Shown here: one piece after another, positions 1 through 64,000 of the stretch
How the letters are laid out: every line of letters begins with the position of its first letter
Numbering within the stretch: the stretch's first letter is position 1
Assembly: GCA_947058615.1 (NCBI GenBank)
Contig: CAMSHF010000001.1
Location: 1-64,000, forward strand
Length of the DNA stretch: 64,000 bases
Direction: 5' to 3'
DNA from: an uncultured Rickettsiella sp.
GTDB lineage: Bacteria; Pseudomonadota; Gammaproteobacteria; Diplorickettsiales; Diplorickettsiaceae
The notes under the pieces: generated by a model
The model's input: the letters and a program-made list of their open reading frames with translations, nothing else
What the model was told of the DNA's origin: nothing
The model's database searches: none
Position numbers and translations under genes: made by a program

Positions 1-120
1 CCGGATAACTTATTGGATGCTCGTTCGTGAATTTTTGTCCCGTACAAAGTAAATTTAGTTAAACCTCTTGCAGATCACCTGTTGGGACCGCTAAGATTAA
101 TTGCCTGTTATTAAAAAATC

Positions 121-185
121 TGGTGCAGGAATAACTTCCCGCACCAAACCGCACTGCACAAGGTACTGGTAATACCTTGCCGTGC
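121..185 (+). promoter_or_regulatory. Two tandem stem-loops upstream of a small ORF (structured leader candidate)
   Basis: Two well-formed hairpins stand side by side. The first has TGGTGC (121-126) pairing with GCACCA (141-146), then after an A/C mismatch GGAA (128-131) pairing with TTCC (136-139) around a TAAC loop. The second has CAAGGTA (159-165) pairing with TACCTTG (173-179), inside an outer GCAC (151-154)/GTGC (182-185) pair. The Shine-Dalgarno AGGAG of the 44-codon ORF at 231 lies about 35 bases downstream. I see the pairing directly. A role as leader RNA, small RNA or ssDNA structure is inference, and it matches no RNA family that I recognise. Confidence 0.4.
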
Positions 186-230
186 TAACCACTTATCTCA
201 ACAACCTAAATTAAGTAGGAGTCGAGCATC

Positions 231-365
231 ATGACTTTTTATAGCATAAATCATCGGGCCCCCTTAGGGCAATTTACTTTTATTAATCAAAGATTAATTA
301 CATTTTTATTTCACCATCCAAAACTTCTATTTGAGGCTATCTTAGCGCGACTTCGACAGACATAA
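231..365 (+). CDS. Small hypothetical protein, 44 aa
   Basis: This is a short open frame starting with ATG, preceded at ideal distance by AGGAG (217-221) and ending in TAA. The peptide starts MTFYSINHRAPLG and ends ILARLRQT. It is basic with hydrophobic patches (RLITFLFHH, LLFEAIL), so it may form an amphipathic helix, but it has no signal peptide or motif that I recognise. It sits between the tandem hairpins at 121-185 and the LuxR-type gene at 438, so it could be a leader peptide or an independent small protein. The strong ribosome binding site is the main support. Function unknown. Confidence 0.4.
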   Translation: MTFYSINHRAPLGQFTFINQRLITFLFHHPKLLFEAILARLRQT

Positions 366-372
366 CTCCTGA

Positions 373-403
373 TTTGTTTCAAAAAAACATTTTTTCAAAC
401 AAA
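373..403. repeat. AT-rich imperfect palindrome upstream of the LuxR-type gene
   Basis: TTTGTTT (373-379) pairs with AAACAAA (397-403), and AAAAAA (381-386) pairs with TTTTTT (390-395) around ACA, with one C/C mismatch in the stem. It lies 35 bases before the start at 438, where an operator or a weak rho-independent terminator of the small ORF would sit. The symmetry is directly visible; the function is inferred. Confidence 0.35.
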
Positions 404-437
404 AAAAATAGGCCTATTTTGCGCCTCGGGAGCCATT

Positions 438-833
438 ATGTCTCAAAAGAAAGTGAGTGAATCCGCTATAGGGGATTCCAATCTAACACAGGGTTCATCC
501 ATTAATGAACCGACTGATCTAATAACGCGTATTTTAATAAAACTGGGTAATCACAAACCATCTCTTAAACAACGTCAACTCATCAAAACTTTATTATTTA
601 ATCTCAGTTTAAGAACTACATTGATCGTTGATTCACAGTTAAGCCCTCGAGAAAAAGAGTGCCTCTCATTAGCCGCTTTAGGATACACCGTAAGAGAAAG
701 CGCTGAATTACTCGATATTAAGCACAATACAGTTGAAGACTATCATAAAAGCATTAAGAAAAAACTGAAATGTAAAACAATTGCTAGAGCAGTGATGGAG
801 GGTATTCGCTATGGATGGATCAAAAAACCTTAA
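438..833 (+). CDS. LuxR/FixJ-type HTH transcriptional regulator, 131 aa
   Basis: The C-terminal half (residues about 66-128) is a LuxR/GerE helix-turn-helix: LSPREKECLSLAALG, then ESAELLDIKHNTVEDYHKSI and a KLKCKTIARAV tail. These are the conserved turn and recognition helix of the family. The N-terminal 60 residues have no receiver or PAS domain that I can see, so this is a short DNA-binding protein without an obvious sensor. The start ATG is preceded by GGGAG (428-432). A stand-alone receiver gene follows at 1029 in the same direction, separated by a 195-base spacer with two GGAATTCC palindromes. The two may form a split response regulator (inference). The target promoters are unknown. Confidence 0.8.
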   Translation: MSQKKVSESAIGDSNLTQGSSINEPTDLITRILIKLGNHKPSLKQRQLIKTLLFNLSLRTTLIVDSQLSPREKECLSLAALGYTVRESAELLDIKHNTVEDYHKSIKKKLKCKTIARAVMEGIRYGWIKKP

Positions 834-850
834 AAATTTACAACAAAAAA

Positions 851-965
851 CCCTCGGAATTCCGGGGGTACTTATAACCAAGGAAATAAAAAAATCCTAT
901 TACTTCTGGCTTAAAAATTCGTTTTTAACTTTAAAAAATCAGAATTACCTCCCCGGAATTCCGGG
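851..965. repeat. Pair of palindromic GGAATTCC sites forming a long-range inverted repeat
   Basis: CGGAATTCCGGGG (855-867) and its exact reverse complement CCCCGGAATTCCG (951-963) are 83 bases apart. Each core (CGGAATTCCG) is itself palindromic, so the two copies are both direct and inverted repeats. They are G+C-rich islands in an AT-rich spacer between the HTH gene ending at 833 and the receiver gene at 1029. They could be paired operator sites for a dimeric regulator, or one large RNA stem that controls expression of the receiver gene. A 73-codon open frame across this spacer encodes the repeats as GIPG and looks fortuitous. Confidence 0.55.
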
Positions 966-1028
966 AATTGTGCAGAATATCAATAATAGTCACACTATAA
1001 AAAAACAACACTTTTCAGGAGAAATTTT

Positions 1029-1424
1029 ATGAATCATGACTTTGCAAACTCTTCCTCTACACCTCGTATCTTGGTTGTTGAAGACGACCCCATTATTCGA
1101 ACCATCCATCAACAAGTTCTTGCAAGCTTGGGCTGTCAGGTTGATTGTGTTAGCCGAGGACAAGCTGCAATCCGTCAGCTTTATTACGATATGGTCTTGC
1201 TTGATATGGGCTTACCTGATATTTCCGGAGCAAATGTCATAAAAGCAGCGCGCACGAGAGAAATACAACGAAAACCCCTTCCTTTCATTGTAGTAACCGC
1301 CCATGACAAAGAAAACGAAGCAACTTATTTAGCGCTCGGTGCCGATCGTGTTTTTAGAAAACCATTAGCAAGAGGACAATTACACTCTCTTTTAGTAGAG
1401 TATGGCTTACTGAAAAATAAATAA
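1029..1424 (+). CDS. Stand-alone response regulator receiver (CheY-like), 131 aa
   Basis: This is a single REC domain covering nearly the whole protein. The acidic pocket is in ILVVEDDP (residues 14-21), the phospho-acceptor Asp in MVLLDMGLPDISG (about residue 59), the conserved Thr in FIVVTAHD and the Lys in FRKPL. All catalytic residues are present, so it should accept phosphate. It has no output domain. AGGAG lies 8 bases before the ATG. The LDMGLPD segment is close to that of the hybrid kinase at 14600-16999 (MDIGLPG), so that kinase or another HK with an Hpt domain could be its partner (inference). Confidence 0.88.
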   Translation: MNHDFANSSSTPRILVVEDDPIIRTIHQQVLASLGCQVDCVSRGQAAIRQLYYDMVLLDMGLPDISGANVIKAARTREIQRKPLPFIVVTAHDKENEATYLALGADRVFRKPLARGQLHSLLVEYGLLKNK

Positions 1425-1487
1425 TAACTTTATTTAATAAATTGAAATAGCAGAAACTTTAGTAAGATTATGGATTGGACACCTAGC

Positions 1488-2459
1488 CTAACCACTATCA
1501 AAAAAAATCTCTGCTATCTCTACAAATCGTTTCGAGTTAGCACTACGTTTTAACTGTATAATGATTGGAATAATCGATTGAATATAAGTCCGTAATTTTT
1601 CTTCACTCGAATTTGAACCTGCTTGTTGCATCATAAATACGAGTTGGTCAAAACAACCTGCTGGTGTGTCAGCATGCACCGTACTGATGCTTCCTGGATG
1701 ACCACTGTTTGCTGCTCTCAGAAATGACCATGCTTCAGCACCGCGCAATTCAGACAGCAGTATTCTATCGGGTCTTAAACGTAAACATGCTTTGAATAAT
1801 TTTGCTGCGGTAATATTTTTGTCGTCTTCATTAAAAAGTAAATGTACTTTATTTGCCTGGGCTACCTTAACCTCTCGTGTATCTTCTACCGTGATCAAAC
1901 GTTCTGTATCTGGAATAAGTTTTAAACACGCATTGAGAAAGGTTGTCTTACCGGTACCAGTCCCGCCGCTGATAATCATATTTTTTTTAGCACCTATTGC
2001 TAATTTTAGAAATTCGGCAATATTCCGTTGCGCGTGCAACGCTTTTAAAGAAGTTGCTGTTTCTTTAGTCGCATCTTTATTTACAGCAGCAAACGCATCA
2101 AAAACCCCTGTTTCTTCGTAATCTTCTAGACTCATTTCATGGCGTGAGTGGCAACGAATAGAATAAATCGCATTATTTTTTTCACAAGCAGGTGGCATAA
2201 TACATTGTACGCGTTCACCCGTGGGTAAATAGCCTGAAAGTAAAGGGTGCGGAAATGTTTTATGGTTAAATTCTGCAATCAGGTTAGCCAATGCTTCAAG
2301 AAAGCTAAATTCTAAGATTTGTATTTCATGGCAAGTAAACTCCCCATTTTTTTCAACAAATACGAAACCGGGCTGATTAATGCAAACTTCAGTTACACCT
2401 GCTGTCTGTAAGAAAGGTTTTAAGGGTTCTATGTGTTTTTCTAACGCTTTTATGGACAT
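1488..2459 (-). CDS. virB11: VirB11 type IV secretion ATPase, 323 aa
   Basis: VirB11 is the hexameric traffic ATPase at the cytoplasmic base of P-type T4SS. Walker A is GGTGTGKTT (about residues 160-168), the Asp-box region is TVEDTREV, Walker B lies around RILLSELRGAEAW (about 230-242), and the His box is GHPGSISTVHA (about 253-263). Length is normal for the family. It is the last gene of the operon, 15 bases after virB10, and no gene follows on its strand before the convergent receiver gene ending at 1424. All catalytic motifs look intact, so the gene is probably functional. Confidence 0.95.
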   Translation of the reverse strand: MSIKALEKHIEPLKPFLQTAGVTEVCINQPGFVFVEKNGEFTCHEIQILEFSFLEALANLIAEFNHKTFPHPLLSGYLPTGERVQCIMPPACEKNNAIYSIRCHSRHEMSLEDYEETGVFDAFAAVNKDATKETATSLKALHAQRNIAEFLKLAIGAKKNMIISGGTGTGKTTFLNACLKLIPDTERLITVEDTREVKVAQANKVHLLFNEDDKNITAAKLFKACLRLRPDRILLSELRGAEAWSFLRAANSGHPGSISTVHADTPAGCFDQLVFMMQQAGSNSSEEKLRTYIQSIIPIIIQLKRSANSKRFVEIAEIFFDSG

Positions 2460-2474
2460 TTTTTCTGCATAATT

Positions 2475-3542
2475 TTAGAAGATATTGACTTTACCTTTTG
2501 CTTCTTGACGAACCGATCGAAAATCTAAGTCATGCGCTACAAACACTTGAATGGGAGATCCTTGATTTGCCCATAAGGTTGGTGGAATCGTCGTTTGTTG
2601 TTGCAGTGTTTGCTGTGCGGTTTGATTCAAACTATTCGCCATAGCCATACGATAAGCTTGTGCCGCATTATAGGATGCGTTATTAGTAACGCCCATATTA
2701 GATGTACCCGCTCCCAGAATCGAAAGGAGTGTAGCCGTTCCAAATCGTTGCCAAAAATGTCGATCAATAACATCAGCAGCCCTTCCTGCCATACCTAATG
2801 AATCGACACCCGGAGAATCTAAATTCAGACTCAAAGCATCGGGCGTTATTAAACGTGTCCAAACAATAAAAATTCGTGATTGCCCCTCCAATAGGCCACT
2901 TTTGTATTGTCCGATCAAACGACTACCTGGCGATATAAGCACTTGCGAACCATCTTCTGCATAAACCGGCTGATCGATGATTGCCCGTAAGGAACCCAGT
3001 AAATCAGAATTAATCGCTGTTTCTAAAATAGCATGCATGATCTGGCCCTGAGCTATCAACTGATTTAAAGGACCTAATGACTTTGCTTGAATCTGTTTAT
3101 TTGTGTTCGATCCACTAAGCTGCTGTAAAAATTGACTGTTGGGATCAGTAGATAGCGTTTTTTCTGTAGATTTTATGGGTGTCGTGGAATTACTGGATTG
3201 ATTACCGCTTTGTTCAAGCAACATAATAGGCGCAGATAAACGCTGTTGTAATTCTTTTTGTTTAGCTTGTAATAAAGCCAATTGTTGTTCTGATAGTTGT
3301 TTAATTTCTGGTTGCCCTTTTAATGAGGATGATTTTGATGAACCTACCCCGTTGTTGGGTAGTGTATAAGATTCTTCTACTGCAAATTTGGTTTTAGTTT
3401 CATTTTTTTTAAAATGAAACAGAAAATGTATGCCTAATAAAAGAAATACACTTAGCAACAGGATAAGAAGAGCTGGCTTTTTACGGCTGGGTTCAGTAAT
3501 CTCCGGCAATCCTTCAGGTGGGGAAGTTTTTTGTTTTACCAT
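2475..3542 (-). CDS. virB10: VirB10 T4SS core complex protein, 355 aa
   Basis: VirB10 spans both membranes and forms the core complex with VirB7 and VirB9. The protein has a short cytoplasmic N-terminus, one transmembrane helix (about residues 24-43, ALLILLLSVFLLLGIHFLF), then a Gln/Ser-rich linker and the C-terminal beta-barrel domain (about 160-355). Recognisable family stretches include VYAEDGSQVLISPGSRLIGQY and SPGVDSLGMAG, and the end DLDFRSVRQEAKG. It lies between virB9 and virB11 in the usual order. Confidence 0.93.
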   Translation of the reverse strand: MVKQKTSPPEGLPEITEPSRKKPALLILLLSVFLLLGIHFLFHFKKNETKTKFAVEESYTLPNNGVGSSKSSSLKGQPEIKQLSEQQLALLQAKQKELQQRLSAPIMLLEQSGNQSSNSTTPIKSTEKTLSTDPNSQFLQQLSGSNTNKQIQAKSLGPLNQLIAQGQIMHAILETAINSDLLGSLRAIIDQPVYAEDGSQVLISPGSRLIGQYKSGLLEGQSRIFIVWTRLITPDALSLNLDSPGVDSLGMAGRAADVIDRHFWQRFGTATLLSILGAGTSNMGVTNNASYNAAQAYRMAMANSLNQTAQQTLQQQTTIPPTLWANQGSPIQVFVAHDLDFRSVRQEAKGKVNIF

Positions 3543-3557
3543 GACGTTACCCCCACT

Positions 3558-4286
3558 TTATTTTATGTTCTGCCAATCACCGATGAGGGCATCGTTATAC
3601 ACACTCGTCACATCACTTCCGCTTCGTAAAGTAAACTGGGGTGCTGTTGTATTCACAACGACATAGTTTCCTTTCATGTGATAATTCACTAATGTTTCTT
3701 GCCGATTTTTATCCACAATAAAAATGGCAGGCAAGCTATTGTTGAAGCGAAAATAAGTAAACTGACCATTACAATCAAAAGCCTCTCGTGGGGCTAACCG
3801 TTTGTCACCGGTAAAACTATATTTCCAGTTAATTTTGGTCGGATCACAAACGCCAATGGCATTGGTTTGTCCACTTCGATCGTAGCCTGCACTCGGATAG
3901 ATAAACTGTAATTTATATGTCGGTGAAGTCTTTGTATCATTCGAATCTAATTGAAAATTATAGCTATTAACATTGGTCAACACGGTCATATTAGTCTTTG
4001 ATGCGGCCAAAGGCTTGATAAACAGATTATTTTTAACCGATACCGCTTGCCACGCTAAGCTATCGCCAATAGGTATACTTTGTACTTCCTCATCTGCAGC
4101 AAATACTATTTGCGTCTGATAACCATAATGTCCGTGGATAATAACCACGTTATTCGGATCATAGATAACTGTTTTAACATGTCGATCCGCTGCAACCTCC
4201 CGCGGAAGCAAAGCAGCTTGCACCATGCTATGGCCCATGGTAATGATAAGAGTAGACAATAAAAGAAAAATAATTCGTTCACTCAT
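3558..4286 (-). CDS. virB9: VirB9 T4SS outer-membrane core protein, 242 aa
   Basis: VirB9 is a periplasmic/outer-membrane core component that binds VirB7 and VirB10. A Sec signal peptide is visible at the N-terminus (MSERIIFLLLSTLIITMG, cleaved near MVQA). The N-terminal domain has the VKTVIYDPNNVVIIHGHYGYQT segment and the C-terminal half contains NWKYSFTGDKRLAPREAFDCNG, typical of VirB9/CagX proteins. I place the start at 4286 because AGGAG lies just upstream of that ATG; a longer frame to 4301 would place the ribosome site inside the coding sequence. The gene overlaps the end of virB8 by 8 bases. Confidence 0.92.
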   Translation of the reverse strand: MSERIIFLLLSTLIITMGHSMVQAALLPREVAADRHVKTVIYDPNNVVIIHGHYGYQTQIVFAADEEVQSIPIGDSLAWQAVSVKNNLFIKPLAASKTNMTVLTNVNSYNFQLDSNDTKTSPTYKLQFIYPSAGYDRSGQTNAIGVCDPTKINWKYSFTGDKRLAPREAFDCNGQFTYFRFNNSLPAIFIVDKNRQETLVNYHMKGNYVVVNTTAPQFTLRSGSDVTSVYNDALIGDWQNIK

Positions 4287-4971
4287 GACGGTTCTCCTCA
4301 TTTAAATTAACCGGGGTCACTTGGTAATAAATCACCGTAAACCCGAGTGGATTCCTATCTAGTTGGATTTGAGTTGCTTTAACCGATTGATATTTCCATT
4401 TCACAATGGCTTCTTGATTCGCCACTTGTTGTGTATTAGCGGCTTTATCACGCATTCGCTTTTCGAAGCGAATGGTTGCAGTGTTTTCATTTAAAGGTGA
4501 AACGGATAATACGCGAACGCTAATTGCTTTATCTTTTCCATATTTTCGATACGGGGAAGTTGGTACATTACTATCTACTTCTGCATCGTATTGTTTTCGG
4601 ATCATGGCATCGGATTGAGCCCAGGCTAATTGGTAAGGAATTTCTAAGTTATCGCTATCATAGCTTTCTCGATTCATCACGTAATGAATGAGAAAATAAC
4701 GTGTCATTTGCCAGTTAGCCGTTAGCTGCGTAGGTTCTAATTTACCTAGCTTGGTTATTTCACCCGTCGCGTTATTAAACGCATACAGGTAAGGTACTTT
4801 TTGTTTGAGTGGGATCAAACAAGTCAGCATGATTAATGTAAACAATAAACAAAGTAATAATCCTATATTTCCAATCAACGAATAACGTAACCAAATGGCT
4901 TTGCTATGATAAACGTCATAACGCCAATCAGCGGCTGTTTGATAAAATGCTTCTCTCGTATTTGTTTTCAT
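4279..4971 (-). CDS. virB8: VirB8 T4SS inner-membrane protein, 230 aa
   Basis: A short cytoplasmic tail is followed by a transmembrane helix (about residues 29-53, LIGNIGLLLCLLFTLIMLTCLI) and a periplasmic NTF2-like domain, the VirB8 architecture. Conserved stretches are YFLIHYVMNRESYD and the C-terminal NPLGFTVIYYQVTPVNL. The start codon overlaps the stop of virB6 as ATGA, so translation is probably coupled. VirB8 organises assembly of the inner-membrane complex in characterised systems. Confidence 0.93.
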   Translation of the reverse strand: MKTNTREAFYQTAADWRYDVYHSKAIWLRYSLIGNIGLLLCLLFTLIMLTCLIPLKQKVPYLYAFNNATGEITKLGKLEPTQLTANWQMTRYFLIHYVMNRESYDSDNLEIPYQLAWAQSDAMIRKQYDAEVDSNVPTSPYRKYGKDKAISVRVLSVSPLNENTATIRFEKRMRDKAANTQQVANQEAIVKWKYQSVKATQIQLDRNPLGFTVIYYQVTPVNLNEENRHE

Positions 4972-5966
4972 TTTTTTCCTTGCTCTACGGCTGAATTGAC
5001 GGTTGATTTTTTTTGACTTGCCGCTTTATTAGCCATCGCGTTCCCTAACGATTTAATTCCTTTTCCAGCCAAACGCCCTACAGCATTCATGCCCGTTGCT
5101 CTGAGAGCAGAACTCACCATACTGCCAACTTGACCTAAAGCGGCCAGCGTAAAACCCCCACTTAAACTGCTTGCGATCGGTAAACTTTGTTTTAATAAAA
5201 AAGCAGTCACTAACGATAAGCCGCCAAATAATCCCATGGTAAAAAAATCCGGATTACCTTGTGCCGCTTGGCTATTTAGGTCAGGTAAAACCAGCTCCAT
5301 CACCGACAGCATGAGAGATAAAATACTGGCTGTTACGATAGGGATTAATGCAAAATTAAATAATTTTCTCAGCCAACTGACAAACCAACCCCGCGTTGAT
5401 TCCCAAAGAATAAAAGGTAGAAAAATTGGACCGAGTGCTAACGCAATGGCCATCGCGAGCTTTGCGTAGATTAAAAGTCCTAGCGCCGTCAAACAACATA
5501 CAAAAGTAAAAGCAAATATGAAAATACTACAGAAAAAAAGCTTAATTCCTCCACTAAATGATTTTTTTGCAGCTTCCATCCCTACGCTGTAAACATGATT
5601 TAAGGCTTGTGCAATCGTTTCACTGGGAGCCAGTTGATTCGACGCATTAACCATCACTTGGGCGATGTGACCCGGTTCATTCGTAAAAAGGTTATAAACA
5701 AAGAGATAATACAAGGACCAATTTGTAATCAATCCATAAACTATGCATAGCACAATTAAATGCCGGCTAATAGTGCTGAAATCAGCACTCAAGGTATGCA
5801 TGGTAAACCTATAGCCTAGCAACAGAATATAAAGTGTACACAACAGCAAGAGTGTACTGTTATATTGTACTGCTAACTGCAGATAGACCGTTTGGACATA
5901 GTGGCCAATCACACCATCTACCGCGGTTAACGTATCCGTAATAAAACTCTGAACAGAGAGCATCAT
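4968..5966 (-). CDS. virB6: VirB6/TrbL polytopic inner-membrane T4SS protein, 332 aa
   Basis: At least five or six hydrophobic segments are visible (for example residues 38-52, 66-90, 143-180, 205-225, 237-255), with the conserved central region GLLIYAKLAMAIALALGPIFLPF and a Trp-rich turn (ESTRGWFVSWLRKLFNFAL) characteristic of VirB6. The C-terminal 50 residues are polar, Lys- and Ala-rich, and probably cytoplasmic. VirB6 contributes to the translocation channel through the inner membrane. It follows a small lipoprotein gene and precedes virB8. Confidence 0.9.
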   Translation of the reverse strand: MMLSVQSFITDTLTAVDGVIGHYVQTVYLQLAVQYNSTLLLLCTLYILLLGYRFTMHTLSADFSTISRHLIVLCIVYGLITNWSLYYLFVYNLFTNEPGHIAQVMVNASNQLAPSETIAQALNHVYSVGMEAAKKSFSGGIKLFFCSIFIFAFTFVCCLTALGLLIYAKLAMAIALALGPIFLPFILWESTRGWFVSWLRKLFNFALIPIVTASILSLMLSVMELVLPDLNSQAAQGNPDFFTMGLFGGLSLVTAFLLKQSLPIASSLSGGFTLAALGQVGSMVSSALRATGMNAVGRLAGKGIKSLGNAMANKAASQKKSTVNSAVEQGKK

Positions 5967-5976
5967 TTTATTTGAT

Positions 5977-6318
5977 CTATAAGAAAGAAAATGCTTTTAT
6001 TTTTTTCCAGAAATCAGGATCTCTAAAATCGTTTAACGTCGTACTAACAGGAATAAAATGCCTATCCATTAAGCTACGGTAATATTTTTTTGTCCAACAT
6101 TCACATTTATTTTTTAAGGATAAATTTTGTTTAGGATCGATGAAATAGTGAGCGCATTCATTGATAGGCTGACCATCTCCTCTTACAAAGAAGTCCTCGT
6201 CCATCGCTCGGATCATTTTCTCATCCACTAAAGGATTTTTATGACTACATGCTGCTAAAAAAGAAAAACTGGCTATTAAAACACTGAGTAAAATAAATCG
6301 TTTGTAAAGTACTGGCAT
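5977..6318 (-). CDS. T4SS-associated lipoprotein, 113 aa
   Basis: The N-terminus is a lipoprotein signal peptide with lipobox LAAC (FILLSVLIASFSFLAAC, Cys at about residue 24). The mature part has four further Cys, with a CAHYF...NKCECW cluster that could form disulfides, and ends DFWKKIKAFSFL. It lies between the VirB7-like gene and virB6, a place occupied in lvh-type clusters by small accessory proteins. I do not recognise a defined family. An outer-membrane or periplasmic accessory role in the secretion apparatus is inferred from location and lipidation. Confidence 0.7.
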   Translation of the reverse strand: MPVLYKRFILLSVLIASFSFLAACSHKNPLVDEKMIRAMDEDFFVRGDGQPINECAHYFIDPKQNLSLKNKCECWTKKYYRSLMDRHFIPVSTTLNDFRDPDFWKKIKAFSFL

Positions 6319-6330
6319 AGATAGCTCCTT

Positions 6331-6477
6331 TTACCATGAATTAATTTTTGTTTTTGTGCCACAAAAAGTAGCGTTTGCATCACAGGGCGCCTTTAATGGT
6401 GTGTTCGCACAACTAGCTAGGCAGAATGCTGAGAATAAGATGAGTACGCTTAATAAGTGATTAGGTAAATTTTCCAC
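6331..6477 (-). CDS. virB7: VirB7-like small lipoprotein, 48 aa (GTG start)
   Basis: A very short lipoprotein: hydrophobic signal LLSVLILFSAFCLASC with lipobox LASC, then about 26 mature residues with two more Cys. I chose the GTG at 6477 because AAAGGAG lies about 10 bases upstream and the signal peptide then starts at the normal distance; an ATG at 6549 in the same frame would overlap virB5 and add an unlikely charged extension. Size, lipidation and position between virB5 and virB6 fit VirB7, which anchors VirB9 at the outer membrane. The sequence itself is too short for a firm family call. Confidence 0.6.
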   Translation of the reverse strand: MENLPNHLLSVLILFSAFCLASCANTPLKAPCDANATFCGTKTKINSW

Positions 6478-6502
6478 TGTTTTTTTCTCCTTTTTTTCAT
6501 TT

Positions 6503-7198
6503 TTATTTATAGTTTGCATTAAGAAAATGGGCATTCTGTACAGCCTCATTCACTTCTGCTTGCGCATCAATGGCGTGTTGCTGATTGATTAACGCTAGTT
6601 GGCGCAACATTTCCAGCTGAATTAAATTATTCTCCAGTGTAAGACGACTTTCTAAATCAACTGATTGTTTTAAGGTAGCCGTTGTTCCAATCTGTTGGCG
6701 CAATTGATTTGCATAGTTAATCTGATCTTGAATTTTATCGTAGCTCAATTGACTCGCCGCTCTAGCGGCTAAAGCGGTTTTAGCTTTTAAGACATAATAT
6801 TTTTGATCCATTTTATTCGGATTTACGCTGTTATACAGTTCGGTTGCCACAGGGAATTCTTCAGCTAATGCACGCAGCGTTCGTCCTAATTGACTATTAT
6901 TTCCGCGGTTTCCCGCCATACTTAAAACAGAATCCCAACGATCCGTATTTTCACCCCAAGATTGATGATCGGTAAATTGCGAATGTCCCCATTCTGATTG
7001 ACCCGATACGGCATCTTGTATCTGGTGAGTTAATCCTTGTATCGTATTTTGAATACTCGAAATCTGTAATTGATAGCCTTGGATTTGTGCTGCAATATTG
7101 ACTAAATCGCTAATAGGATCGGCATAACTAGGAAAAGATAAAATCATGAATAAACTAAACGCTACAGTTTTGTAAATACAGTGAATTGGGTTTAGCAT
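6503..7198 (-). CDS. virB5: VirB5 T4SS pilus-tip/minor pilin protein, 231 aa
   Basis: A Sec signal peptide (MLNPIHCIYKTVAFSLFMIL...PSYA) is followed by a long alpha-helical, Gln-rich periplasmic domain, the VirB5/TraC pattern, with DPISDLVNIAAQIQGYQLQI near the start of the mature protein. I use the ATG at 7198 because AGAGGA lies a normal distance upstream; the frame continues upstream into virB4 only by chance. The start overlaps the end of virB4 by 7 bases. VirB5 is a minor pilus component involved in target contact. Confidence 0.87.
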   Translation of the reverse strand: MLNPIHCIYKTVAFSLFMILSFPSYADPISDLVNIAAQIQGYQLQISSIQNTIQGLTHQIQDAVSGQSEWGHSQFTDHQSWGENTDRWDSVLSMAGNRGNNSQLGRTLRALAEEFPVATELYNSVNPNKMDQKYYVLKAKTALAARAASQLSYDKIQDQINYANQLRQQIGTTATLKQSVDLESRLTLENNLIQLEMLRQLALINQQHAIDAQAEVNEAVQNAHFLNANYK

Positions 7199-9618
7199 AT
7201 GTTTTTTTTCCTCTTTCTGCGTTGCTGAAAGATAGGCAGCCAAATCGTCGGATCATCCCCTACTTCAGCACGAATAGTATCCAATAAGCTTACCGTTTCT
7301 TGCCGTCCAGAAATGACGGCAATTTCATCGTCTAATCCTTTGAGATTAGCTCTCAGCACAACCGATTCCTTGCCACGACCGACATTCAATAAAAAATAAT
7401 GGCTATCATCCGGTAAGGTTTTTATTAGCTCATATTCGCGCTCTGTTAAACCGAAACCTTCGATATAGATTTTTCGATCGGCCATAGGATTAGGAAAAAA
7501 GATCTTACAGGCTGCTGCTTCATTAATCGGTGCTTGAATGGCTGAAACAGACGTATCCTGTGCCGCTTGCGTGGCTAAACCAAAAAAATTATTTTTCTTG
7601 CGCGGTGTACGCGATAAATCATTGATAATATTTTTGAAATAGTCATCTTGTAACGCTAACCAGCCTTCATCGAGAAAGATCATACCGCGTTGACCTTCGA
7701 GTTGTTGACTGAAGCGATGCAGTAGGTACATTAACGTGGGTGTTTTACAAACTTCATCTTTTATAAGATGGCTTAAATCAAGACCGATAACATCAGTATT
7801 GTATTGCTGTTGTTCAAAGCAATCGCTGACATTATCGAAAACCCAAGCCTGTTCCCGATGACTATGCCAACATTCAAATCGTGCACGCAGTGAACCCGGA
7901 CTATTTTTACCAAAAAATGGCGCGATATGACAAAGTTGTCTTTCAGTCGGGTTTAAGCGATACATCCCTGCGATAGCATCTTCGATGATTTTTATTTCCT
8001 GTTCATCGAGAGGCTTATGTTGAGATTTTAGAAGTTGCTTAAAAAGATAAAGTAAGAAAGTACGGTTTTCTGATGTATCCTTCAGTTGGCAAGGATTAAA
8101 ACCGGTAGACTTCCCTGGTTTTAAAATTTCATAAACACCGCCTAACGCTCTGACTAAGATTTCCAAACCGCGATCTTTATCAAAGATGACGCGTTTCCCG
8201 CCAAATTTCATACTCTGCGCGATAAGAAATCCAACTAACACAGTTTTACCACTGCCGGTAGCACCCACAATTATAAAATTTCCAACATCTTTAGTATGAA
8301 AATTAAAATAAAAAGGGCTGCCAGAAAGTGTTTCTAAAACAGTGACAGCGTTACCCCAGAAATTACCTTGCATTTGGCCTAATGGGTCATTGTGCAAGCT
8401 AGCAAAGGCCGCCATATTTTTTGTTGAAATATCCACTGCTCGAACAATATAAGCAAAATTACCAGGTAATTGCGCCCAGAAAGCACATTCGCAGCCAACA
8501 TCTTCGCGAATACACACGATATCTCGATCAGAAAATAAAGCAATTATTTCGCCTACTTGTTGATTCAACTGTGCCTGACTGTCGGCATAACACATCAAAC
8601 TAAAATGATGTTGGCCATAACCGGCATCACCACTTGCTGCCTCTTCAAATGCTTCATCGATCTGCTCTGTCTGACGATTGGATTCTTCTTTTGTTTGCTG
8701 CATATCTTGCTGTTGATCGCGTAAACGAGTTTTAGCCAAATAACGATCATAAAATCGAAATGATTGTGTGATGGTATATTCCAAGCGTAGTGAATTTAAG
8801 CTATCTAATAGACCCTGATACGTCATCGCTGGATAAGCCTTGATAGACAATGCGGCAGCAAATTGTTTGCTATGATCGCCTGCACGGCATTCAATGGTTC
8901 CTGAACGATGATTAAAAAATAAACGTTTCCTTGCTATATAAATCGACGCATCTTGCGCCGCTAGCGGTACAGCCTGTCGATCGTAATTAATAAGCTGATC
9001 CACAAAAGCTAATGGTTGCGAAAAATAAAGCTCACCCTTTTGATAAACAGTTAATAGTTGCGGTTGATAGTCAGATAAGACTTGTAATACTTTTTGTGTG
9101 GTTGCTTCAAGCGCTTGATAGGTTTTAGCCAGTTGCTGTTGTTGTGCCTCTTTATCGAGTGGATGGCTTAATTTGTTAAACCAATTAAAACCTTGATTGA
9201 TAAGACCCGCTGCCGGTTTAGTAACGATTGCTAAATAAAGTGCATTCTGAAACAGTGAATTCCTTTTGATTCGCTCTCTATATTTTTCATTCAACTGCTG
9301 AGCAAACCCTGATTTAAATTCACCGTCTGGATACTCAGTAGTTTGGCGACGCAGGGTCCAGAAATAAACCGCGTATTCCGAAGAAAAACTTTTTAATAAA
9401 CTATTGCGACGATTCTTATAAGCGTCTAAATCCGCTTCACTTTGAGTGAGTCCATTGATCCCAGCCAGTTGAATAATTTGAATGAGCTTGCCACTTTTAT
9501 CGATTAAGGTATCGTTATTGTAGTGACCTAAGATATTAATATGGCGTGAAGCATCGGCTTCTTTTTTGAGTAAGCGGCTTGGTAGAGAATTTTTTTGTTT
9601 TCTTACTTTAGTAAACAT
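7192..9618 (-). CDS. virB4: VirB4 T4SS ATPase, 808 aa
   Basis: This is the large conserved ATPase of conjugation-type T4SS. The N-terminal CagE/TrbE/VirB4 domain (about residues 180-400) precedes the ATPase domain, with Walker A GATGSGKTVLVGF (about 450-458) and Walker B RGMIFLDEGWLAL (about 645-657), followed by GLATQAAQD and the FGLTEREYELIKTLP stretch near the end. All motifs look intact. It follows virB3 by 3 bases and overlaps virB5. Length is typical. It powers pilus biogenesis and substrate transfer. Confidence 0.96.
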   Translation of the reverse strand: MFTKVRKQKNSLPSRLLKKEADASRHINILGHYNNDTLIDKSGKLIQIIQLAGINGLTQSEADLDAYKNRRNSLLKSFSSEYAVYFWTLRRQTTEYPDGEFKSGFAQQLNEKYRERIKRNSLFQNALYLAIVTKPAAGLINQGFNWFNKLSHPLDKEAQQQQLAKTYQALEATTQKVLQVLSDYQPQLLTVYQKGELYFSQPLAFVDQLINYDRQAVPLAAQDASIYIARKRLFFNHRSGTIECRAGDHSKQFAAALSIKAYPAMTYQGLLDSLNSLRLEYTITQSFRFYDRYLAKTRLRDQQQDMQQTKEESNRQTEQIDEAFEEAASGDAGYGQHHFSLMCYADSQAQLNQQVGEIIALFSDRDIVCIREDVGCECAFWAQLPGNFAYIVRAVDISTKNMAAFASLHNDPLGQMQGNFWGNAVTVLETLSGSPFYFNFHTKDVGNFIIVGATGSGKTVLVGFLIAQSMKFGGKRVIFDKDRGLEILVRALGGVYEILKPGKSTGFNPCQLKDTSENRTFLLYLFKQLLKSQHKPLDEQEIKIIEDAIAGMYRLNPTERQLCHIAPFFGKNSPGSLRARFECWHSHREQAWVFDNVSDCFEQQQYNTDVIGLDLSHLIKDEVCKTPTLMYLLHRFSQQLEGQRGMIFLDEGWLALQDDYFKNIINDLSRTPRKKNNFFGLATQAAQDTSVSAIQAPINEAAACKIFFPNPMADRKIYIEGFGLTEREYELIKTLPDDSHYFLLNVGRGKESVVLRANLKGLDDEIAVISGRQETVSLLDTIRAEVGDDPTIWLPIFQQRRKRKKNIC

Positions 9619-9621
9619 ACA

Positions 9622-9918
9622 TCATCCTGGTTGATAACTGTTCGTTCCACCCCAAAAACCACTGTTCAAAACCGGTGGCGTTTGTGTGAAAAATTTCAAC
9701 CATAAGCGAAAAAACTGCAGATCTTTCGTTGCAAGCCGAAATAAAACCAGATGAAATAGCCCAAATAGAGGAATACCCATTAAAGTATGAAAATCAATAC
9801 AAATCAGAATATTGATGCCTAGATTCGCAAAGAAAAAACGTATCGGAATTCCCATGAACAACGGTGGACGTGTTAAAGCCAATGCGAGCGGATCGACTTC
9901 GAGTTGGTAATCTTGCAT
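9622..9918 (-). CDS. virB3: VirB3 T4SS inner-membrane protein, 98 aa
   Basis: A small protein with a short N-terminal segment (DPLALALTRPPLFMGIP, a hallmark of VirB3) followed by a transmembrane hairpin (about residues 24-60) and a C-terminal polar tail ending in SGFWGGTNSYQPG. It is directly upstream of virB4, as usual; VirB3 works together with VirB4 and in some systems is fused to it. Confidence 0.9.
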   Translation of the reverse strand: MQDYQLEVDPLALALTRPPLFMGIPIRFFFANLGINILICIDFHTLMGIPLFGLFHLVLFRLATKDLQFFRLWLKFFTQTPPVLNSGFWGGTNSYQPG

Positions 9919-9964
9919 ATTAATTCCCTCTAAACTTATTATTTTTCTTCCAATACTTTACTAT

Positions 9965-10291
9965 TTACGAAAAAAGACTACGTATTGCTAAGGCAATAGC
10001 GGGTGCGCCAAACAAAAAAGAAATACCTAACAAAGTATAAAAAAAGTATTTCCATTCCACATAATGACCGGCACACAACAATCCCACCCCCATAATAGCG
10101 AGCGTTGCAATAGATAAACCCGTAGCACCCAACAAAGCATCAATGAAATAGTGAAGACCTTGATTAACTGGGGTATCTCCACCACCCGCCCAGCACAATT
10201 GAGAAGAAAGAAAAAGAAAAGTAATAAAATCAGTGAATTGAAATATTTTTTTATGGCTTCCATATTGCATATTTTTATTCGAATAAAACAT
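9965..10291 (-). CDS. virB2: VirB2 major pilin, 108 aa
   Basis: An N-terminal signal (cleaved after SSQLCWA) precedes a mature pilin of about 70 residues starting GGGDTPVNQ, with two hydrophobic segments (LSIATLAIMGVGLLCAG and FFYTLLGISFLFGAPAIALAI), the VirB2/TrbC layout. An internal ATG (10270) is an alternative start. It lies 46 bases before virB3 and 65 bases after virD4 on the minus strand. The pilin forms the conjugative pilus in related systems. Confidence 0.85.
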   Translation of the reverse strand: MFYSNKNMQYGSHKKIFQFTDFITFLFLSSQLCWAGGGDTPVNQGLHYFIDALLGATGLSIATLAIMGVGLLCAGHYVEWKYFFYTLLGISFLFGAPAIALAIRSLFS

Positions 10292-10356
10292 AATTATTAT
10301 GCTTTTATTTTAACTTATTTTCTTCAAAAAATCACTATAAAAATAGCTGTTTTTTA

Positions 10357-12063
10357 TTATTTTGTAAAAATAATTTTTACTTTTTCTTGCTGAAATTTAT
10401 TTACTTTACTGATGTAAAACGCTTCTCCTGCCTGCAAAGATTGCTTAACTTCATCAGGGTGAATAATAAATGATTTATTACGTTTTACACTGCCCATTCC
10501 CGTTGATGCGTCCTCGCTGATCTGTGCTGTAATATCAAACCCATCTTGCGTCCCTACCCAACTCGCAACGGTTTCTGCACTTTCATGATCATTCAATCGA
10601 TGACAGATCAATGTGTTAACACAATTTAATAGTTGATTTTCAAAATTGATATCCACTCGTTTCAAATCAGCTAAACCTTGTGTACCAAAAATTGCATGAA
10701 TACCTTTACCACGCCCCATATTCACCAAATTCAACACTTGCTCTCCTGCGAACACAGAAAACTCATCAAAAATGGTAAAAATAGGTTGTTTTGAATCTAA
10801 TCGATCAATCACGGCTTTGATATCATTGATAATTAATTTACCTAAAACCTTAGCAAAACTTGGAAAACGCAACGCTGGTAAAGCAAAATAAACCACACTA
10901 CCTGATTTGATTATCTCTGCTAAATTAAAGGTATTGTTTGTTTTTTCAAAAAAAGATCCTAATTCAGAATGTACTAACAAATTTAAATGGGCTTGTAATC
11001 CAGTAATATCTTTAGCATCATAGCGCTGTAAACGCTGTACGCGTGCTTTAAGCGATTCATTAGCAATAGAACGTGTTTTGAGGGCTAGTTCTTCGTATTC
11101 TAAACAATTGACTATGGTTTTTAGATCAAAATCTTCCTTTAGTGCTAGCAGCACTTCAAAGGTAGTTTGCAAATAATCTTCGGCTATTGAGCGATAATAA
11201 TCATTCTCCCAGTGATCTTTTAAACTAATGAGTTTGTCTTTGAGCTCTGTATAGCCGCCATGCGCTAAAGGATCATAATGGTGATACTCAGCACAGTTAA
11301 ATCCATAAAAACTACGCTGATAATGCTGGGATCTTCTTTGAAGCCACGCACTATTTTCTTCCGTGGGTTTACCATCAATAATAATCAATGGATAAGCTTG
11401 CTGTAACGCACGTTGATAAAAACGACGTAGCGTAATGGTTTTACCACCCCCTGTCGTACCTAATACCAATACCATTTGGTTAACTGCTTGATCGGGAATA
11501 ATAACCGCTTGATGAGTAGTAGAAATTCCTAATAAGGTTCCATCACTGTGCTGATTAAATCGCTTATTCCAACGCTGAAATTGAGTTTTCCAATGGCTGC
11601 TATGGGAAGAGAATTCTCTACCACGTTGAATCGCTCTTAACTCCCATTCATGTGTTGAATTAGGAATCCATTCGATCATGCCTAATAAACCGGCGAACAA
11701 TAACGGAAATCCCAGCAAATAATAAAATGTTTGCTGATAGATAAATAGTAATGCCGCTTTTAAACCTTGACTAAAAAAAACTTTCCAAAAAACAAAATGA
11801 CTAATAAAACCAAGATGAATGATTTCAAAAAAAGAGAGTGTTAACTCTGCTTTCACCTCAATCAATAAAACACTAAAAACGGCTAATAGAATACCCATCA
11901 AAAAAATCTGCCAAGCAGGATATCTTAAACCTCGAATAAGAATCAGAAATAGGATTAATCCTAAGAGCCCTAAATACCATTGCCACACAAAACAAATTCC
12001 AATCAATAGGCATTGCATGGCTTCTCGTGGGCGGTGTAGAAAAATATCACCCTGCATTGACAT
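10357..12063 (-). CDS. virD4: VirD4/TraD-type coupling ATPase, 568 aa
   Basis: Coupling proteins bring DNA or protein substrates to the T4SS channel. The N-terminus has several membrane segments (about residues 16-47 and more hydrophobic stretches up to about 130). The ATPase domain has Walker A GTTGGGKTITLRRF (about 200-213), Walker B PIFTIFDEFSVFAGE (about 430-444), then NMGRGKGIHAIFGTQGLADL, typical of the VirD4/TraG/TraD family. It overlaps the upstream winged-helix gene by 17 bases and precedes virB2. Its presence shows the system is built to export substrates; no relaxase is seen in this window. Confidence 0.92.
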   Translation of the reverse strand: MSMQGDIFLHRPREAMQCLLIGICFVWQWYLGLLGLILFLILIRGLRYPAWQIFLMGILLAVFSVLLIEVKAELTLSFFEIIHLGFISHFVFWKVFFSQGLKAALLFIYQQTFYYLLGFPLLFAGLLGMIEWIPNSTHEWELRAIQRGREFSSHSSHWKTQFQRWNKRFNQHSDGTLLGISTTHQAVIIPDQAVNQMVLVLGTTGGGKTITLRRFYQRALQQAYPLIIIDGKPTEENSAWLQRRSQHYQRSFYGFNCAEYHHYDPLAHGGYTELKDKLISLKDHWENDYYRSIAEDYLQTTFEVLLALKEDFDLKTIVNCLEYEELALKTRSIANESLKARVQRLQRYDAKDITGLQAHLNLLVHSELGSFFEKTNNTFNLAEIIKSGSVVYFALPALRFPSFAKVLGKLIINDIKAVIDRLDSKQPIFTIFDEFSVFAGEQVLNLVNMGRGKGIHAIFGTQGLADLKRVDINFENQLLNCVNTLICHRLNDHESAETVASWVGTQDGFDITAQISEDASTGMGSVKRNKSFIIHPDEVKQSLQAGEAFYISKVNKFQQEKVKIIFTK

Positions 12064-12691
12064 GCAAATCTGCTGGTTGATTTTCTAGAAATTCATTTAA
12101 CGAATGGATTTTGACAAATGGCATTGCCTTAGCAGCCTCCTGCAATCGCGGCAACATACTTTGCCTACAAAAATACCAAACCTCTTGTAATGAAAATTGT
12201 GCCGCATACGTTTTTAAAATGGCCTCTAAGCGTTGCTTACTCTTGCAAGAAAGCTCTACTTCGATGGCAACTTGTTTACCATCAGGAAAAACCAATATCC
12301 CATCGGGTAGATGCCCCTGTTGGCCGACCCCCAATTTATACTTATCATGTTTTAACTTCCGTTCACTGATCCATGTAGCACACGGGTAAAAAATTCTTAA
12401 TTTTAAATAAAGATTTAATAAAGCGAGATCATGTTGGTAGTTAGCTAACGGTACTCGATGTAAGGGAGGTAATGAAGTAAAACGTGAGCCTGCTTGCGTT
12501 AAACGAAATAGACCATGACGACGATAAAAAATCCGTTCATGTTGCAATAGATTATGACGTATTAATTTATTAACTATTTGGTAGTTACGCGGTTTCCGTA
12601 AAGAAAAACGTTCGTTGATTTGAGGTATTTCACAGAAACCAAATTCATTAATGAATTGTAAAATGGCTACATCACGCGATGTTAATTTCAC
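12047..12691 (-). CDS. Winged-helix, replication-relaxation-like protein, 214 aa (first gene of T4SS operon)
   Basis: The N-terminal 75 residues look like a winged helix (LTSRDVAILQFINEFGFC, then NYQIVNKLIRHNLLQHERIF). The second half has GHLPDGILVFPDGKQVAIEVELSCKSKQR, a PD-(D/E)xK-like core also seen in the replication-relaxation (Replic_Relax/MobC-like) family. The start is GTG. It overlaps virD4 and reads away from the candidate origin at 12790-13002. A role in processing or binding the transfer origin is therefore attractive but inferred. Family assignment is from memory of the motif pattern. Confidence 0.65.
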   Translation of the reverse strand: MKLTSRDVAILQFINEFGFCEIPQINERFSLRKPRNYQIVNKLIRHNLLQHERIFYRRHGLFRLTQAGSRFTSLPPLHRVPLANYQHDLALLNLYLKLRIFYPCATWISERKLKHDKYKLGVGQQGHLPDGILVFPDGKQVAIEVELSCKSKQRLEAILKTYAAQFSLQEVWYFCRQSMLPRLQEAAKAMPFVKIHSLNEFLENQPADLHVNAG

Positions 12692-12791
12692 AAAGGGTCA
12701 TCCGATTATTTTTATCTTATAAAAAAGTGGACCCCATTTTATGAAAAGAATCAAGTGGTTTAGAAACAAAAAAATTTAATCTAAGTCAGAA

Positions 12792-12840
12792 GTTATCCAC
12801 ACGAGGGGATTCCTCAAAAAATCCAACGATTGTGGATAAC
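12792..12840. promoter_or_regulatory. Two inverted DnaA-box-like sequences
   Basis: GTTATCCACA (12792-12801) and its exact reverse complement TGTGGATAAC (12831-12840) contain the DnaA-box consensus TTATCCACA in opposite orientations, 29 bases apart. Between them is a small GAGG...CCTC dyad. They lie about 100 bases upstream of the T4SS operon and just before a large nested inverted repeat. This could be part of an element-borne replication origin or a DnaA-responsive operator (inference). Confidence 0.55.
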
Positions 12841-12908
12841 TTCTCTCCTTCCTTTAGTTCTATTATTATTATTATTTTCACTTTTCATTTTTAATTTCTC
12901 TTCGCTTT

Positions 12909-13002
12909 CCCGCCCAATAGCCATGACCTCAGTTTTACAAGACTCGAAGAGACGATGGAAAAGTGAGGTCATGGCTAGCTTTCACAGCGTGAAATGGGCG
13001 GG
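12909..13002. repeat. Nested inverted repeat with three stems; candidate oriT or ssDNA origin
   Basis: Outer stem: CCCGCCCA (12909-12916) pairs with TGGGCGGG (12995-13002). Middle stem: TAGCCATGACCTCA (12918-12931) pairs perfectly with TGAGGTCATGGCTA (12964-12977) and continues after one mismatch with TTTT/AAAA. Third stem: TTTCAC (12980-12985) pairs with GTGAAA (12989-12994) around AGC, filling the gap between the other two right arms. The loop of the middle stem has a small CTC-GAA-GAG hairpin. Together this is a three-way junction of about 94 bases. It is G+C-richer than its surroundings and stands upstream of the T4SS operon. An open frame of 62 codons through it is fortuitous. Confidence 0.75.
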
Positions 13003-13136
13003 CAGCCTTATTAAATAAAGCTAAAAGGCATTTACAGTCTACTCTAATCGAGTTATAGAACTTGGTATAGATATCCACCAAAAGTAAACTTTGTTTATAA
13101 TCTTACTCTGATGAGTTAGATCCGATTGAAAAAGTT

Positions 13137-13676
13137 ATGATTATCTTAAAAACAAAGCGTTTAATACTTAGAACTTGGAAAGAACAAGATCTTGATCCCA
13201 TGTCAGCAATTAATCAAGATCCTTTAGTCTGTGAATTTCTGCCTAAAATTGGAGATCGAGTTGCAACAAAAAACTTAATTCAACTTTTTAATAATCACTA
13301 TGAAAAGTATGGTTTTACTGCATATGCTATGGAATTAAGATCAAATGGTAAATTTATAGGTTTTGTAGGGTTGTTGATACCTTCATTTGAGGCTCATTTC
13401 ACGCCTGCTGTTGAAATTGCTTGGCGATTAGATTCTCAACTCTGGGGGAAGGGTTATGCTACCGAGGCTGCAAAAGCCGTAGTCGATTTTGCTTTTACTA
13501 TACTGAAGTTAGAAGAAGTTGTTTCATTTACCGTAGAAAATAATATAAGATCCCGTCGGGTAATGGAAAAGATCGGTATGCAGCATGATCCACACGACGA
13601 CTTTGATCACCCAAAACTATCAAAAAACAGTCCTCTTTGTCGACATGTTTTATATCGACTAAGCCGGAGCGAGTAA
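13137..13676 (+). CDS. GNAT-family N-acetyltransferase (RimJ/RimL-like), 179 aa
   Basis: A single acetyltransferase domain of the Acetyltransf_3 type. The start KTKRLILRTWKEQDL is the family's usual N-terminus, and the acetyl-CoA binding motif A is WGKGYATEAAKAVVDFAF (about residues 103-120), followed by FTVENNIRSRRVMEKIGM, the conserved motif B region. It may acetylate a small molecule or a protein N-terminus; the substrate cannot be read from sequence. It lies alone between the candidate transfer origin and a broken CatB-type gene, in a region with signs of repeated insertion and loss. Confidence 0.88.
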   Translation: MIILKTKRLILRTWKEQDLDPMSAINQDPLVCEFLPKIGDRVATKNLIQLFNNHYEKYGFTAYAMELRSNGKFIGFVGLLIPSFEAHFTPAVEIAWRLDSQLWGKGYATEAAKAVVDFAFTILKLEEVVSFTVENNIRSRRVMEKIGMQHDPHDDFDHPKLSKNSPLCRHVLYRLSRSE

Positions 13677-13695
13677 ATAACAAGAAAAAGAGAAT

Positions 13696-14180
13696 ATGAT
13701 TAATCCAAATATTAAATTCCCCCCTGGCTAATATAGCTCGGCTGTGCTTTTTAAAAACATTGTTAAGAACCCAAACATTATCGTAGGAGACTATACCTAC
13801 TACGATGATCCTGAAAATGTTGAGAATTTTAACAAAAACGTGTTGTATCACTTTGACTTCATTGGGGATAAGCTGATTCTCGGCAAATTCTGTCAAATGG
13901 CCACCAATGTACGCTCATTATGAATGGGGCTAATCATGCAACCAATGGTTTTTCGAGTTTCCCGTTTCGTGCGTTTGGTAGTGAATGGAAAGATGTGCCG
14001 CTTACACCAGATTATAAAGGTGATACTATCATTGGAAATGACGTTTGGATTGGCTATGATGCTTTGATCATGCCTGGAGTAAACGTGGGTGATGGAACCA
14101 TAATTGCATCGCGAGCAGTTGTAACCAAAGATATAGAACCTTATTCAATTGTTGGTGGTAATCCTGCTCAATTGATTCGC
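13696..14180 (+). pseudogene. Broken CatB/Vat-type xenobiotic O-acetyltransferase
   Basis: Two frames together give the hexapeptide-repeat acetyltransferase of the CatB type. The first frame (from ATG 13696) reads INPNIKFPPG, stop TAA (13729-13731), then NIVKNPNIIVGDYTYYDDPE and [21 protein letters not shown]. After about 13912 the reading continues one frame over as [38 protein letters not shown] and [14 protein letters not shown], the conserved left-handed beta-helix. Homology stops near 14180, where unrelated sequence begins. One nonsense codon, one frameshift and a missing C-terminus mean the gene is dead. Intact relatives acetylate chloramphenicol or streptogramins. Confidence 0.85.
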
Positions 14181-14182
14181 GA

Positions 14183-14359
14183 TTCTTCTTTCTTCTCAAT
14201 TATATTGCTACAAGTTCCTAGAATACCGATAATGCATTGTTGCTCATCATATAATGGTACTTTGTTAAAAAATATCTTTTTATTAATGGAAAATGGAGAG
14301 ATCATATGCGATATGCCATAATTACTGACAACTGGTGTAGCATACTTTAACAAGTACAT
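14183..14359 (-). pseudogene. Fragment of a PAS-domain sensor kinase
   Basis: On the minus strand a 63-codon frame contains [18 protein letters not shown] followed by [17 protein letters not shown]. This is the C-terminal half of a PAS domain and its PAC strand leading into the helical linker (compare VPLRNRYGETYGVVGISTDIT in the intact kinase at 14600-16999). It has no kinase domain and abuts the broken acetyltransferase at about 14180, so it is a leftover from a rearranged kinase gene. The start ATG at 14359 is probably not used. Confidence 0.5.
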
Positions 14360-14370
14360 GAAAATTTTTT

Positions 14371-14562
14371 ATGAAAACAGAAAAAATACTTTTAAATATC
14401 TTAAATATGTTATCAATAACATCTATATATATTATTCTGTATATGATATATACCGGTTATATAAATATTCCTTTTGGACTTATTATATTAATTATTCCAG
14501 GATTTTGCCTAACTATGCTCGCCCTTTCTGAATTGGATGCTCTTGTTCATACGTCAGCTTAA
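14371..14562 (+). CDS. Possible small membrane protein, 63 aa
   Basis: The frame encodes two hydrophobic stretches (about residues 14-30 and 33-53) with few charges and no family that I recognise. No clear ribosome binding site is visible before the ATG. It lies next to two gene remnants, so it may be a degraded piece or a chance frame in AT-rich DNA. Low confidence. Confidence 0.2.
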   Translation: MKTEKILLNILNMLSITSIYIILYMIYTGYINIPFGLIILIIPGFCLTMLALSELDALVHTSA

Positions 14563-14599
14563 AATTAGACCTCTTAGATATAGACTAATTTTGCATCCA

Positions 14600-16999
14600 T
14601 TATTTAGAAGAAATATAAGCATTTGCCGCCTCTTTTGCAGCGATCATTTCCTGTATCATATCATCATAAAATACTTTGGCATTTTCAACAGAACCCGCTC
14701 GCAAATATATTATAAGTTTCTGGCAGGCCTGTTCTAAGCGAAATGCTCCACAGTAACTCGCTCCACCCTTCCATTTATGAGCTATATCCATGATGGCTTG
14801 CCAATCGTTTTTTTTGGAAAGTTGTTGGAGCGTATCTAAATCTTTTACCAACCCACTTATCATTAAAGTAAATGCTTCTTTAACAAACTCTTTACTGCCC
14901 GTTAACTGGATAGCTTTATCCACATCTAATACCGCTATCTCTGTTTCTATATTCACGGGCTCTGATATAGCAGAATATTGCAGTAAGCTTTGCTGGTAAC
15001 TAGGAACAAATGCATCCAGTATTTCTACTGCTTTTTCTGGAGTCAATGGTTTAGTAAATACGGCCTCCATTCCTGCTGCAAGACAACGGCGTTTATTGTC
15101 AGTTTCAACATGAGCGGTAAGCCCGATAATAGGAACAGACGGGTTGCGCCGCCATTGCTTCAGACGAATACGTCGGGTTACTTCACACCCGTCATTTCCA
15201 GGCAAACCAATATCCATAAAGATAAGATCATAATTTTGTTGATTAATGTATTGCAAAGCCGCTTCTCCATCTATTGCAATATCGACTTGACAATGGAGTC
15301 TTGACAAAATATTTTGTGCCACCTTAGCAGGGATTGCTTGGTCTTCAACAACAAGAATCCGACTCCCCGCAGAAGCTGATAATTTTCCTACAACAAATTC
15401 TTGAATCACCGGTTTAGTAAGTTGTGCTGTAGGTAAAGTTTCTAAAGAAGGTAACTCATTTTTTTCAACACCTAAACTATCCATAAGCAATGGTTCTTGA
15501 AAGGGAATTAAGCAAGTAAAGCGCGAACCTTGTTTAGGTTGACTTTCCAAATAGATCTCGGCTTGCAAATCGTCAAGAAATTGTTTGATAATGGATAAAC
15601 CTAACCCAACTCCTGAATAAATACCTTCGTAGGAAGGAACAAAACGTCTAAACCGTGTGTAAAGATCATGCTGCTTATCGATAGGAATACCAATACCGGT
15701 GTCACTTACCACCATCTTAACTATTAACTGGTGTGCCTCTTGTTTCATCAATTTTACAGTAAGCTTCACCTCTCCTTGCTGTGTAAACTTTAAGGCATTG
15801 GTCACTAATTCCAAGATAATACGTTGCACTCGTATTGGATCGCTAATCACATAAGTAGGAATTGTTTTATCATAATCCAAGCTTAACAATAAACCTTTTT
15901 GCGACGCCTTAGCTTGATTCAGCTGAATAACTAACTTCAATGCATGATGGAGATCAAATTTCTTTTTTAAGAGTGGAATTTCACCACTAGCCACTTTAAT
16001 GCTTTCTAATACTTTATTTAGAAACTCAAGCAAGGCATCACTGGATTGGACAAGATCTTCAGCAAATTCAGCGACTTTTTTTTCATCGCTAGCCTGTGAC
16101 TGAATAATCTGAGCACAGCCTACGATACCACTTAAAGGCGTCCGAATATCGTGTCGCATATTGGCTAAAAATTCGGTCTTGGCTTGATTAGCTGCTTCTG
16201 ATTTTTCTTTAGCTAAACGCAATTCAAGCTCAAGTTGTTTCTGGTTAGTAATATCAGTAGAAATCCCAACTACTCCATAGGTTTCTCCATACCTATTTCG
16301 TAAAGGAACCTTATTAGCTACCCAGTATAATCGCTGACCATCAGGTCCTATAAATGGAGGCTCTTCGATATTTAATTTTGGTATGTTTGTTTCAATAACT
16401 TGCTTTCCATCACAGATAAGCATATCAATTACTTTTTTATCTACATTCTTAATCCGCCCCATTAATTCTCTAAAGTCCCTGCCAACGGCTTCAGACCGTG
16501 CCACTCCTAATGTTTTAGCTGAATTCTCATTACAGCCGAGATATACAAAGTCCTTACTATACCAATAAACATTACCGGGTAGTTGTGCTAGAACATTATC
16601 CAATTCATAAATTTTATCTTCTGCTTTTTTGAGGTCGGTAATATCTACCCCGACACCTATAACTCCAGCTATCTGTCCCTTTGCATTATAAAAAGGTGTT
16701 TTTTTGACTCGAAAAATAATTTCTTTACCATCAGTCTTTACTCTAATTTCTTCTGGTATATGGTCCTGGTGCTTAGTTATAATTTCCTTATCGGATTGAA
16801 TAATTTTTTGAGCAATATCTTTAAGATATAAATCTTTATCTGTTTTACCCAAGATTTCCTCTAGAGTATTGACTTGCACTACCTTTAGATGTTGCTTATT
16901 ACACGCTAGATAGCGTCCCTCCATATCTTTTAAGTAAACGTTACCAGGAAACAATTCCAATACTTGGTTCAGAAAATTAAGTTCTTGTGTTTTTTCCAT
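14600..16999 (-). CDS. Hybrid sensor histidine kinase: PAS-PAS-HisKA-HATPase-REC-Hpt, 799 aa
   Basis: Two PAS domains come first (about residues 8-125 and 133-255), each starting with a PGNVY motif. The HisKA H-box is RHDIRTPLSG (His about 284). The ATPase domain has the N-box LVTNALKF, SDTGIGIP and GVGLGLSII. The receiver domain has its phospho-Asp in IFMDIGLPG (about 595) and Lys in FTKPL. The Hpt domain carries AHKWKGGA (His about 740). No transmembrane segment is seen, so it is a soluble ArcB/TorS-like phosphorelay protein. No output regulator is in the same operon; the stand-alone receiver at 1029 is one candidate. AAAGGTG precedes the start. The gene is divergent from the NRPS across a 339-base spacer. 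Confidence 0.93.
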   Translation of the reverse strand: MEKTQELNFLNQVLELFPGNVYLKDMEGRYLACNKQHLKVVQVNTLEEILGKTDKDLYLKDIAQKIIQSDKEIITKHQDHIPEEIRVKTDGKEIIFRVKKTPFYNAKGQIAGVIGVGVDITDLKKAEDKIYELDNVLAQLPGNVYWYSKDFVYLGCNENSAKTLGVARSEAVGRDFRELMGRIKNVDKKVIDMLICDGKQVIETNIPKLNIEEPPFIGPDGQRLYWVANKVPLRNRYGETYGVVGISTDITNQKQLELELRLAKEKSEAANQAKTEFLANMRHDIRTPLSGIVGCAQIIQSQASDEKKVAEFAEDLVQSSDALLEFLNKVLESIKVASGEIPLLKKKFDLHHALKLVIQLNQAKASQKGLLLSLDYDKTIPTYVISDPIRVQRIILELVTNALKFTQQGEVKLTVKLMKQEAHQLIVKMVVSDTGIGIPIDKQHDLYTRFRRFVPSYEGIYSGVGLGLSIIKQFLDDLQAEIYLESQPKQGSRFTCLIPFQEPLLMDSLGVEKNELPSLETLPTAQLTKPVIQEFVVGKLSASAGSRILVVEDQAIPAKVAQNILSRLHCQVDIAIDGEAALQYINQQNYDLIFMDIGLPGNDGCEVTRRIRLKQWRRNPSVPIIGLTAHVETDNKRRCLAAGMEAVFTKPLTPEKAVEILDAFVPSYQQSLLQYSAISEPVNIETEIAVLDVDKAIQLTGSKEFVKEAFTLMISGLVKDLDTLQQLSKKNDWQAIMDIAHKWKGGASYCGAFRLEQACQKLIIYLRAGSVENAKVFYDDMIQEMIAAKEAANAYISSK

Positions 17000-17338
17000 T
17001 TGACACCTTTTTATTTGTATTAAATAAATAACGAGACTGATAAAATATTATGTTTCTATTAAGATTTTATCCCTATATTCTCCCCATTTATAATTAAATG
17101 TGGCTAAAAAATAAGCTCAGTATACTATCTTATTTCTAACATGCGCAAAGATTAATGCAATCTTAAATTACTATTAAATTACCTTAATTTCTTATTTATC
17201 CAATTAAATCAATTACTAAATTTTTATTGTAGAATATAAAAATGAGAAAAATTTAATTATAGTTTACTAACTATTGATTAATCTCAATTAATAGAATACA
17301 AATGCGCTTTTTAAATTTAATATAAAGTCAAAACTAAT
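17000..17338. other. AT-rich divergent promoter region between kinase and NRPS
   Basis: This 339-base spacer holds no open frame or RNA gene that I can support. It is very AT-rich, so many sequences resemble -10 boxes and none can be singled out. It must hold the promoters for the kinase (leftward) and the NRPS (rightward). Confidence 0.4.
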
Positions 17339-20300
17339 ATGTCCAACTTAACTCACAATAAAAATAAAATATACTCCATCTTATTAGACATATGGACAAA
17401 ATCTTTAAAGACAATAGATATAGAATCACAGGATACATTTATTTCACTAGGAGGAAATTCACTTACTGCTATCCAGATTATTCATAAAATCAATGAGTCA
17501 TTAGAAATCAGCTTGCCTTTAGATGCTATCTTTAAACATAATACTGTCGAAAAATTAACTACTTTTATTGCAAAACACGCCATTCAGAAATATAACCTAG
17601 AAACGATAGAAAAAAAAATTTGGCAGGATTGTGGTACTCCGCTTACACAATCTCAACAACAAATATATTTTCTAGAACAATATAATGATAACGCATCCTC
17701 TGCATACCTTGTTTCTTTTGCATTTGAAATAAATGGAAAGTTAGATAGGCTTGTCTTAGAAAAATCTATTAACACTATCCTACAAAGACACGATATTTTT
17801 GGTTCGTTTTTTCGAGAGTACACTGAGGGGATTAAGCAATTTATTCAAAAAGATATCAATATAAGGGTACCGATAGAAGAAAATATAAATATAGAAGATT
17901 TACAAAAACAAATTCTTTCCGAAACAAGAAAAAAAATCAACCTATCCAATCCCCATTTAAAAAGGATTAAATTATTAAAACTATCTGAACAACGTTACTT
18001 TTTAGTCATAACAGTACATCATATTATTACCGATGCCTGGTCAATATCTTTGTTCAAGAAAGAATTAGAAGAATGCTATAACGCTTTCTCAAATAATGAA
18101 TATCCAAAATTAACAGTCTTAAAAATGGGCTATGCGGATTTTATTTCCCAACAAATTTCTTATTTAAAAAGTCATAAAATATTCGATGATTCAAAGTATT
18201 GGCAATCAAACTTAGTTAATTTTACAGAAATCACTTTCCCAACTGATTTTAAAAGACCAAAAACAAAGAAGTTTATAGGTAAGCGACTAACATTTAGTCT
18301 AAATAAAACTATTGTAAAAAAAATAAACCGTTTCAATATTCAAAATAATACAACTTCTTTCATGTTAATGGCAACAGTATTGAGTATTTTATTAAGTCGA
18401 TACAACCAACAAGAAGATGTCGTTATTGGATTCCCTATTTCAGGTCGAAATGCTTCGGAATTTAGTCATACTATGGGACTATTCCTGAATACCTTAGTTT
18501 TAAGAAGTAATTTACAAGAAAAAGATACTTTTGAGTCGTTTTTGTTAAATGTCAAACAAAATTTACTGGATGCCTATGCTCATCAAAATTTTCCATTTTC
18601 CCAATTAGTAAAACAATTAAATGTTTCTCGATCCCAAAATAAAAATCCAATATTTCAGATAATGCTTGTGTGGCAAGATAGCCTAGATAGTAATAATTTA
18701 GTCTTTCCCGAAATGACGATGACTCCACATTTTTTGGATAATAGAACCTCAAAGTTTGATATGACTTTCGAATTTATTCCTTCAACATTAGGAATTGATT
18801 GTATTATTGAATATGATACTCAGCTCTACAAAAAAAGCACAATAAAGAGATTGTCTTTGCATTTTTTGAATTTATTATTAAGTGGCATAGAAAACCCTAA
18901 TAAGAATCTACTTGCTTTAGAATTTATTACACTTCAAGAGAAAAAACGGTTTTTAAAAAGTCCAATATTATCAAAATTAGACATAGTTGAGCCTGATACT
19001 ATTCATGAGTTGTTCGAAAAACAAGCTGAACGGTTTCCCGATAAAATGGCTATATGTTGCGACGAGCTAGCTCTTACTTATAGCGAATTAGATAAAAAAT
19101 CTAATCAATTAGCAAGATATATTAAATATCACTATAAAGAATGTTTTACGTCACCCAATATTTTAATTGGAATTTGCTTAGATAGAAGCTTAGAATTAGT
19201 CATTAGCATGCTCGCCATATTAAAAGTGGGTGCTGCTTATGTCCCATTGGATCCCGAATGGCCTAAAAAGAGATTAGATACTGTTTTAAGCGATGCTAAT
19301 TGCTCAATAGTACTCACAGATAATATAAACAAAGATAAATTCTCCTCCATTAAATTAGATACGCAGAAATTATTAATACTTGATGAAGAACTACATGAAC
19401 TTGCTGAGGTTTCTACATTAAAAATAACAAAGGAGAGTAATAAATGTCAGGATTTAATTTACGTAATTTACACATCCGGCACAACGGGGGTTCCCAAAGG
19501 GGTAAGCCAGACACATTATAATGTAATTCGTTTATTACAGAGAGGACATGAACTATTTGGATTTACTTTTGAGGATGTCTGGACATTATTTCATTCATAT
19601 ACATTTGATTTTTCTGTATGGGAAATATGGGGGGCTTTGGGGTCGGGTGGCTGTCTTGTAATCCCCACCTATCAAGAAACTCGCGATCCTGTCTTATTTT
19701 ATCACCTTGTTTTGCAACATAAGGTAACAATTTTAAATCAAACCCCCTCAGCCTTTCAGCTTTTTATGCAAGCTGAAGAAACCAATACTAGGAAAATAAG
19801 TGCTCTAAAATATATCATATTTGGCGGAGAAGCATTAGATGTTACCTTGCTTTCTCCTTGGTGGAAACGCTACTCAGAAAAGCACCCCATTCTTGTTAAT
19901 ATGTATGGTATTACCGAAACAACGGTTCACACAACCTATAAATTTTTAACAAAAAAAGATCTAAATCGAAGAGAATTTTCTAATATAGGCATGCCATTAG
20001 CTGATATCAAAGCTTATGTAGTCGATTCGCACTGTAAGCTTGTTCCAGTGGGCGTGCCCGGTGAATTATTACTAAGTGGATTTGGTTTGTCGCCAGGCTA
20101 CCTAAATCGTCCTCAGCTTAATGCCGAAAAATTTATAAAAAATAAATTTAATGAAACGCTACTATTAAGTCATAGTTTGGCAGAATCGGCTTTTTCGCGT
20201 TTATATAAAACCGGTGATTTAGTGCGGCGACTTGCGGATGGAAGCTTAGAATACTTAGGCAGAATAGATAAGCAACTGAAAGTTAAAGGATTTAGAATAG

Positions 20301-23300
20301 AAGCTGGAGAAATTGAAGCCGCATTAAATATGCATAAAACAATTCGGCAATGTTTAGTTAGTACCTTGAAGCAAAATAATTTAACCTTTTTAGTTGCCTA
20401 CTATATTGCTGATAAACGAATCACCAAGAAGACTGATAACAAATACTTAAGCATTGAATTAAGAACCTATTTATCAAGCTTATTACCTGCTTATGCAATT
20501 CCCAAGTTTTTTATCAAACTTGATTCTTTCCCTTTAACCCCCAATATGAAGATCGACTATGCAGCACTGCCATTGCCATCGCCTTCCTCTGTAGATAGTG
20601 ATAGCCCCACAACATTAATTACAAAAAAGTCACGCCATACCGAGCCTGAAGCTATTTTAGCTGGTCTATGGAAATCTACACTTCAAGTAGATACTATTCA
20701 TCTAGATGATAATTTTTTCAGTCTTGGCGGCGATTCCATATCGAGTATCCGGATTGTAACTGAGGCAAGAAAAAAAGGTTTTGGTTTTTCAGTTAGCGAT
20801 TTGTTTAAATCCCCCACTATTCGTAAATTATCAAAGCATTATAAAAATCAAACTCAAGCAAAAAAAATCAAATTAAAAACTTTTGATATAACCAATAAAA
20901 AACAAATTATTTCTGAAAAATTTCACATCGCTATTGAAAATATTGAAGATATCTATCCACTCTCTGCCTTGCAAACTGGAATGGTATATCATTCCAGTTA
21001 TTCTACTAAATCAGCCATTTATTTAGATATATTTTGTTACAAAATTATGGGGAGCTATAATAAATCTTGCTTACTGCAAGCAATCCAGTGTCTCATAAAT
21101 CTTCATCCGATACTAAGGACTTCCTATTTACTGAATGAATTTGATGAACCTATACAGGTTGTCCACGCTACAATAAAAATCCCTTTTTGTGAACAGCACT
21201 TAGCTAATATGTCCAGTGTTGAACAAGAATGTAAATTAGAATCATGGATACTAGAGGAGAAAACAAAATCTTTTCGATTTGAAGATGCTCCTTTATTTAG
21301 AATAACTGCACATTTAATCCATGAAAAGCAATTTGTGTTGAGCATTTCTTTTCATCACTCTATATTGGATGGTTGGAGTTTGGCTAGTTTTATCACTGAA
21401 TTACTTGCAAACTATTCACAACAATTAAGTTTAAAATTTAGAACTGAACCGACTGCCAAAACCAAGAGTGTTAAGCATACCGAACAGCTAGGGATGTCAG
21501 CAAACCAACTAGATAACAAAGTCGATTGGAATTTTAAAGAATTTGTCCGTTTAGAAAAGGAAACTCTCGCATCTGAAGTACATAGGATATTCTGGAAAAA
21601 TGAGCTTCGTAATTTTGAAATTACTGAAATAGCCTATATCGAAAATACTATTTTACCAAATAATAATGATTTTTGCTCGCATTGTATTCAGGTTAATCGT
21701 CAAGTTACCGCCAAATTAATAGTGCTAGCAAAATCTCTCAATATCTCTCTTGATGAGATTATTTTAACTGCACATATGAAGTTATTATCCATATATTCTA
21801 GTCAAGAGGATGTGCTATCAGGAGTTGTATTTAATGGTAGACCATCACTTGATAATATTGATACAACTTTAGGATTATTTTTAAATACTTTGCCATTTAG
21901 AATAAATGTCTCTAATTGCACTTGGAAAGAATTAATACATCTAGTTTCTGAAAAAAAGAAACACCTTTATCCATATAGACGTTATCCATTAATGAAAATC
22001 ATGCAGGATATTAATACGGATCCTTTATTTAATATCATTTTTTACTTTACTCACTTTCATATTTATAAAAAAATTAAAGCAAACTCTCATTTTAAAATAA
22101 TTGATCAAAAACATTATGAAAGAACCAATTTTCCTCTTGCCATTAACTGCACATTAGATCCAGTTAATAAAAAATTGGAAATAGTATTCAACTATGAGAC
22201 TCAACACTACAACTCTCAACAAATAATACATTTAGCTGATAGCTATATTCGGTTATTAGAGTCCATAGTAACGGATGTAGATGGCCAACATACTGCTTTT
22301 GCTTTATTAACTTCCGAACAAAAGCGCCATCTATTAATTGACTGGAATCAAACTGAAAAGGTTTTCCCACAAAATAAGCTTGTTCATGAGCTGATTGAAG
22401 ACGTTACTGAAAAATTTCCAAAAAGAATAGCAATAATTTTTGAAACTACTTCAATTTCTTACTATGAGCTCAATAGGAAATCAAACCAATTAGCAAATTA
22501 TCTAAATAAGCAAAAAACTTATTCAAATAAATTAGTCGGCTTATGTATAGATCGTAGTTTAGAAGCTATCATAGCAATGTTAGCCGTATGGAAAGCTGGA
22601 AAAGCTTATATCCCTATTGATCCTTCATACCCTGAAGAAAGAATTAAATTTATTCTAAATGACTCTCAATGTCATATTTTAATTACTCGAAAAAATCTTA
22701 TTCCAGGTTTAGCATTTTCTAATGAAATTGATTTAATTTACTTGGATGACTTGTATTCGATTACCAAATCGATTTCAGCGGAGAATTCAATTAATACCAC
22801 CTCCGATAAAGCTAATTTAGCTTATGTTATTTATACATCTGGTTCCACGGGGATGCCAAAAGGTGTCATGGTAGAACACCTATCACTGGTTAATCTTCTA
22901 TGGGATATGCAGAAAAAAATAGATTTTACTGAAAATGATAATTTTCTTTCATTAACGTCTTTTTCGTTTGATATTTCAATATTAGAAATTTTTCTTCCCT
23001 TGATTACCGGGGGTTGCTGTGTGCTCGCTGATCAATCTGGTAGTAAAGACCCAGAATGGATTAAAGATACTCTAAAAAATTGGCCTATTACGGTAGTCCA
23101 AGCAACTGCCTCTAAGTGGGCTTTACTTTTCGAACATGGTTTAACAGAGTCAAAATGCAAAATCAAAGCACTATGTGGAGGGGAAACCTTACCCACTTAT
23201 ATAGCATCCCAACTTATTGAATTCTCTGAATCAGCTTGGAATGTTTATGGACCAACAGAAACTACGATTTGGTCTACAATCTATAAATTAACTAAAGAAA

Positions 23301-24916
23301 ATATAAAATTAACCAAATTACCTATTGGAACTCCTTTATCTAACACTAAAGTGTATGTACTAGATAAAAATTTACGTCTTATGCCAATAGGAGGTATAGG
23401 TGATCTATATATTTCAGGATTAGGTTTAGCAAGAGGCTATTTAAACCAAGCTAATTTAACCAAAGAAAAATTTATTGAAAATCCATTTATATCAAAGAAT
23501 ATTAATTACTGTAGGTTATATCGAACAGGAGATTTAGCAAGATGGTTACCTGATGGTAACCTAGACTATATAAACAGAAGTGATTATCAAATTAAAATAA
23601 GGGGCTATAGAGTAGAACCTGGCGAAGTAGAACATGCTTTATTAAAACACAATTCAATAAAAAACAGTGTTGTTTTACTTAAGGAAAACAAAGGCATGCA
23701 TTCGCTAATTGCGTTTTTAGTTAAAAAGAAAGAAGAAAATGTAAGTATTAAACAACTCCGTGAGTTTCTTTCAAAGCAACTACCTTATTATTGTATACCT
23801 GACCAATACATGTTCTTAGAAAAATTACCTACAACACATAACGAGAAAATAGATTATCGACAATTAATGAATATTGAAATAGAGCCTCCACAACCCGTTG
23901 ATGACGCTGTTATGACGTCAAAGCAATTAAAATTTGCTAACTTATGGAAGGAAGTACTACAAGTTAAGAGCATTTCCTTGTCAGATAATTTCTTTGAATT
24001 AGGAGGAAACTCACTTTTAACCCTTAGATTAGTCAGTAAAATTAATAAGGAATTTTCTATTGTTTTAGAAATGAAAGAAATTATAGAACATCCGGTATTT
24101 AGCACGTTATATGACAGAATTATTTTACTAAAGGATTTTCAAGAGAAAAATTCAAAAACTGAAGAAACAATAGATTTTGTAAAATCTATTCCCGACCCAA
24201 TCATTAAGCTAAATGAAACAGGTAATAAAACACCACTATTTTTGATTCATCCCGTGGGTGGTAATGTATTTTATTATATTCCACTTGTTAAATCCTTAGC
24301 TAAAGATAGGACTGTATACGCTATCCAGGATCCAGGTATACGATGCCGTCAACCCTTATTTGAAAGCTTGAATGAAATGGCAAGTTTTTATATTAAAGTA
24401 ATAAAAAAATACCAACCTAAAGGGCCTTATCTTCTTGCAGGGTCTTCATTTGGAGCGAATGCCACTATAGAAATAGCGAGACAATTAGTCAATCAAGGTG
24501 AACAGCCGATGTTTGTTGGACTTATTGATGGCTGGGCTAAGTACCCTAAAGAAGCAAATGACAATCGAGAATGGTTTTGTCAAAATCTAATTAATCAACT
24601 TAAAACTCTTGATCAATATTTTTCTCGAGCTGATATCCCAGAATTGCTTTTGGATCTACATTGGCATCGACAACAATTATTAGTGAAACATATTTTACCG
24701 GATATGTCCGACATGCAATTAACTCTATTTAAAGCAAAGCAAACTATGGACGTACTTAAGCCTCTAGAATCTCCCTATAATAATTGGGATATCTATTGCA
24801 AGAGTACTCCCATAGTATATCCAGTATCCGGTGACCATTTCACAATGCACTTTCCACCGAATCATGAATCACTTGCACAGGCCTTTAAACAATGTCTTGA
24901 AAAAATTAATGTTTAG
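17339..24916 (+). CDS. Nonribosomal peptide synthetase, T-C-A(Thr)-T-C-A(Gly)-T-TE, 2525 aa
   Basis: Domains in order: T0 with LGGNS (Ser about 41); C1 with HHIITDAW (227-234, the usual DG is DA); A1 with TSGTTGVPKG (about 712), NMYGITETT and KGFRIEAGE; T1 with LGGDS (about 1133); C2 with intact HHSILDG (about 1338); A2 with TSGSTGMPKG (about 1832), NVYGPTETT and RGYRVEPGE; T2 with LGGNS (about 2224); TE with GSSFG (Ser about 2370) and GDHF (His about 2498). Aligning the A domains by hand to GrsA gives codes D-F-W-N-I-G-M-V-H (Thr) and D-I-L-Q-L-G-V-I-W (close to the Gly code). T0 has no A domain, so its starter must be loaded in trans. It converges on the PKS operon. No strong ribosome site is visible. 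Confidence 0.95.
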   Translation: MSNLTHNKNKIYSILLDIWTKSLKTIDIESQDTFISLGGNSLTAIQIIHKINESLEISLPLDAIFKHNTVEKLTTFIAKHAIQKYNLETIEKKIWQDCGTPLTQSQQQIYFLEQYNDNASSAYLVSFAFEINGKLDRLVLEKSINTILQRHDIFGSFFREYTEGIKQFIQKDINIRVPIEENINIEDLQKQILSETRKKINLSNPHLKRIKLLKLSEQRYFLVITVHHIITDAWSISLFKKELEECYNAFSNNEYPKLTVLKMGYADFISQQISYLKSHKIFDDSKYWQSNLVNFTEITFPTDFKRPKTKKFIGKRLTFSLNKTIVKKINRFNIQNNTTSFMLMATVLSILLSRYNQQEDVVIGFPISGRNASEFSHTMGLFLNTLVLRSNLQEKDTFESFLLNVKQNLLDAYAHQNFPFSQLVKQLNVSRSQNKNPIFQIMLVWQDSLDSNNLVFPEMTMTPHFLDNRTSKFDMTFEFIPSTLGIDCIIEYDTQLYKKSTIKRLSLHFLNLLLSGIENPNKNLLALEFITLQEKKRFLKSPILSKLDIVEPDTIHELFEKQAERFPDKMAICCDELALTYSELDKKSNQLARYIKYHYKECFTSPNILIGICLDRSLELVISMLAILKVGAAYVPLDPEWPKKRLDTVLSDANCSIVLTDNINKDKFSSIKLDTQKLLILDEELHELAEVSTLKITKESNKCQDLIYVIYTSGTTGVPKGVSQTHYNVIRLLQRGHELFGFTFEDVWTLFHSYTFDFSVWEIWGALGSGGCLVIPTYQETRDPVLFYHLVLQHKVTILNQTPSAFQLFMQAEETNTRKISALKYIIFGGEALDVTLLSPWWKRYSEKHPILVNMYGITETTVHTTYKFLTKKDLNRREFSNIGMPLADIKAYVVDSHCKLVPVGVPGELLLSGFGLSPGYLNRPQLNAEKFIKNKFNETLLLSHSLAESAFSRLYKTGDLVRRLADGSLEYLGRIDKQLKVKGFRIEAGEIEAALNMHKTIRQCLVSTLKQNNLTFLVAYYIADKRITKKTDNKYLSIELRTYLSSLLPAYAIPKFFIKLDSFPLTPNMKIDYAALPLPSPSSVDSDSPTTLITKKSRHTEPEAILAGLWKSTLQVDTIHLDDNFFSLGGDSISSIRIVTEARKKGFGFSVSDLFKSPTIRKLSKHYKNQTQAKKIKLKTFDITNKKQIISEKFHIAIENIEDIYPLSALQTGMVYHSSYSTKSAIYLDIFCYKIMGSYNKSCLLQAIQCLINLHPILRTSYLLNEFDEPIQVVHATIKIPFCEQHLANMSSVEQECKLESWILEEKTKSFRFEDAPLFRITAHLIHEKQFVLSISFHHSILDGWSLASFITELLANYSQQLSLKFRTEPTAKTKSVKHTEQLGMSANQLDNKVDWNFKEFVRLEKETLASEVHRIFWKNELRNFEITEIAYIENTILPNNNDFCSHCIQVNRQVTAKLIVLAKSLNISLDEIILTAHMKLLSIYSSQEDVLSGVVFNGRPSLDNIDTTLGLFLNTLPFRINVSNCTWKELIHLVSEKKKHLYPYRRYPLMKIMQDINTDPLFNIIFYFTHFHIYKKIKANSHFKIIDQKHYERTNFPLAINCTLDPVNKKLEIVFNYETQHYNSQQIIHLADSYIRLLESIVTDVDGQHTAFALLTSEQKRHLLIDWNQTEKVFPQNKLVHELIEDVTEKFPKRIAIIFETTSISYYELNRKSNQLANYLNKQKTYSNKLVGLCIDRSLEAIIAMLAVWKAGKAYIPIDPSYPEERIKFILNDSQCHILITRKNLIPGLAFSNEIDLIYLDDLYSITKSISAENSINTTSDKANLAYVIYTSGSTGMPKGVMVEHLSLVNLLWDMQKKIDFTENDNFLSLTSFSFDISILEIFLPLITGGCCVLADQSGSKDPEWIKDTLKNWPITVVQATASKWALLFEHGLTESKCKIKALCGGETLPTYIASQLIEFSESAWNVYGPTETTIWSTIYKLTKENIKLTKLPIGTPLSNTKVYVLDKNLRLMPIGGIGDLYISGLGLARGYLNQANLTKEKFIENPFISKNINYCRLYRTGDLARWLPDGNLDYINRSDYQIKIRGYRVEPGEVEHALLKHNSIKNSVVLLKENKGMHSLIAFLVKKKEENVSIKQLREFLSKQLPYYCIPDQYMFLEKLPTTHNEKIDYRQLMNIEIEPPQPVDDAVMTSKQLKFANLWKEVLQVKSISLSDNFFELGGNSLLTLRLVSKINKEFSIVLEMKEIIEHPVFSTLYDRIILLKDFQEKNSKTEETIDFVKSIPDPIIKLNETGNKTPLFLIHPVGGNVFYYIPLVKSLAKDRTVYAIQDPGIRCRQPLFESLNEMASFYIKVIKKYQPKGPYLLAGSSFGANATIEIARQLVNQGEQPMFVGLIDGWAKYPKEANDNREWFCQNLINQLKTLDQYFSRADIPELLLDLHWHRQQLLVKHILPDMSDMQLTLFKAKQTMDVLKPLESPYNNWDIYCKSTPIVYPVSGDHFTMHFPPNHESLAQAFKQCLEKINV

Positions 24917-25152
24917 CAAACAACTTCGACGAGACAAGAAGAAAGAATTATTTTTAGAATATCTGCAAAAGAAGAGATTATATTCCTTTAATGTAGATGG
25001 CGGTGATATCTGCTGGAAATGTAGAAGAACTTTACAATACAGCGGTTATAAATTTTTCGTTATCTTCTTGAGCAGGCTCACGTATGAGAAGCTTTTTCAG
25101 AATATTAAAATCAAGAACTTTGCATAAAATCATCTCTTAACCAGTGCTAATG

Positions 25153-26694
25153 CTACTCGCGAATACAGATCTTTTCATTATCCCTCATTCTGAAATCGGG
25201 TAAAAAATCCGTAAATAAAATATTTAAATCATCTTCAGAAGTTAACACTTTCATAATGTAGGTATCCGGTCGAATTAAATACCCGCACACACCTAAATGA
25301 CCATAAATTAATCCTTTATTTTTAGTTTTACTAACTAGAATTACCTTTATTAAAGTATTTTTATAATAAGAATCCATGTCTAGGTATTTATTATAAAATA
25401 AAATTAAATTGAACTGAGTAGGAGATATAGCATCATATACAGATCTACCATCTTCCATTATAAAATTAGGCATCCTATTTCCAACAATATCTGTTAAATT
25501 TTTAAAATTATAATTAATTTTATGCTGTGAAATATTTTGAATTTCTTTTCGATTAAATCGCCTAAAGTTCAAAAACCTCTTTTGAGCAATATTAAGAAAT
25601 CTTTTTGTAGCATTATTGCCAAAAATGACCTCGCTCATTTTATTATTATAATGAAATAACCTATGGGCAATCGGTAGTCTTTCATCAGTATACGTTTCCA
25701 TTATAGATGGGCGTAATCGATTTAGTACAGTTAAAGCTACTTTCCACCCAACATTAAAAGCATCCTGTATTCCTGTATTAAGCCCTTGTGAGCCAATTGG
25801 GCTTTGAATATGAGCTGCATCGCCCGCATAAACTACTCTATTTTCATAAAAACTATTGACCACAAATTGTTTTGGATTAAAGGTTGATATCCATTTTGGA
25901 TCACAAATAACCGCGTCATAAAAATTTATACTTTTCATAAGATCTGAAAATAATTCCAGTACATAACTATCGCAAAATTTTTGATCAGATTTTTCTGTAG
26001 TAATAATTCTATAAATAAAATTATCCTTGTCTCTTTCTATAGGCATAATATAAAGAAAAGAACGTTTTTTTAAAAAAAATAAATGCCTTTCATCAAAAGG
26101 TAGAGCTAATTTTTTAATAGTTACATCAGCCATTAGAAAAGTTTCATTATGTTCTTCGCCATTGAAATCCATATTATCAAATTTTCTGACAGAGCTATGT
26201 CCTCCATCACATGCTAAAAGATAACGTGTTTTAATTTTATAATAGATACCTTTTTTTTTATCAAAAATAGAACAAATAATACAATCTTCATTCCGATTAA
26301 AATTAATAAGTTCCATTTCTCTTTCTATTATGGCACCTGTATTTAAAAGCTTATCATTGAGAATTTGCGTGGTTTTTGATTGTGAAATTTGTAATATAAA
26401 ATTATACTTACTCTCAAGATGAGAAAAATCAGCTGTACCAATTTTTCGATTTCTATAATAATAATTTAGATAATACGTTGGAATACCAGCTCTTACCATG
26501 ATTTCGGCAACTTCTAGCGTATTTAAAACTTCAAGTGTGCGAGAAGTAATTGTCATCGCTTTACTCTTACTAGACCATGAAGATTGTTTATCTATTATTC
26601 TAAAAGAAACTCCAAATTTTTTTAATATAAGGGCTAATGTTAATCCTACTGGACCTGCACCTACAATCAATATTTCACAATCAAGCATAAACAA
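25153..26694 (-). CDS. FAD-dependent aromatic monooxygenase (PHBH/MhpA/RdmE-like), 513 aa
   Basis: Class A flavoprotein hydroxylase. The FAD-binding Rossmann motif is ILIVGAGPVGLTLALIL (about residues 8-24), the middle GD motif is YLLACDGGHSSVRK, and the second FAD motif is GDAAHIQSPIGSQGLNTGIQ (about 290-309). The C-terminal thioredoxin-like domain is present, judged from length. Enzymes of this family hydroxylate phenolic rings or aromatic polyketides using NAD(P)H and O2. It is the last gene of the PKS operon and overlaps the preceding monooxygenase gene by 14 bases. The N-terminus is slightly different from the sister gene, so these are not recent duplicates. The substrate is not known. 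Confidence 0.88.
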   Translation of the reverse strand: MFMLDCEILIVGAGPVGLTLALILKKFGVSFRIIDKQSSWSSKSKAMTITSRTLEVLNTLEVAEIMVRAGIPTYYLNYYYRNRKIGTADFSHLESKYNFILQISQSKTTQILNDKLLNTGAIIEREMELINFNRNEDCIICSIFDKKKGIYYKIKTRYLLACDGGHSSVRKFDNMDFNGEEHNETFLMADVTIKKLALPFDERHLFFLKKRSFLYIMPIERDKDNFIYRIITTEKSDQKFCDSYVLELFSDLMKSINFYDAVICDPKWISTFNPKQFVVNSFYENRVVYAGDAAHIQSPIGSQGLNTGIQDAFNVGWKVALTVLNRLRPSIMETYTDERLPIAHRLFHYNNKMSEVIFGNNATKRFLNIAQKRFLNFRRFNRKEIQNISQHKINYNFKNLTDIVGNRMPNFIMEDGRSVYDAISPTQFNLILFYNKYLDMDSYYKNTLIKVILVSKTKNKGLIYGHLGVCGYLIRPDTYIMKVLTSEDDLNILFTDFLPDFRMRDNEKICIRE

Positions 26695-28177
26695 TATTAC
26701 TCATGACAGAAAATATTAAATTTGGTTTTGTAATGGAGAATATATATAAATCTGGACGAATAATTAAACAAAAGCCATTTTCTAGTAGTGAAATAATGTT
26801 ATATTCGTAAATATCTTGTATTTTCAAATTTTTAATATTACTAATTTTATCTATATCAATAAAAATATAATTCAACTTCCTATCAAAATCAGAAAAACAT
26901 ATCTTTGTCTGATTATATTTTTTATCAATAAGAATACTCCATTGATTTGTTAAAATCTCATCAAGTCTTTTAACTTGGTTATTTTGAGTTAAAATATAAA
27001 TAGAAGGTAGCAAATATCCGCCAGAATACGAATTTTTTTCAAAATAAAAAGAACATCTGGGTGTAAGTTTAATTTTTCGGTAATATTGACTGCTAAGAAT
27101 TGAGTTTTTATTATTAGTTTTTTTTACATTTTTGGCTAATAAACGAATAAATTCCATAATTTCGCGTATAGCGAATGTTCGCTCTTTGTGATATGTCTTG
27201 AGAAGATTAGGCGACACTCCACAATGAACAACCTCTGCTAATTTCCAACATAAATTCTGCGCGTCTCGAATTCCAGAACACATGCCTTGCCCTCCATAAG
27301 GAGGAACTAAATGCGCCGCATCACCAAGCAAATAAATATTATCTTGTGAAAACTTTCTCGCTAAGCAAAAATTTCTTTTATAAATTCTTGCGCGAATAAT
27401 TTTAGGGTCAATTCCTTCTAGAAAATCTTCTAAAAGCATACAGGCAAGTAAGTTATAATCGGTAAGTACCATCCCAGAATTTATTTTAACTTCAAAACGC
27501 CTCATTTCATAAGGAAAATTAATAGTTACACAGGAAAGTTTGCAAGTTTTTTTTTCGGCAATTTTATTAATATTAATTTGTAACTGTTCACTATCTTGCA
27601 TATCGATAACCATCCAATCTTCACTGGGATCTAATTCATCGAATTGAATTCCACACAAAGACCTAATAGTGCTTCGCCCACCATCACATGCTAGTATATA
27701 ATTAGCCTTAATCTGAATTTGACGATTTTGATAAATCGCCGTTGCCATATAGTAATCAGTTTCTTTTTTTATATTAATTAATTCACACGGCCGAGATATA
27801 TGTACAGACTGTGAATGCTCAAGTTTATCAATTAAAAGCTTTTCTAGATCTGGCTGATAAAATGTTGACAAAATAGGAAATTCGAAAGGGCAAAAATCAC
27901 TATCAGGAATAAAAAAACTATATTCGCCGTTAGGTGAAAAATATTGAACGTGTGGCTTTTTGCATATATTTTTAATGTCTTCATCTTGAAGGCATAAATT
28001 TCTTAAAAGACGTAAAGATTCATCGTCTATGCCAATTGCTCTAGGATAAGTATATGCTTCAGACTTTTTGTCAATCAATAACGACTTAATCTGAAATTTA
28101 TCTAAATAATTGGCAGCAGCTAATCCAACTGGTCCTGCACCAACAATTAATACCGTAAATTGATTTTCAATTGACAT
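26681..28177 (-). CDS. FAD-dependent aromatic monooxygenase (MhpA-like), 498 aa
   Basis: Second class A hydroxylase of the cluster. It has VLIVGAGPVGLAAANYL at the N-terminus, ILACDGGRSTIRSLCG in the middle and GDAAHLVPPYGGQGMCSGIR (about residues 284-303), closely matching 3-(3-hydroxyphenyl)propionate hydroxylase-like enzymes. It overlaps the reductase gene upstream by 11 bases and the other monooxygenase gene downstream by 14 bases, so the three are translationally coupled. Location in a PKS operon suggests tailoring of an aromatic product (inference); degradation of phenolics is the alternative, but no ring-cleavage genes are nearby. Confidence 0.88.
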   Translation of the reverse strand: MSIENQFTVLIVGAGPVGLAAANYLDKFQIKSLLIDKKSEAYTYPRAIGIDDESLRLLRNLCLQDEDIKNICKKPHVQYFSPNGEYSFFIPDSDFCPFEFPILSTFYQPDLEKLLIDKLEHSQSVHISRPCELINIKKETDYYMATAIYQNRQIQIKANYILACDGGRSTIRSLCGIQFDELDPSEDWMVIDMQDSEQLQININKIAEKKTCKLSCVTINFPYEMRRFEVKINSGMVLTDYNLLACMLLEDFLEGIDPKIIRARIYKRNFCLARKFSQDNIYLLGDAAHLVPPYGGQGMCSGIRDAQNLCWKLAEVVHCGVSPNLLKTYHKERTFAIREIMEFIRLLAKNVKKTNNKNSILSSQYYRKIKLTPRCSFYFEKNSYSGGYLLPSIYILTQNNQVKRLDEILTNQWSILIDKKYNQTKICFSDFDRKLNYIFIDIDKISNIKNLKIQDIYEYNIISLLENGFCLIIRPDLYIFSITKPNLIFSVMSNIVYA

Positions 28178-29396
28178 AATTTTTTAAAGTAGAGTCATTA
28201 TTGTTAACATTCATATAAAATACAATTTTACCCCTAGTGTGCCCCGAATCTATAGATTTATGTGCTTCAGCTGCTTGAGCTAGAGAAAATACTTGAAAAA
28301 CGCAAGATTTTACTTTATCAGTCCTTATGTGCTCAGCTAGCAGCTTTAGTCCAGTAATATTTGGCTCAAAAAATGAATAATTAAAATATCTTCCATGTTC
28401 TTTAATTTGATAAAATTTACGCTCTAAGGTATTAGAAACAAATTGACGCATACCAACATGCAGCCCTTTTGAATCAGTAAACGGCATCATTGGTCCAACA
28501 ATAGAAATATACCTAGAGGAATACGAGAAAATCTTTAATAATTCAAGATCAAAATACTTCAGTATGTTTTTATATTTTGAAACGTCCCAGGTTTCATCAG
28601 CCCCAGCCAGCATCTCTAAACAAGAAGTTAATACCGCCTCAATTTGCAATTCTATTGCCTTGTATAATGAGACACTTTTTAATAATGGTAAAATAGAATC
28701 TGTATGGGACTTACCTAGTAAATCATAAGCAATATCACAATTTCTTACTCTTTTGCTATAATCTTCTTTTTCGTAATTAATTACTTCATCTGCACCTAGT
28801 CTATTAAGATAATCGACGTTAGCTTCACTACAAGTAGTGACAACATAAGCGTTCAGTGCTTTTAAGAATTGAATGGCATAGCTTCCAACTCCACCTGCTC
28901 CAGCAGAAACAAAAACCTGCTTACCCGCATAGTCCTCACATCGCATACCACTCTGAGTAATCAAAGCATGATAGGTAGTAAGGGCAACATACGGAAATGA
29001 GGCGGCTTGAACATGAGTAACATTAGTCGGTTTATTTGTAATTTCAGAAGTTGGTATACAAACAAATTCGGCATGGCTCCCCTGCTTCATTCCTAATGCT
29101 CTAAAGGGACTTACCACACCAAAAACACTATCACCTTTTTTATACTCCTGTACGTCTTCGCCGACTTTAACAATTACTCCTGAGAAATCTCGTCCTAATA
29201 TAATCGGCAATGGAGCTTTTAACGAAAAAATCGTTTTCCCATAGCCAGCTCTAATTCGTGCATCAATCGGATTAAGTGATGCAGCATATACTTCAACAAG
29301 TACTTCATCTTTGTTTGGTTCTGGAACGGCGTATTGAACAAGATCTAATGCCTTAACTGGATCAGTATCATATTTTTTAAGCATAACTACTTGCAT
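28167..29396 (-). CDS. MDR-family NADPH oxidoreductase, RTN4IP1-like, 409 aa
   Basis: Zinc-independent medium-chain reductase. The N-terminal GroES-like part has PDKDEVLVEV-like PNKDEVLVEVYAASLNPID and PIILGRDFSGVIVKVG. The Rossmann motif is VSAGAGGVGSYAIQFLKAL (about residues 151-169). An insertion of about 60 residues after DLLGKSHTDSILPL and the GPMMPFTDSKGLHVG stretch recall the RTN4IP1 subgroup of quinone reductases. It ends with HTRGKIVF, typical of the superfamily. I prefer the ATG at 29396, since AGGA lies 8 bases upstream; the frame opens at 29402. In PKS clusters such enzymes act as trans enoyl reductases or reduce quinones. The cluster has no embedded ER. Confidence 0.82.
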   Translation of the reverse strand: MQVVMLKKYDTDPVKALDLVQYAVPEPNKDEVLVEVYAASLNPIDARIRAGYGKTIFSLKAPLPIILGRDFSGVIVKVGEDVQEYKKGDSVFGVVSPFRALGMKQGSHAEFVCIPTSEITNKPTNVTHVQAASFPYVALTTYHALITQSGMRCEDYAGKQVFVSAGAGGVGSYAIQFLKALNAYVVTTCSEANVDYLNRLGADEVINYEKEDYSKRVRNCDIAYDLLGKSHTDSILPLLKSVSLYKAIELQIEAVLTSCLEMLAGADETWDVSKYKNILKYFDLELLKIFSYSSRYISIVGPMMPFTDSKGLHVGMRQFVSNTLERKFYQIKEHGRYFNYSFFEPNITGLKLLAEHIRTDKVKSCVFQVFSLAQAAEAHKSIDSGHTRGKIVFYMNVNNNDSTLKNYVN

Positions 29397-29416
29397 TACC
29401 ATTATCCTTTTAAATA

Positions 29417-32400
29417 TTAAATTAAATTATATGCTATTATTTCTTTCAAAATATTCTGAATAAAAAAAGATATATCCTTAGATATATGAGGGGTCAAATT
29501 ATCATTCTTTACAAAAAAATGATCCCCTTCGTATTTTTTTAACATTATTTGTTTTGACGTAAAGTTTGACCATTCCTCCATTTCTTTTTCAGTTACCCGA
29601 TCATCTAAAACACCATGTAGTGCAAGAATGGGTTTTGAAATATAGTTTGTTTGAAAGCGACACGAAGAAACAATGCAAAGATCTGCAATTAACATTTTCA
29701 AAAAATATTTAGCGTCATCAATTTTAAAATTAAAATTTTCAAGTTTTAAGATTTTTAATAGTTTAGAAATTTGCTTTTTATCTAACTCTTCAAACTCGTT
29801 AAAAATATTAGGAATGTTTAATCCAAATTCTTCTTGTATTTTATTATCGATTTTTTTTAACCACGGATTATCTTGTAAAAGAGGTGATGAACAAGCGGCA
29901 ACAACAATTCCACATGCCTGACTAATATTTTTAAAATTTAACATTAAAGAAAAAGCAACTAAGGCTCCAAAACTATGTCCATACAGTATAAATGGTAGAT
30001 TAGTATGTTCCTTAATCAAAGGTGTTAAATACTCATTAAAAAAATTAAGATTTAGACATAATGCTTCATTTTTTCGTTCTTCGCGGCCCGGAAGTTGAAT
30101 AGGAGAAAGATGTATCCAACTAGGCAAATATTTTCCTAATATATTAAAAATAGTAGCGCCCGCTCCTCCGTATGGAATCGCATATAAAACACATTTAGCT
30201 TGTGAATTAATCGAAGTATTTTTTATCCATTTATCTATACTATTTGATATAGGATCAGTATGAATTAAAATTTTTAAATTGGAAACAACATCTATAAGAT
30301 TTTCACGCTTATCAAAACAATTCAAAATATCTTTGATACTCATGCTTGTTGTTAAATCAACAATATTTAATTCACTCTTCAAACAACAATCTAATTTTTC
30401 TTTTAAAACCAAAGCTGAAATTGAATCTAAACCATAATTTGTTAAGGGTAATTTCGTATCTATTATTTCCTTGTCGATAATACCTAATAGTAAGCAAAAT
30501 GTATCTACTACAAACTGCTCAAACTCTTGTTCATTATTAAAAGTATTACTTATTGGATGCGTAAAATCAGAAACAGTTTGACTTATATCCATTTTTACTT
30601 GTTTCATTCGACACCCTGAAATTTCTGCAATTAAGAAATTTTCAGAATCAAAGAGTTGTAGATCACCAGTAAGTTCGTCATCAGATTCATTAATTATATT
30701 AATTAAACATTTAATATTGTTCTGATATTTTTCTTGAGTAAATAAAGTAAGTTTCTTAATAGAAGCCACCATATACTTGTTTTTGGAAGAGGAACAATAA
30801 CTATGCATGTGAAAAGCTTGCGCGCAACAATCTAATACTTCAGGAGAAAAAGGGATTTTAGTTTCAATGTTTTTTTCATTTTGAATATGTACTAAAAACT
30901 GCCTTTCGGACAAAACATCTATTTTATTGATTCTTTGAATATTTTTACCTAAAGGTAAATTAAGTTCTCGATTTAAGTAGGAATAAAAAGTTTCGCCTGA
31001 CATGGCGCTAGAAGCACTCTCATTATCATAATGAAAATCTATATTAACGCTATCAGCAAACTCAATATTACCTCTTACATGCTCTACCCATTTAGAGCTT
31101 AAGGATGATGGCTTTGATAAAAATATCCAACTGGAAGTTTTATCAGATGAACAAAACTTAATAATTATTTTTCTATTTTCAGATTTTTTAATAATTATTG
31201 GAGCAGTAAATGATAGGTTAGAAATAGTAACATTATGCGAATAATCTAGTACTGAAATCAATAAATCAATATAAATACCTATATGGACAATATTGTGCGT
31301 ATCTTTTATTTTATCATTATTTTGCAATAAATCTGTAATATCAAAAAATTTTATATCTCCTGGAACATCAATAATTTTTGGCTGATTATTTAACGTAGTG
31401 TTTTCTTTGAATTTTGGCCAATAAACCATTTTTTCAAACGGATAGGTAGGTAAAGATATCTTTAAATAAGAATTTTCTCGATAAAATGCTTCCCAATTAA
31501 TGCATTCGCCAGAATTAAGTAATGTAAAAAAAATAGAAATAAGCCAATCGCATGTTGGAGCATAATCTGTTTCTAGTTTCAAAAAAACATCTTTATCAAG
31601 GCTTTTAAGTTTTCCATTATTTATGCTATAAAAAACATTGGATGCTATTTTATTATTTGAGTTGATAATTGTATTTAATTGTTCATCACTAATATCATCA
31701 AAATTATTTATTGTAAGTAATAATTCATTGTTTATCAAATCATTGTTTTGACATAATAGCAAAGGAAAAATACAAGCTAAACCACTGTAACACCATTTAG
31801 TATCATCAAAGAAATTTTGAAGCAAATTAACTAAAGATAATCCAACAAGCAAATAATCACAGATACGAACATGCTGTATAGGAAATTTTCTACCTAATAG
31901 TATTGTATATGCTTTTTCATATTCACTAGGATAAAATTTCTTAATATCCTTAAGATAAGGTATCGTTTTATAAATTAGTTCGCTGCTAATACCAATAGAA
32001 TATTTTGCAGTGTTGGCTAACATGGAATCAGGATAATTAATAATGTAATTAAGTTTATCTAACAATTCTTTTTTTGTATTAACTAAAATATTAATTTTAT
32101 ATTTTTCAAAACTTCTGGAAATATTAGTTGTATAGCAAATTTGATCGATACTAAAATTATTATCTTCTTTTATCATTTCTATAAATTTTTTTATGTAAGC
32201 AATCAGTGAGTTTTTATTTTTTGCAGATAAACAAAAAATTTTTTTTAACTTAGATTCTGCGCTAGGTTTATTGATATATTTTGATATTATCGCACTAGCA
32301 TTTGTTCCACTAAAACCAAATGAATTCAAAGCAATAGCTTTGTTTGTCATATCAATTGGGATGATTTTTTTCGTAATGGTAATATTTGATGTCAATTTTA

Positions 32401-33616
32401 TGCGTGAATTGATATGTTGCGCATCCAATGGGTATGGTCCGATACAATTATTTTGCAGCATTAAAATAGCTTTTATCATTCCAGCAAGGCCCGAACAAGC
32501 TTCTGCATGCCCAAAATTAGCTTTTGATGAACCAATATACAAAGGAAATTCTCGCAAACTATCATCAGAAAATAGAACATCCTGAATAGCTTGAAACTCA
32601 ATAGGATCTCCAAGTGGCGTTCCTGTTCCATGCATTTCATAGTAGATGATCTGATTAGAATTTAACTCACTATCCTGGATCATAGACTTAATCAGTTTTT
32701 TTTGAGCTTGTCCATTTGGAACAGTTAAACCACTACTATGACCATCATGGTTAGTTTTAATAGATTCTATAACCGCCAAAATATTGTCATTATCATAAAT
32801 AGCGTCATCAAGTCTCTTAAGCAAGAGCACCGCACAACCTTCAGCGCGTCCATAACCATCTGCAGTTGCACTCAGCGTCTTGCAATATCCGTCTGATGAA
32901 AGTGCATGAATATCATTAAGTTGAATATTCAAATATTCATCTAGAATTAGATTTGTCGCCCCTGAAAAAGCATAATTACATTTATTATTCAGAAGGGCGT
33001 TACAAGCTACATTTAATGCTACAAGTGAGGATGAACAAGCGGTATCAAGCGTGACAGCCTCACTTTCATAATCCATAATATATGCAATTCTTCCTGAAAG
33101 AACACTAGCAAGCGTTCCCGTAAGTGAATACGGGCTACTATGTCCATTTCTGGATAAGATTTGATTAAAGTCCGAATTAATCGATCCAATATAAATAGCA
33201 GTTTTTTTATCAATGCGCCTTGCATTATAACCCGCATATTCAGCAGCTTCCCAAATAAGTTCTAACATAATACGCTGTTGCGGATCCATTTCTGCTGCTT
33301 CATTTGGTGAGATTCCAAAAAATAGCGGATCAAATTTTGCAATAGTTTCTAAATAAGAAGCTGGTTGACTTAATGAAATATTAGTTTCAGAAAGCCTAGT
33401 TGGAGGATATATTTTATTAACAATTTCGCCATCTCTAATAAGACTCCAATATTTTTGTGGAGTATCACACCCCCCTGGAAATCGACAGGACATGCCTACT
33501 ATAGCAATTTTAGATTTTTTTTTAATATTACTAATTTTTAAATTTTTTATTATCGATATAGATTCTTTTAATTTTTTTTTAAGAATTTCAATTTCTTCTT
33601 GTTGTGTTAATAACAT
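29417..33616 (-). CDS. Polyketide synthase: KS-(no active AT)-DH/PT-like-ACP-TE, 1399 aa
   Basis: A coiled-coil docking segment (1-35) precedes the KS, with active Cys in DTACSSSL (about 192), HGTGTPLGDP (about 329) and NFGHAEACSG (about 370). Residues 445-715 fill the AT position but lack GHSxGE; a weak VGLSLV and the post-AT linker PTYPFEKMVYW suggest an eroded AT. A double-hotdog DH or product-template-like domain follows (about 755-1010), with HNIVHIG instead of HxxxGxxxxP but a possible catalytic Asp in PEVLDCC. The ACP has GLDSIS (about 1080). The TE has GHSFG (about 1215) and GDHF (about 1367). No KR, ER or MT is seen. It starts 7 bases after the upstream PKS, so the two probably work in series. 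Confidence 0.93.
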   Translation of the reverse strand: MLLTQQEEIEILKKKLKESISIIKNLKISNIKKKSKIAIVGMSCRFPGGCDTPQKYWSLIRDGEIVNKIYPPTRLSETNISLSQPASYLETIAKFDPLFFGISPNEAAEMDPQQRIMLELIWEAAEYAGYNARRIDKKTAIYIGSINSDFNQILSRNGHSSPYSLTGTLASVLSGRIAYIMDYESEAVTLDTACSSSLVALNVACNALLNNKCNYAFSGATNLILDEYLNIQLNDIHALSSDGYCKTLSATADGYGRAEGCAVLLLKRLDDAIYDNDNILAVIESIKTNHDGHSSGLTVPNGQAQKKLIKSMIQDSELNSNQIIYYEMHGTGTPLGDPIEFQAIQDVLFSDDSLREFPLYIGSSKANFGHAEACSGLAGMIKAILMLQNNCIGPYPLDAQHINSRIKLTSNITITKKIIPIDMTNKAIALNSFGFSGTNASAIISKYINKPSAESKLKKIFCLSAKNKNSLIAYIKKFIEMIKEDNNFSIDQICYTTNISRSFEKYKINILVNTKKELLDKLNYIINYPDSMLANTAKYSIGISSELIYKTIPYLKDIKKFYPSEYEKAYTILLGRKFPIQHVRICDYLLVGLSLVNLLQNFFDDTKWCYSGLACIFPLLLCQNNDLINNELLLTINNFDDISDEQLNTIINSNNKIASNVFYSINNGKLKSLDKDVFLKLETDYAPTCDWLISIFFTLLNSGECINWEAFYRENSYLKISLPTYPFEKMVYWPKFKENTTLNNQPKIIDVPGDIKFFDITDLLQNNDKIKDTHNIVHIGIYIDLLISVLDYSHNVTISNLSFTAPIIIKKSENRKIIIKFCSSDKTSSWIFLSKPSSLSSKWVEHVRGNIEFADSVNIDFHYDNESASSAMSGETFYSYLNRELNLPLGKNIQRINKIDVLSERQFLVHIQNEKNIETKIPFSPEVLDCCAQAFHMHSYCSSSKNKYMVASIKKLTLFTQEKYQNNIKCLINIINESDDELTGDLQLFDSENFLIAEISGCRMKQVKMDISQTVSDFTHPISNTFNNEQEFEQFVVDTFCLLLGIIDKEIIDTKLPLTNYGLDSISALVLKEKLDCCLKSELNIVDLTTSMSIKDILNCFDKRENLIDVVSNLKILIHTDPISNSIDKWIKNTSINSQAKCVLYAIPYGGAGATIFNILGKYLPSWIHLSPIQLPGREERKNEALCLNLNFFNEYLTPLIKEHTNLPFILYGHSFGALVAFSLMLNFKNISQACGIVVAACSSPLLQDNPWLKKIDNKIQEEFGLNIPNIFNEFEELDKKQISKLLKILKLENFNFKIDDAKYFLKMLIADLCIVSSCRFQTNYISKPILALHGVLDDRVTEKEMEEWSNFTSKQIMLKKYEGDHFFVKNDNLTPHISKDISFFIQNILKEIIAYNLI

Positions 33617-33622
33617 AAATAA

Positions 33623-36600
33623 CTACATGGCTCCTTGAATTAAAGTTTCTGTTTCTTGTATAAATAAATCAACATCAATTTCATTATTTTCATTTTCAAA
33701 ACTATTTGCCCGCAAAGTCGGTGCACTTATATCTACATTAAGTAATTGGAGAATGTGTTGATTTAGTTTTTCGCAGGTAGGATAATTAAAAATGTCAACA
33801 TCCTCCAAAACGATATTTAATGATTTATTTAGTGCTCTAACTAGTTCCATAACCATCAATGACTCCATACCTAAATCAAAAAATCCTCTATCAACATTTA
33901 TCTCTTCAAGACTATAACCTAATACCTTGCCAACAATTGATTGAATAAATTCAATTAAATTTAATGGGGTTTTGTCTTGAAATGTAGCTACGTCTAAATT
34001 ACAAACATTAACATCAATATTATTAGCTAAGGCGCTAATTAAATTATTTTCTTTTATAGAGGTAGGTAAATATTCCTCACATGGCCAATGACGTTTCTTT
34101 ATAAAATTTCTAGGGGGAAGATTTAAAATAGAATTATTTTGGTATGGTAAAATTGTGTAATTAATATTAAATCCAATTGACCATAATTTTGCGGCTTGTT
34201 CATAATATTTTTTTTCTATTAAAAAAGTTATTAAGTCAGTATCAGTATCATCATGACAATTTAAAATTTCTGCGCCTATATAGAGTTTTTTTGAAATAAC
34301 TCCGTTGCACCATCTATCCAGTATATTTACTAATTCATCAATATGGTTAACAACACATGAAAGTCGAGCTTTATATGGATCTTTTTTTAATAGGCCTAAT
34401 GCTAATTGCTGAAGATTAGGATTATTAAGTTTTATATAATTGATTAAAATTAAAATATCTTTTTTTAAGCAATCTTGATTTCTAGCAGAAATCAAAATTA
34501 GCTGGTCTCTGTTAGATTGCTCAACGTAAGGTTTTATAACCTCTTCTTCAACTAAAACATGTACATTTGTTCCACCTGCACCGAATGAGCTAATCCCTGC
34601 TCTTCGTTGGTTCAAATCCGTATTTAAATTTTGAATCGTCTGCCATGGTTGCATAGACCGATTCACACTAAAGGGTAAACTATCAAAATTAATAAATGGG
34701 TTATAGGTTGAGCTAAATAATAGAGAGGGAACTAACATTTTATGTTGAAGCTGCAAGACTACTTTAATAAGCTGTACAATCCCCGAGGCAGCTTCAGCAT
34801 GCCCTATATTGGATTTAACTGATCCAATATAACATTGATTGTTTTTAAATTTATCTTTAAATACCTTGGCTAATCCTTCAATCTCAATAGGATCACCAAG
34901 AAGTGTTCCTGTTCCATGTGTCTCAATATATGAGATATCATTCCCAAACCATTTGGCATCATTTAAAGCATTTTCAATACAATTTGCCTGAGCGGATGGA
35001 TCTGGGACAGTATACCCATTGGTCTTTCCGCCATGGCTTACGCCCGAACCAGAAATTTTTGCCAGTTTATTAAACCCAAATTCCGAAGCTAAATTGCCCC
35101 TGCATAATATTACGGCTCCTACTGCTTCAGCAGGGACATAACCATCTCCATCTGCACCGAAAGCATTGCAATGTCCTTTAGCAGACAAATAACCATGCTT
35201 AATTAACATATCATATTTACTTGGATGTAATGTTAAATTAGTACCCCCAACGATAGCTAAATCACATTCCCCGGATTGGATGCTATGCAATGCTAAATGC
35301 AAAGCATAGAGAGAAGAAGAGCATGCAGTATCTACAACTAAACTTGGCCCAGTTAAATCAAAAAAATAAGATACTCGATTTGCAATAGAATAAGTTTGTG
35401 AATTAATGGGTAATGTATTTTCTTTATTTAGTTCAGATAAGATTAGTTGATAATTATTATAGGTACTACCAACTATTACACCGAATCGTCTATTTTGATC
35501 TTTAAGAGCTTTTAATATCGATCGATTAATCCCACTATGCTCAAGACAATCCTGGGCAATCTCTAAGAATATTCGCTCCTGCGGATCCATAAACACCGCA
35601 TCCTTAGGGGCAATACCAAAAAAATCAGCATCAAATTTATCGATATCAGTTAAAAATGATCCAGAAAGCGGATCTTTATATTTTTTATTAAATATTTCAA
35701 CAATATTTTCTTTCAGCGTTCTTGACCAGCGTTCTGTGGGCACGGTACTAACAGAGTCTTTCCCATTTTTAAGATTTTCCCAAAACTGAAATATATTATT
35801 TGCATCCGGAAATCGGCCAGCCATTCCTATAACATAAATTTCCTTATCATCAATATCATCTATATTAGATTTCATAATATTAGATTTTAGCGAAATACTA
35901 TTTTCATAATCTGGATCTAATTTAAGATTTTTTTTTAATTTTCCAATAAGTTCATTCAAATTTTTTGACTCATAAAAAACCGAAATAGGGATATTTCCAT
36001 ATTTTTTTGAAATCTCATTATGCACTTTTAAAATAGTAATCGAGTCAATACCTAACTCAAAAAGGGAAAAATTATGAATATCATGAATTTCGTTTTTTAA
36101 TTCAAGGATATCTAATAATTCAATACTAAAGTTATCAACCTTAACAGCAAAGGTCATATCCTCGCTTTTTTCATTTTTTTTATTTGGCAAATTTTCTAAT
36201 AATTTCCAATGGGATATTTTTTCAAATGGATAGGCAATAAGGTCTTTTCTTATATAAAGAAAATCTGAAAAAAATAAATTCCAATCAATAGCACATCCTT
36301 GCTGCCATAAATGTATGCAAGTAAATAAAATATCTTGTTTGTTATTTATGCAAAAGATATTTTTACCATCCGCATTTAACTCTAGAGTACCGCAAACAAA
36401 TATTAATGCTTCAGGAATAAGAGTTTGCAATGACTTTATTGATTTATTGTCATTTTTAATGTTAGTCAATGGTCGCATTGTGAATAAGCATTTATCTCGT
36501 TCAAAAAAATACAAGTATTTTGCATTTATATTGATATCTAAATTTATATCATTAACTATAATGTCAAAAATATGCTCTATATTTTTTTCGCATAAAGATA

Positions 36601-39583
36601 TAATTTTTTTTAAAAAAAATATATTAATATCTTTATTAATTAAATCTGTCTGAAAATGTAACTCTATAGCTTGCATGGCATGTATGCCAGCCAATAAATA
36701 TGTTACCTTCTTATCATTACTATTTTTTTTTCTTAATAGTTCTTGGCAGCGATCAAATTCATCTTTAAAGTATTTATTTACTGAAAGTAGCAATTCTATC
36801 TTTTCTGAAAAGAAATCAAATTTACTTTTTTTCAAAAGGGGAAAAACAATCTTTTTTATATTTTCCGAACTAAAGTAAGCCGGATAAAATATTTCGTTTT
36901 CATACCATATATCAAAAATTTGGATATTAGTAGAAGATTGACAAAGTTCTTTTATCTTACTCAAGAAATCATTAAGAATATTGTTATTTTTAGGAATAAT
37001 TACATCTAAATTAATTCCAGATTGAAATAAATGTTTAATATATGTCAGCGTAGTTTTACTAATATTATCAAAATAAAGAGCAAACTTTTTTTGGGAATGA
37101 AGAATCGGCTGATAATTGTGAACGGCATGATTAAGTTTTTCCAAAAGATCGTTTTTGTTGATAAATTTAGTAATATATCTATATTTCAAGGGTGTGCGAC
37201 CAAAAAGTAAATTTAAGCAAACATTGTTTATATCACTTTCCTCCCAGATCTTTAGATGCATATACCATTTTTGAATAAGAAGTTTTAAAACATCAATAGA
37301 TTGTGCAGATAAAGCAAATGGAACTACTTCCTGCTGTGATCTCTTACTAGATTCAGAAATAGTGTTTTCAATTTGAATTGGCTCCTCTAGGATACAATGC
37401 CCATTAGCACCTCCAAAACCAAATGAACTTACTCCTGCTCTTTTTATTGCAATTTTAGGTCCTTTCATCCATGTAATTAATTTATTTGCAACTTTAATGT
37501 TCGAATCACTTATTTCTAAAAGAGGATTTTCTCGTTGATAGTTAATTGATGGGGGAATGATATTATGTTTCATCATTAAAATTACTTTAATGATACCTGC
37601 AAAACCAGCAGCACCTTCAAGATGTCCAATATTAGATTTTACGGACCCAATATAAAGTTGCTCTGCGTTTCCAAATACTTCCTTAATAGCGTTCACTTCA
37701 ATTGGATCTCCCAGAGGTGTAGCTGTTCCGTGAGTTTCAATATAAGAAATATCTTGAGGTTTAAGATTAGCAGCCTCTAAAGTCTTCCGAAGCAATCTAA
37801 CCTGAGCTTGTTTAGATGGAGCTGTAATCGAACTATTTTGACCATTATGGGATAGTTCTATAGAATTAAGCACAGCATAAATGCGTGCTTTTATTTTTTT
37901 TGCCATTTTATATGTCGTCAATAACAATACTCCCGCACCTTCTCCCTGAACATATCCATTTGCACTAGCATCAAAAGTTTTACAAATTCCATCTTTGCTT
38001 AACATACGAGATTTAGAAAAATCAATATAACGTAGAGGATGACTTAAAATATTTACAGCGCCAACAATACTGAAATCACATTTTTTTTGTCGAAGCGCAT
38101 CAAAAGCTTGTTTTAAAGCCACAAACGAAGAAGCACAAGCAGCATCTGAAGAATAGCTTTCACCTGTTAAATTTAAATGATAAGAAATCCGATTTGCTAG
38201 ACCACATGCATAATTATTGATACATGTTTTAGCATCAATTTCAGTATTATCAGTATTTATAAATCTTAATAAATAATCAAATGCCATACCTCCTGTGTAG
38301 ACAGAAGTATTATACTGCTGAAGTATATTTAAGCTAATCGATGCATCCTCTATACAATGCCACGCTTCTTCAAGTAAAATTCTTTGTTGGGGATCCATTT
38401 TTTTTGCATCTGTTTTTGAAATATTAAAAAAATTATTATCAAAGTTATCAACCCCATCAATTGAACCTAACCATTTACTTTTTATTATTTCACGCTCATA
38501 CAATGTTGAAGCTTCAAAACGTTCCTTTGGAATTTCTTTAATACTACTTTTAGACGTCATTAAATTATTCCAAAATTCTTTTTCGTCACATGCCTCAGGA
38601 AATCGACATGATAAACCAATAATCAATATTTCATCTCCATTACATTGATCAGATGAATAATTTTTATTTATACTTTCTGGTTTATCTTCTTTTTTTAATT
38701 CACTTTTATTAAATGGATAGATCGTATCTGTTTTCTTTATACTTTCTAGCATATTAGTTAGCAACTTACTTTCGTTAACTTCAATAAATTGTTTATATCC
38801 TTGAGAAATAAGATACTTAATAGATGAGTACCATTGGACCTTACAAACAAGATGGTTTACTAGATACTCTTTAATTTTATCGTTTTCATATTCCCTACCC
38901 GTAATATTACCAATTACGTCATAGTTAATATTATTAATGGTTATTTGATTCAGCTTATTTTCAAATATTACTTTTGCCTTTTCCATTAATGGTGAATGAA
39001 ATGGTCCATTAGTGTTAAGCTTAATAACAGTTTTTGCCCCTTCTTTTTTCATTAAAATTTCAATATCATTCATTACGGTTTCGTGACATGAAATGACGAT
39101 CTGCTCGCGCGTATTAATATTCGCGATATAAGCTAGTTTTTCAAAGTTATTTTCAATAATTTTATTAATTTGTTCTAGCTGCAATCCAATTATAACAAGC
39201 ATGCCACCGTTTTTTACAAGTGACATAGCATCACCTCTTTCTTTTACTATCTTAAGCCCCGTTAATAAATCAAAAGCCCCTGCATTTTGTAATGCATTAA
39301 TTTCACCTAAACTGTGCCCAATAAAAATGTTATTTTTTCTTTTCTTTATATCGTCATTAGTTTGATCCAAGTAAGCTAAAGTATTAACCATGTAAATTGC
39401 TGGCTGTGAGAATTGAGTATTATTTAATTTTTCTATTGGGCCATTAATGCAAAGCTCCTCAATAGAAAATCCACAAATATCGTTAGCTTTAGACATAATT
39501 GCTCGATATTTTTTAAAATATTTTTTTCCCATACCCATTCGTTGTGATCCTTGTCCAGGAAACATAATAATTATTCTTGACAT
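33623..39583 (-). CDS. Polyketide synthase: AT-KS-ACP-KS-ACP, 1986 aa
   Basis: The protein opens with a FabD-like AT: MFPGQGSQRMGMG, GHSLGE (Ser about 89) and NGPFHS (about 195), a pattern typical of malonyl-CoA. KS1 has DAACASSF (Cys about 482), HGTATPLGDP and NIGHLEG. The stretch at about 760-1120 holds no KR and looks like an eroded AT (KFALYFDN where a GQGSQ region is expected), ending with AYPFEKISHW. ACP1 has GIDSIT (about 1184). KS2 has DTACSSSL (about 1418), HGTGTLLGDP and NIGHAEA. ACP2 has GMESLM (about 1906), then a Glu-rich tail that may be a docking domain. All KS residues look intact. AAGGA precedes the ATG. It is the first gene of the operon. Confidence 0.93.
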   Translation of the reverse strand: MSRIIIMFPGQGSQRMGMGKKYFKKYRAIMSKANDICGFSIEELCINGPIEKLNNTQFSQPAIYMVNTLAYLDQTNDDIKKRKNNIFIGHSLGEINALQNAGAFDLLTGLKIVKERGDAMSLVKNGGMLVIIGLQLEQINKIIENNFEKLAYIANINTREQIVISCHETVMNDIEILMKKEGAKTVIKLNTNGPFHSPLMEKAKVIFENKLNQITINNINYDVIGNITGREYENDKIKEYLVNHLVCKVQWYSSIKYLISQGYKQFIEVNESKLLTNMLESIKKTDTIYPFNKSELKKEDKPESINKNYSSDQCNGDEILIIGLSCRFPEACDEKEFWNNLMTSKSSIKEIPKERFEASTLYEREIIKSKWLGSIDGVDNFDNNFFNISKTDAKKMDPQQRILLEEAWHCIEDASISLNILQQYNTSVYTGGMAFDYLLRFINTDNTEIDAKTCINNYACGLANRISYHLNLTGESYSSDAACASSFVALKQAFDALRQKKCDFSIVGAVNILSHPLRYIDFSKSRMLSKDGICKTFDASANGYVQGEGAGVLLLTTYKMAKKIKARIYAVLNSIELSHNGQNSSITAPSKQAQVRLLRKTLEAANLKPQDISYIETHGTATPLGDPIEVNAIKEVFGNAEQLYIGSVKSNIGHLEGAAGFAGIIKVILMMKHNIIPPSINYQRENPLLEISDSNIKVANKLITWMKGPKIAIKRAGVSSFGFGGANGHCILEEPIQIENTISESSKRSQQEVVPFALSAQSIDVLKLLIQKWYMHLKIWEESDINNVCLNLLFGRTPLKYRYITKFINKNDLLEKLNHAVHNYQPILHSQKKFALYFDNISKTTLTYIKHLFQSGINLDVIIPKNNNILNDFLSKIKELCQSSTNIQIFDIWYENEIFYPAYFSSENIKKIVFPLLKKSKFDFFSEKIELLLSVNKYFKDEFDRCQELLRKKNSNDKKVTYLLAGIHAMQAIELHFQTDLINKDINIFFLKKIISLCEKNIEHIFDIIVNDINLDININAKYLYFFERDKCLFTMRPLTNIKNDNKSIKSLQTLIPEALIFVCGTLELNADGKNIFCINNKQDILFTCIHLWQQGCAIDWNLFFSDFLYIRKDLIAYPFEKISHWKLLENLPNKKNEKSEDMTFAVKVDNFSIELLDILELKNEIHDIHNFSLFELGIDSITILKVHNEISKKYGNIPISVFYESKNLNELIGKLKKNLKLDPDYENSISLKSNIMKSNIDDIDDKEIYVIGMAGRFPDANNIFQFWENLKNGKDSVSTVPTERWSRTLKENIVEIFNKKYKDPLSGSFLTDIDKFDADFFGIAPKDAVFMDPQERIFLEIAQDCLEHSGINRSILKALKDQNRRFGVIVGSTYNNYQLILSELNKENTLPINSQTYSIANRVSYFFDLTGPSLVVDTACSSSLYALHLALHSIQSGECDLAIVGGTNLTLHPSKYDMLIKHGYLSAKGHCNAFGADGDGYVPAEAVGAVILCRGNLASEFGFNKLAKISGSGVSHGGKTNGYTVPDPSAQANCIENALNDAKWFGNDISYIETHGTGTLLGDPIEIEGLAKVFKDKFKNNQCYIGSVKSNIGHAEAASGIVQLIKVVLQLQHKMLVPSLLFSSTYNPFINFDSLPFSVNRSMQPWQTIQNLNTDLNQRRAGISSFGAGGTNVHVLVEEEVIKPYVEQSNRDQLILISARNQDCLKKDILILINYIKLNNPNLQQLALGLLKKDPYKARLSCVVNHIDELVNILDRWCNGVISKKLYIGAEILNCHDDTDTDLITFLIEKKYYEQAAKLWSIGFNINYTILPYQNNSILNLPPRNFIKKRHWPCEEYLPTSIKENNLISALANNIDVNVCNLDVATFQDKTPLNLIEFIQSIVGKVLGYSLEEINVDRGFFDLGMESLMVMELVRALNKSLNIVLEDVDIFNYPTCEKLNQHILQLLNVDISAPTLRANSFENENNEIDVDLFIQETETLIQGAM

Positions 39584-40313
39584 ACGCTTTCCTTATAAAT
39601 TCTAAATCTTTAGATATTACTTATATATAAATACAAATATTTACTTTTTGATAAAAATAATGCTGATTATTTGTTTTATTCAATTATTGAATAAAACTTT
39701 AATATATTTTGATCGAAAATTTTATGCTTGAATTTGAGGTAACATAGAAAAAAATTTCTATATTGTCTATGAAGGAAGTTTTGGGGTAGCTGAGTTTTAA
39801 TAGATTTAAAATTTAAATCTAATTGATTATTAGTAAATTTAAAATATGATATTTTTTTTAAAAAATAAAAAAATAGTTTGCATTTCATCATAAGAAAAAT
39901 CCTTGTTATTGTGTTTATCAATTTAATACAACTTTACACGAAGAGATTAACTGATCATTAAGTATATAGTCAATTAGATGTTTTTAATATAATTAAACAT
40001 CAATTTTATCTACCCACATTTATAAATTTTAATAAAATTTCTAAATAATTATTTTGAATACAAAAAATACAACTAACCAATATATAATTAATAAACGTCT
40101 TGTTTTTTATTACAAACTTTTCTTTTTTTATTATTAAAATCTGAAAATTTCTGATATTTGTCTATAATATATAAACCCTCACGCAGAATAAAAAATGGCA
40201 AATGAAGTAAATCATTCATTTTTTCCCTATTTAGCTGGTCAATTATTTCGAAATTTTTTTGAATTAACTGTAATCTATTAATAAAATTTTTTTGTACCTA
40301 GGTATTAAAAACA
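39584..40313. other. AT-rich non-coding region upstream of the PKS operon
   Basis: About 730 bases, extremely AT-rich, with long A and T runs. The only open frame (81 codons, minus strand, 39676-39921) is Lys/Phe/Leu-rich low-complexity sequence with no ribosome site, and I do not call it. The promoter of the PKS operon must lie at the left end of this stretch. I see no repeat or RNA gene. Confidence 0.4.
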
Positions 40314-40703
40314 TTACTGAATGGTATTTTTTAATTCTTGATACGAACACGCTTTAATTAAAACTCCATCGGCACTCCAATCCAGATATTTTTTTTCATT
40401 ATTTTTATTCACATAAGCACTCCATACTATTAATTGTGTACCTGCATTTAGTACGCTATCCCGTACATTCTGAATTATTTCTCTTTCTGATACTCCATAT
40501 AAGCGTAGACCTGTCACAATTAAATCATAGGTCTTACTATGTATATGTTGGGTGGCTGTAATGTCATCAACTGCCAAGTCAACTTGGTAACCTAGTTCAT
40601 GTAAATAATGACTCATAATTCTTTGACAAGCTTTATAAGATTCGACTAATAAAGCGCATTTAATGATATTATTTTTTTGTTTTTTTTCTCCTTGCGATTC
40701 CAT
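40314..40703 (-). CDS. Degenerate receiver (pseudo-REC) protein, 129 aa
   Basis: The length, the beta1 region CALLVESYKACQRIM, YDLIVTGLRLYG and the late Lys in VLIKAC follow the REC fold. However, the phospho-acceptor Asp is replaced: YDLIVTG aligns with YDLIFMD in the hybrid kinase, giving Gly where Asp should be. The acidic pair is also reduced to one Glu. It therefore probably cannot be phosphorylated in the normal way and may act as an atypical receiver controlled by protein contact, or it may be decaying. The frame itself is intact and AAGG-like sequence lies before the ATG. Confidence 0.7.
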   Translation of the reverse strand: MESQGEKKQKNNIIKCALLVESYKACQRIMSHYLHELGYQVDLAVDDITATQHIHSKTYDLIVTGLRLYGVSEREIIQNVRDSVLNAGTQLIVWSAYVNKNNEKKYLDWSADGVLIKACSYQELKNTIQ

Positions 40704-41064
40704 TATGACCTTTTTATAATTTTAGTTGAAATAATTATTATATATGGAGATATGATTTGTTCCGCCTCTCAAATAATTTTATTAACAAATTTTTCAGATT
40801 GATTCTTGATCTGTGCCTTGAATGCTATAGATTTAAATCAAAACTTGGTATCCGTATTAACTACGGGGAGCATTAAAAAAGTTTAGAAAGACTTAAGATT
40901 ATTTATAAAGAAAGCTTGAATAATAAAAGGGTCTTTAACTAAACAAACTAAATTACCAACAAAATCAATGGCCAATGCGGACAACTATATCCCCATTAAA
41001 AAAACAGCCCAACAAATTATCAGTCTTCAAATTTTTGAATTACTCTTTACCATATCTAAATACC
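40704..41064. other. Non-coding region between pseudo-receiver and LuxR gene
   Basis: About 360 bases without a convincing gene. The plus strand has two short open stretches (around 40755-40877 and 40925-41080) without start signals or homology that I recognise. They may be remnants of a lost gene. No hairpin or repeat stands out. Confidence 0.3.
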
Positions 41065-41907
41065 TTACTGCGGAAATACAACTTTTTGTATCCCTGTCTT
41101 TTTTAAAAGACTTGCCAAATCATTCTTGCTTAAATTAATTCCTATAGATTTGAAAAATTTTTGTTTGATTTCTTCGATGTATGTCTCGACAGTACGGTGA
41201 GAAATACCAAGATGTCGTGCACATTGTTTAGCGGTAGCCCCCATAACTAGATAAACAGCAACTTCGGCTTGTTTATGGGTTAGGTATAAATCATCTGATA
41301 CATCTAAAAGATAAAATTTATCCATCTCTGTTTTTTTATAAAAAGCTGTTCTAATATCGTGAGATATCTCAATCTTCTCAAGTCGATTAAGGCTTACAAT
41401 TTGTCGTTCGGGCAAAACTATTTTGTTTGCTTCTGCCTGTTTGATTAAATCAGAACCTCTATCTTGAAAGTATTGAATAAAACGCTTAAAGAGATCTACA
41501 TTTCTAATATAGAAGTTATTAATATGGATGTTATCTTTAGTAGCTGCAAAAATATACAGATAAGTTATATCATCACGCCTGATAACAAAGCTAACTCCGT
41601 TATCTATGTTAAACGACTCCTGTCCTTGACTATAAGCGGGGTCATTCAAATCAAGCTCGGACCATAAAAAATAACCTTTAGGCAGAAGATGCTCAACATT
41701 AACTACCCCTGCTGTCAAGTAGAGCGCATTTTGATAAAAATGATCAATCCAAGGAGCATTATTGGTCAATAACTCACGTGAACCATCTTTGTAAATTTTG
41801 AGATAATTGAAATAGGTAATGCCAATGTCTTGTAATGGCTTGCAAATTTCATTGACATCATTAGCAGACATGAGTGAAAAATGATTTTTTAACTCCATCC
41901 CTTTCAT
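41065..41907 (-). CDS. LuxR-family transcriptional regulator with N-terminal sensor-like domain, 280 aa
   Basis: The C-terminal HTH (about residues 210-275) reads LTHKQAEVAVYLVMGATAKQ then LGISHRTVETYIEEIKQKF, clearly of the LuxR/GerE type. The N-terminal 190 residues are a soluble domain of the kind common to LuxR-like regulators of Legionellales (PAS- or autoinducer-like fold) with SQGQESFNIDNGVSFVIRRD at its centre. It has no receiver motif. It lies in the interval between the PKS operon and the PPTase gene, so it is a candidate regulator of the secondary-metabolite genes (inference). The next gene upstream on the strand is the LOG-family gene, 12 bases away, so the two may be cotranscribed. 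Confidence 0.85.
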   Translation of the reverse strand: MKGMELKNHFSLMSANDVNEICKPLQDIGITYFNYLKIYKDGSRELLTNNAPWIDHFYQNALYLTAGVVNVEHLLPKGYFLWSELDLNDPAYSQGQESFNIDNGVSFVIRRDDITYLYIFAATKDNIHINNFYIRNVDLFKRFIQYFQDRGSDLIKQAEANKIVLPERQIVSLNRLEKIEISHDIRTAFYKKTEMDKFYLLDVSDDLYLTHKQAEVAVYLVMGATAKQCARHLGISHRTVETYIEEIKQKFFKSIGINLSKNDLASLLKKTGIQKVVFPQ

Positions 41908-41919
41908 AAGATCACTACT

Positions 41920-42534
41920 TTATGAATTCAATCTAGTTTTGATTTCTTCTGACAGATACCCCACACCCGGCGTATCTACTTCATCTACATGAGAAACTAT
42001 GTCACCTAAAACCAAATTGAGCAAAATGCCAGAATCAGCACAACATTTGATCAACGACAAATGTGACTTTTTAACTAACCCCTCTTCGACTGCCCGTTCA
42101 AGTTGAGCCAATGTAAAATCGAAGTATCCATCAATATTTAAAAGCCCTAGTGGTTTTTCGCTTACTCCAATCTTACGAGCATTCCAAACTTCAAACATCT
42201 CTTCAAAAGTTCCTAACCCACCGGGCATGGCAATAAAACCATCAGACAAACTTGCCATCATCGATTTTCGTTCTTGTAAGTTATTAGTTACATATAAGTG
42301 CGTTAACTTGTCATGGGCTATTTCCCCCTCCAGCACAGTAGCCATCACCCCTACTACACTACCTCCATTTGTTAGGACTGCATCAGCTAGTTCCCCCATT
42401 AACCCAACTTTTGCGCCACCATATACAAGCTGGACATTTTGCTCTGCAAACGCTTTCCCTAAAGCCAACGTAGCTTCCAAAAATTTAGGGTTTTGAGGAA
42501 TGGTTGCTCCAAGAAATACGCACACGCGTCTCAT
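41920..42534 (-). CDS. LOG-family nucleoside 5'-monophosphate phosphoribohydrolase, 204 aa
   Basis: The lysine-decarboxylase-like LOG fold is shown by CVFLGATIPQNPKFLE, VYGGAKVGLMGELADAVL and the signature MPGGLGTFEEMFEVW (about residues 99-113). These enzymes release adenine or cytokinin-like bases from nucleoside monophosphates and are often mis-annotated as lysine decarboxylases. AAGGAG lies before the start. It probably shares a transcript with the LuxR gene downstream. A role in the pathway here is unclear; it may be housekeeping. Confidence 0.88.
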   Translation of the reverse strand: MRRVCVFLGATIPQNPKFLEATLALGKAFAEQNVQLVYGGAKVGLMGELADAVLTNGGSVVGVMATVLEGEIAHDKLTHLYVTNNLQERKSMMASLSDGFIAMPGGLGTFEEMFEVWNARKIGVSEKPLGLLNIDGYFDFTLAQLERAVEEGLVKKSHLSLIKCCADSGILLNLVLGDIVSHVDEVDTPGVGYLSEEIKTRLNS

Positions 42535-42705
42535 GATAGTTTCTCCTTAATTTTTATACTATTAAAATTAAAATTTATTAGGAATATAATTTTTCCAAAA
42601 AACTAATTTTCTTACCACTAAATCACCTTGGGAACCAGATAAATTCATAATCGTCTAAAATACCATTAATGTTCGCCTCTAAGAACTTTATGGATATTAA
42701 TTGCT

Positions 42706-43470
42706 TTATACAAATCCGAGTTCATTAGCTTCATAATAAACTAAATTTTTTTGAAAAGAAGTGGCAACTGCGCTGGCAATATAATAATTATCTATGTCTA
42801 GTGGAAAAAGCTTCCAGGGCATGATCTCTGATTGACGAAGTGTCGAAATTTTCAACCAATCGTGTGAACTAACAGCTTTATTTAGATCAACGGAAATACT
42901 AGTAAGATCCTGCGTTAGTCCAATCCCTACGGCTTTTAAGTAAGCTTCTTTTCTGGTCCAGCAACGAAAAAAAGCTTCTTTTTTTTCTTCTTGGCTATTC
43001 AATGCTGAAAAAAATATCTTTTCGGAGGGCGAAAAAATAATTTCGCCTAGGCCCTCTATCGAGCATTTCTTATCATAATATTCTATATCGATACCTATCA
43101 AATCTTCCATTGTTATCGCTATAAGAATAAGGTTATGCGAATGAGATATATTAAACTGAACTTTTAATGAGTTTCGTAAATTATCTAGCGCAGGTTTCCC
43201 ATGATTTCCGACTTCAAATCGTAAGCATTGTGGATTGCCATCTAAATAATTGGCTAGAATCAACCGCTTCATGCTATGGGTTACTTGATAACGATGTTGG
43301 TCACGCTCAAAAATAAATCGTTTAGAGCGCTTTCTCTCTTCTGGTGAAAGTAGTGAGATAAGATATTTGAGCTGATGGTTAACATTATCCAGGCTGATTC
43401 GCCAAATATGTAATTCTGATCGCGAAATCGATAACTTGGCGGGTGGTTTACCCCATAAAATTTGATTCAT
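42706..43470 (-). CDS. Sfp-type 4'-phosphopantetheinyl transferase, 254 aa
   Basis: Sfp-type transferases convert apo carrier proteins of NRPSs and PKSs to the active holo form using CoA. The Mg-binding motif is GIDIEYYD (about residues 122-129), and the second signature is RCWTRKEAYLKAVGIGL (about 169-185), with NHGKPAL and FNISHSHN upstream. All signature residues are present. The six T/ACP domains encoded in 17339-39583 need such an enzyme, and it lies only 3 kb from the PKS operon. Two-domain length is typical of the Sfp group rather than AcpS. Confidence 0.93.
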   Translation of the reverse strand: MNQILWGKPPAKLSISRSELHIWRISLDNVNHQLKYLISLLSPEERKRSKRFIFERDQHRYQVTHSMKRLILANYLDGNPQCLRFEVGNHGKPALDNLRNSLKVQFNISHSHNLILIAITMEDLIGIDIEYYDKKCSIEGLGEIIFSPSEKIFFSALNSQEEKKEAFFRCWTRKEAYLKAVGIGLTQDLTSISVDLNKAVSSHDWLKISTLRQSEIMPWKLFPLDIDNYYIASAVATSFQKNLVYYEANELGFV

Positions 43471-43709
43471 ATTTTTTATTATAAATAAAAACCGTGTGAA
43501 TATCTTTTACTATAAAAATTATAGCCTTAAATTATTCTTTAACTTTACTAAGCTTAAATGCTAATTTCAATATTGAAATATCTCACATGCAACAAATCCT
43601 TGCGGGACTTTTGCGGAATTGAATACTGCTCTTGTATGCATTTACGTGATAATTGCAATGGCCACCACGATTAAAAACATTGTTTTTTCAATTACTTATG
43701 ATTTAAATA

Positions 43710-43759
43710 GTAGACTCTTAATCTATTGGTCGATGGTTCGATCCCATCACGGCCCACCA
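43710..43759 (+). pseudogene. 3' part of a tRNA-Lys(CTT) gene; probable attachment site of an integrated element
   Basis: From tRNA position 27 to the CCA end every part is present: anticodon stem GTAGA/TCTAT, seven-base loop CTCTTAA with anticodon CTT (43717-43719), variable loop TGGTC, T-stem GATGG/CCATC around TTCGATC, acceptor strand ACGGCCC, A and CCA (43757-43759). It is closely similar to the E. coli tRNA-Lys 3' half (from memory). The D arm and the 5' acceptor strand (expected GGGCCGT) are absent; upstream is AT-rich sequence. Such 3' fragments are left when an element integrates at a tRNA. The rest of the 480-base gap (43471-43952) has no gene that I can support. Confidence 0.8.
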
Positions 43760-43952
43760 GTTAAATCAATGACATACATTATTTCGAAAGCCTTTTTAAA
43801 TATCACTGCGCGAGTTATACCAAGCCTTCTGATCGTGACAAAAATAACCTAATTTTAAAACTAAAAAGACATCCGGCGAAAGTAAAAATTTTTCAATACC
43901 TCCTGCTCATTATAGATAAAGATAAGTACTGTAAGAAATGGGAAAAATACTT

Positions 43953-44345
43953 TTATTTATCAGAATTTTTGTTACAACCGAAAGTCCAATAACGATGTAT
44001 TAAGAAATTCCAAAATAAAATTATGCCTAATGAAGAAACTTGACTTAAAATATAACTATAGTGAATTAAAAGAATCTTCATTAACATAAAATTAAGAAAA
44101 AGCCCAAATAAAGAATTTAAAGTAAATCTCACCAAAGATTTTTTATGTGAGAAACTACTCTTAAAAGTAAAATAATGGTTTAAAGTATAATTAACCACTG
44201 CCCCGCCGATATAGCCTATGGTAGACGCCAAAATCGGTTTTATAAAAATAAATTCTACAAAACCTATTAAAATAGTAAATTGAACTAAAGCACTTAATGC
44301 GCCTACTATAAAAAAATGTGAAAATTGCCTTGTAATCGCTTTCAT
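43953..44345 (-). CDS. GtrA-family membrane protein, 130 aa
   Basis: Four transmembrane segments, with the family's FFIVGALSALVQFTILIGF start, YIGGAVVNYTLNHYFTFKS and the C-terminal FWNFLIHRYWTFG. GtrA-like proteins are thought to flip or help transfer polyprenyl-linked sugars for cell-surface glycans. The gene lies next to remnants of a membrane glycosyltransferase, its usual partner type. It is the first intact gene on the chromosome side of the tRNA fragment. Confidence 0.88.
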   Translation of the reverse strand: MKAITRQFSHFFIVGALSALVQFTILIGFVEFIFIKPILASTIGYIGGAVVNYTLNHYFTFKSSFSHKKSLVRFTLNSLFGLFLNFMLMKILLIHYSYILSQVSSLGIILFWNFLIHRYWTFGCNKNSDK

Positions 44346-44790
44346 AAAAATTAATCAATAAGAACACTTAATTCAGTTGACACAAAATTATTTAAATAGA
44401 CAGGAAAATTTTTTGTTTCTAGTATAATTTCGTGAGCAGTCTTACCATAATTTCCTCTGTAACTGGTAATAATACATTAAAGTTAATTCAATATATTTAA
44501 TTATAATAGCAAAAACCAACCGAAAAAAACCATTTTAAACGATCCCTTAGGCAGACACCTAAGCGCAATTACTAATACTAAAACCATAAAAGGATATAAT
44601 GAAAGTATATGAAAAATACCCGGTATGGGACGTAATAACCATAAGAGAAAATTTGCTTCTTCTTATTATTATTATTTTCTTTATGAGATAATACATAACA
44701 AGTGCAGATACTTAAAATAAAAACGAAAGAAAACTTCTAAAGGAAAAATGAAAATTTAGCGGAACCAATAAGGTAAGCCATAATTTAAAA
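44346..44790 (-). pseudogene. Decayed membrane glycosyltransferase (PMT/ArnT-like) remnant
   Basis: Pieces in different minus-strand frames look like the C-terminal half of a PMT-type glycosyltransferase: WLLRPIPGIFHILSLYPF, MVLVLVIALRCLPKG, then after a stop and frame change GNYGKTAHEIILETKNFPVY and STELSVLID. These lie in the expected order directly before gtrA. Stops and frameshifts show that the gene is dead. The family call is from the motif pattern only. Confidence 0.4.
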
Positions 44791-44848
44791 TCGTTTAATA
44801 TTAAAAATATTTATTTCATTCGGAATTAAATTAAACTACTTAATTTTA

Positions 44849-46048
44849 TCAAACAACTATTTCCGGTTTATAACGCATAGTTAAAACAGCCAAAACAAAA
44901 TAAAAAAAGCCAATAAACAAAAAACTTATTAAAAAATTGTATTGAGCTTGTATAACAGTACCTATTATAATACCAATTAAATTTCCAAATTTTAAAGCTG
45001 TATTTCCTAAGCCTATTAATTTACCTCGATTCTCTTCAGCGTCTTGGAGTAAAAAGCTGAATAGTAATAATGCAGTTACCCCTAAACATACTCCCAAAAA
45101 GAGACTTAAAATAAAAGCAAAATATATTTCCGCAGTATATGCATAACCCCATTGGATTGCTCCACTTAATAAAAAAGAACCCGCTAAAACATATTTGGTA
45201 AAAGTAAATCTAGGAGATCTTCTATCAACAATCCAGCCTAAACTAGGCGTAGTTAAAGACATAGCAAAAGCAATTAATGCGTAAATTAAACCTAGAGCTA
45301 ATGTGCTTGCATGTAACCTCTCTGCCGCATATAAAGCGAAAAAAGGAGTCGACATCCATCGAGCTGCTTGAGCACTACCTATTAAAAAAAGTAATAAATT
45401 TTTTTGAGGTTCGAGGAAAAAAGTTTTCTGTATTTTTTTTTCTGATGTTATTGGCTGTACATTAGTGTTTTCTTGAAGATAATTAGCTAAAGCAATCGAT
45501 ATCAATAAACATACACAACCTGCGGTAATAAAAATTGCTAAATAGCTGAAATAATGTGAAATAAATCCTCCACATATGGGACCTATAATACTTCCTAGGG
45601 CTGTCGCTGCTTGAAGGCGCCCTATAACTTGGCTATGCGTATTAATAGGAGTTATTGCAAGTGACCAAGCTTGAGCGGCTGTAGAAAAACCGGCTAAAGC
45701 ACCTTGCATTAATCGGATCAGAAGGATGAACCATGGATTGGAAAAAAAAAACAAACTCCACTGCGTAGCAGCTAAAGCAAATCCAGCACGTAATATCATT
45801 TTTTTGTACCCTATTCTTTCTCCTAACTTTATCCATAAAAATGTTGTAATAATTGTAGTAAGTAAAGGTGCCATATATATGACACCGCTCCAATATTGAA
45901 GAGTTTTAGAATCAAAAGAATGGGATGAAGATAAAATCAGTGGCCAGTAGGGATCACTCATATCAAGCATGCAAATAATAATAAACTGGCCGAAAATTAC
46001 ATAACGAATCTGTTGACGCCAAATAATATCGAACGTCGTAATTTCCAT
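44849..46048 (-). CDS. MFS transporter, probable siderophore exporter (LbtB-like), 399 aa
   Basis: About twelve hydrophobic segments and the MFS loop 2-3 signature WIKLGERIGYKKM (about residues 68-80) are visible. It follows the NIS synthetase gene by 2 bases, the same arrangement as lbtA-lbtB of Legionella, where LbtB exports legiobactin (rhizoferrin). A role in export of the siderophore made by the neighbouring enzyme is therefore likely (inference). No substrate motif distinguishes it from other MFS drug exporters. Confidence 0.82.
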   Translation of the reverse strand: MEITTFDIIWRQQIRYVIFGQFIIICMLDMSDPYWPLILSSSHSFDSKTLQYWSGVIYMAPLLTTIITTFLWIKLGERIGYKKMILRAGFALAATQWSLFFFSNPWFILLIRLMQGALAGFSTAAQAWSLAITPINTHSQVIGRLQAATALGSIIGPICGGFISHYFSYLAIFITAGCVCLLISIALANYLQENTNVQPITSEKKIQKTFFLEPQKNLLLFLIGSAQAARWMSTPFFALYAAERLHASTLALGLIYALIAFAMSLTTPSLGWIVDRRSPRFTFTKYVLAGSFLLSGAIQWGYAYTAEIYFAFILSLFLGVCLGVTALLLFSFLLQDAEENRGKLIGLGNTALKFGNLIGIIIGTVIQAQYNFLISFLFIGFFYFVLAVLTMRYKPEIVV

Positions 46049-46050
46049 AT

Positions 46051-47931
46051 TTACAAACTTAAAGGATTTATTATTTTAGAGAATAATCCATCACGGGAAT
46101 AATTTTTTTCTAACCGCATTCGAAGTAAAGCTTTGACAGGCCAATGAGTGTTTAAAATGATATCAAATTCTTTTTTCCAAATGATTGGACACATTCGCCT
46201 TTTTAATGCGTAAAATCTTTGCTCTGTCACCTCTCTAACAATTTTCCAAAACGGTTTTTCTTCGCAATTAAAATAATTTGCTAGGAGTAATACAATTTCA
46301 CCTAGATGCAATTGATATACGGTGTATAAAAGTTGGTTTCTTACTGTTTCTTTATTTTTTTGTAAATAAGGAGAATTTTCAGCGAGATCTAGATTAATCT
46401 CTGTCGATTTAAAACTTTCAGTATGAATTTCTATTCCATCAAAATCTCTTGCTATAAATCTTTTTATTTTCCCTTCGCTAAGAATAGCTAAAGTATTTTG
46501 TTGATGCCCCTCCAAAGCAATGCCATAGAGTAAAAAAAGATCTAAATAACTACCCAACACCAGATCGGTGTAATGAAGAAAATAATGTAATGCTTCTTGA
46601 TAAGTTAAACAGCCCGATAGTTGCATTATCTCAATAAATAAATTGTTTCCACTTATTGGAGATTTTTCAAAAAAAGCAGCGACTACGATGGCTACTTCAT
46701 TATCAGAGAGATGATTTGTGATATTCTCTCGAAAAATAACAGTAAAATGTTTTGCTTCTTCAATATTTACGTCTTTTAAATGCAACCCATAAGATTCTGG
46801 AAGTAGACCCAATCGACTAGAAAAATAATTCTCAATTTTTAAAATTTTTTTAAGAATATTGCTAATTTTCGGCATATTTTTTGTAGAGATGGGTGATAAT
46901 GTCCTTACAATACTTGTAGCTTGGACAGCAACTGGCAATTTAATATACGGTGAATTAATATTTTGAATAGGTAAAAGTGTACGGAAAGATAAGGTAGGAC
47001 GAGCTATTATTTTAGCTTTATCTAAAATAACAATGATTTTTTTTTCAATATAATTTTTAAACAAAGGTGATAGAAACGTAAAATAATAAACTTGCCAAGG
47101 ATGAACCGGAAATGGAATATAATCTTTAAATTTTAAATTATTTTTTTTTAACTCCTCTAACCAACTGGTCCATGCATCTGGAAAAAATTCGATAAACCAC
47201 TCTGTAAAATTAACATTTTCTTGCATTGATTCAACGTGGACATATTTTTTTTGTACTGCAGTAATATAAATACCCACTTTAGACTGAAATTCAGGTGAAT
47301 AATTAATAGTATCTTGGATAGTAAAACCTAATTTTGTTTTTGCACAAGGATGATAAGGATGTCCGCTATATATGGACTGTTCAAACTGTAAAGAATCATT
47401 AATGCTTAACTGTGACGATTTTAATAAATTATTTAATTGAGATTTTTTTTTACTCCACTCAGCTAACTTAGTTACGCTATATTTTTTCCATGTTGAGAGC
47501 AAAGCATTTTGCAAATGATTAGCTATTTCTTTATAAAATTTTGACCATTGATCCATATTTAAAAAAGTTTCTAATTCATTTTTGACTATATCTAATAACT
47601 TCAAAGGATCAGTGATAGTTTGTTTTAAAGAAGTTGACTTGTGTTTTAATATTAAACTGTCAAAATGAGTAAATCTTAATAAGGAAAATAATTTTACACG
47701 TGTAACATACATAAAATAATTAGATCGTTGAAGATCAAAAATCACCGTCGCATTTTGATAATGATAAGGTAAAATACCTTCGCGTAAGAAAGCTAATAAG
47801 AGTTGTCTTAATGAATGTTTATTGACTTCATTAATACATTCACTAATTGACGAATCAATACTATTCGAATACAGTTTGTATTGTTCATCGAAGATTATTT
47901 CTTGAGCAAATATTCTGTCTATCACATGCAT
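46051..47931 (-). CDS. IucA/IucC-family NIS siderophore synthetase (LbtA-like), 626 aa
   Basis: NRPS-independent siderophore synthetases join carboxylates and amines through acyl adenylates. Family motifs are visible: SGHPYHPCAKTKLGF (about residues 189-203, ATP loop), VHPWQ (about 273-277), SFRTLLP with RTLSP, and GHQQNTLAIL (about 475). Catalytic residues seem intact, and the length is normal. AAGGA lies before the start. The MFS exporter gene follows. By analogy with Legionella lbtA the product may be rhizoferrin-like, but related FrgA proteins make the exact substrate uncertain. A TonB receptor is not in the window. Confidence 0.9.
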   Translation of the reverse strand: MHVIDRIFAQEIIFDEQYKLYSNSIDSSISECINEVNKHSLRQLLLAFLREGILPYHYQNATVIFDLQRSNYFMYVTRVKLFSLLRFTHFDSLILKHKSTSLKQTITDPLKLLDIVKNELETFLNMDQWSKFYKEIANHLQNALLSTWKKYSVTKLAEWSKKKSQLNNLLKSSQLSINDSLQFEQSIYSGHPYHPCAKTKLGFTIQDTINYSPEFQSKVGIYITAVQKKYVHVESMQENVNFTEWFIEFFPDAWTSWLEELKKNNLKFKDYIPFPVHPWQVYYFTFLSPLFKNYIEKKIIVILDKAKIIARPTLSFRTLLPIQNINSPYIKLPVAVQATSIVRTLSPISTKNMPKISNILKKILKIENYFSSRLGLLPESYGLHLKDVNIEEAKHFTVIFRENITNHLSDNEVAIVVAAFFEKSPISGNNLFIEIMQLSGCLTYQEALHYFLHYTDLVLGSYLDLFLLYGIALEGHQQNTLAILSEGKIKRFIARDFDGIEIHTESFKSTEINLDLAENSPYLQKNKETVRNQLLYTVYQLHLGEIVLLLANYFNCEEKPFWKIVREVTEQRFYALKRRMCPIIWKKEFDIILNTHWPVKALLRMRLEKNYSRDGLFSKIINPLSL

Positions 47932-48017
47932 ATTTTATTCCTTAAAAATCATCAGGTTATCTGATGTGCCTTAACTACTAAATCTTTCGATTAGATAAAT
48001 TAAGATAGCTATTATTC

Positions 48018-48848
48018 ATGGTTTTAGAGTTGAGTCAAGAATTCCAGTTGAACTCTTTTATTTTATTATCTTTTAATATATGCTTTAAATTTTCTGGGTA
48101 TTGGATAGGTATGTCGACTTTTTTTATATTCCTATTAATACTAATATGCATTTTCCTAAATCTGTTTAATTATCAAAAAATGTGTTTAGTAATTGGATCA
48201 ATTTTGATTGTGACTTATCTCGTTATAGGCAATGGATTTTTTCCTGCCTATTTATTACACAGATTACAATCTCCTTATAATCAATCTCCTATCAAGTGGA
48301 AAAAAACAAACGCCATTATGTTATTAGGTGCGGGCACAAGTAAAGATCCCCAGTCGAATAAAATAAAACCCAGTCTATTCGCATTTTCTAGAATTGTACA
48401 AACAGCAATTATTTATCGTGAATGTAAAAAAGCGAATGTAAGTTGCTTTATTCTCATAAGCGGCGGTGATCCATTAAATCATGGAAAGTCTGAAGCAGAG
48501 ACTTATCGAGAAACTCTTTTATCTTTAGGAATTAATTCAAAGGATATTCAATTAGAGACGCACAGTAAGAATACTTATCAAAATGCAAAATTTTTAACTC
48601 CTATTTTAAAGAACCTCCATAGCGAACAAATTTTATTGGTTAATTCTGGTTTTATGCTAAAACGTGCATTGTTATACTTTTCTTTTTTAAATATCTATCC
48701 CATACCCATAGCTTCAGATTTCATTACTAGCCCTATTACTAAATACCCATTAGGATATAACTTTGCGATGAATGATTTTGCACTTCATGAATATATAGGG
48801 ATATTACGTTTTTATATTTACAATTTTTTAGGATGGAATAAAAAATAA
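48018..48848 (+). CDS. YdcF-like DUF218 membrane protein, 276 aa
   Basis: Two N-terminal hydrophobic segments (about residues 32-50, 56-78) precede the DUF218 domain: AIMLLGAGTSKDPQ, ILISGGDPLNHGKSEAETYR, LETHSKNTYQNAKF and ILLVNSGFMLKRAL. It resembles the ElyC/SanA/YdcF family, implicated in cell-envelope maintenance. The start lacks a strong ribosome binding site. It is divergent from the NIS synthetase gene across 86 bases. Confidence 0.85.
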   Translation: MVLELSQEFQLNSFILLSFNICFKFSGYWIGMSTFFIFLLILICIFLNLFNYQKMCLVIGSILIVTYLVIGNGFFPAYLLHRLQSPYNQSPIKWKKTNAIMLLGAGTSKDPQSNKIKPSLFAFSRIVQTAIIYRECKKANVSCFILISGGDPLNHGKSEAETYRETLLSLGINSKDIQLETHSKNTYQNAKFLTPILKNLHSEQILLVNSGFMLKRALLYFSFLNIYPIPIASDFITSPITKYPLGYNFAMNDFALHEYIGILRFYIYNFLGWNKK

Positions 48849-48856
48849 TTTAGATA

Positions 48857-48872
48857 ATGAAACGAATTTCAT
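48857..48872. terminator. Possible bidirectional terminator between ydcF-like gene and coaX
   Basis: ATGAAA (48857-48862) pairs with TTTCAT (48867-48872) around a CGAA tetraloop, between the ends of two convergent genes. AT-rich runs flank both sides. The stem is weak, so termination is only probable. Confidence 0.35.
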
Positions 48873-48873
48873 A

Positions 48874-49656
48874 CTAATTTTGAATTCGACTATATTCGTA
48901 GGCCTTACGTAAACCTTGTAAAACTAAATCTGAAATAAGCATATCAAATAAGCCGCTTTCTTCATAAAGCTGAGCAAGCCCACCTGTACCAATAACTTTA
49001 ACAGCAGCACCATGAAAAATCTCTTTTTTAAATCCTAGAATAATTTCTTTAAGCGCTCCCAAATGTCCATAATAAAGACCACTCTGGATGCTTTCTCGCG
49101 TTGTTCGACCCATATAAGCACTAGGTATTTCAATATCAACAGCCATTAATTTAGCCGTATTATTTTTTAAGGCTTCCATGCAAAGCCGTAGTCCTGGCAA
49201 AATCGCTCCACCCAAATAGCTTCGATCCTTGGTAATAGCACATAAAGTCGTAGCCGTTCCCATATCAACAACTATCAAGTCTTTTTCTGGGAAAGCGGCT
49301 ATAGCACCTATAGCATTCGCGATTCTATCCGCTCCTACTTCATTTGGATTTTTACAACGAATATTTAAACCGGTTTTAGCGCCAGGCTGCAAAATAAAAT
49401 AATCCGCTCCCCTAAAATACTGGAAAAAACTATGGCGCAACGTATAATCATAATTTGGAACTACAGAAGAAATAGCTATCGCCTTAATTTTAAGAGGACT
49501 TAGCTTATTGTGTTTAAGCATGTTAATTAAAAAAATCCCGAACTGATCGGCAGTTCCTAGCAAAGGGGTCGCATATCGAAAACGCAAGCTAAGTTTATCT
49601 TTGATGAATACTCCACATAACATATGAGTATTGCCTACATCCAAACATAACAACAT
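48874..49656 (-). CDS. coaX: Type III pantothenate kinase CoaX, 260 aa
   Basis: Phosphorylates pantothenate in the first step of CoA synthesis. N-terminal ATP motif LLCLDVGNTHMLCGVF, pantothenate-binding region GADRIANAIGA (about residues 104-114) and VVDMGTATTLCAI (about 125-137) with the catalytic Asp region intact, then GGAILPGLRLCMEAL. CoaX, not CoaA, is the usual enzyme in Legionella and Coxiella relatives. CoA supply is relevant for phosphopantetheine of the NRPS/PKS but the gene is chromosomal housekeeping. Confidence 0.94.
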   Translation of the reverse strand: MLLCLDVGNTHMLCGVFIKDKLSLRFRYATPLLGTADQFGIFLINMLKHNKLSPLKIKAIAISSVVPNYDYTLRHSFFQYFRGADYFILQPGAKTGLNIRCKNPNEVGADRIANAIGAIAAFPEKDLIVVDMGTATTLCAITKDRSYLGGAILPGLRLCMEALKNNTAKLMAVDIEIPSAYMGRTTRESIQSGLYYGHLGALKEIILGFKKEIFHGAAVKVIGTGGLAQLYEESGLFDMLISDLVLQGLRKAYEYSRIQN

Positions 49657-49712
49657 AATTTTGAGCCTAAATGTAAAAAATAACTATTTCACTATATTAA
49701 AATACCTTTCCC

Positions 49713-50753
49713 ATGACAATCTCTTCCAAAAGAAATACTACTTTTCCTGAAGAAATCGCTAAGCTTGATCTTAATGAAAATCCACTAGGTGCCAGCCCTC
49801 TTGCAATAGCCGCAGGTCAGCAGGCCATGCTAACCTGCCATCGCTACCCAGATACATTAGGACTTTCCTTAAAAAAAACTCTTTCAACACATTTGGACAT
49901 TCTCATTGAAAATATTGCGCTAGGGAATGGCTCGGAAAGCTTATTAGAGCTTATAGTCAAAAATACTTTAGGCCCCCTAGATTCAGCGGTTGTTCCAAAT
50001 TTTTGCTTCCTAGGTTTACTAAAGATCTTAGAAAACGCAAAAGTGATACTTAAAATAGCTGATAATTCCCATTTGAATATTTCTCCTATTAAGCTGCTAG
50101 AAGCAGTTGATCCAATGACTAAAATACTCTTCCTTGTTAATCCTAATAATCCCACTGGGAGTTATACGAATAAATCAGATCTTTTCTTCCTATTAAGCCA
50201 TCTTCCAAAAAAAATTTTAGTTGTCATAGACGAAGCCTATGCTGAATATGTTGAAGCCAGTGATTATCCCAATAGCCTCCAATTGTTAGAGAAATATCCT
50301 AATTTAATTATTCTTAGAACCTTTTCTAAGATCTACGGTTTGGCAGGATTGAGGCTAGGTTACGCCATTAGCACTCCTGAGATAATCACCAAATTAAATA
50401 ATTTCAGCTCCTTACCTTTTAGAATCAATGCGGTTGCCTTAGCTACAGCAGAAACCAGTCTCAAAGACCAAGAGCATATTCATTTAACCCGTTTATTGAA
50501 TCGTCAAGGATATCTCCAGATTTCCCAAGGATTACGAGATTTAGGTTTAGAAGTATTACCCTCTTGTACTAGTTTCATATGTGTCAATTTAAAGGTCCCC
50601 AGTTGGCCTATCTGTCAACAACTTTTATTATGTGGTATATACGTCAGGTCTTTGTGTGATTATGGCCTACCTAATTTTTTACGTGTTAGTATCGGTACAG
50701 AAAAACAAAACCTAGCCTTTTTAAACAATTTAAAAAAAATATTACTTAAATAG
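49713..50753 (+). CDS. hisC: Histidinol-phosphate aminotransferase HisC, 346 aa
   Basis: PLP fold-type I aminotransferase: LDLNENPLGASP at the N-terminus, LVNPNNPTGSY, VIDEAYAEYVE and the PLP Lys in RTFSKIYGLAGLRLGYAI (about residues 204-221). Length fits HisC. No other his biosynthesis gene is beside it (hisS at 58674 is a tRNA synthetase), so it may act as a broad aminotransferase, for example on phenylalanine or tyrosine, in a reduced genome (inference). Divergent from coaX across a 56-base spacer. Confidence 0.9.
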   Translation: MTISSKRNTTFPEEIAKLDLNENPLGASPLAIAAGQQAMLTCHRYPDTLGLSLKKTLSTHLDILIENIALGNGSESLLELIVKNTLGPLDSAVVPNFCFLGLLKILENAKVILKIADNSHLNISPIKLLEAVDPMTKILFLVNPNNPTGSYTNKSDLFFLLSHLPKKILVVIDEAYAEYVEASDYPNSLQLLEKYPNLIILRTFSKIYGLAGLRLGYAISTPEIITKLNNFSSLPFRINAVALATAETSLKDQEHIHLTRLLNRQGYLQISQGLRDLGLEVLPSCTSFICVNLKVPSWPICQQLLLCGIYVRSLCDYGLPNFLRVSIGTEKQNLAFLNNLKKILLK

Positions 50754-50965
50754 GATGCTTAATTATCTGAATTCAGATCAAACAAAGCTTAAACTTGATG
50801 AGGAATAGAATTAAAATATAGATCAGTGTCACGGTTATTACATGAGCGTGTATCAAAAACTGATTTTTTCGCAGCATATACATAACCCAAAGGTATCTAG
50901 AAAGTTAATTTTCCTTTAAAATAGACTCAGACAATTAAAAACAATAGACATTAGGATAAAAAATA

Positions 50966-51523
50966 ATGAGGGCGCTTACCCTATTTCTTTACGAAGCTGT
51001 TACGCACCCTGGTAAGGTAGGGGCACTATTCCCAAGCTCAAAGCGGCTTGCTCAGAATATAGCTCAAAATATAGCAATTAACCCACCTGGCTTAGTTGTC
51101 GAATTGGGCGCAGGAACTGGAGCCATAACAGCTGCGCTGATAAACCAAAAAAGTTTTTTTCATCAACTTATTGTTATTGAACGCTCTGTTAAGCTTTCTA
51201 GGCATTTAACACAACGTTTTCCTGAATTAAATGTTATCCATGGAGACGCTCGCCAACTGCATAAATTAATCAGTCCATATACATCATTCCCTCTTCAAGC
51301 TATTGTTTCAAGCTTGCCTCTACGCACCCTATCCCCTTGTATTATAAAAAATATAGGTGCTGAAATTAACCAAGTTTTAATAAAGGGAGGTTTGTATATT
51401 CAATATACTTATAGTTTATGGGGAAAACCATCATGTCCCTCTTCTCAATTAAGATTAATCCATCAGCAATGGGTATGGCAAAATTTACCACCTGCCCGTA
51501 TTGATGTATTTCGCTACGAATGA
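50966..51523 (+). CDS. SAM-dependent methyltransferase, phospholipid N-methyltransferase-like, 185 aa
   Basis: Class I methyltransferase: motif I VVELGAGTGAITAAL (about residues 39-53), then LIVIERS and VIHGDARQL. The N-terminus HPGKVGALFPSSKRLAQNIA is typical of PmtA-like and ribosomal RNA adenine dimethylase-like phospholipid methyltransferases. AGGA lies before the ATG. The stop overlaps the start of rsmJ (ATGA), so they form an operon. A palindrome ATCTGAATTCAGAT stands upstream at 50765-50778. Substrate is inferred from family. Confidence 0.8.
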   Translation: MRALTLFLYEAVTHPGKVGALFPSSKRLAQNIAQNIAINPPGLVVELGAGTGAITAALINQKSFFHQLIVIERSVKLSRHLTQRFPELNVIHGDARQLHKLISPYTSFPLQAIVSSLPLRTLSPCIIKNIGAEINQVLIKGGLYIQYTYSLWGKPSCPSSQLRLIHQQWVWQNLPPARIDVFRYE

Positions 51524-52296
51524 ATACCGCATTTTCTATTGGGGTCACCTGCAATGAATCACCTCTAGTGGCGACAGCCCGGAAATTAGCAAAAAAAAAT
51601 TTATTACCTTTTGTAGAGTACTTTAATAGAAAATGTTTTGATTATGTCTTAACCTTAAACTCAACAGGTTTACATATAGAAGATATAAAAAGAAAACTGG
51701 GATCATTAAAAATTGACTTTCTTAACGGAAAACTCGCTTATCGTTTACGTCACCTTAAAAATCAAAAACAATTATTGGCTCGAGCAATTGGTTTAAAAGT
51801 TAACTTTAGCCCTACCATTCTAGATGCAACAGCAGGGCTAGGATCAGATAGCTTTATTTTATCGCAATTGGGTTTTCCTATTCTTTTACTAGAACGTTCG
51901 CCGATAATTTTTCTCTTATTGAAAGACGCTTTACATCGTGCCTTAAGTCATCCAAATATTCCACCTTTTTCAATGAAAGTAATAAATATTGATGCATTAA
52001 TTTATCTAAAAAAAGCTAATCTGGTATCTTCGCCAGACATTATTTACTTAGATCCTATGTATCCGCATTCAAGTAAGTCCGCCTTAGTTAAAAGAGAAAT
52101 GTGTTTTCTTCGCCAACTTGTTGGTGACGATAGTGATGCTCCAGAGTTATTGAAACAAGCGCTTATATCCGCAAAACAACGTGTCATAGTAAAAAGACCT
52201 CGCTTATCCAAATATTTATCAGAAATAAAGCCTCATCATAGTTTGTTAGGCAAACAACACCGTTTAGACGTCTATTTAACGCGTTTTAGCAAGTAA
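51520..52296 (+). CDS. rsmJ: 16S rRNA (guanine1516-N2)-methyltransferase RsmJ, 258 aa
   Basis: Conserved segments: GKLAYRLRHLKNQKQLLARAIG, the SAM motif LDATAGLGSDSFILSQLG (about residues 104-121), LLERSPIIFLLLKDAL and the catalytic IYLDPMYPHSSKSALVK (about 178-194). These identify RsmJ. Length is typical. It overlaps the preceding methyltransferase gene by 4 bases. Its end meets the convergent membrane-protein gene with no gap. Confidence 0.93.
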   Translation: MNTAFSIGVTCNESPLVATARKLAKKNLLPFVEYFNRKCFDYVLTLNSTGLHIEDIKRKLGSLKIDFLNGKLAYRLRHLKNQKQLLARAIGLKVNFSPTILDATAGLGSDSFILSQLGFPILLLERSPIIFLLLKDALHRALSHPNIPPFSMKVINIDALIYLKKANLVSSPDIIYLDPMYPHSSKSALVKREMCFLRQLVGDDSDAPELLKQALISAKQRVIVKRPRLSKYLSEIKPHHSLLGKQHRLDVYLTRFSK

Positions 52297-53427
52297 TCAT
52301 GCGTTACTTAGACAAGTCTCCATACTTTGAACACTATTTTCCTCTGTATCTTGAGTATTTTTAAACAATCTATGTTGGTTTAAATTATTATTTGCTTGTC
52401 TATCAATTTTAGCTGACCCTGTCACGGTAAACTCGTTATCAATCGAATTCTTTTGAGTAGCGCCTAAAATGGAACATAAATTATTGTCATTTTTAGAAAA
52501 AAGAATTAATTTACTAGACTGTATTTCGGTGTTTAGTGCTTCTGGGCTCGTAAATTCTTTAGTTGGTTCCTTTTGTTGTAATTCCTTATTTATACTATCT
52601 AATTGTTCAATTTGCACTAAATGCTCGACTACGTTTCCTGCTTGTCTAAACTTACTTTCTAAGTTGTAGGCATAGAAGTACCAAGCTGCAATAACCAATG
52701 CACCTATTACCATACCCGCAATTAATATGATCGAAAAAAAAGCGGGTACAATGGTCGTAGAGGCTGCAACTATAGCCGATATAGGCCCCCATATTATGAG
52801 GCGAAAGACTAAACTTCCTGTCCCTAATCGCTTGACAATAACCAAAAATCGATTTAAAGCTTTCTTAACATTAGTCCAGGCAGGCTGCTCATCACTATAG
52901 CGACGTAATAACCGATCATAGTCGCGCATTGATTTCGTTAATATTCTTTTATTGGGTAATTCATCTCTTATTGCTGTAATTTTGGTTTCTAAATTTTCAA
53001 ACCTCGCTTCATGTATTTGTTTTGCCTTATAGGCTGAATAAATACCATAACTGATACCTATTAAAATAGTAATTCCAGCAATAATAGCCGTTGCTATAAG
53101 ACCTATGGGCGTAAAACCAGTAAATGCAATTGTCGGAGGACAAAGTGCACAAGTTAAAATGGCTTTAACTCCATCTAAGAGTAACCAACCCGCAAAGAAA
53201 GGTAAAAAGCAGCCATCGAGAAACCCTATGCATATTGCATGATATTTATGAAAGCGGCGACTTTTTACAACTGTTTTTAAATTCTCCATTAAAAGAGAAT
53301 CTTTTAATTCTATAGTTGAATTAAGTGCTCTACTTAAATAAGAAAAAACTAATTTTTGCTTATTTAAGGCGGCTATTTTTTTTTCGAGCATATGTTTTTT
53401 TTGATTTTCTATATCCTTTCTAGTCAT
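52297..53427 (-). CDS. Membrane protein, C-terminal part of a probably split gene, 376 aa
   Basis: The frame from ATG 53427 encodes four or more hydrophobic segments in pairs (about residues 67-125 and 208-250), with a polar tail ending in a Gln/Ser/Asn-rich region. The same frame stays open upstream of this ATG as far as 53577 and there encodes another hydrophobic segment (ITSAAISIIPLVIALCTVLP), so the true protein begins further up. It joins the neighbouring gene 53544-54521 if one base is gained in a run of nine T (minus strand) at 53568-53576. I do not recognise a family. A T4SS effector or envelope protein is possible but not shown. Confidence 0.6.
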   Translation of the reverse strand: MTRKDIENQKKHMLEKKIAALNKQKLVFSYLSRALNSTIELKDSLLMENLKTVVKSRRFHKYHAICIGFLDGCFLPFFAGWLLLDGVKAILTCALCPPTIAFTGFTPIGLIATAIIAGITILIGISYGIYSAYKAKQIHEARFENLETKITAIRDELPNKRILTKSMRDYDRLLRRYSDEQPAWTNVKKALNRFLVIVKRLGTGSLVFRLIIWGPISAIVAASTTIVPAFFSIILIAGMVIGALVIAAWYFYAYNLESKFRQAGNVVEHLVQIEQLDSINKELQQKEPTKEFTSPEALNTEIQSSKLILFSKNDNNLCSILGATQKNSIDNEFTVTGSAKIDRQANNNLNQHRLFKNTQDTEENSVQSMETCLSNA

Positions 53428-53543
53428 GCTTTTGATTGAAATATAGGCCTTATAAGCATTTCTGGTTTGAACAATTAATAATATGGGAAGAACCGTACAT
53501 AATGCAATAACTAACGGAATAATAGAAATTGCCGCTGAAGTAA

Positions 53544-54521
53544 TTACGGGGGCAACTGGAATAAAACAAAAAAAAACACTAAAATCCAGTAAATGAAACT
53601 AGTTTGCATCAAAATAACAAGAATAGGCGGAGTAAAACTTTTAATTTTCTTTTGATTTTCAGCAATAATATCATTTACATTTTTTTCGATTAGCTTTTCT
53701 ATATGCTTAAAAAATTTTTTATCATAACTTTCTTCTAAGCCAATAATCCATTGATCTTTTTCCCTATTTATTTGGAAGTTTCTTGACGCTTCAGCATTAT
53801 TTAATAGCCGACAAATTTTCCTAATAATTATTCCATATAGTTTATCAAGCATCTCTTTTTCTGAATTTCTGCGCAAAAATTCTTTTAAAGCTTTAAGGCG
53901 TTTACGTGCTTTTCCTGTGGCAAAAAAACGACGCCTCCAACAAGAAATTTTTGATATATCAGGAGGATAAAAATAGGCGGTGTCTGATAAAAAATCAAAA
54001 GAAATTGGATCATTAAAATTATCCTGCTCGATTTTATCAAGTATATTTTCAATTTCTTCTTCACTACATTCTCTAAAACATGTTTTAAATAAACGTCTAA
54101 AATAAAAATAATGACTATTTCTTTCTATTTCACGTAATTTACAGTATTTATTAACATAATAGCCAAGTGATATAGCAAACAATCCAAAAAATGACAACCC
54201 ACCATCGATATAGGCTACAAATTTACTATTATTAATTATCTCAAAAAATTTATAATCCGAATTAGATGCACCGCCAATAACATTCACATTGATAAATGGC
54301 GTGGCTAGCGCTTCATCAAGAGTAAATAAGCAGCTATTCAAAGCGGAGATTTTTACTTTGGAATTTATTAACCAATCTGGACTCTTTTTTAATAATGATT
54401 TTTCACCTTCTGAACCCGGTCCTGATACATTTCTTTTTCTTCTAGAATTATTTCCACCAATTTCGGATTTTATCTCTACTTCCCGAGAAAATTCTTTTCT
54501 TTCCATGGAAATTGGTTCCAT
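53544..54521 (-). CDS. Membrane protein, N-terminal part of a probably split gene, 325 aa
   Basis: The N-terminus is hydrophilic and basic (SRRKRNVSGPGSEGEKS), followed by a hydrophobic segment (about 108-123, GGLSFFGLFAISLGYYV), a long charged middle region and a final hydrophobic helix (FIYWILVFFFVLFQLPP). The stop TAA (53544-53546) comes 21 bases after a nine-T run. In the alternative frame the reading continues into the gene ending at 52297. The fused protein would have about 743 residues. No family is recognised; AAGGAG (54523-54530 region, minus strand) supports the start. Confidence 0.6.
   Translation of the reverse strand: MEPISMERKEFSREVEIKSEIGGNNSRRKRNVSGPGSEGEKSLLKKSPDWLINSKVKISALNSCLFTLDEALATPFINVNVIGGASNSDYKFFEIINNSKFVAYIDGGLSFFGLFAISLGYYVNKYCKLREIERNSHYFYFRRLFKTCFRECSEEEIENILDKIEQDNFNDPISFDFLSDTAYFYPPDISKISCWRRRFFATGKARKRLKALKEFLRRNSEKEMLDKLYGIIIRKICRLLNNAEASRNFQINREKDQWIIGLEESYDKKFFKHIEKLIEKNVNDIIAENQKKIKSFTPPILVILMQTSFIYWILVFFFVLFQLPP
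53568..53576 (-). other. Nine-T homopolymer at the junction of two reading frames
   Basis: On the minus strand the run reads GTG-TTT-TTT-TTT-GTT in the upstream frame; slipping back one base gives GTT-TTT-TTT-TGT, which continues as FIPVAPVITSAA and onwards in the downstream frame. It is a natural slippage site for polymerase or ribosome. Confidence 0.6.
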
Positions 54522-54673
54522 AAGGGCTCCTTTTGAATTAGTAGATTACAATAATAAAAATGTTTAAATATAATTTTTAATTTTTAGTATATATTAATTT
54601 TTTTGAAATTAAATTATCATAATTAAAAATTATATAAATTTTTTATTGTCATTTGTTCATATTTTTTTCTTAT

Positions 54674-55489
54674 ATGAAGTCTTTTTTGAAATGGGCAGGA
54701 AATAAACATCGAATCCTCGATAAATTAAAAATTTATCTACCAAAAGCTGACCGCCTAATAGAGCCTTTTTTAGGTTCAGCTACTGTTTTTCTTAATACGA
54801 ATTACCCCATCTATTTATTAGGTGATAATAATCTAGATTTAATCCAACTTTATAAATATCTTCAAAAAGAAGGACAGCTTTTTATTGATTATTGTCGATT
54901 TTTTTTTAATGAAAACTTTAATACGGCTGAAGAATTTTATCGTTTACGTCGTTTATTTAATGATTGTAAAGAACATAGAAAAAGAGCAGCTTTACTATTA
55001 TATTTAAATAAACATTGCTTCAATGGCTTAGCACGATTTAATCGAAAGGGTGAATTCAATACTCCTTTTAGCTACTATAAAAACCCTTATTTTCCTGAAA
55101 GGGAGATGCAGTACTTTCATCAACATGCCAGAAAAGCCGAGTTTATTCATGGAGATTTCTTAACTACTCTGAAAAATGTAAAACAAGGAGATGTAGTCTA
55201 TTGTGACCCTCCTTATGTCGGATTATCTAAAACTTCCAACTTTACACATTACACATCCGAAGGATTTAGTCATATACAACAAATGACTCTTGCCAAAGTC
55301 GCAAGAAAAATTGCATCAAAAGGTATCCAAGTAATAATTTCCAATCATGATACGGAATTTACTCGAGATATTTATAAAGGGGCAACTATTGTTTCATTCG
55401 TTGTACAACGCAATATTAGCAGTAAAGGAACAGAACGAAAAAAAGCGAAAGAATTACTAGCAATTTTCTCTTATAAAAAGGCCCATTAG
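54674..55489 (+). CDS. dam: DNA adenine methylase (Dam-like), 271 aa
   Basis: Class D12 adenine-N6 methyltransferase. SAM motif SFLKWAGNKHRIL at the start, IEPFLGSATVFL, and the catalytic motif VVYCDPPYVGLS (about residues 174-185; DPPY). NKHCFNGLARFNRKGEFNTPF is the usual family core. I place the start at the ATG at 54674, matching the normal N-terminus (MKSFLKWAG); a 7-codon extension to 54653 adds only hydrophobic residues. GATC is the usual target of this group. No restriction partner is adjacent, so this is probably a solitary Dam. Confidence 0.9.
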   Translation: MKSFLKWAGNKHRILDKLKIYLPKADRLIEPFLGSATVFLNTNYPIYLLGDNNLDLIQLYKYLQKEGQLFIDYCRFFFNENFNTAEEFYRLRRLFNDCKEHRKRAALLLYLNKHCFNGLARFNRKGEFNTPFSYYKNPYFPEREMQYFHQHARKAEFIHGDFLTTLKNVKQGDVVYCDPPYVGLSKTSNFTHYTSEGFSHIQQMTLAKVARKIASKGIQVIISNHDTEFTRDIYKGATIVSFVVQRNISSKGTERKKAKELLAIFSYKKAH

Positions 55490-55522
55490 ATTGAAATTTT
55501 GAATTACTTAAACATCATATTT

Positions 55523-55538
55523 AGTTAAAAAAATAACT
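55523..55538. terminator. Weak hairpin between convergent dam and der
   Basis: AGTTA (55523-55527) pairs with TAACT (55534-55538) around an A/T run. The position between two converging genes fits a bidirectional terminator, but the stem is short and AT-only for most pairs. Confidence 0.25.
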
Positions 55539-55542
55539 CCAC

Positions 55543-56877
55543 TTATTTATTTCTAAATTCAATTCGAACTGGACTTCCTATAATCTTCAGTGCCTTGCGA
55601 TAAAAATTTTCAAGATAGCGGCGATAAGATTCTGATAAAGAGCGGGCATATTGTCCGTGGATAAGAATTCTTGGTGGATTATATCCTCCCGGATGCGCAT
55701 AACGTAATTTAACAGTACGCCCGCGACTCAATGGAGGTTGGTGTTCGCTTACCGCTTGTTCTAACAAACGAGTTAAACGTGATGTCGATAGAGGCTGTGT
55801 TGCCGATCGATAAGCCTGCTGAATCAATGGAAATAAATTACCCACACCCGTTCCATGAAGTGCTGAAACAAAAATAAGTTTAGCAAATGATACAAATTGT
55901 AAGCGTCGATCCAAGTTTTTTTTAATTTGGGTTATTTGGTCACTAGATAGTCCATCCCTTTTATTTACCACAATAATAAGCGCTTTTCCACTTTCTAGAA
56001 TAAAACCCAACAGATGCAAATCTTGCTCACTAATACCTTCCTGTGCATCAATCACTAATAAAACCACGTGACTTGCTTCAATAGCTTGTAAACTTTTTAT
56101 AATAGAAAATTTTTCTACCTCATCTATTGTTTTTGATTTCCGACGAATACCTGCCGTATCAATAAAAGTATATAATTTACCGTGATACTGGACATCATTT
56201 GCAATACTATCGCGAGTAGTCCCAGGTTGATCAAAAACGATAACTCGATCTTCACCTAAAATTCTATTTAATAGTGTGGACTTTCCTACGTTTGGTTTTC
56301 CTATGATGGCGACTTTTATTCTGGAAGCAATACCCTCTTCTGAAAATGGTTGAGTTAAAGTTTCAACTGGAAAATGACTTAATACTTTTTCCATTAACTC
56401 CTGAATACCTTGTTTATGGCTAACAGAAATAATTGAAAGCGATGCGAAATCAAACCCTAATGGTGAAAACTCACTTTGTACTAACTGGGGATCTAAACCT
56501 TCACTTTTATTAATTACCAATGTAATTTTCTTATTTAACCGGCGTACTAACTGTACTAATTGCTGATCCAATACGGATAAGTTTTCTCTTGCATTTACCA
56601 AAAACAAAACATGGTTAGCCTCAGTAATAGCACGTTGGGTTTGCTGCTCCGTTAGAAAAGCAAGTCCTTTTTCTTTATCTCCCGTTAAACCTCCAGTATC
56701 TATTACAATATAAGGTTGGTTTCCCACAACTCCTCTGCCATAAAGTCTATCTCGAGTTAGGCCGGGAATATCTGCAACTAAAGCATGACGAGTTTTCGTC
56801 AAGCAATTAAATAAACTCGACTTTCCTACATTTGGTCGGCCTACAAGAACAATACTTGGTAAAGTTAAAGTACTCAT
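55543..56877 (-). CDS. der: Ribosome-assembly GTPase Der (EngA), 444 aa
   Basis: Two GTPase domains in tandem: GRPNVGKSSLFN (about residues 10-21) with DTGGL, and GKPNVGKSTLLN (about 185-196) with DTAGI, each with its NKxD motif (INKSEG-type in the first, VNKRDG in the second). The C-terminal KH-like domain ends PVRIEFRNK. Acts in 50S subunit maturation. The ATG at 56877 overlaps the bamB stop as ATGA, so I prefer it to the 8-codon longer frame. Confidence 0.96.
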   Translation of the reverse strand: MSTLTLPSIVLVGRPNVGKSSLFNCLTKTRHALVADIPGLTRDRLYGRGVVGNQPYIVIDTGGLTGDKEKGLAFLTEQQTQRAITEANHVLFLVNARENLSVLDQQLVQLVRRLNKKITLVINKSEGLDPQLVQSEFSPLGFDFASLSIISVSHKQGIQELMEKVLSHFPVETLTQPFSEEGIASRIKVAIIGKPNVGKSTLLNRILGEDRVIVFDQPGTTRDSIANDVQYHGKLYTFIDTAGIRRKSKTIDEVEKFSIIKSLQAIEASHVVLLVIDAQEGISEQDLHLLGFILESGKALIIVVNKRDGLSSDQITQIKKNLDRRLQFVSFAKLIFVSALHGTGVGNLFPLIQQAYRSATQPLSTSRLTRLLEQAVSEHQPPLSRGRTVKLRYAHPGGYNPPRILIHGQYARSLSESYRRYLENFYRKALKIIGSPVRIEFRNK

Positions 56878-58034
56878 ACCGGCAAGGCTGCATGAGTCCA
56901 AGCAGATAAACCACCTTCCCTCGTGAGAATATACACTACTGGATAAGCCACAACTGGAGCCGCTATAATAGTTGCCTCATCATGAACTAGCTCTCTTGCT
57001 AAAGGATGACCATCAAGTTGGGCAAGCCAGTGAATATAACCTTCTTGGTCACCAATAACTAAACTATTACCAAAAATAGTTGGCGCAGTCAAACCACGAT
57101 ATCTCAAGAATTGCTGTTGCCATAACAATTTACCTGTAGAGCGACTAAGCGCCCAGACACCTCCTTTACTATCTGTTATATACAAATAGTTTCCTACAGC
57201 AAGACCTGAATAACTTGAAAAATTTCTCTGCCATAAAACTCGCCCCGATCGCAAGGAAATAGCAGCAAGTTGCCCTTGATAAGTCACTACATAGATGACA
57301 TGGCACGAAAACTTAGGATCAGCGACTATATCAATTAATTGTTCGGCTGACGTTACACCTTGTGGAAATGCAATCGTTCGTTCCCATAATAAATTCCCAT
57401 TTTTAAGATTAAATGCAGCTAACTTACCATCTGGAAAACCAACCACAAGCTTATTGTTTATGATTTTTGGTGCACTGCTTGGTCGAAGAATCAACATCGG
57501 TGAACCATGCTCATAAGACCATAATGATCTGCCCGTATGTAATCCGAAAGCTAATATTTGTCCATCTACTGTTTTTAAAATAACTCGGCCTTGTCCGATA
57601 GTGGGGGGCGCCAATACTTGATTCGGTAAGGTTACTGTCCATAAAACATCTCCTGTGTCAGCAGCTAATGCGAGCGCTTGAGGCTGTTTAGTAACAATAA
57701 TAATTACCCCTTCATTAACTGCTGGACCACTCGTTACAATTTGTTTAATATTTTTTTGCCATAATTTATGACCATGAACTAACTCTAAATCCGTAATAAG
57801 CCCAGATTTACTGGCAACAAAAATCTGGCCTCCTTGAATAACGGGGCTTAAACGTAAATAATCATTCTCCATCCCTCTGCCAGTTGCTACAGACCATAAC
57901 AATACTGGTTGAAATTCAAAAGAATAAGTCGTCAAGGGAGTTGGTATAGGTGTGTTATCATCACCCAAACTTACACAACCAGTTAAAGATAATAAGTAGA
58001 TTAAAATACTTAAACGAAGATAAATTTTAGTCAT
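56874..58034 (-). CDS. bamB: Outer-membrane assembly lipoprotein BamB, 386 aa
   Basis: Lipoprotein signal with lipobox LTGC (Cys about residue 20), then a PQQ-type beta-propeller with repeated blades such as GDVLWTVTL, GRSLWSYEH, GNLLWERTI, GRVLWQRNF and GKLLWQQQF. This is the BamB scaffold of the BAM complex. I prefer the start MTKIYLRLS at 58034, overlapping the end of yfgM; a longer frame adds four codons. Conserved position between yfgM and der. Confidence 0.94.
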   Translation of the reverse strand: MTKIYLRLSILIYLLSLTGCVSLGDDNTPIPTPLTTYSFEFQPVLLWSVATGRGMENDYLRLSPVIQGGQIFVASKSGLITDLELVHGHKLWQKNIKQIVTSGPAVNEGVIIIVTKQPQALALAADTGDVLWTVTLPNQVLAPPTIGQGRVILKTVDGQILAFGLHTGRSLWSYEHGSPMLILRPSSAPKIINNKLVVGFPDGKLAAFNLKNGNLLWERTIAFPQGVTSAEQLIDIVADPKFSCHVIYVVTYQGQLAAISLRSGRVLWQRNFSSYSGLAVGNYLYITDSKGGVWALSRSTGKLLWQQQFLRYRGLTAPTIFGNSLVIGDQEGYIHWLAQLDGHPLARELVHDEATIIAAPVVAYPVVYILTREGGLSAWTHAALPV

Positions 58035-58677
58035 TAGAGTTCTCATCGAGTGCGCGAACTAAATTATTAATTTTTATTTCTAACAAAGGTTGTTCAACGA
58101 CCTTTCCAAAGGCTTTTTTTGCTGCTAAATAACTTCGCAATGCTTCTTTCCCACGGCCTAAACTTTTAAAAATATCCCCTCTTTCTTCCAAAAAAATGGG
58201 AACATACGCTTTATCTTCATTTTTAGATAATAGTTTTAGAGCTGCTTTTGCTTGATTTTGACTTAGTAAGATCCGAACTAGGCGTAATTTTGCAATGGAT
58301 TGTAAAATTTGATCATGACCATGATTGATAATCCAATCCAACCTATTAACGGCATCAAGCAAATTATTTTGATCAATGTCCACTTTAGCTAACTGTAAAG
58401 CGGCTAAGGAAGCATAAGGAGTATACGCATAATCTTTCAACAAGCTATCTGCTAAATTATTTAACGCCGATGTATTTTCATTCAAGCTTATGGCAGATAC
58501 TAAATGTTCATATTGCATAGAAGCGATGACTAAATTTTTTTCTTTTAATTGATGCCTATAATTCCAACCCCAGCTAATAAAAAGAGCAAAAACTACACCT
58601 AATAAAATTCCAAAACCATATTCGCGGCACCATTTTTTTACATATTCTGCTTGCTCTATTGCGATTAATTCATTCAT
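58027..58677 (-). CDS. yfgM: YfgM-like ancillary SecYEG translocon subunit, 216 aa
   Basis: N-terminal cytoplasmic segment, one transmembrane helix (about residues 21-40, GILLGVVFALFISWGWNY) and periplasmic TPR-like helices with FLEERGDIFKSLGRGKEALRSYLAA. This is the YfgM/tetratricopeptide-like family linked to the Sec translocon and PpiD. The start overlaps the hisS stop (ATGA). Confidence 0.9.
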   Translation of the reverse strand: MNELIAIEQAEYVKKWCREYGFGILLGVVFALFISWGWNYRHQLKEKNLVIASMQYEHLVSAISLNENTSALNNLADSLLKDYAYTPYASLAALQLAKVDIDQNNLLDAVNRLDWIINHGHDQILQSIAKLRLVRILLSQNQAKAALKLLSKNEDKAYVPIFLEERGDIFKSLGRGKEALRSYLAAKKAFGKVVEQPLLEIKINNLVRALDENSND

Positions 58678-59957
58678 AGCATAAATATACTTTCAATTTT
58701 TTGTATCACTTCATTTTGGAGAATAATTTCTTGAGGAGTTTTTTCTCTTAGGTTTTTCATAATAAAAGTACCTGCCTTTAATTCTTCCTCTCCTAAAATT
58801 AAAGCAAAGCGTGCCGAGCTCTTATCAGCACGTTTAAACTGAGATCTCATTGCATCTCCAGTCACATCAAGTATTAAATTGAGAGCAGGCAATCTTTTGC
58901 GTAAATACTCTGCGAAGAGTAACCCTTTATGTATAGCGCTTTCTCCTAGCGTAATAAAATAAACATCGGGCGCAGAGAAGGAAACTGCAGAATTTAATTT
59001 GGGCAATAAACTAATTAAACGTTCTATGCCTATAGCAAAGCCGACGGCGGGCATTGCGTGTCCACCTAACTGTTCAACGAGATTATCGTAACGCCCCCCA
59101 GCACAAACTGTGCTTTGCGCCGCTTGTTGTTCATCAGCAATAACCCATTCAAAAACTGTTTTATTATAATAATCTAAACCTCTTACTAAACGAGGATTAA
59201 TAGTGAAACCAATATCTGCATGAGTCAGTATTTTCTGCAAAATACTGAAGTCTTTTTGAGAATCAGCATCAAGAAAATCAAGTATTTTTGGTGCTTCTTC
59301 AATAAGTTGCTGCATATCAGCATTTTTACTATCCAATATACGTAACGGATTGGTTTGCAATCGTCGCTTAGAGTCTTCATCTAGATATTCTATATGTAGA
59401 GCAAAATAATTCGCTAAACTTTCTCTATGCGTTTGGCGCGATGCGGAAGATCCAAGTGAATTAATTTGCAAATTTAGACTATGTTTTAAATCTAACTCCT
59501 CCCAGAGACGTGCTGTCATCAAAATTAATTCCGCATCAATATAAGGTTGGGATATCCCAAACACTTCCGCACCAAATTGATGAAACTGTCTATAACGACC
59601 TTTTTGAGGCCGCTCATGCCGAAACATAGAACCCAAATACCACCAACGCCGAATTTGATTAAAAAGTAAACCGTGCTCTATACCTGCACGCACACAACCT
59701 GCAGTCCCTTCTGGTCTTAAAGATAAGCTATCCCCATTACGATCGATAAAAGTGTACATCTCTTTTTCAACAATGTCTGTTACATTACCAATACATCGTT
59801 TAAATAATTCTGTTTTTTCAAGAATAGGAAAGCGAATTTCTTGATATCCGTATTGACTGGCAAGTTTACGCAAACTATTTTCAATTTTTTGCCAAATAAA
59901 AATTTCCGTTGGTGTAATATCATTCATACCACGGATCGCTTGTAATTTCTCTCTCAT
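58674..59957 (-). CDS. hisS: Histidyl-tRNA synthetase HisS, 427 aa
   Basis: Class II synthetase: RGMNDITPTEIFIWQ (motif region 1), RPEGTAGCVRAGIEHGL, motif 2 MFRHERPQKGRYRQFHQFG (about residues 112-130), the histidine-specific LVRGLDYYNKTVFEWV (about 259-274) and AGGRYDNLVEQLGG. All family motifs are intact. Two bases separate it from pilW. Confidence 0.97.
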   Translation of the reverse strand: MREKLQAIRGMNDITPTEIFIWQKIENSLRKLASQYGYQEIRFPILEKTELFKRCIGNVTDIVEKEMYTFIDRNGDSLSLRPEGTAGCVRAGIEHGLLFNQIRRWWYLGSMFRHERPQKGRYRQFHQFGAEVFGISQPYIDAELILMTARLWEELDLKHSLNLQINSLGSSASRQTHRESLANYFALHIEYLDEDSKRRLQTNPLRILDSKNADMQQLIEEAPKILDFLDADSQKDFSILQKILTHADIGFTINPRLVRGLDYYNKTVFEWVIADEQQAAQSTVCAGGRYDNLVEQLGGHAMPAVGFAIGIERLISLLPKLNSAVSFSAPDVYFITLGESAIHKGLLFAEYLRKRLPALNLILDVTGDAMRSQFKRADKSSARFALILGEEELKAGTFIMKNLREKTPQEIILQNEVIQKIESIFML

Positions 59958-59959
59958 AG

Positions 59960-60757
59960 TTAATAGTAAAGTTGCTTGCTTTTTTGTTTAGATTTTATTT
60001 TAGGTGTTTTTATTAATGCTTTATAGGCGTCAGAGTTTGGAAATCTTGTTTGCAACATTAAAGTATAACTACCTGTTGCTGCTTGATTTCCTAAAGCTCT
60101 GGCTAAAACAGCACCTAGCCATAAAGCATTAGCCGTTGGTTCTTTAACAAGTTGCATATAACGATCTAAGTACTGTTGAGCTTGTTGATAGTTTCTTTCC
60201 TGATAATTTATTCTTCCTAACTCCAGCCAAGAAATTGCACGATTAGGGTCTTGAGTAATCGACTGCGTAAAATAGCCGATTGCTTTTCTTGTATCAGGTA
60301 TTTGCATCGCACATAAACCTGCATTTTCATAAACTTGGGCAGTATTTAAATAGCTAGGGTCTTGTAATGCCAATAAAAAATGTTGATCTGCTTCAGAATA
60401 CCGGCCCCGTCGACATAAAAAAGTACCATAATTATTCTGCGCGGCTCCAGATTTTGGATTAAGTGCTATGGCTCTCTGATAGTAAGCATTGGCAGACGAC
60501 ATACTTCCTGTACTTTCTAAGAAATAACCCATTCCACCTTGTACCTGTAAAGAAGAGGGTGTTTGTTGTTCAGCAAGTAATAATCTCTGATGTGCACGTT
60601 GTACATCACCCTTTTGTAAATAAGCTAAACCTAGCTGTACATTAACATTAGAGGCTTCTGAACTCGACAATGGTGCTTTTGGATGAGAGAAAATACGACA
60701 TGCCGTAAGTGTTATTATTAAAATAATGATAATCGCTTGTTTTAATACTGATATCAT
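59960..60757 (-). CDS. pilW: Type IV pilus biogenesis/stability lipoprotein PilW (PilF), 265 aa
   Basis: Lipobox LTAC (Cys about residue 20) and a set of TPR repeats: [81 protein letters not shown]. It matches PilW/PilF, which helps assemble the PilQ secretin. The start overlaps rlmN (ATGA). In many gammaproteobacteria rodZ and ispG follow; here hisS follows directly. Confidence 0.9.
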
Positions 60758-61905
60758 TTTTGCTCCTGTTTTTCCCTAAAATTGCTGCTTGTTGCTGAGG
60801 ATTCAAATAAAATAGGAATTACTTTCTGATATTCTCTGCTATGATAACTTCGATCTCGTACTCTCCCTATTAATTGGCCACAGGATGCATCAATATCTTC
60901 GCCTCTAGTTTTTCTCGTTATTGCGTTAAACCCGGCACTCATTAAAATATTTTTAAAGTTTTCAATTACAGCCTGAGAAGAACGATTATAAATCGTATTA
61001 GGAAAAGGGTTAAAAGGGATTAAATTAATTTTAACGGGAATGCCTTCTAAAATTTTAATTAGTTGTTTTGCATGTAGAGGTTGATCATTAATTCCTTCTA
61101 ACATAACATATTCTATAGTAATACGTCGTCTGCTATCCCCTTTAAAATAATTACGACAGACTTCCAGCAACTCAGATAAAGGATATTTTTTATTAATAGG
61201 CACTAAACGGTTTCTTAACTCATCATTCGGGGCATGTAGAGATATTGCAAGGGCCACTTCACTCATTTCAGACAGGCGTCGTAATGCAGGCACTACTCCA
61301 GAAGTGCTTAAAGTCACGCGTCGCTTAGAAAAGCCATAAGCAAAATCATCCATCATCAGATTTGTTGCTTTAACAACATTATCAAAATTTAAAAGTGGTT
61401 CCCCCATGCCCATCATTACAATATTACTTACGGTATGGTCATGACGTAAAGAACCATCTGATAAACAACGAACGACCAACCACACCTGCCCGATAATTTC
61501 TGCGACAGTTAAATTACGACTAAACCCTTGTTGGGCGGTTGAACAAAATTTGCAATTCAATGCGCAACCCACTTGCGATGACACACACAAAGTGCCTCTG
61601 TTTTTTTCAGGAATAAAAACGGTTTCGATACAATTACCATCTGCAAGTTGCAACAACCATTTTCGAGTACCGTCTTTAGAACCCTGTTCAAAAACAATCT
61701 CAGGTAAAACAATTTCCGTCATCGACTTTAGTTTGTCACGTAATGACTTACTTAGATTAGTCATTATTTCGATATCTTTTATACCAATCTGATGAATCCA
61801 TTTTAAAACCTGATGTGCTCGATAAGGTTTTTCACCTAACTCATGAAAAAAGAGTTGCATTCCCTCTCGATCAAAATCCAGTAAATTCTTAAGTGCCCTA
61901 TTCAT
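60754..61905 (-). CDS. rlmN: 23S rRNA (adenine2503-C2)/tRNA methyltransferase RlmN, 383 aa
   Basis: Radical-SAM methyltransferase: the CxxxCxxC cluster is [10 protein letters not shown] (about residues 116-125), followed by [13 protein letters not shown] (about 169-181) and STSGVVPAL. The C-terminal Cys needed for the covalent intermediate is in IDASCGQL (about 349). Length and motifs are typical. The start overlaps the ndk stop (TAATG). Confidence 0.96.
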
Positions 61906-62339
61906 TATTTGAAACCTTTACCAAAGCATTGGTCTGGAGAAAAAAAGAAATTAATTTCTTTCGTCGCGGTTTCGCTACTATCGGAACCGTGTACAGCGTT
62001 TTCACTTACATTTTCTGCAAAATCAGCACGAATTGTCCCTGGATTAGCTTGTTTAGGATCAGTAGCACCCATCAACTCACGATTTCTTAAAATCGCGTCA
62101 GGTCCCTCTAAAACTTGTATCATTACAGGTCCTGAACTCATAAATTCGACTAACTCATTAAAAAAAGGCTTGCCCTTATGGATTTCATAAAATTTTTCAA
62201 CTTGTTCTTTATTCAAACTCTCCATTTTTGCCGCAATAACCTTTAACCCTGCATTTTCAAATCTTTTAGTAATCTCACCAATACAATTTTTTCGAACTGC
62301 ATCAGGTTTGATAATAGAAAGGGTCTTTTGGATTGCCAT
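61905..62339 (-). CDS. ndk: Nucleoside diphosphate kinase Ndk, 144 aa
   Basis: [16 protein letters not shown] at the start, [11 protein letters not shown] in the middle and the active-site His in ENAVHGSDS (about residue 118) define Ndk, which balances NTP pools. It is the first gene of the seven-gene block running to der. AGAGGAC-like sequence lies upstream of the start. Confidence 0.97.
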
Positions 62340-62715
62340 ATTAGTCCTCTAACTTTATTTTAAGAAGTTATTTATTTTATTATAAATAAAGAGCTATTAT
62401 ACAGACTTAATAGCAAGCGACTATAGGCTTTTTTAAGCCAATAACCATTGTAGACTTACACGAACAGTCCTTCTTTTCGGCCATGGCTTTATAGCCAACC
62501 CTAACCCCGGCGGTTGCTCGGGTTACTCGACATGAGCTCCATTCCTCAAAAATTTTATGTCAGCTTCCTGCTGATAAAAAATATTTTTTGGTGTAGGTCC
62601 ACTTCCTTATATAAAAAAGAGAATAAGGCTGCCTTAAAAGGGGGGATGAATTAACTTATCCTAATTTTTAGCAAGATTTTTTACTTTCTAGCGGATTACA
62701 AAGCGCTCAAGCCAG
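62340..62715. other. Intergenic region with two hairpins and a G+C-richer patch
   Basis: GCTATTA (62393-62399) pairs with TAATAGC (62408-62414), and GGCTT (62426-62430) pairs with AAGCC (62435-62439). A G+C-richer stretch at about 62480-62560 differs in base composition from its surroundings. It encodes no supported gene and could be a leftover of a repeated or mobile sequence. The ndk promoter must be at the left end. Confidence 0.35.
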
Positions 62716-63495
62716 TTAAATCTTTCTAATTAAAGTAAGCAGTCTATCAGGAAAATCTGTTAGTATGCCGTCGACTCCTAAAGCTAATAGTCTTTCCATT
62801 TCTTCTGTTTCATTGACAGTCCAAGCATCTACCCGTATATTTTTTTTATGTGCGGCTTTTACAAAATGTTTAGTTACCATTTTATAGGGAACCTCTAAGG
62901 CAACTACAGATAACATAAATGGACGAGTTAAAAATAGTTTACTTAACTTTGAAAAACGCTCCATCTCAACTTGTGTACCTGCGGTAGCAATATCGGGACA
63001 AAGTCTACGCACAACTTTCATAGTACGTGAATTAAAGGCAGAAACTAATACCTGTTTATTTTTTTTATGTTCATTTATAAGCGCTCTCAAAGCCGCTATA
63101 ATCGGTGGATCATTCTGCTTTATCTCTATGCTAATTACCTGTTTTGGGAAAGCAATAAAAATTTCACTTAAACTTGGAATTTTAATTCCTTGGCTCCGGA
63201 AAGGAAATGTTTGACCTTCGTCATTAGTCCAACGATAACCTGCATCTAATTTTTTCAATTCCGCGAATGTGAGATCTTGAACTAAACCTTTAGAGTTTGT
63301 AGTACGATCAACCGACTTATCATGGATAGCGACTAAAACACCATCTCTCGTCATATGAACATCTATTTCACTTAAGTCTGATCCTAATTTTACGGCTTCC
63401 TGTAATGCAAACAAGGTATTTTCAGGCCATAGACCCGCTCCTCCGCGATGAGCAATAACAAGTGGTTTTGCATTAACCTGGTAAAGTGGAAACAT
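62716..63495 (-). CDS. Glycerophosphodiester phosphodiesterase (UgpQ-like), 259 aa
   Basis: The GDPD core is intact: VIAHRGGAGLWPENTL (catalytic His and the Glu/Asn pair, about residues 13-28), SEIDVHMTRDGVLVAIHD (metal Glu/Asp and second His), ISIEIKQND and the C-terminal DAWTVNETEEMERLLALGVDGILTDFPD. There is no signal peptide, so it is probably cytoplasmic like UgpQ. It releases glycerol-3-phosphate from deacylated phospholipids, in keeping with use of host lipids. Confidence 0.92.
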   Translation of the reverse strand: MFPLYQVNAKPLVIAHRGGAGLWPENTLFALQEAVKLGSDLSEIDVHMTRDGVLVAIHDKSVDRTTNSKGLVQDLTFAELKKLDAGYRWTNDEGQTFPFRSQGIKIPSLSEIFIAFPKQVISIEIKQNDPPIIAALRALINEHKKNKQVLVSAFNSRTMKVVRRLCPDIATAGTQVEMERFSKLSKLFLTRPFMLSVVALEVPYKMVTKHFVKAAHKKNIRVDAWTVNETEEMERLLALGVDGILTDFPDRLLTLIRKI

Positions 63496-63647
63496 ACAAA
63501 TTCCATAGTACTTGGTATTAAATATCTTTTTTGATAAAGAAATATGTTAAAATATACCCAATTTATAGCATGTAAAGACTTAAAATACTAATTCAATACT
63601 TTAGTTAGAATTTTACTTGCTGCTTTGTCCAATGAGGTCTTTTTTCC

Positions 63648-64000
63648 ATGAGGGAATACCATTATACTCCCATATGCACAGAGTCTACACGATCTACCTT
63701 TTTTGACTATATCAACAACATAAACATCCCTCCCATTGATTATTTTTCTGTAGGCATAGAGGATCATGCACAAAAAAAACTCACTTCCATTATCTCAAGA
63801 TTAGAATGGCAAATTTACTTCGATAAAAACCAAATAACCAATAATGATCCCTTAATTCAAGCTAAAAAGTTATCTCAAAGAAATATTATACCGTTTTCAG
63901 AAATAGACTACATTGACTCTTTTGGGAAAGAAGTCATGAGACAACGATCATTACATGGCATGAAAAATGGCTTAATGCTTATACATAAACAACAGCATCT
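63648..64000 (+). CDS. Start of a LuxR-type regulator N-terminal domain (truncated by window end)
   Basis: An open frame from ATG 63648, preceded by GAGG at about 10 bases, continues without stop to the window edge (117 codons). The peptide begins MREYHYTPICTEST and includes PPIDYFSVGIEDH, SEIDYIDSFGKEV and SLHGMKNGLMLIHKQQ. Its layout resembles the N-terminal sensor domains of Legionellales LuxR regulators such as that at 41065-41907. The HTH is beyond the window, so the class is inferred. The opposite-strand 61-codon frame is a shadow. Confidence 0.6.
   Translation, partial: MREYHYTPICTESTRSTFFDYINNINIPPIDYFSVGIEDHAQKKLTSIISRLEWQIYFDKNQITNNDPLIQAKKLSQRNIIPFSEIDYIDSFGKEVMRQRSLHGMKNGLMLIHKQQH

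Follow-up and report, generated by a model that had tools for sequence, protein, structure and literature searches.

We identified, in a genome of an uncultured Rickettsiella, a forked hairpin that is very probably the origin of transfer of a mobile element in an arthropod-associated bacterium. An origin of transfer (oriT) is recognised by a relaxase and nicked on one strand. The window, meaning the whole stretch of DNA analysed here, covers the opening 64 kb of contig C1, which has 336,708 bases and belongs to a genome of 1.37 Mb on 14 contigs. The hairpin lies at 12909-13002. Judged from sequence comparison, it is highly likely that this hairpin is the oriT core of an integrative and conjugative element (ICE), with the protein encoded at 12047-12691 as its probable MOBC-type (PD-(D/E)XK) relaxase. 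Four observations carry this reading, namely the structure of the hairpin, the covariation of its stems, its linkage to mobC, and a signature of fixed spacing that it shares with other MOBC-type loci.

Folded both as RNA and as single-stranded DNA (ssDNA), the hairpin forms a three-way junction built from helices of 8, 14 and 6 bp. The outer stem of 8 bp pairs 12909-12916 with 12995-13002, the main stem is a perfect helix of 14 bp (12918-12931 with 12964-12977), and a small hairpin of 6 bp fills the remaining space (12980-12985 with 12989-12994), leaving 1 and 2 bases unpaired at the junction. The main stem is prolonged into its own loop by a short inner helix (TTTT/AAAA plus 2 bp). The initial annotation had described three nested stems filling one another's gaps in a fold far beyond chance, and both folds bear this out: the RNA fold reaches -49.7 kcal/mol (z = -9.6) and the ssDNA fold -34.2 kcal/mol (z = -10.8), with none of 200 shuffles equally stable in either case. 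A scan of the window in steps of 50 nt, each piece being 94 nt long, gave the highest stability for the piece that begins at 12901. Moreover, the 64 kb contain three sites with a perfect stem of at least 14 bp and a loop no longer than 60 nt, compared with 0.05 in mononucleotide shuffles; these are the hairpin itself, a palindrome at 12788-12844, and an A+T-rich stem at 54568.

Several familiar structures were considered for this fold and set aside. A terminator had been judged a poor fit from the outset, and that reading was dropped because no terminator-like site is present in the hairpin region. The tRNA-like reading was dropped as no tRNA was detected, and that of an integron attC site because the attC core motifs were absent by eye. 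The hairpin has no match in Rfam at the gathering score.

To the left of the hairpin, the minus strand carries the mobC-like gene (12047-12691), a gene for a VirD4/TraD-type coupling protein (10357-12063), and the T4SS genes virB11, 10, 9, 8, 6, 5, 4 and 2 (1488-10291). This is the gene order that had been proposed, a conjugation operon headed by a gene for a relaxation-like protein. The hairpin lies 218 bp upstream of this first gene, which encodes a divergent MobC-family protein, and is a non-coding structured site beside putative relaxase and coupling-protein genes. Specifically, almost the whole of the 214-aa product aligns with NCBIfam NF041423 ('MobC family replication-relaxation protein'; E = 1.1e-14). 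Its score of 54.3 bits falls far short of the curated MobC cut-off of 200, and the Pfam model Replic_Relax has no match in the protein, which together mark it as a divergent relative. An alignment of about 13-14 relatives has invariant columns at H87, E110, R111, D130, E144, E146 and K150, corresponding to the H, ER, PD, ExE and K positions, so that the protein holds the residues of a PD-(D/E)XK nuclease. The family profile of MobC also matches winged-helix chains at its N-terminus (E about 1e-4). These are the features reported for MOBC relaxases, which combine kinship to PD-(D/E)XK nucleases with an N-terminal winged helix (PMC12857230). Several MobC relatives sit on plasmids typed as MOBC by MOB-suite, and none was found in viral contigs. 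An AlphaFold model of MobC built from two sequences had a pLDDT of 38.5 and was discarded. Because it matches the MobC family, the protein called relaxation-like is probably the relaxase itself, of MOBC type, for this element.

Within this bacterial family, hairpin and mobC occur together. Across 16 of its genomes, which are kin and hence not independent trials, the hairpin is present in all eight that have mobC (in one, G002, identified by folding) and in none of the eight that lack it. Apart from a few orphan remnants, it is conserved only with its cognate putative relaxase gene. The genome under study has two copies, both beside mobC, one of these mobC genes being truncated. In genus g3, other DNA separates hairpin and mobC, in G011 by some 1 to 8 kb, and yet the hairpin is kept; a segment of 135 bp surrounding it shows 85-88% identity, against 72-75% for the T4SS region. 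The DNA between hairpin and mobC in G011 includes a reading frame of 2454 aa on the other strand with many ankyrin-like repeats (L070:9157-16521). The initial annotation had named multiple scattered copies of the REP/MITE kind, or a lack of conservation beside homologous T4SS loci, as observations that would speak against a transfer site. Neither is found, since both copies in this genome lie at mobC and the structure recurs beside a mobC of 39% identity and in other phyla. We therefore regard a dispersed repeat of REP/MITE type as largely refuted and give it almost no credence. There is indeed more than one copy per genome, with six in G011 and some orphans among them, yet the copies track mobC save for a few remnants, and family genomes without mobC have none. 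A copy beside tRNA-Pro in G006, with no trace of mobC, has decayed and lost the fold. One orphan copy in G011 is intact and adjoins a PKS cluster related to that of the window (L071:7636-14951; 48-64% aa identity).

The stems themselves have changed in a manner that preserves pairing. Among 11 aligned copies, nine pairs have changed on both sides, compared with an average of 2.6 in shuffles, and none of 500 shuffles reaches nine; one of the 34 pairs in the bracket string is a column off, which counts against the structure. Sliding the partners by 1-3 columns lowers pairing from 94% to 33-50%. The congener G002, whose mobC is 39% identical, has the same fork just upstream of mobC with mostly different stems. 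The fork recurs with unchanged orientation on the plasmid pCCELLA01 of Carboxydocella (Bacillota), where mobC lies 200 to 300 bp downstream of it. Unchanged across the forks of the window, G002 and pCCELLA01 is the core TGACCTC/GAGGTCA, while most other stem bases have changed; structure is kept more than sequence. The hairpin has no DNA similarity in phages and plasmids, which leaves structure and signature as the basis of the wider link. In viral contigs, at least 120 stretches fit a GACCTCG stem pattern, and these were judged likely to be chance.

As an alternative, the hairpin could act as RNA, whether in a leader at the 5' end of the mobC-virD4-T4SS transcript (minus strand) or as a small RNA on the plus strand that controls transfer. 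The RNA fold is stable, and in the window the hairpin lies upstream of mobC in the direction of the operon. The one-sided changes in three family copies and G002 all give G-U pairs on the plus strand, although these four wobble changes are too few to decide. A precedent exists in SGI1, the mobilisation of which is reported to need a self-encoded small RNA (PMC9299015). A leader, however, accords poorly with G011, where the gap between hairpin and mobC extends to 7.7 kb and once holds the opposite-strand frame of 2454 aa; nor does an RNA agree with the missing Rfam match, the absence of a terminator, or the one weak promoter-like site, which is below the number expected by chance. We consider an RNA role unlikely and favour a DNA site for transfer.

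This preference for a transfer site is strengthened by the comparison with other MOBC-type loci. We assembled 25 regions upstream of MOBC-type genes, from relatives of Rickettsiella, Carboxydocella, Bacillus, Peribacillus, Paenibacillus, Sporomusa, actinobacteria, Staphylococcus, Liquorilactobacillus, pAM373 and others, and defined a signature on the mobC strand, consisting of a perfect stem of at least 9 bp, [GC]AC[CT] within its 5' arm, and a spacer of exactly 12 nt from there to C[GA]T. It is present in 21 of the 25 loci, spanning three phyla, compared with an average of 0.03 loci and never more than one in shuffles; these statistics are optimistic, since the hairpins of the first loci were seen before the others were fetched and the rule was written with the whole panel in view rather than blind. 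With two further loci (n = 27), a spacer of 12 occurs in 22, and the other spacers from 6 to 19 occur in 0 to 8. Of the two additions, Paenarthrobacter passes and is a close relative of the Arthrobacter locus already in the panel, and pGIAK1 passes only if TGT replaces CGT. The strict signature is missing from the loci of CloDF13, of the Gram-negative MobC plasmids of A. lwoffii and V. algicola, and of S. nepalensis, and in a CloDF13-like plasmid of Klebsiella and a Streptomyces locus it is on the opposite strand. A search for PF13814 in 398 Pseudomonadota genomes gave matches in three, the loci of which lack the signature. Within the window, the sole match is the hairpin at 12909-13002, with GACC-N12-CGT on the minus strand (12952-12970) and CGT at 12952-12954 as the predicted nick region. 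Likewise, the sole match in the 27.8 kb of pAM373 is a hairpin of 25 bp about 700 bp upstream of the relaxase gene. Since bacteria that differ widely have a related hairpin signature next to a nicking enzyme of this type, an unmapped cutting site becomes predictable. We hypothesize that MOBC-type relaxases share one structural oriT code across phyla, in which a hairpin carries [GC]AC[CT] in the 5' arm and, after exactly 12 nt, presents a nick triplet C[GA]T in the loop, in this lineage within a three-way junction; we put the chances of this generalization at about even.

The initial annotation had proposed a nicking or replication-initiation site. The comparison supports the former as an oriT, while a single-strand origin receives no special support. 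A replication origin of the excised element, be it a single-strand origin or an oriV, would find an argument in the adjacent palindrome (12788-12844), which has an inner hairpin and 14-bp arms with two inverted copies of a perfect DnaA-box-like word, TTATCCACA. However, the palindrome occurs in G014 and G015 at unrelated places with neither hairpin nor mobC, the hairpin is also found without the palindrome, and in other phyla the hairpin accompanies mobC and no replication gene. An origin of replication is therefore highly improbable to us. In the family, the palindrome is conserved near mobC and also present at unrelated sites (L073:6424 and L074 at about 6300). Situated on the mobC side about 110-165 bp from the predicted nick, it may be a site for an accessory protein.

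The region from 50 to 13070 forms a conserved ICE block that is 92-94% identical, with the same ends, in G001, G005 and G007. G001 is Candidatus Aquirickettsiella gammari, of the same genus as the source of the window, which places that source in the Rickettsiella/Aquirickettsiella group. In G005 and G007, the block runs on into an integrase gene adjoining tRNA-Thr or tRNA-Phe. An element without integrase was considered for the window and dropped, as contig C8 of this genome ends in the corresponding integrase half, beside tRNA-Lys. C8 and C1 terminate in what resemble opposite ends of a single insertion sequence, flanked by TAAATTTAG on each side, and a copy of this 9-bp duplication is at 50-58 of the window. 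This suggests an ICE that is split between contigs, with its larger part in the window, apparently broken by the insertion sequence between C8 (end, L250) and C1 (window 1-58). An integrase by a tRNA gene, a full T4SS and a putative relaxase together make the element a candidate ICE. A truncated second element, on contig C7 of the same genome, retains its hairpin intact along with 101 residues of mobC and an integrase that adjoins tRNA-Phe; this remnant (L014:6574-10816) is possibly mobilisable in trans by the transfer system of the window. The integrase end of the ICE in G007 (L079:11095-13601) carries a DNA methyltransferase and unnamed proteins resembling phage early genes, which suggests a mosaic of phage and ICE.

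At the other end of the block, the conserved flank beyond the hairpin (13003-13070) is where conservation stops and variable cargo starts. Measured against the hairpin, an acetyltransferase cargo segment (window 13136-14179; L014:9769-10817) has opposite orientations in the window and in C7/G007, and further along the window are an NRPS (17339-24916) and a PKS/FAD-monooxygenase cluster (25153-39583), together covering 17339-39583. The end of conserved sequence near 13070, followed by different DNA in each genome, together with the inversion, raises the idea that cargo is joined at the hairpin or directly beside it, by a recombinase or by the relaxase itself, and some relaxases, including TraX of pAD1, are reported to recombine (PMC5714925). 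This is quite improbable as the main role of the hairpin, given that the ICE has its tyrosine integrase beside the tRNA at the other end (assigned by Pfam for the C7 copy), that no repeat is common to both ends, and that cargo joining is not needed to account for linkage with MOBC genes on plasmids of other phyla. Because the cargo changes right after 13070, recombination could be a side activity of the oriT.

For extrusion, binding, strand choice, the exact nick and the transfer of the hairpin DNA, we infer a scheme as follows. In the excised, supercoiled circle, the palindromic region would open as a cruciform or a forked single strand. MobC may then bind through its winged helix and read the GACC part of the main stem; as the palindromic stem presents GACC from either side, the asymmetric loop would supply strand and position. 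MobC would cut one strand, the minus strand, close to the CGT that the loop presents after a further 12 nt (about 12952-12954), and the coupling protein would pass the cut strand to the VirB channel, with resealing in the recipient. If the shared code holds, restriction-type relaxases would have a mode of recognition from which nic sites can be predicted, both in the family and in hairpin-only islands. With a hairpin code of fixed spacing, nicking sites could be foreseen in three phyla and hitchhiker islands that carry an oriT only would be revealed; it would also pose the question of how an enzyme with a restriction-type fold cleaves a single strand within the loop of a hairpin. In the Rickettsiella group, the finding points to elements with a potential for self-transmission close to an NRPS/PKS gene cluster. 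Origins of the MOBC type are a known kind, and the forked form with fixed spacing is apparently undescribed; a literature search, to which most subscription journals were not open, found no work uniting oriT, relaxase and a three-way junction.

MOBC relaxases are non-canonical and related to restriction enzymes, and their experimentally studied prototype is TraX of pAD1 (PMC12857230). With pAD1 and pAM373 of Enterococcus faecalis (TraX and Orf8), the element shares the relaxase type, PD-(D/E)XK plus winged helix (PMC12857230), and the hairpin of pAM373, a candidate origin, has the same GACC-N12-CGT signature. Unlike the oriT of either plasmid, the hairpin of the window is a three-way junction. 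In pAD1, TraX binds five direct repeats located 70-120 bp from nic (PMC12857230); no such set of five is present in 12690-13080, and the palindrome at 12788-12844 has a similar spacing but is not a set of direct repeats. CloDF13-type regions (MobB/MobC) have the MobC family in common with the element, but their gene order is virD4-mobC instead of mobC-virD4. CloDF13 itself lacks a strict match, and its Klebsiella relative has the signature in a 13-bp hairpin on the strand opposite to the arrangement in the window. Like ICEs at tRNA genes, the element combines a tyrosine integrase at a tRNA 3' end, VirB/VirD4 genes and variable cargo, and related elements in kin genomes sit at tRNA-Lys, tRNA-Thr and tRNA-Phe; it differs from those ICEs in its small MOBC-type relaxase and putative forked oriT. 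The MOBC plasmid pCCELLA01 of Carboxydocella thermautotrophica, although from another phylum and with mostly changed stem bases outside the core, matches the window in its fork, its order, its orientation before mobC-virD4, and its TGACCTC core.

What the first reader, a model, noticed from the sequence alone, without database searches (positions are those of the whole stretch)
17339..24916. NRPS begins with an orphan carrier domain and encodes Thr then Gly
T0 precedes C1 but has no adenylation domain in the window, so its acyl group must come from elsewhere: the PKS line or a separate ligase. The two A domains read as Thr and Gly, the same pair (in other order) as in aryl-Gly-Thr siderophores of the bacillibactin type. 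An aromatic acid from the PKS loaded on T0 would give an aryl-Thr-Gly product, perhaps a metal chelator.
Basis: partly seen in the sequence, partly recalled or inferred. Interest (0 to 1): 0.75.

Follow-up and report, generated by a model that had tools for sequence, protein, structure and literature searches.

The report
NRPS for an acyl-dehydrobutyrine-glycine peptide
A small-genome bacterium, related to insect and arthropod symbionts, carries one intact enzyme line that probably links an unknown acyl group to threonine and glycine and, judging by its second joining domain, strips water from the threonine, which makes an iron-chelator of the bacillibactin type unlikely.

Summary
In detail: the 2525-aa gene at 17339-24916 reads T0-C1-A1-T1-C2-A2-T2-TE, with no adenylation domain for T0. 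A1 has the Thr code (DFWNIGMVH); A2 (DILQLGVIW) is one residue from a printed Gly code.

The interpretation changes. C2 is of the dehydrating "modified amino acid" (CmodAA) type: its nearest solved relatives are McyA and AmbE, it lies in a 50-member clade (support 0.999) whose members mostly follow Ser/Thr modules, and the carrier before it has the expected LGGDSI motif. The best product is acyl-dehydrobutyrine-Gly, not aryl-Thr-Gly. A conserved CmodAA residue pair (K1325/E1393) is charge-swapped here (D1472/K1540) and in the only full ortholog found, so dehydration is likely but not shown.

The siderophore idea is not supported: no dihydroxybenzoate ligase, LCL-like C1, reversed order, and a separate FslA/FslB-like pair in the window. 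What loads T0 is open. No dedicated ligase is shared by the two genomes that hold the NRPS. The neighbouring PKS occurs in just those two of 16 family genomes, but it has its own thioesterase and is frameshifted in the second.

The parts
17339..24916 (+). NRPS gene, 2525 aa, T0-C1-A1-T1-C2-A2-T2-TE
   Evidence: ORF; Pfam; full-length ortholog at 67%
17363..17584 (+). T0, orphan carrier domain (LGGNSL, aa 37-42)
   Evidence: Pfam PP-binding x3; motif; 62% identical in the ortholog
17624..18958 (+). C1, LCL-like condensation domain; active site reads HHIITDA instead of HHxxxDG (also in the ortholog)
   Evidence: Best solved relative TycC PCP-C 2jgp 232 bits; EntF 29.6, VibH 57.6, CDA starter 42 bits; motif
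18998..20569 (+). A1, code DFWNIGMVH = Thr
   Evidence: code in PMC4169593
20636..20848 (+). T1, carrier of the LGGDSI type expected before dehydrating C domains
   Evidence: motif; rule from PMC10880069 passages
20954..22333 (+). C2, CmodAA-type condensation domain, HHSILDG
   Evidence: McyA 8jbr 286 bits; clade support 0.999; McyA and AmbE-CmodAA are the two best structural matches, Z 43.5 and 41.6, next 38.0
21752..21754 (+). D1472, where CmodAA domains have K/R (Crz1 K1325)
21956..21958 (+). K1540, where CmodAA domains have E (Crz1 E1393); charge-swapped partner of D1472
22364..23872 (+). A2, code DILQLGVIW = Gly
   Evidence: printed Gly codes in PMC4169593 and PMC12283262
23921..24133 (+). 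T2 (LGGNSL)
24206..24898 (+). TE, GSSFG; most conserved domain (77.5%)
   Evidence: Pfam
14600..16999 (-). PAS hybrid histidine kinase, divergent neighbour; kept beside the NRPS in the ortholog genome
   Evidence: Pfam; 58% ortholog in G011 at the same place
25153..39583 (-). Neighbouring PKS cluster: two FAD monooxygenases, MDR enzyme, PKS B (KS-DH/PT-like-ACP-TE), PKS A (AT-KS-ACP-KS-ACP); no KR found. Possible source of the T0 acyl group
   Evidence: Pfam; co-occurrence
42706..43470 (-). Sfp/HetI-type phosphopantetheinyl transferase, likely activator of T0-T2 and the ACPs

Best explanation
The gene encodes a dimodular NRPS with a loading carrier. T0 receives an acyl or aminoacyl group in trans (inferred; donor unknown). 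A1 loads Thr on T1 and C1 joins the T0 group to it (inferred from domain order and the A1 code). C2, a CmodAA-type domain, removes water from T1-bound N-acyl-Thr to give dehydrobutyrine (Dhb) and joins it to Gly on T2 (inferred from family membership). The TE releases an acyl-Dhb-Gly product, linear or cyclic (inferred). Dhb is an electrophilic, rigid residue, so the product is more likely a bioactive small molecule than an iron chelator. The leading source of the T0 group is the neighbouring PKS, through its free product or an acyl transfer step, but this is the weakest link.
For: Codes: A1 DFWNIGMVH, A2 DILQLGVIW. C2 sequence: best solved relative McyA (286 bits), then McyB 155 and AmbE-CmodAA 154.6. 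C2 fold: McyA Z 43.5 and AmbE-CmodAA Z 41.6, next 38.0 (model pLDDT 87). Context test: of 256 C domains in ORFs from 79 genome loci plus the window, G011 and two G-genome loci, 104 had a complete upstream A code. Ser/Thr codes stand before 28 of 33 domains that score at least 130 bits against C2 (26 of 31 without the window and its ortholog) but before 5 of 71 that score lower (Fisher p about 2e-14 for the 26 of 31, not corrected for relatedness). Tree of 215 domains: C2 in a clade of 50, support 0.999, with 28 Ser/Thr and 6 other complete codes. L075, Planktothrix rubescens PCC 7821, one of the closest relatives of C2 (291 bits), is called a Dhb genotype in PMC3827215 (passages). T1 is LGGDSI, T0 and T2 LGGNSL, as PMC10880069 describes for carriers of dehydrating C domains. 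H1479, R1547 and R1548 match H1332, R1400 and R1401 of PMC11342130. PKS and full NRPS occur in the same 2 of 16 family genomes.
Against: K/R1325, present in all domains of the 50-member set of PMC11342130, is D here, and E1393 is K; mutating the matching AmbE R1605 reduced activity (same paper). [quoted passage not shown] Against the PKS as donor: it sits on the other strand, ends in its own TE that resembles type II thioesterases, lies about 12.6 kb from the NRPS in G011, and is frameshifted there in PKS A while the NRPS is intact. C1 is LCL-like, which normally takes aminoacyl or peptidyl donors (recalled).
Confidence: 0.6

Rival explanations
1. C2 only condenses: the charge swap at D1472/K1540 has removed dehydration, and the product is acyl-Thr-Gly.
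For: Two residues that mark CmodAA domains differ, with this D-K combination only in this pair of orthologs among 31 close relatives; the matching AmbE R1605 matters for activity (PMC11342130, passages).
Against: The two changes compensate in charge (K/R goes with E in 23 of 23, D with K in 2 of 2, Q with a residue other than E in 4 of 6). The H1332, R1400 and R1401 equivalents, HHSILDG and T1 LGGDSI are all kept.
Confidence: 0.25
2. T0 is loaded by another carrier-loading enzyme of the cell: the FkbH-like domain of the second NRPS (glyceryl), or a trans-acting adenylation domain, and the PKS is a separate pathway.
For: FkbH-type NRPS present in the own genome and in G011. A Chromatiaceae MAG with the same T0-C-A(Thr)-T-CmodAA start (L095) has an ORF with FkbH-like sequence directly upstream (assignment by eye). 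C1 is LCL-like. The own genome has free-standing A domains with codes DVGEIGSID, DVWHFSLID and DVICMGGCL.
Against: None of the three free-standing A domains has a counterpart in G011, whose 6 AMP-binding genes are A1, A2, the FkbH-NRPS and three of acyl-CoA/acyl-ACP synthetase length (the kind judged by length). The FkbH domain has its own carrier in cis. A second T0 system, L104, shows P450-like and SDR-like ORFs upstream and no FkbH (by eye).
Confidence: 0.3
3. Aryl-Thr-Gly siderophore of the bacillibactin type.
For: A1 and A2 use the same two residues as DhbF.
Against: Reverse order; no DHB ligase recognisable among 8 AMP-binding genes; no chorismate-binding enzyme in G011 and one of unresolved kind in the own genome; C1 unlike EntF or VibH; dehydrating-type C2; a separate FslA/FslB-like pair at 44849-47931.
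Confidence: 0.05
4. T0 is a relic and the line starts by C1 taking a CoA-bound acyl group, or T0 is loaded with Thr or Gly by A1 or A2.
For: No loader is encoded beside it; C1 has an unusual HHIITDA active site.
Against: T0 is as conserved as T2 between genera (62 and 63%) and keeps its LGGNSL motif in both.
Confidence: 0.12

Closest known systems
McyA of [Dhb7]-microcystin (Planktothrix rubescens PCC 7821 and relatives)
   Same: Thr module followed by the closest named relatives of C2 (291 bits for L075); LGGDSI carrier; Dhb genotype in print (PMC3827215)
   Different: These ORFs start with A-T, without an orphan T0, and the next A code is not Gly; K-E pair in place of D-K
Corallorazine synthetase Crz1/Crz2
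   Same: Acyl, hydroxy amino acid, CmodAA domain, Gly: the same order of chemistry (PMC11342130, passages)
   Different: Ser instead of Thr, starter C1 without T0, N-methylation, split module, reductive release (TD) instead of TE
Albopeptide AlbB and legonmycin LgnD/LgnB/LgnA
   Same: Biochemically shown Thr-to-Dhb dehydration by C domains of this type (PMC10880069, PMC8748450, passages)
   Different: Other residues and architecture; legonmycin loads Thr through a separate A-T0 and a TEII
DhbF of bacillibactin
   Same: Thr and Gly codes, C-terminal TE (PMC4169593)
   Different: Gly then Thr, dedicated DHB ligase; no CmodAA domain and an iron-chelating trilactone (last two recalled)

Membership tests
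CmodAA / dehydrating condensation domains (C2) | Groups with characterised CmodAA domains by sequence | tested here: met
   McyA and AmbE among the three best solved relatives; clade of 50, support 0.999
CmodAA / dehydrating condensation domains (C2) | Follows a module for Ser, Thr or another beta-hydroxy residue | tested here: met
   A1 DFWNIGMVH; 28 of 33 relatives follow Ser/Thr codes, 5 of 71 other C domains do
CmodAA / dehydrating condensation domains (C2) | Donor carrier of the GGDSI type | tested here: met
   T1 LGGDSI; rule in PMC10880069
CmodAA / dehydrating condensation domains (C2) | HHxxxDG, H1332, R1400 and/or R1401 | tested here: met
   HHSILDG, H1479, R1547, R1548; H and R1400 in 31 of 31 relatives of at least 200 bits, the window included
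CmodAA / dehydrating condensation domains (C2) | K/R1325 and E1393 (conserved, not strictly defining: in my set K/R in 23 of 31, E in 25 of 31) | tested here: not met
   D1472 and K1540, a reversed charge pair. Because of this I call C2 CmodAA-type, not a proven dehydrating domain
CmodAA / dehydrating condensation domains (C2) | Catalyses dehydration | not testable with these tools
   needs an enzyme assay
Bacillibactin-type siderophore synthetase | Dedicated aryl-acid ligase (DhbE/EntE) | tested here: not met
   8 AMP-binding genes in the genome, none of that kind by length and context; the family model TIGR02275 was not run genome-wide
Bacillibactin-type siderophore synthetase | Gly then Thr, Thr on the carrier next to TE | tested here: not met
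   order is Thr then Gly
PKS-fed hybrid NRPS | PKS chain passes directly to the NRPS | tested here: inconclusive
   co-occurrence in 2 of 2 genomes but opposite strands and a terminal TE on PKS B

The most novel reading that the evidence does not exclude
A dehydrating condensation domain with its conserved donor-side K-E ion pair inverted to D-K, in a symbiont line, that still makes Dhb: a natural charge swap that would show which side of the pair does the chemistry, in an otherwise unreported acyl-Dhb-Gly pathway of a reduced-genome intracellular bacterium.
Probability: 0.4. Interest if true: 0.6.

Novelty: new variant of a known kind. Interest (0 to 1): 0.5.

Why it matters
If right, a bacterium with a 1.37 Mb genome, from a family of arthropod-associated intracellular bacteria (family inferred), keeps a 7.6-kb gene for a dehydroamino-acid peptide under purifying selection. 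That points to a real role towards host or competitors. The paired charge swap gives a ready natural variant for testing how dehydrating C domains work. It also corrects a tempting siderophore annotation and moves the iron role to the FslA/FslB-like genes of the same window.

Tried and rejected
Siderophore reading: rejected for the reasons in the rivals. FkbH as the general loader of such T0 domains: L095 has an FkbH-like ORF upstream but L104, with the same T0-C-A(Thr)-T-CmodAA start, does not. Free-standing A domains of the own genome as loaders: no counterpart in G011. MbtH partner: none in G000 or G011. Promoters: 44 sigma-70-like sites against 43.7 expected, no information. Plasmid relatives: 2630 records, all under 60% identity, generic NRPS hits; the best one added nothing. 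Class-wide scan with C2: 19 of 369 genomes with a match at E 1e-20, the window's genome included, none of the others near. Papers: the searches listed no paper on an NRPS of Rickettsiella relatives; PMC6016236 (passages) reports no PKS in R. viridis. Patteson et al. on AmbE was not read; it is used through PMC11342130 and PMC10880069.

Rows dropped before counts: 135 domains without an upstream A in the same ORF and 17 with incomplete codes, 41 domains shorter than 380 aa. Alignment A2 for the fold used 28 sequences: the window, L027 and 26 of the 36 locus references listed. Some of the 79 loci come from the same contig, and cyanobacterial mcy relatives are over-represented, so the Fisher value is too optimistic.

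Full report
What is there. The finding's coordinates are exact: one ORF of 2525 aa, 17339-24916 on the + strand. Pfam gives two condensation, two adenylation, three carrier and one thioesterase domain, in the order T0-C1-A1-T1-C2-A2-T2-TE. The gene upstream is a PAS hybrid histidine kinase on the other strand (14600-16999), so T0 has no adenylation domain of its own. A full-length ortholog, 67% identical, exists in one other genome of the family (G011, other genus), with the same start, the same kinase beside it and all motifs kept. G002, of the window's own genus, keeps only a remnant of the TE end. Every domain, T0 included, looks to be under purifying selection.

Substrates. Codes read by alignment are DFWNIGMVH for A1 and DILQLGVIW for A2, identical in G011. 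DFWNIGMVHK is the Thr code of DhbF and DILQVGLIWK its Gly code (PMC4169593, passages); DILQLGMIWK is also given for Gly (PMC12283262, passage).

The missed point: C2. Against solved structures, C2 scores 286 bits with McyA, then 155 with McyB and 154.6 with AmbE-CmodAA, the structure titled as a dehydrating condensation domain. An AlphaFold model of C2 (mean pLDDT 87) has McyA (Z 43.5, rmsd 2.3, 427 aligned) and AmbE-CmodAA (Z 41.6, rmsd 2.3, 405 aligned) as its two best matches, next 38.0. A scan of named genomes gave 79 loci. In these, plus the window, G011 and two G-genome loci, I found 256 C domains; 104 had a complete upstream A code. Ser/Thr codes precede 17 of 19 domains at 200 bits or more against C2, 11 of 14 at 130-200, and 5 of 71 below. 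Exceptions above 130 bits are DATKVGEVG twice (one locus, L088), DAFFLGGTF, DSWNSALVY and DVYYLGGVC. In a tree of 215 domains, C2 falls in a clade of 50 with support 0.999. One of its closest relatives is L075, Planktothrix rubescens PCC 7821, Thr code, which PMC3827215 calls a Dhb genotype (passages). T1, the donor carrier, reads LGGDSI while T0 and T2 read LGGNSL, which is the pattern that PMC10880069 describes for dehydrating C domains (passages).

Residues. PMC11342130 (passages) lists conserved CmodAA residues. Here H1332 is H1479, R1400/R1401 are R1547/R1548, but K/R1325 is D1472, T1347 is S1494 and E1393 is K1540. Among 31 domains of at least 200 bits, K or R goes with E in 23 of 23, D with K in 2 (window and G011), Q with E in 2 and Q with I, M or Y in 4. 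The paper places these two positions close together in a model of Crz1. The simplest reading is an ion pair turned round in this lineage. That argues for a kept fold and probably a kept function, but the lysine side may be catalytic, so loss of dehydration is the main rival.

C1 and T0. C1's best solved relative is the TycC PCP-C domain (232 bits); EntF has 29.6, VibH 57.6 and the CDA starter 42 bits. C1 is therefore LCL-like and does not look like an aryl or lipid starter domain. Its active site reads HHIITDA in both orthologs. Two MAG systems share the T0-C-A(Thr)-T-CmodAA start: L095 with an FkbH-like ORF upstream and L104 without.

Who loads T0. The own genome has 8 AMP-binding genes and G011 has 6. 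Common to both are A1/A2, the FkbH-NRPS A domain and genes of acyl-CoA or acyl-ACP synthetase length. No dedicated ligase is shared. G011 holds orthologs of all PKS cluster genes, about 12.6 kb from the NRPS, with one frameshift in PKS A and PPTase copies split over two frames. NRPS and PKS occur together in 2 of 16 family genomes and separately in none, apart from the G002 remnant. PKS B ends in a TE that resembles type II thioesterases such as TesA and RifR. The link is thus plausible, not shown.

Siderophore. The window holds an FslA-like synthetase (46051-47931, 375 bits) and an FslB-like exporter (44849-46048, 184 bits), both below NCBIfam's cut-offs, a better candidate for iron uptake. 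No MbtH. One chorismate-binding enzyme in the own genome, of unresolved kind, and none in G011.

Organism. The genome is 1.37 Mb in 14 contigs and is not named. G015 of the same family has a single contig of 1,579,735 bases, the size that PMC6016236 gives for Ca. Rickettsiella viridis, so I infer a Rickettsiella relative. Literature searches listed no report of this pathway.

Verdict. A real, intact and conserved NRPS whose most likely product core is acyl-Dhb-Gly. A new variant of a known kind.

Noticed in passing
window 44849-47931 (-): FslA-like NIS siderophore synthetase and FslB-like MFS exporter, probably a rhizoferrin-type siderophore.
   Followed up: partly
window 1488-12691 (-): Conjugative type IV secretion genes (VirB4/B6/B8/B9/B10/B11-like, TraD-like, MobC-like) beside the island, with higher G+C (37-39%) than the NRPS/PKS region (28-32%).
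   Followed up: partly
G000:C2:192288-198494 (L022 7288-13494): A second NRPS of 2068 aa with an N-terminal FkbH-like region, then C-A-T-TE; FkbH matches occur in 14 of 16 family genomes. A PAS-type histidine kinase ORF adjoins it, as one does the window NRPS and the free A domain on C10 (by eye).
   Followed up: partly
G000:C10:22848-24608 (L023 7849-9609): Free-standing A domain with code DVGEIGSID (ornithine by recall), C-terminal region without a carrier match; homologs in G002 and G008, same code in G008.
   Followed up: partly
G000:C7:78000-95000 (L024): A further cluster with two free A domains (codes DVWHFSLID and DVICMGGCL), Fe(II) oxygenase, acyl-CoA dehydrogenase, MFS-like and PPTase-like ORFs and a ketosynthase ORF.
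   Followed up: no
window 29417-39583 (-): PKS without a ketoreductase: AT-KS-ACP-KS-ACP and KS-DH/PT-like-ACP-TE, with two FAD monooxygenases; an aromatic or pyrone product is a reasonable guess.
   Followed up: partly
L088: Pseudoalteromonas luteoviolacea carries CmodAA-like domains behind modules with code DATKVGEVG and with Q-I or Q-M in place of the K-E pair: perhaps another modification than Ser/Thr dehydration.
   Followed up: no

Follow-up and report, generated by a model that had tools for sequence, protein, structure and literature searches.

The 64,000-nucleotide stretch of DNA analysed here (the window), from a member of the Diplorickettsiaceae, carries a minus-strand operon of five genes (positions 25153-39583) that probably encodes a minimal, non-reducing trans-AT assembly line of three modules. 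We give a probability of about 60% to the reading in which this line makes an orsellinic-acid-type product that is subsequently oxidised. Judged from its domains, it appears to be a trans-AT assembly line rather than an iterative non-reducing PKS, and it looks like the aromatising two-module end of larger lines placed behind one acetyl-starter module.

The five reading frames lay where a sequence-only reading of this DNA had placed them, and the domains of its parts list were recovered by Pfam. Since the genes are separated by gaps of 6 and 14 bp or overlap (two overlaps), they were taken to form a single operon; the likely start of FMOb is an ATG two codons inside the frame. In the five proteins Pfam detected one AT, three KSs, three ACPs, one thioesterase, an MDR reductase and two FAD_binding_3 domains. 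The three KSs and the single AT were as previously read, but the single ACP was not. All catalytic signatures were intact (the Cys-His-His triads of the three KSs, the serines of the three ACPs, GHSLG in the AT, GHSFG and GDH in the thioesterase). The AT, which scored 249 bits against the fabD model TIGR00128 (cut-off 260.9), is fused ahead of KS1. Pfam found no AMP-binding domain in the operon, and a promoter scan gave a result at chance level.

Table 1. Features of the PKS operon and of its neighbourhood, in window positions.
Feature	Position	Strand	Evidence
PKS1, 1986 aa: AT-KS1-linker-ACP1-KS2-linker-ACP2	33623..39583	-	ORF, Pfam
FabD-like malonyl acyltransferase, PKS1 N-terminus (residues 7-281), GHSLG, GPFHS	38714..39583	-	PF00698 E 2.4e-22
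KS1, active site AACASS	37373..38647	-	Pfam, KS tree
Post-KS1 linker, ~390 aa, YPFEKxxxW motif at its end	36194..37372	-	alignment
ACP1, GIDSI	35939..36166	-	Pfam, motif
KS2	34517..35845	-	KS tree
ACP2, GMESL	33749..33970	-	Pfam, motif
PKS2, 1399 aa, terminal module: KS3-linker-PT/DH-like-ACP3-TE	29417..33616	-	ORF, Pfam, alignments
KS3	32276..33514	-	KS tree
Double-hotdog DH/PT-like domain	30581..31405	-	AlphaFold model, Foldseek, alignments
ACP3, GLDSI	30311..30538	-	Pfam, motif
Type I thioesterase, GHSFG ... GDH (PKS2 residues 1144-1376)	29489..30187	-	Pfam, motif
MDR quinone-oxidoreductase-like enzyme, 411 aa	28167..29402	-	Pfam, NCBIfam
FMOa, class A FAD monooxygenase (MhpA-like), 498 aa	26681..28177	-	Pfam FAD_binding_3, NCBIfam
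FMOb, class A FAD monooxygenase (polyketide-oxygenase / rifampicin-monooxygenase-like), 513 aa	25153..26694	-	Pfam FAD_binding_3, NCBIfam
NRPS T-C-A(Thr)-T-C-A(Gly)-T-TE, tail to tail with the operon	17339..24916	+	Pfam, A-domain codes
Hybrid sensor histidine kinase, divergent from the NRPS	14600..16999	-	Pfam
Response-regulator receiver (40314-40703) and LuxR-type regulator (41065-41907)	40314..41907	-	Pfam
Sfp-type PPTase	42706..43470	-	Pfam

Two of the 16 genomes of the order carry this operon, namely the window genome and that of a congener of 'Ca. Rickettsiella viridis' (G014). The window genome (1.37 Mb, 14 contigs), which has the gammaproteobacterial ndk-rlmN-hisS-bamB-der block and a Dot/Icm DotI/IcmL protein, belongs to another genus of the same family. 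Gene order (FMOb-FMOa-QOR-PKS2-PKS1) is identical in both. Their identity ranges from 53 to 74% overall, with 53-63% over the operon (63% for the quinone reductase) and 74% for KS1, and the housekeeping GTPase Der is 74% identical. The pN/pS values between the two genomes (0.38-0.48) indicate purifying selection on each of the five genes. In G014, PKS1 is split after the AT, which has its own reading frame, and the frame is broken inside KS1. This frameshift could reflect decay or an assembly error; as it means that the G014 copy may be dying, it weighs against our preferred explanation.

A genome of the same genus as the window (G003) has a different, larger PKS; its PKS/NRPS cluster (C31:86000-107863; L018, L019) lies near a contig end and has its own AT and a PPTase 68% identical to that of the window. 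Among the 369 genomes of a class-wide sample, to which G014 does not belong, there was no full-length match to PKS2, the best others sharing 36-43% identity over the KS alone. No orthologs were returned by one scan of viral contigs or by two of 84,980 species genomes, which use exact short peptide patterns and may overlook near relatives. No description of the cluster was found in the open-access literature, and within the material searched no characterised system has this exact domain order, as had been claimed.

A KR or an AT hidden in the linkers was considered and rejected. With Pfam, neither a KR nor a second AT was revealed at E ≤ 1 in the five proteins, linkers included, and NCBIfam was also negative, in keeping with the earlier claim of a single AT and no KR; nor does an AT-type GHSxG motif follow any KS of PKS1 or PKS2. 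A KR search of the whole genome returned only four SDRs, all at other loci. If one of these SDR-like matches acted in trans, the line would make a partly reduced aromatic compound of the 6-methylsalicylate type. Yet these are unclustered proteins of 253-282 residues, and such SDRs match the KR model in all 14 control genomes, which makes a product of this kind very improbable.

In a profile comparison against AT, the post-KS3 linker reached a probability of only 33.7%, and the post-KS1 linker gave no match. A weak Pfam AT match in the post-KS linker of the G046 homologue is the sole hint that an AT may have decayed after KS3; it also suggests that the terminal module may derive from a cis-AT module. 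The post-KS1 linker is kept in G014 at 40% identity; its AlphaFold model (pLDDT 44.9) was too poor for use.

In a phylogeny of 58 KS domains, KS1 and KS2 fell with macrolactin and other trans-AT KSs. KS1 and the first KS of macrolactin were sisters (support 99/99), with 48.6% identity and a shared AACASS motif. We take the Bacillus velezensis reference cluster in the tree to be that of macrolactin and its first KS to accept an acetyl starter, and KS1 may well do the same. KS2 clusters with the KSs preceding the terminal module in four other gammaproteobacterial trans-AT clusters (100/91). The nearest group for KS3 is formed by the terminal KSs from G046 and G210 (100/91), within a clade that includes a cis-AT-type KS. 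The clusters of G046, G210, G019 and G195 all terminate in KS-DH/PT-like-ACP-TE. In G046 (L031) and G210 (L033) these are large trans-AT clusters that have genes for O-methyltransferases close by. The KS tree and the terminal-module homologues support a non-reducing aromatic pathway in a bacterial modular arrangement, the aromatic product itself being predicted; the line appears to be a trans-AT one related to the legioliulin type, and not a non-reducing PKS of fungal type with its parts rearranged.

Instead of acetyl, KS1 could take a longer or special starter, in which case the same line would yield a 6-alkylresorcylic acid, to be converted by the flavoenzymes to an alkylated hydroquinone or quinone. 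Such a route would fit an operon that is devoid of a dedicated starter enzyme and whose UbiH-related flavin hydroxylases and RTN4IP1-like quinone reductase suit quinone chemistry. It is nonetheless unlikely in our estimate, as KS1 clusters with the macrolactin starter KS and, in contrast to G195 and G019, the line has no acyl-AMP ligase, either as a fused domain or as an adjacent gene. What would count against the orsellinic-acid reading is a KS1 that merely loads by decarboxylation, since this would give a triketide, for which no C2-C7 aromatisation is possible.

The PT/DH-like domain of PKS2 gave a weak Pfam match to PS-DH (residues 870-1010; 23.2 bits, just below the cut-off of 23.7). Its AlphaFold model, built from four sequences, is a confident double hotdog (pLDDT 78.6, pTM 0.78), for which Foldseek and VIA retrieved PKS dehydratases (Z up to 28.1) as well as the PksA product template (Z 23.8). 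By itself, such a modelled fold would not separate DH from cyclase activity. The canonical HxxxGxxxxP motif is absent, a shortened THxxxHxG stretch standing in its place. The second His and the Gly of HxxxHxG are invariant in six of six homologues and an Asp (Asp929, in LDCCAQ) is retained in five of the six; in G195 and G019 the second His of this stretch is kept and the first is not. With the canonical motif absent and the second His alone in these two clusters, any assignment of a catalytic His is tentative. NCBIfam gave no match to the fungal PT family at E ≤ 0.1 for this domain, and no SAT either. The lack of a fungal PT match, the Pfam score below the cut-off and the tentative catalytic His all weigh against the orsellinic-acid reading. 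A DH-like bacterial domain, that of AviM, has been proven to form orsellinic acid from a tetraketide (PMC9135731), and by analogy we infer that the domain of PKS2 would perform a C2-C7 aldol closure.

We considered a hotdog domain that has no activity or only a structural role. The thioesterase would then free tetraacetic or triacetic acid lactone, both alpha-pyrones, or pass a linear poly-beta-ketide to the neighbouring NRPS. The missing DH motif would be consistent with this, as would the unloaded T domain at the start of the NRPS and the tetraacetic acid lactone that AviM makes when its PT domain is inactivated by mutation (PMC9135731). Yet the conservation of the His and the Asp, the purifying selection and the presence of two aromatic-type hydroxylases in the operon argue for a working aromatising domain and make a non-aromatic output improbable. 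No homologous cluster with a non-aromatic product was found.

In the orsellinic-acid reading, the PPTase would activate the carrier domains and the N-terminal FabD-like AT would charge all three ACPs with malonyl. Acetyl-primed KS1 would then form acetoacetyl-ACP1, KS2 would extend the chain to a triketide and KS3 to a tetraketide, carried in linear form by ACP3. With no beta-hydroxyl to dehydrate, the DH-like domain would position this poly-beta-ketone for an aldol closure between C2 and C7, after which the thioesterase would liberate an orsellinic-acid-type 2,4-dihydroxy-6-methylbenzoate. Acetyl extended three times with no reduction becomes a tetraketide, the shortest chain that can undergo C2-C7 aldol closure, so orsellinic acid or a near relative is the likely product of the PKS.

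The two class A flavin monooxygenases would hydroxylate this aromatic acid, possibly with decarboxylation, and the quinone reductase would set the redox state of the hydroquinone or quinone formed. Both monooxygenases have intact FAD motifs. FMOa is closest to MhpA-type models and FMOb to PRK06184, rifampicin monooxygenase and angucycline-type oxygenase models. Their previous designation as PHBH-type had to be revised: at about 500 residues, and with lower scores to 4-hydroxybenzoate 3-monooxygenase than to the MhpA, PRK06184 and Rox-type models, they fall outside the PHBH subfamily proper (about 394 residues) and nearer to MhpA, polyketide oxygenases and rifampicin monooxygenase. RTN4IP1 was the best solved relative of the MDR enzyme. 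Hydroxylation followed by quinone/hydroquinone interconversion would fit this set of enzymes. The aromatic acid might remain free, be converted to a quinone or serve to cap the Thr-Gly peptide made by the adjacent NRPS.

The five genes stand as the operon, but positions 25153-39583 do not stand as the whole cluster, given the linkage of the NRPS, kinase and PPTase in G014. Because these three lie near the operon in both genomes, the real cluster would be larger, at about 14.6-43.5 kb; the receiver and LuxR-type genes are possible regulators of it. G014 has a full-length NRPS ortholog (67% identity) located 12.6 kb from the operon and divergent from an orthologous hybrid histidine kinase, so that this unit sits elsewhere relative to the operon than in the window. 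One PPTase copy lies beside the operon and another beside the kinase-NRPS pair, both broken. Co-conservation in two genera despite the altered arrangement suggests a functional link and does not by itself prove a single pathway; the PKS operon is probably tied to the NRPS.

The A-domain codes are identical in the window and in G014. We take DFWNIGMVHK to specify threonine and DILQLGVIWK to be glycine-like, with the numbering based on a GrsA segment and position 299 of the second code read by eye at an alignment gap. The N-terminal T domain of the NRPS is unloaded, and no DHB-AMP ligase was found above cut-off in the family. Since every part is conserved together in a second genus and this T domain is unloaded, a one-pathway reading can be proposed, in which hydroxylation turns the orsellinate-type acid into a catechol or hydroquinone that caps the Thr-Gly peptide to give a new symbiont chelator or redox-active signal sensed by the adjacent kinase. 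The logic would be that of bacillibactin, but with a polyketide as the aryl group; we put this forward tentatively and hold it to be doubtful.

Several further observations concern the surroundings. G014 contains another kinase (1259367-1261727) near an NRPS (1264220-1267201) and part of a kinase (1312346-1313377), which gives the impression that the kinase-NRPS pair is a repeated unit. G002, from the same genus as the window genome and devoid of the PKS, has relics of the kinase and of the NRPS thioesterase (C1:12049-12851 and 16938-17459; L083; 76% identity over 174 residues), pointing to an apparent loss of this unit. In the window, GC drops from about 0.38 to about 0.27-0.35 over positions 16000-48000 (the cluster and its surroundings), which is compatible with a foreign origin. 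VirB/TrbL/TrbI-type conjugation-like T4SS genes (1488-12063) flank the island, and genes for a legiobactin-like system, comprising an FslA/FslB-like rhizoferrin-type siderophore synthetase and an exporter (44849-47931), adjoin the cluster.

If the orsellinic-acid reading is true, our comparison would contain no smaller aromatic trans-AT assembly line. By joining one acetyl-starter KS to the two-module end of larger lines, it would offer the aromatising unit isolated for study. 'Ca. Rickettsiella viridis' turns aphids green with polycyclic quinones, and its own genome is without a PKS (PMC6016236). Its congener G014 carries an aromatic PKS, albeit frameshifted, with quinone-type enzymes; aromatic-PKS genes thus exist in the lineage, and we make no claim on the aphid pigment.

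Among known systems, the best match to a legioliulin-type cluster is that of G195 (C8:117213-135705), with the modules AL-KS-DH-KR-ACP, KS-ACP, KS-ACP, KS-KR-ACP and KS-PT-ACP-TE, in a Legionella-like genome (3.4 Mb, eight DotI/IcmL matches). From these modules an 8-hydroxy-3-alkenylisocoumarin is predicted; with a benzoate starter it would be legioliulin. That compound is made by a trans-AT PKS in Legionella, and the literature gives cinnamate as its starter (PMC5126622), so that the match is close rather than settled; G195 may carry the legioliulin cluster itself. The terminal module was compared with that of G195, taken as legioliulin-like. On this basis, the window shares with it the penultimate KS, the KS-PT/DH-like-ACP-TE terminal module, a similar N-terminal coiled docking stretch and a non-reduced last step. 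The two differ in that G195 starts with an acyl-AMP-ligase loading domain and has two KRs, a DH and five KSs, whereas the window counts three KSs and no KR, with the AT fused in front and a KS1 of the acetyl-starter type.

The bacterial orsellinic acid synthases AviM and CalO5 (PMC9135731) resemble the window in predicted product type and in a DH-like fold, which in the window would likewise act as C2-C7 aldol cyclase. AviM, however, is a single iterative synthase of the KS-AT-PT-ACP type with neither SAT nor TE (PMC9135731), whereas here the three KSs are spread over two proteins, the AT is predicted to act in trans and a TE is present. With fungal non-reducing PKSs (SAT-KS-MAT-PT-ACP-TE) it shares the non-reducing logic and the PT-like and TE domains; unlike them, it has no SAT, no cis MAT, three KSs and no match to the fungal PT model, and a fungal-type enzyme was excluded by this architecture and the absent PT family match. 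Psymberin-type trans-AT PKSs have a dihydroisocoumarin end. Likened by description rather than by sequence, they too are trans-AT lines with a non-reduced aromatic end. The C-terminal KSs of psymberin do not occur in the pederin relatives (PMC7930024). What is known, then, is the trans-AT PKS with an aromatising terminal module, and what is new is its cut-down, three-module variant.
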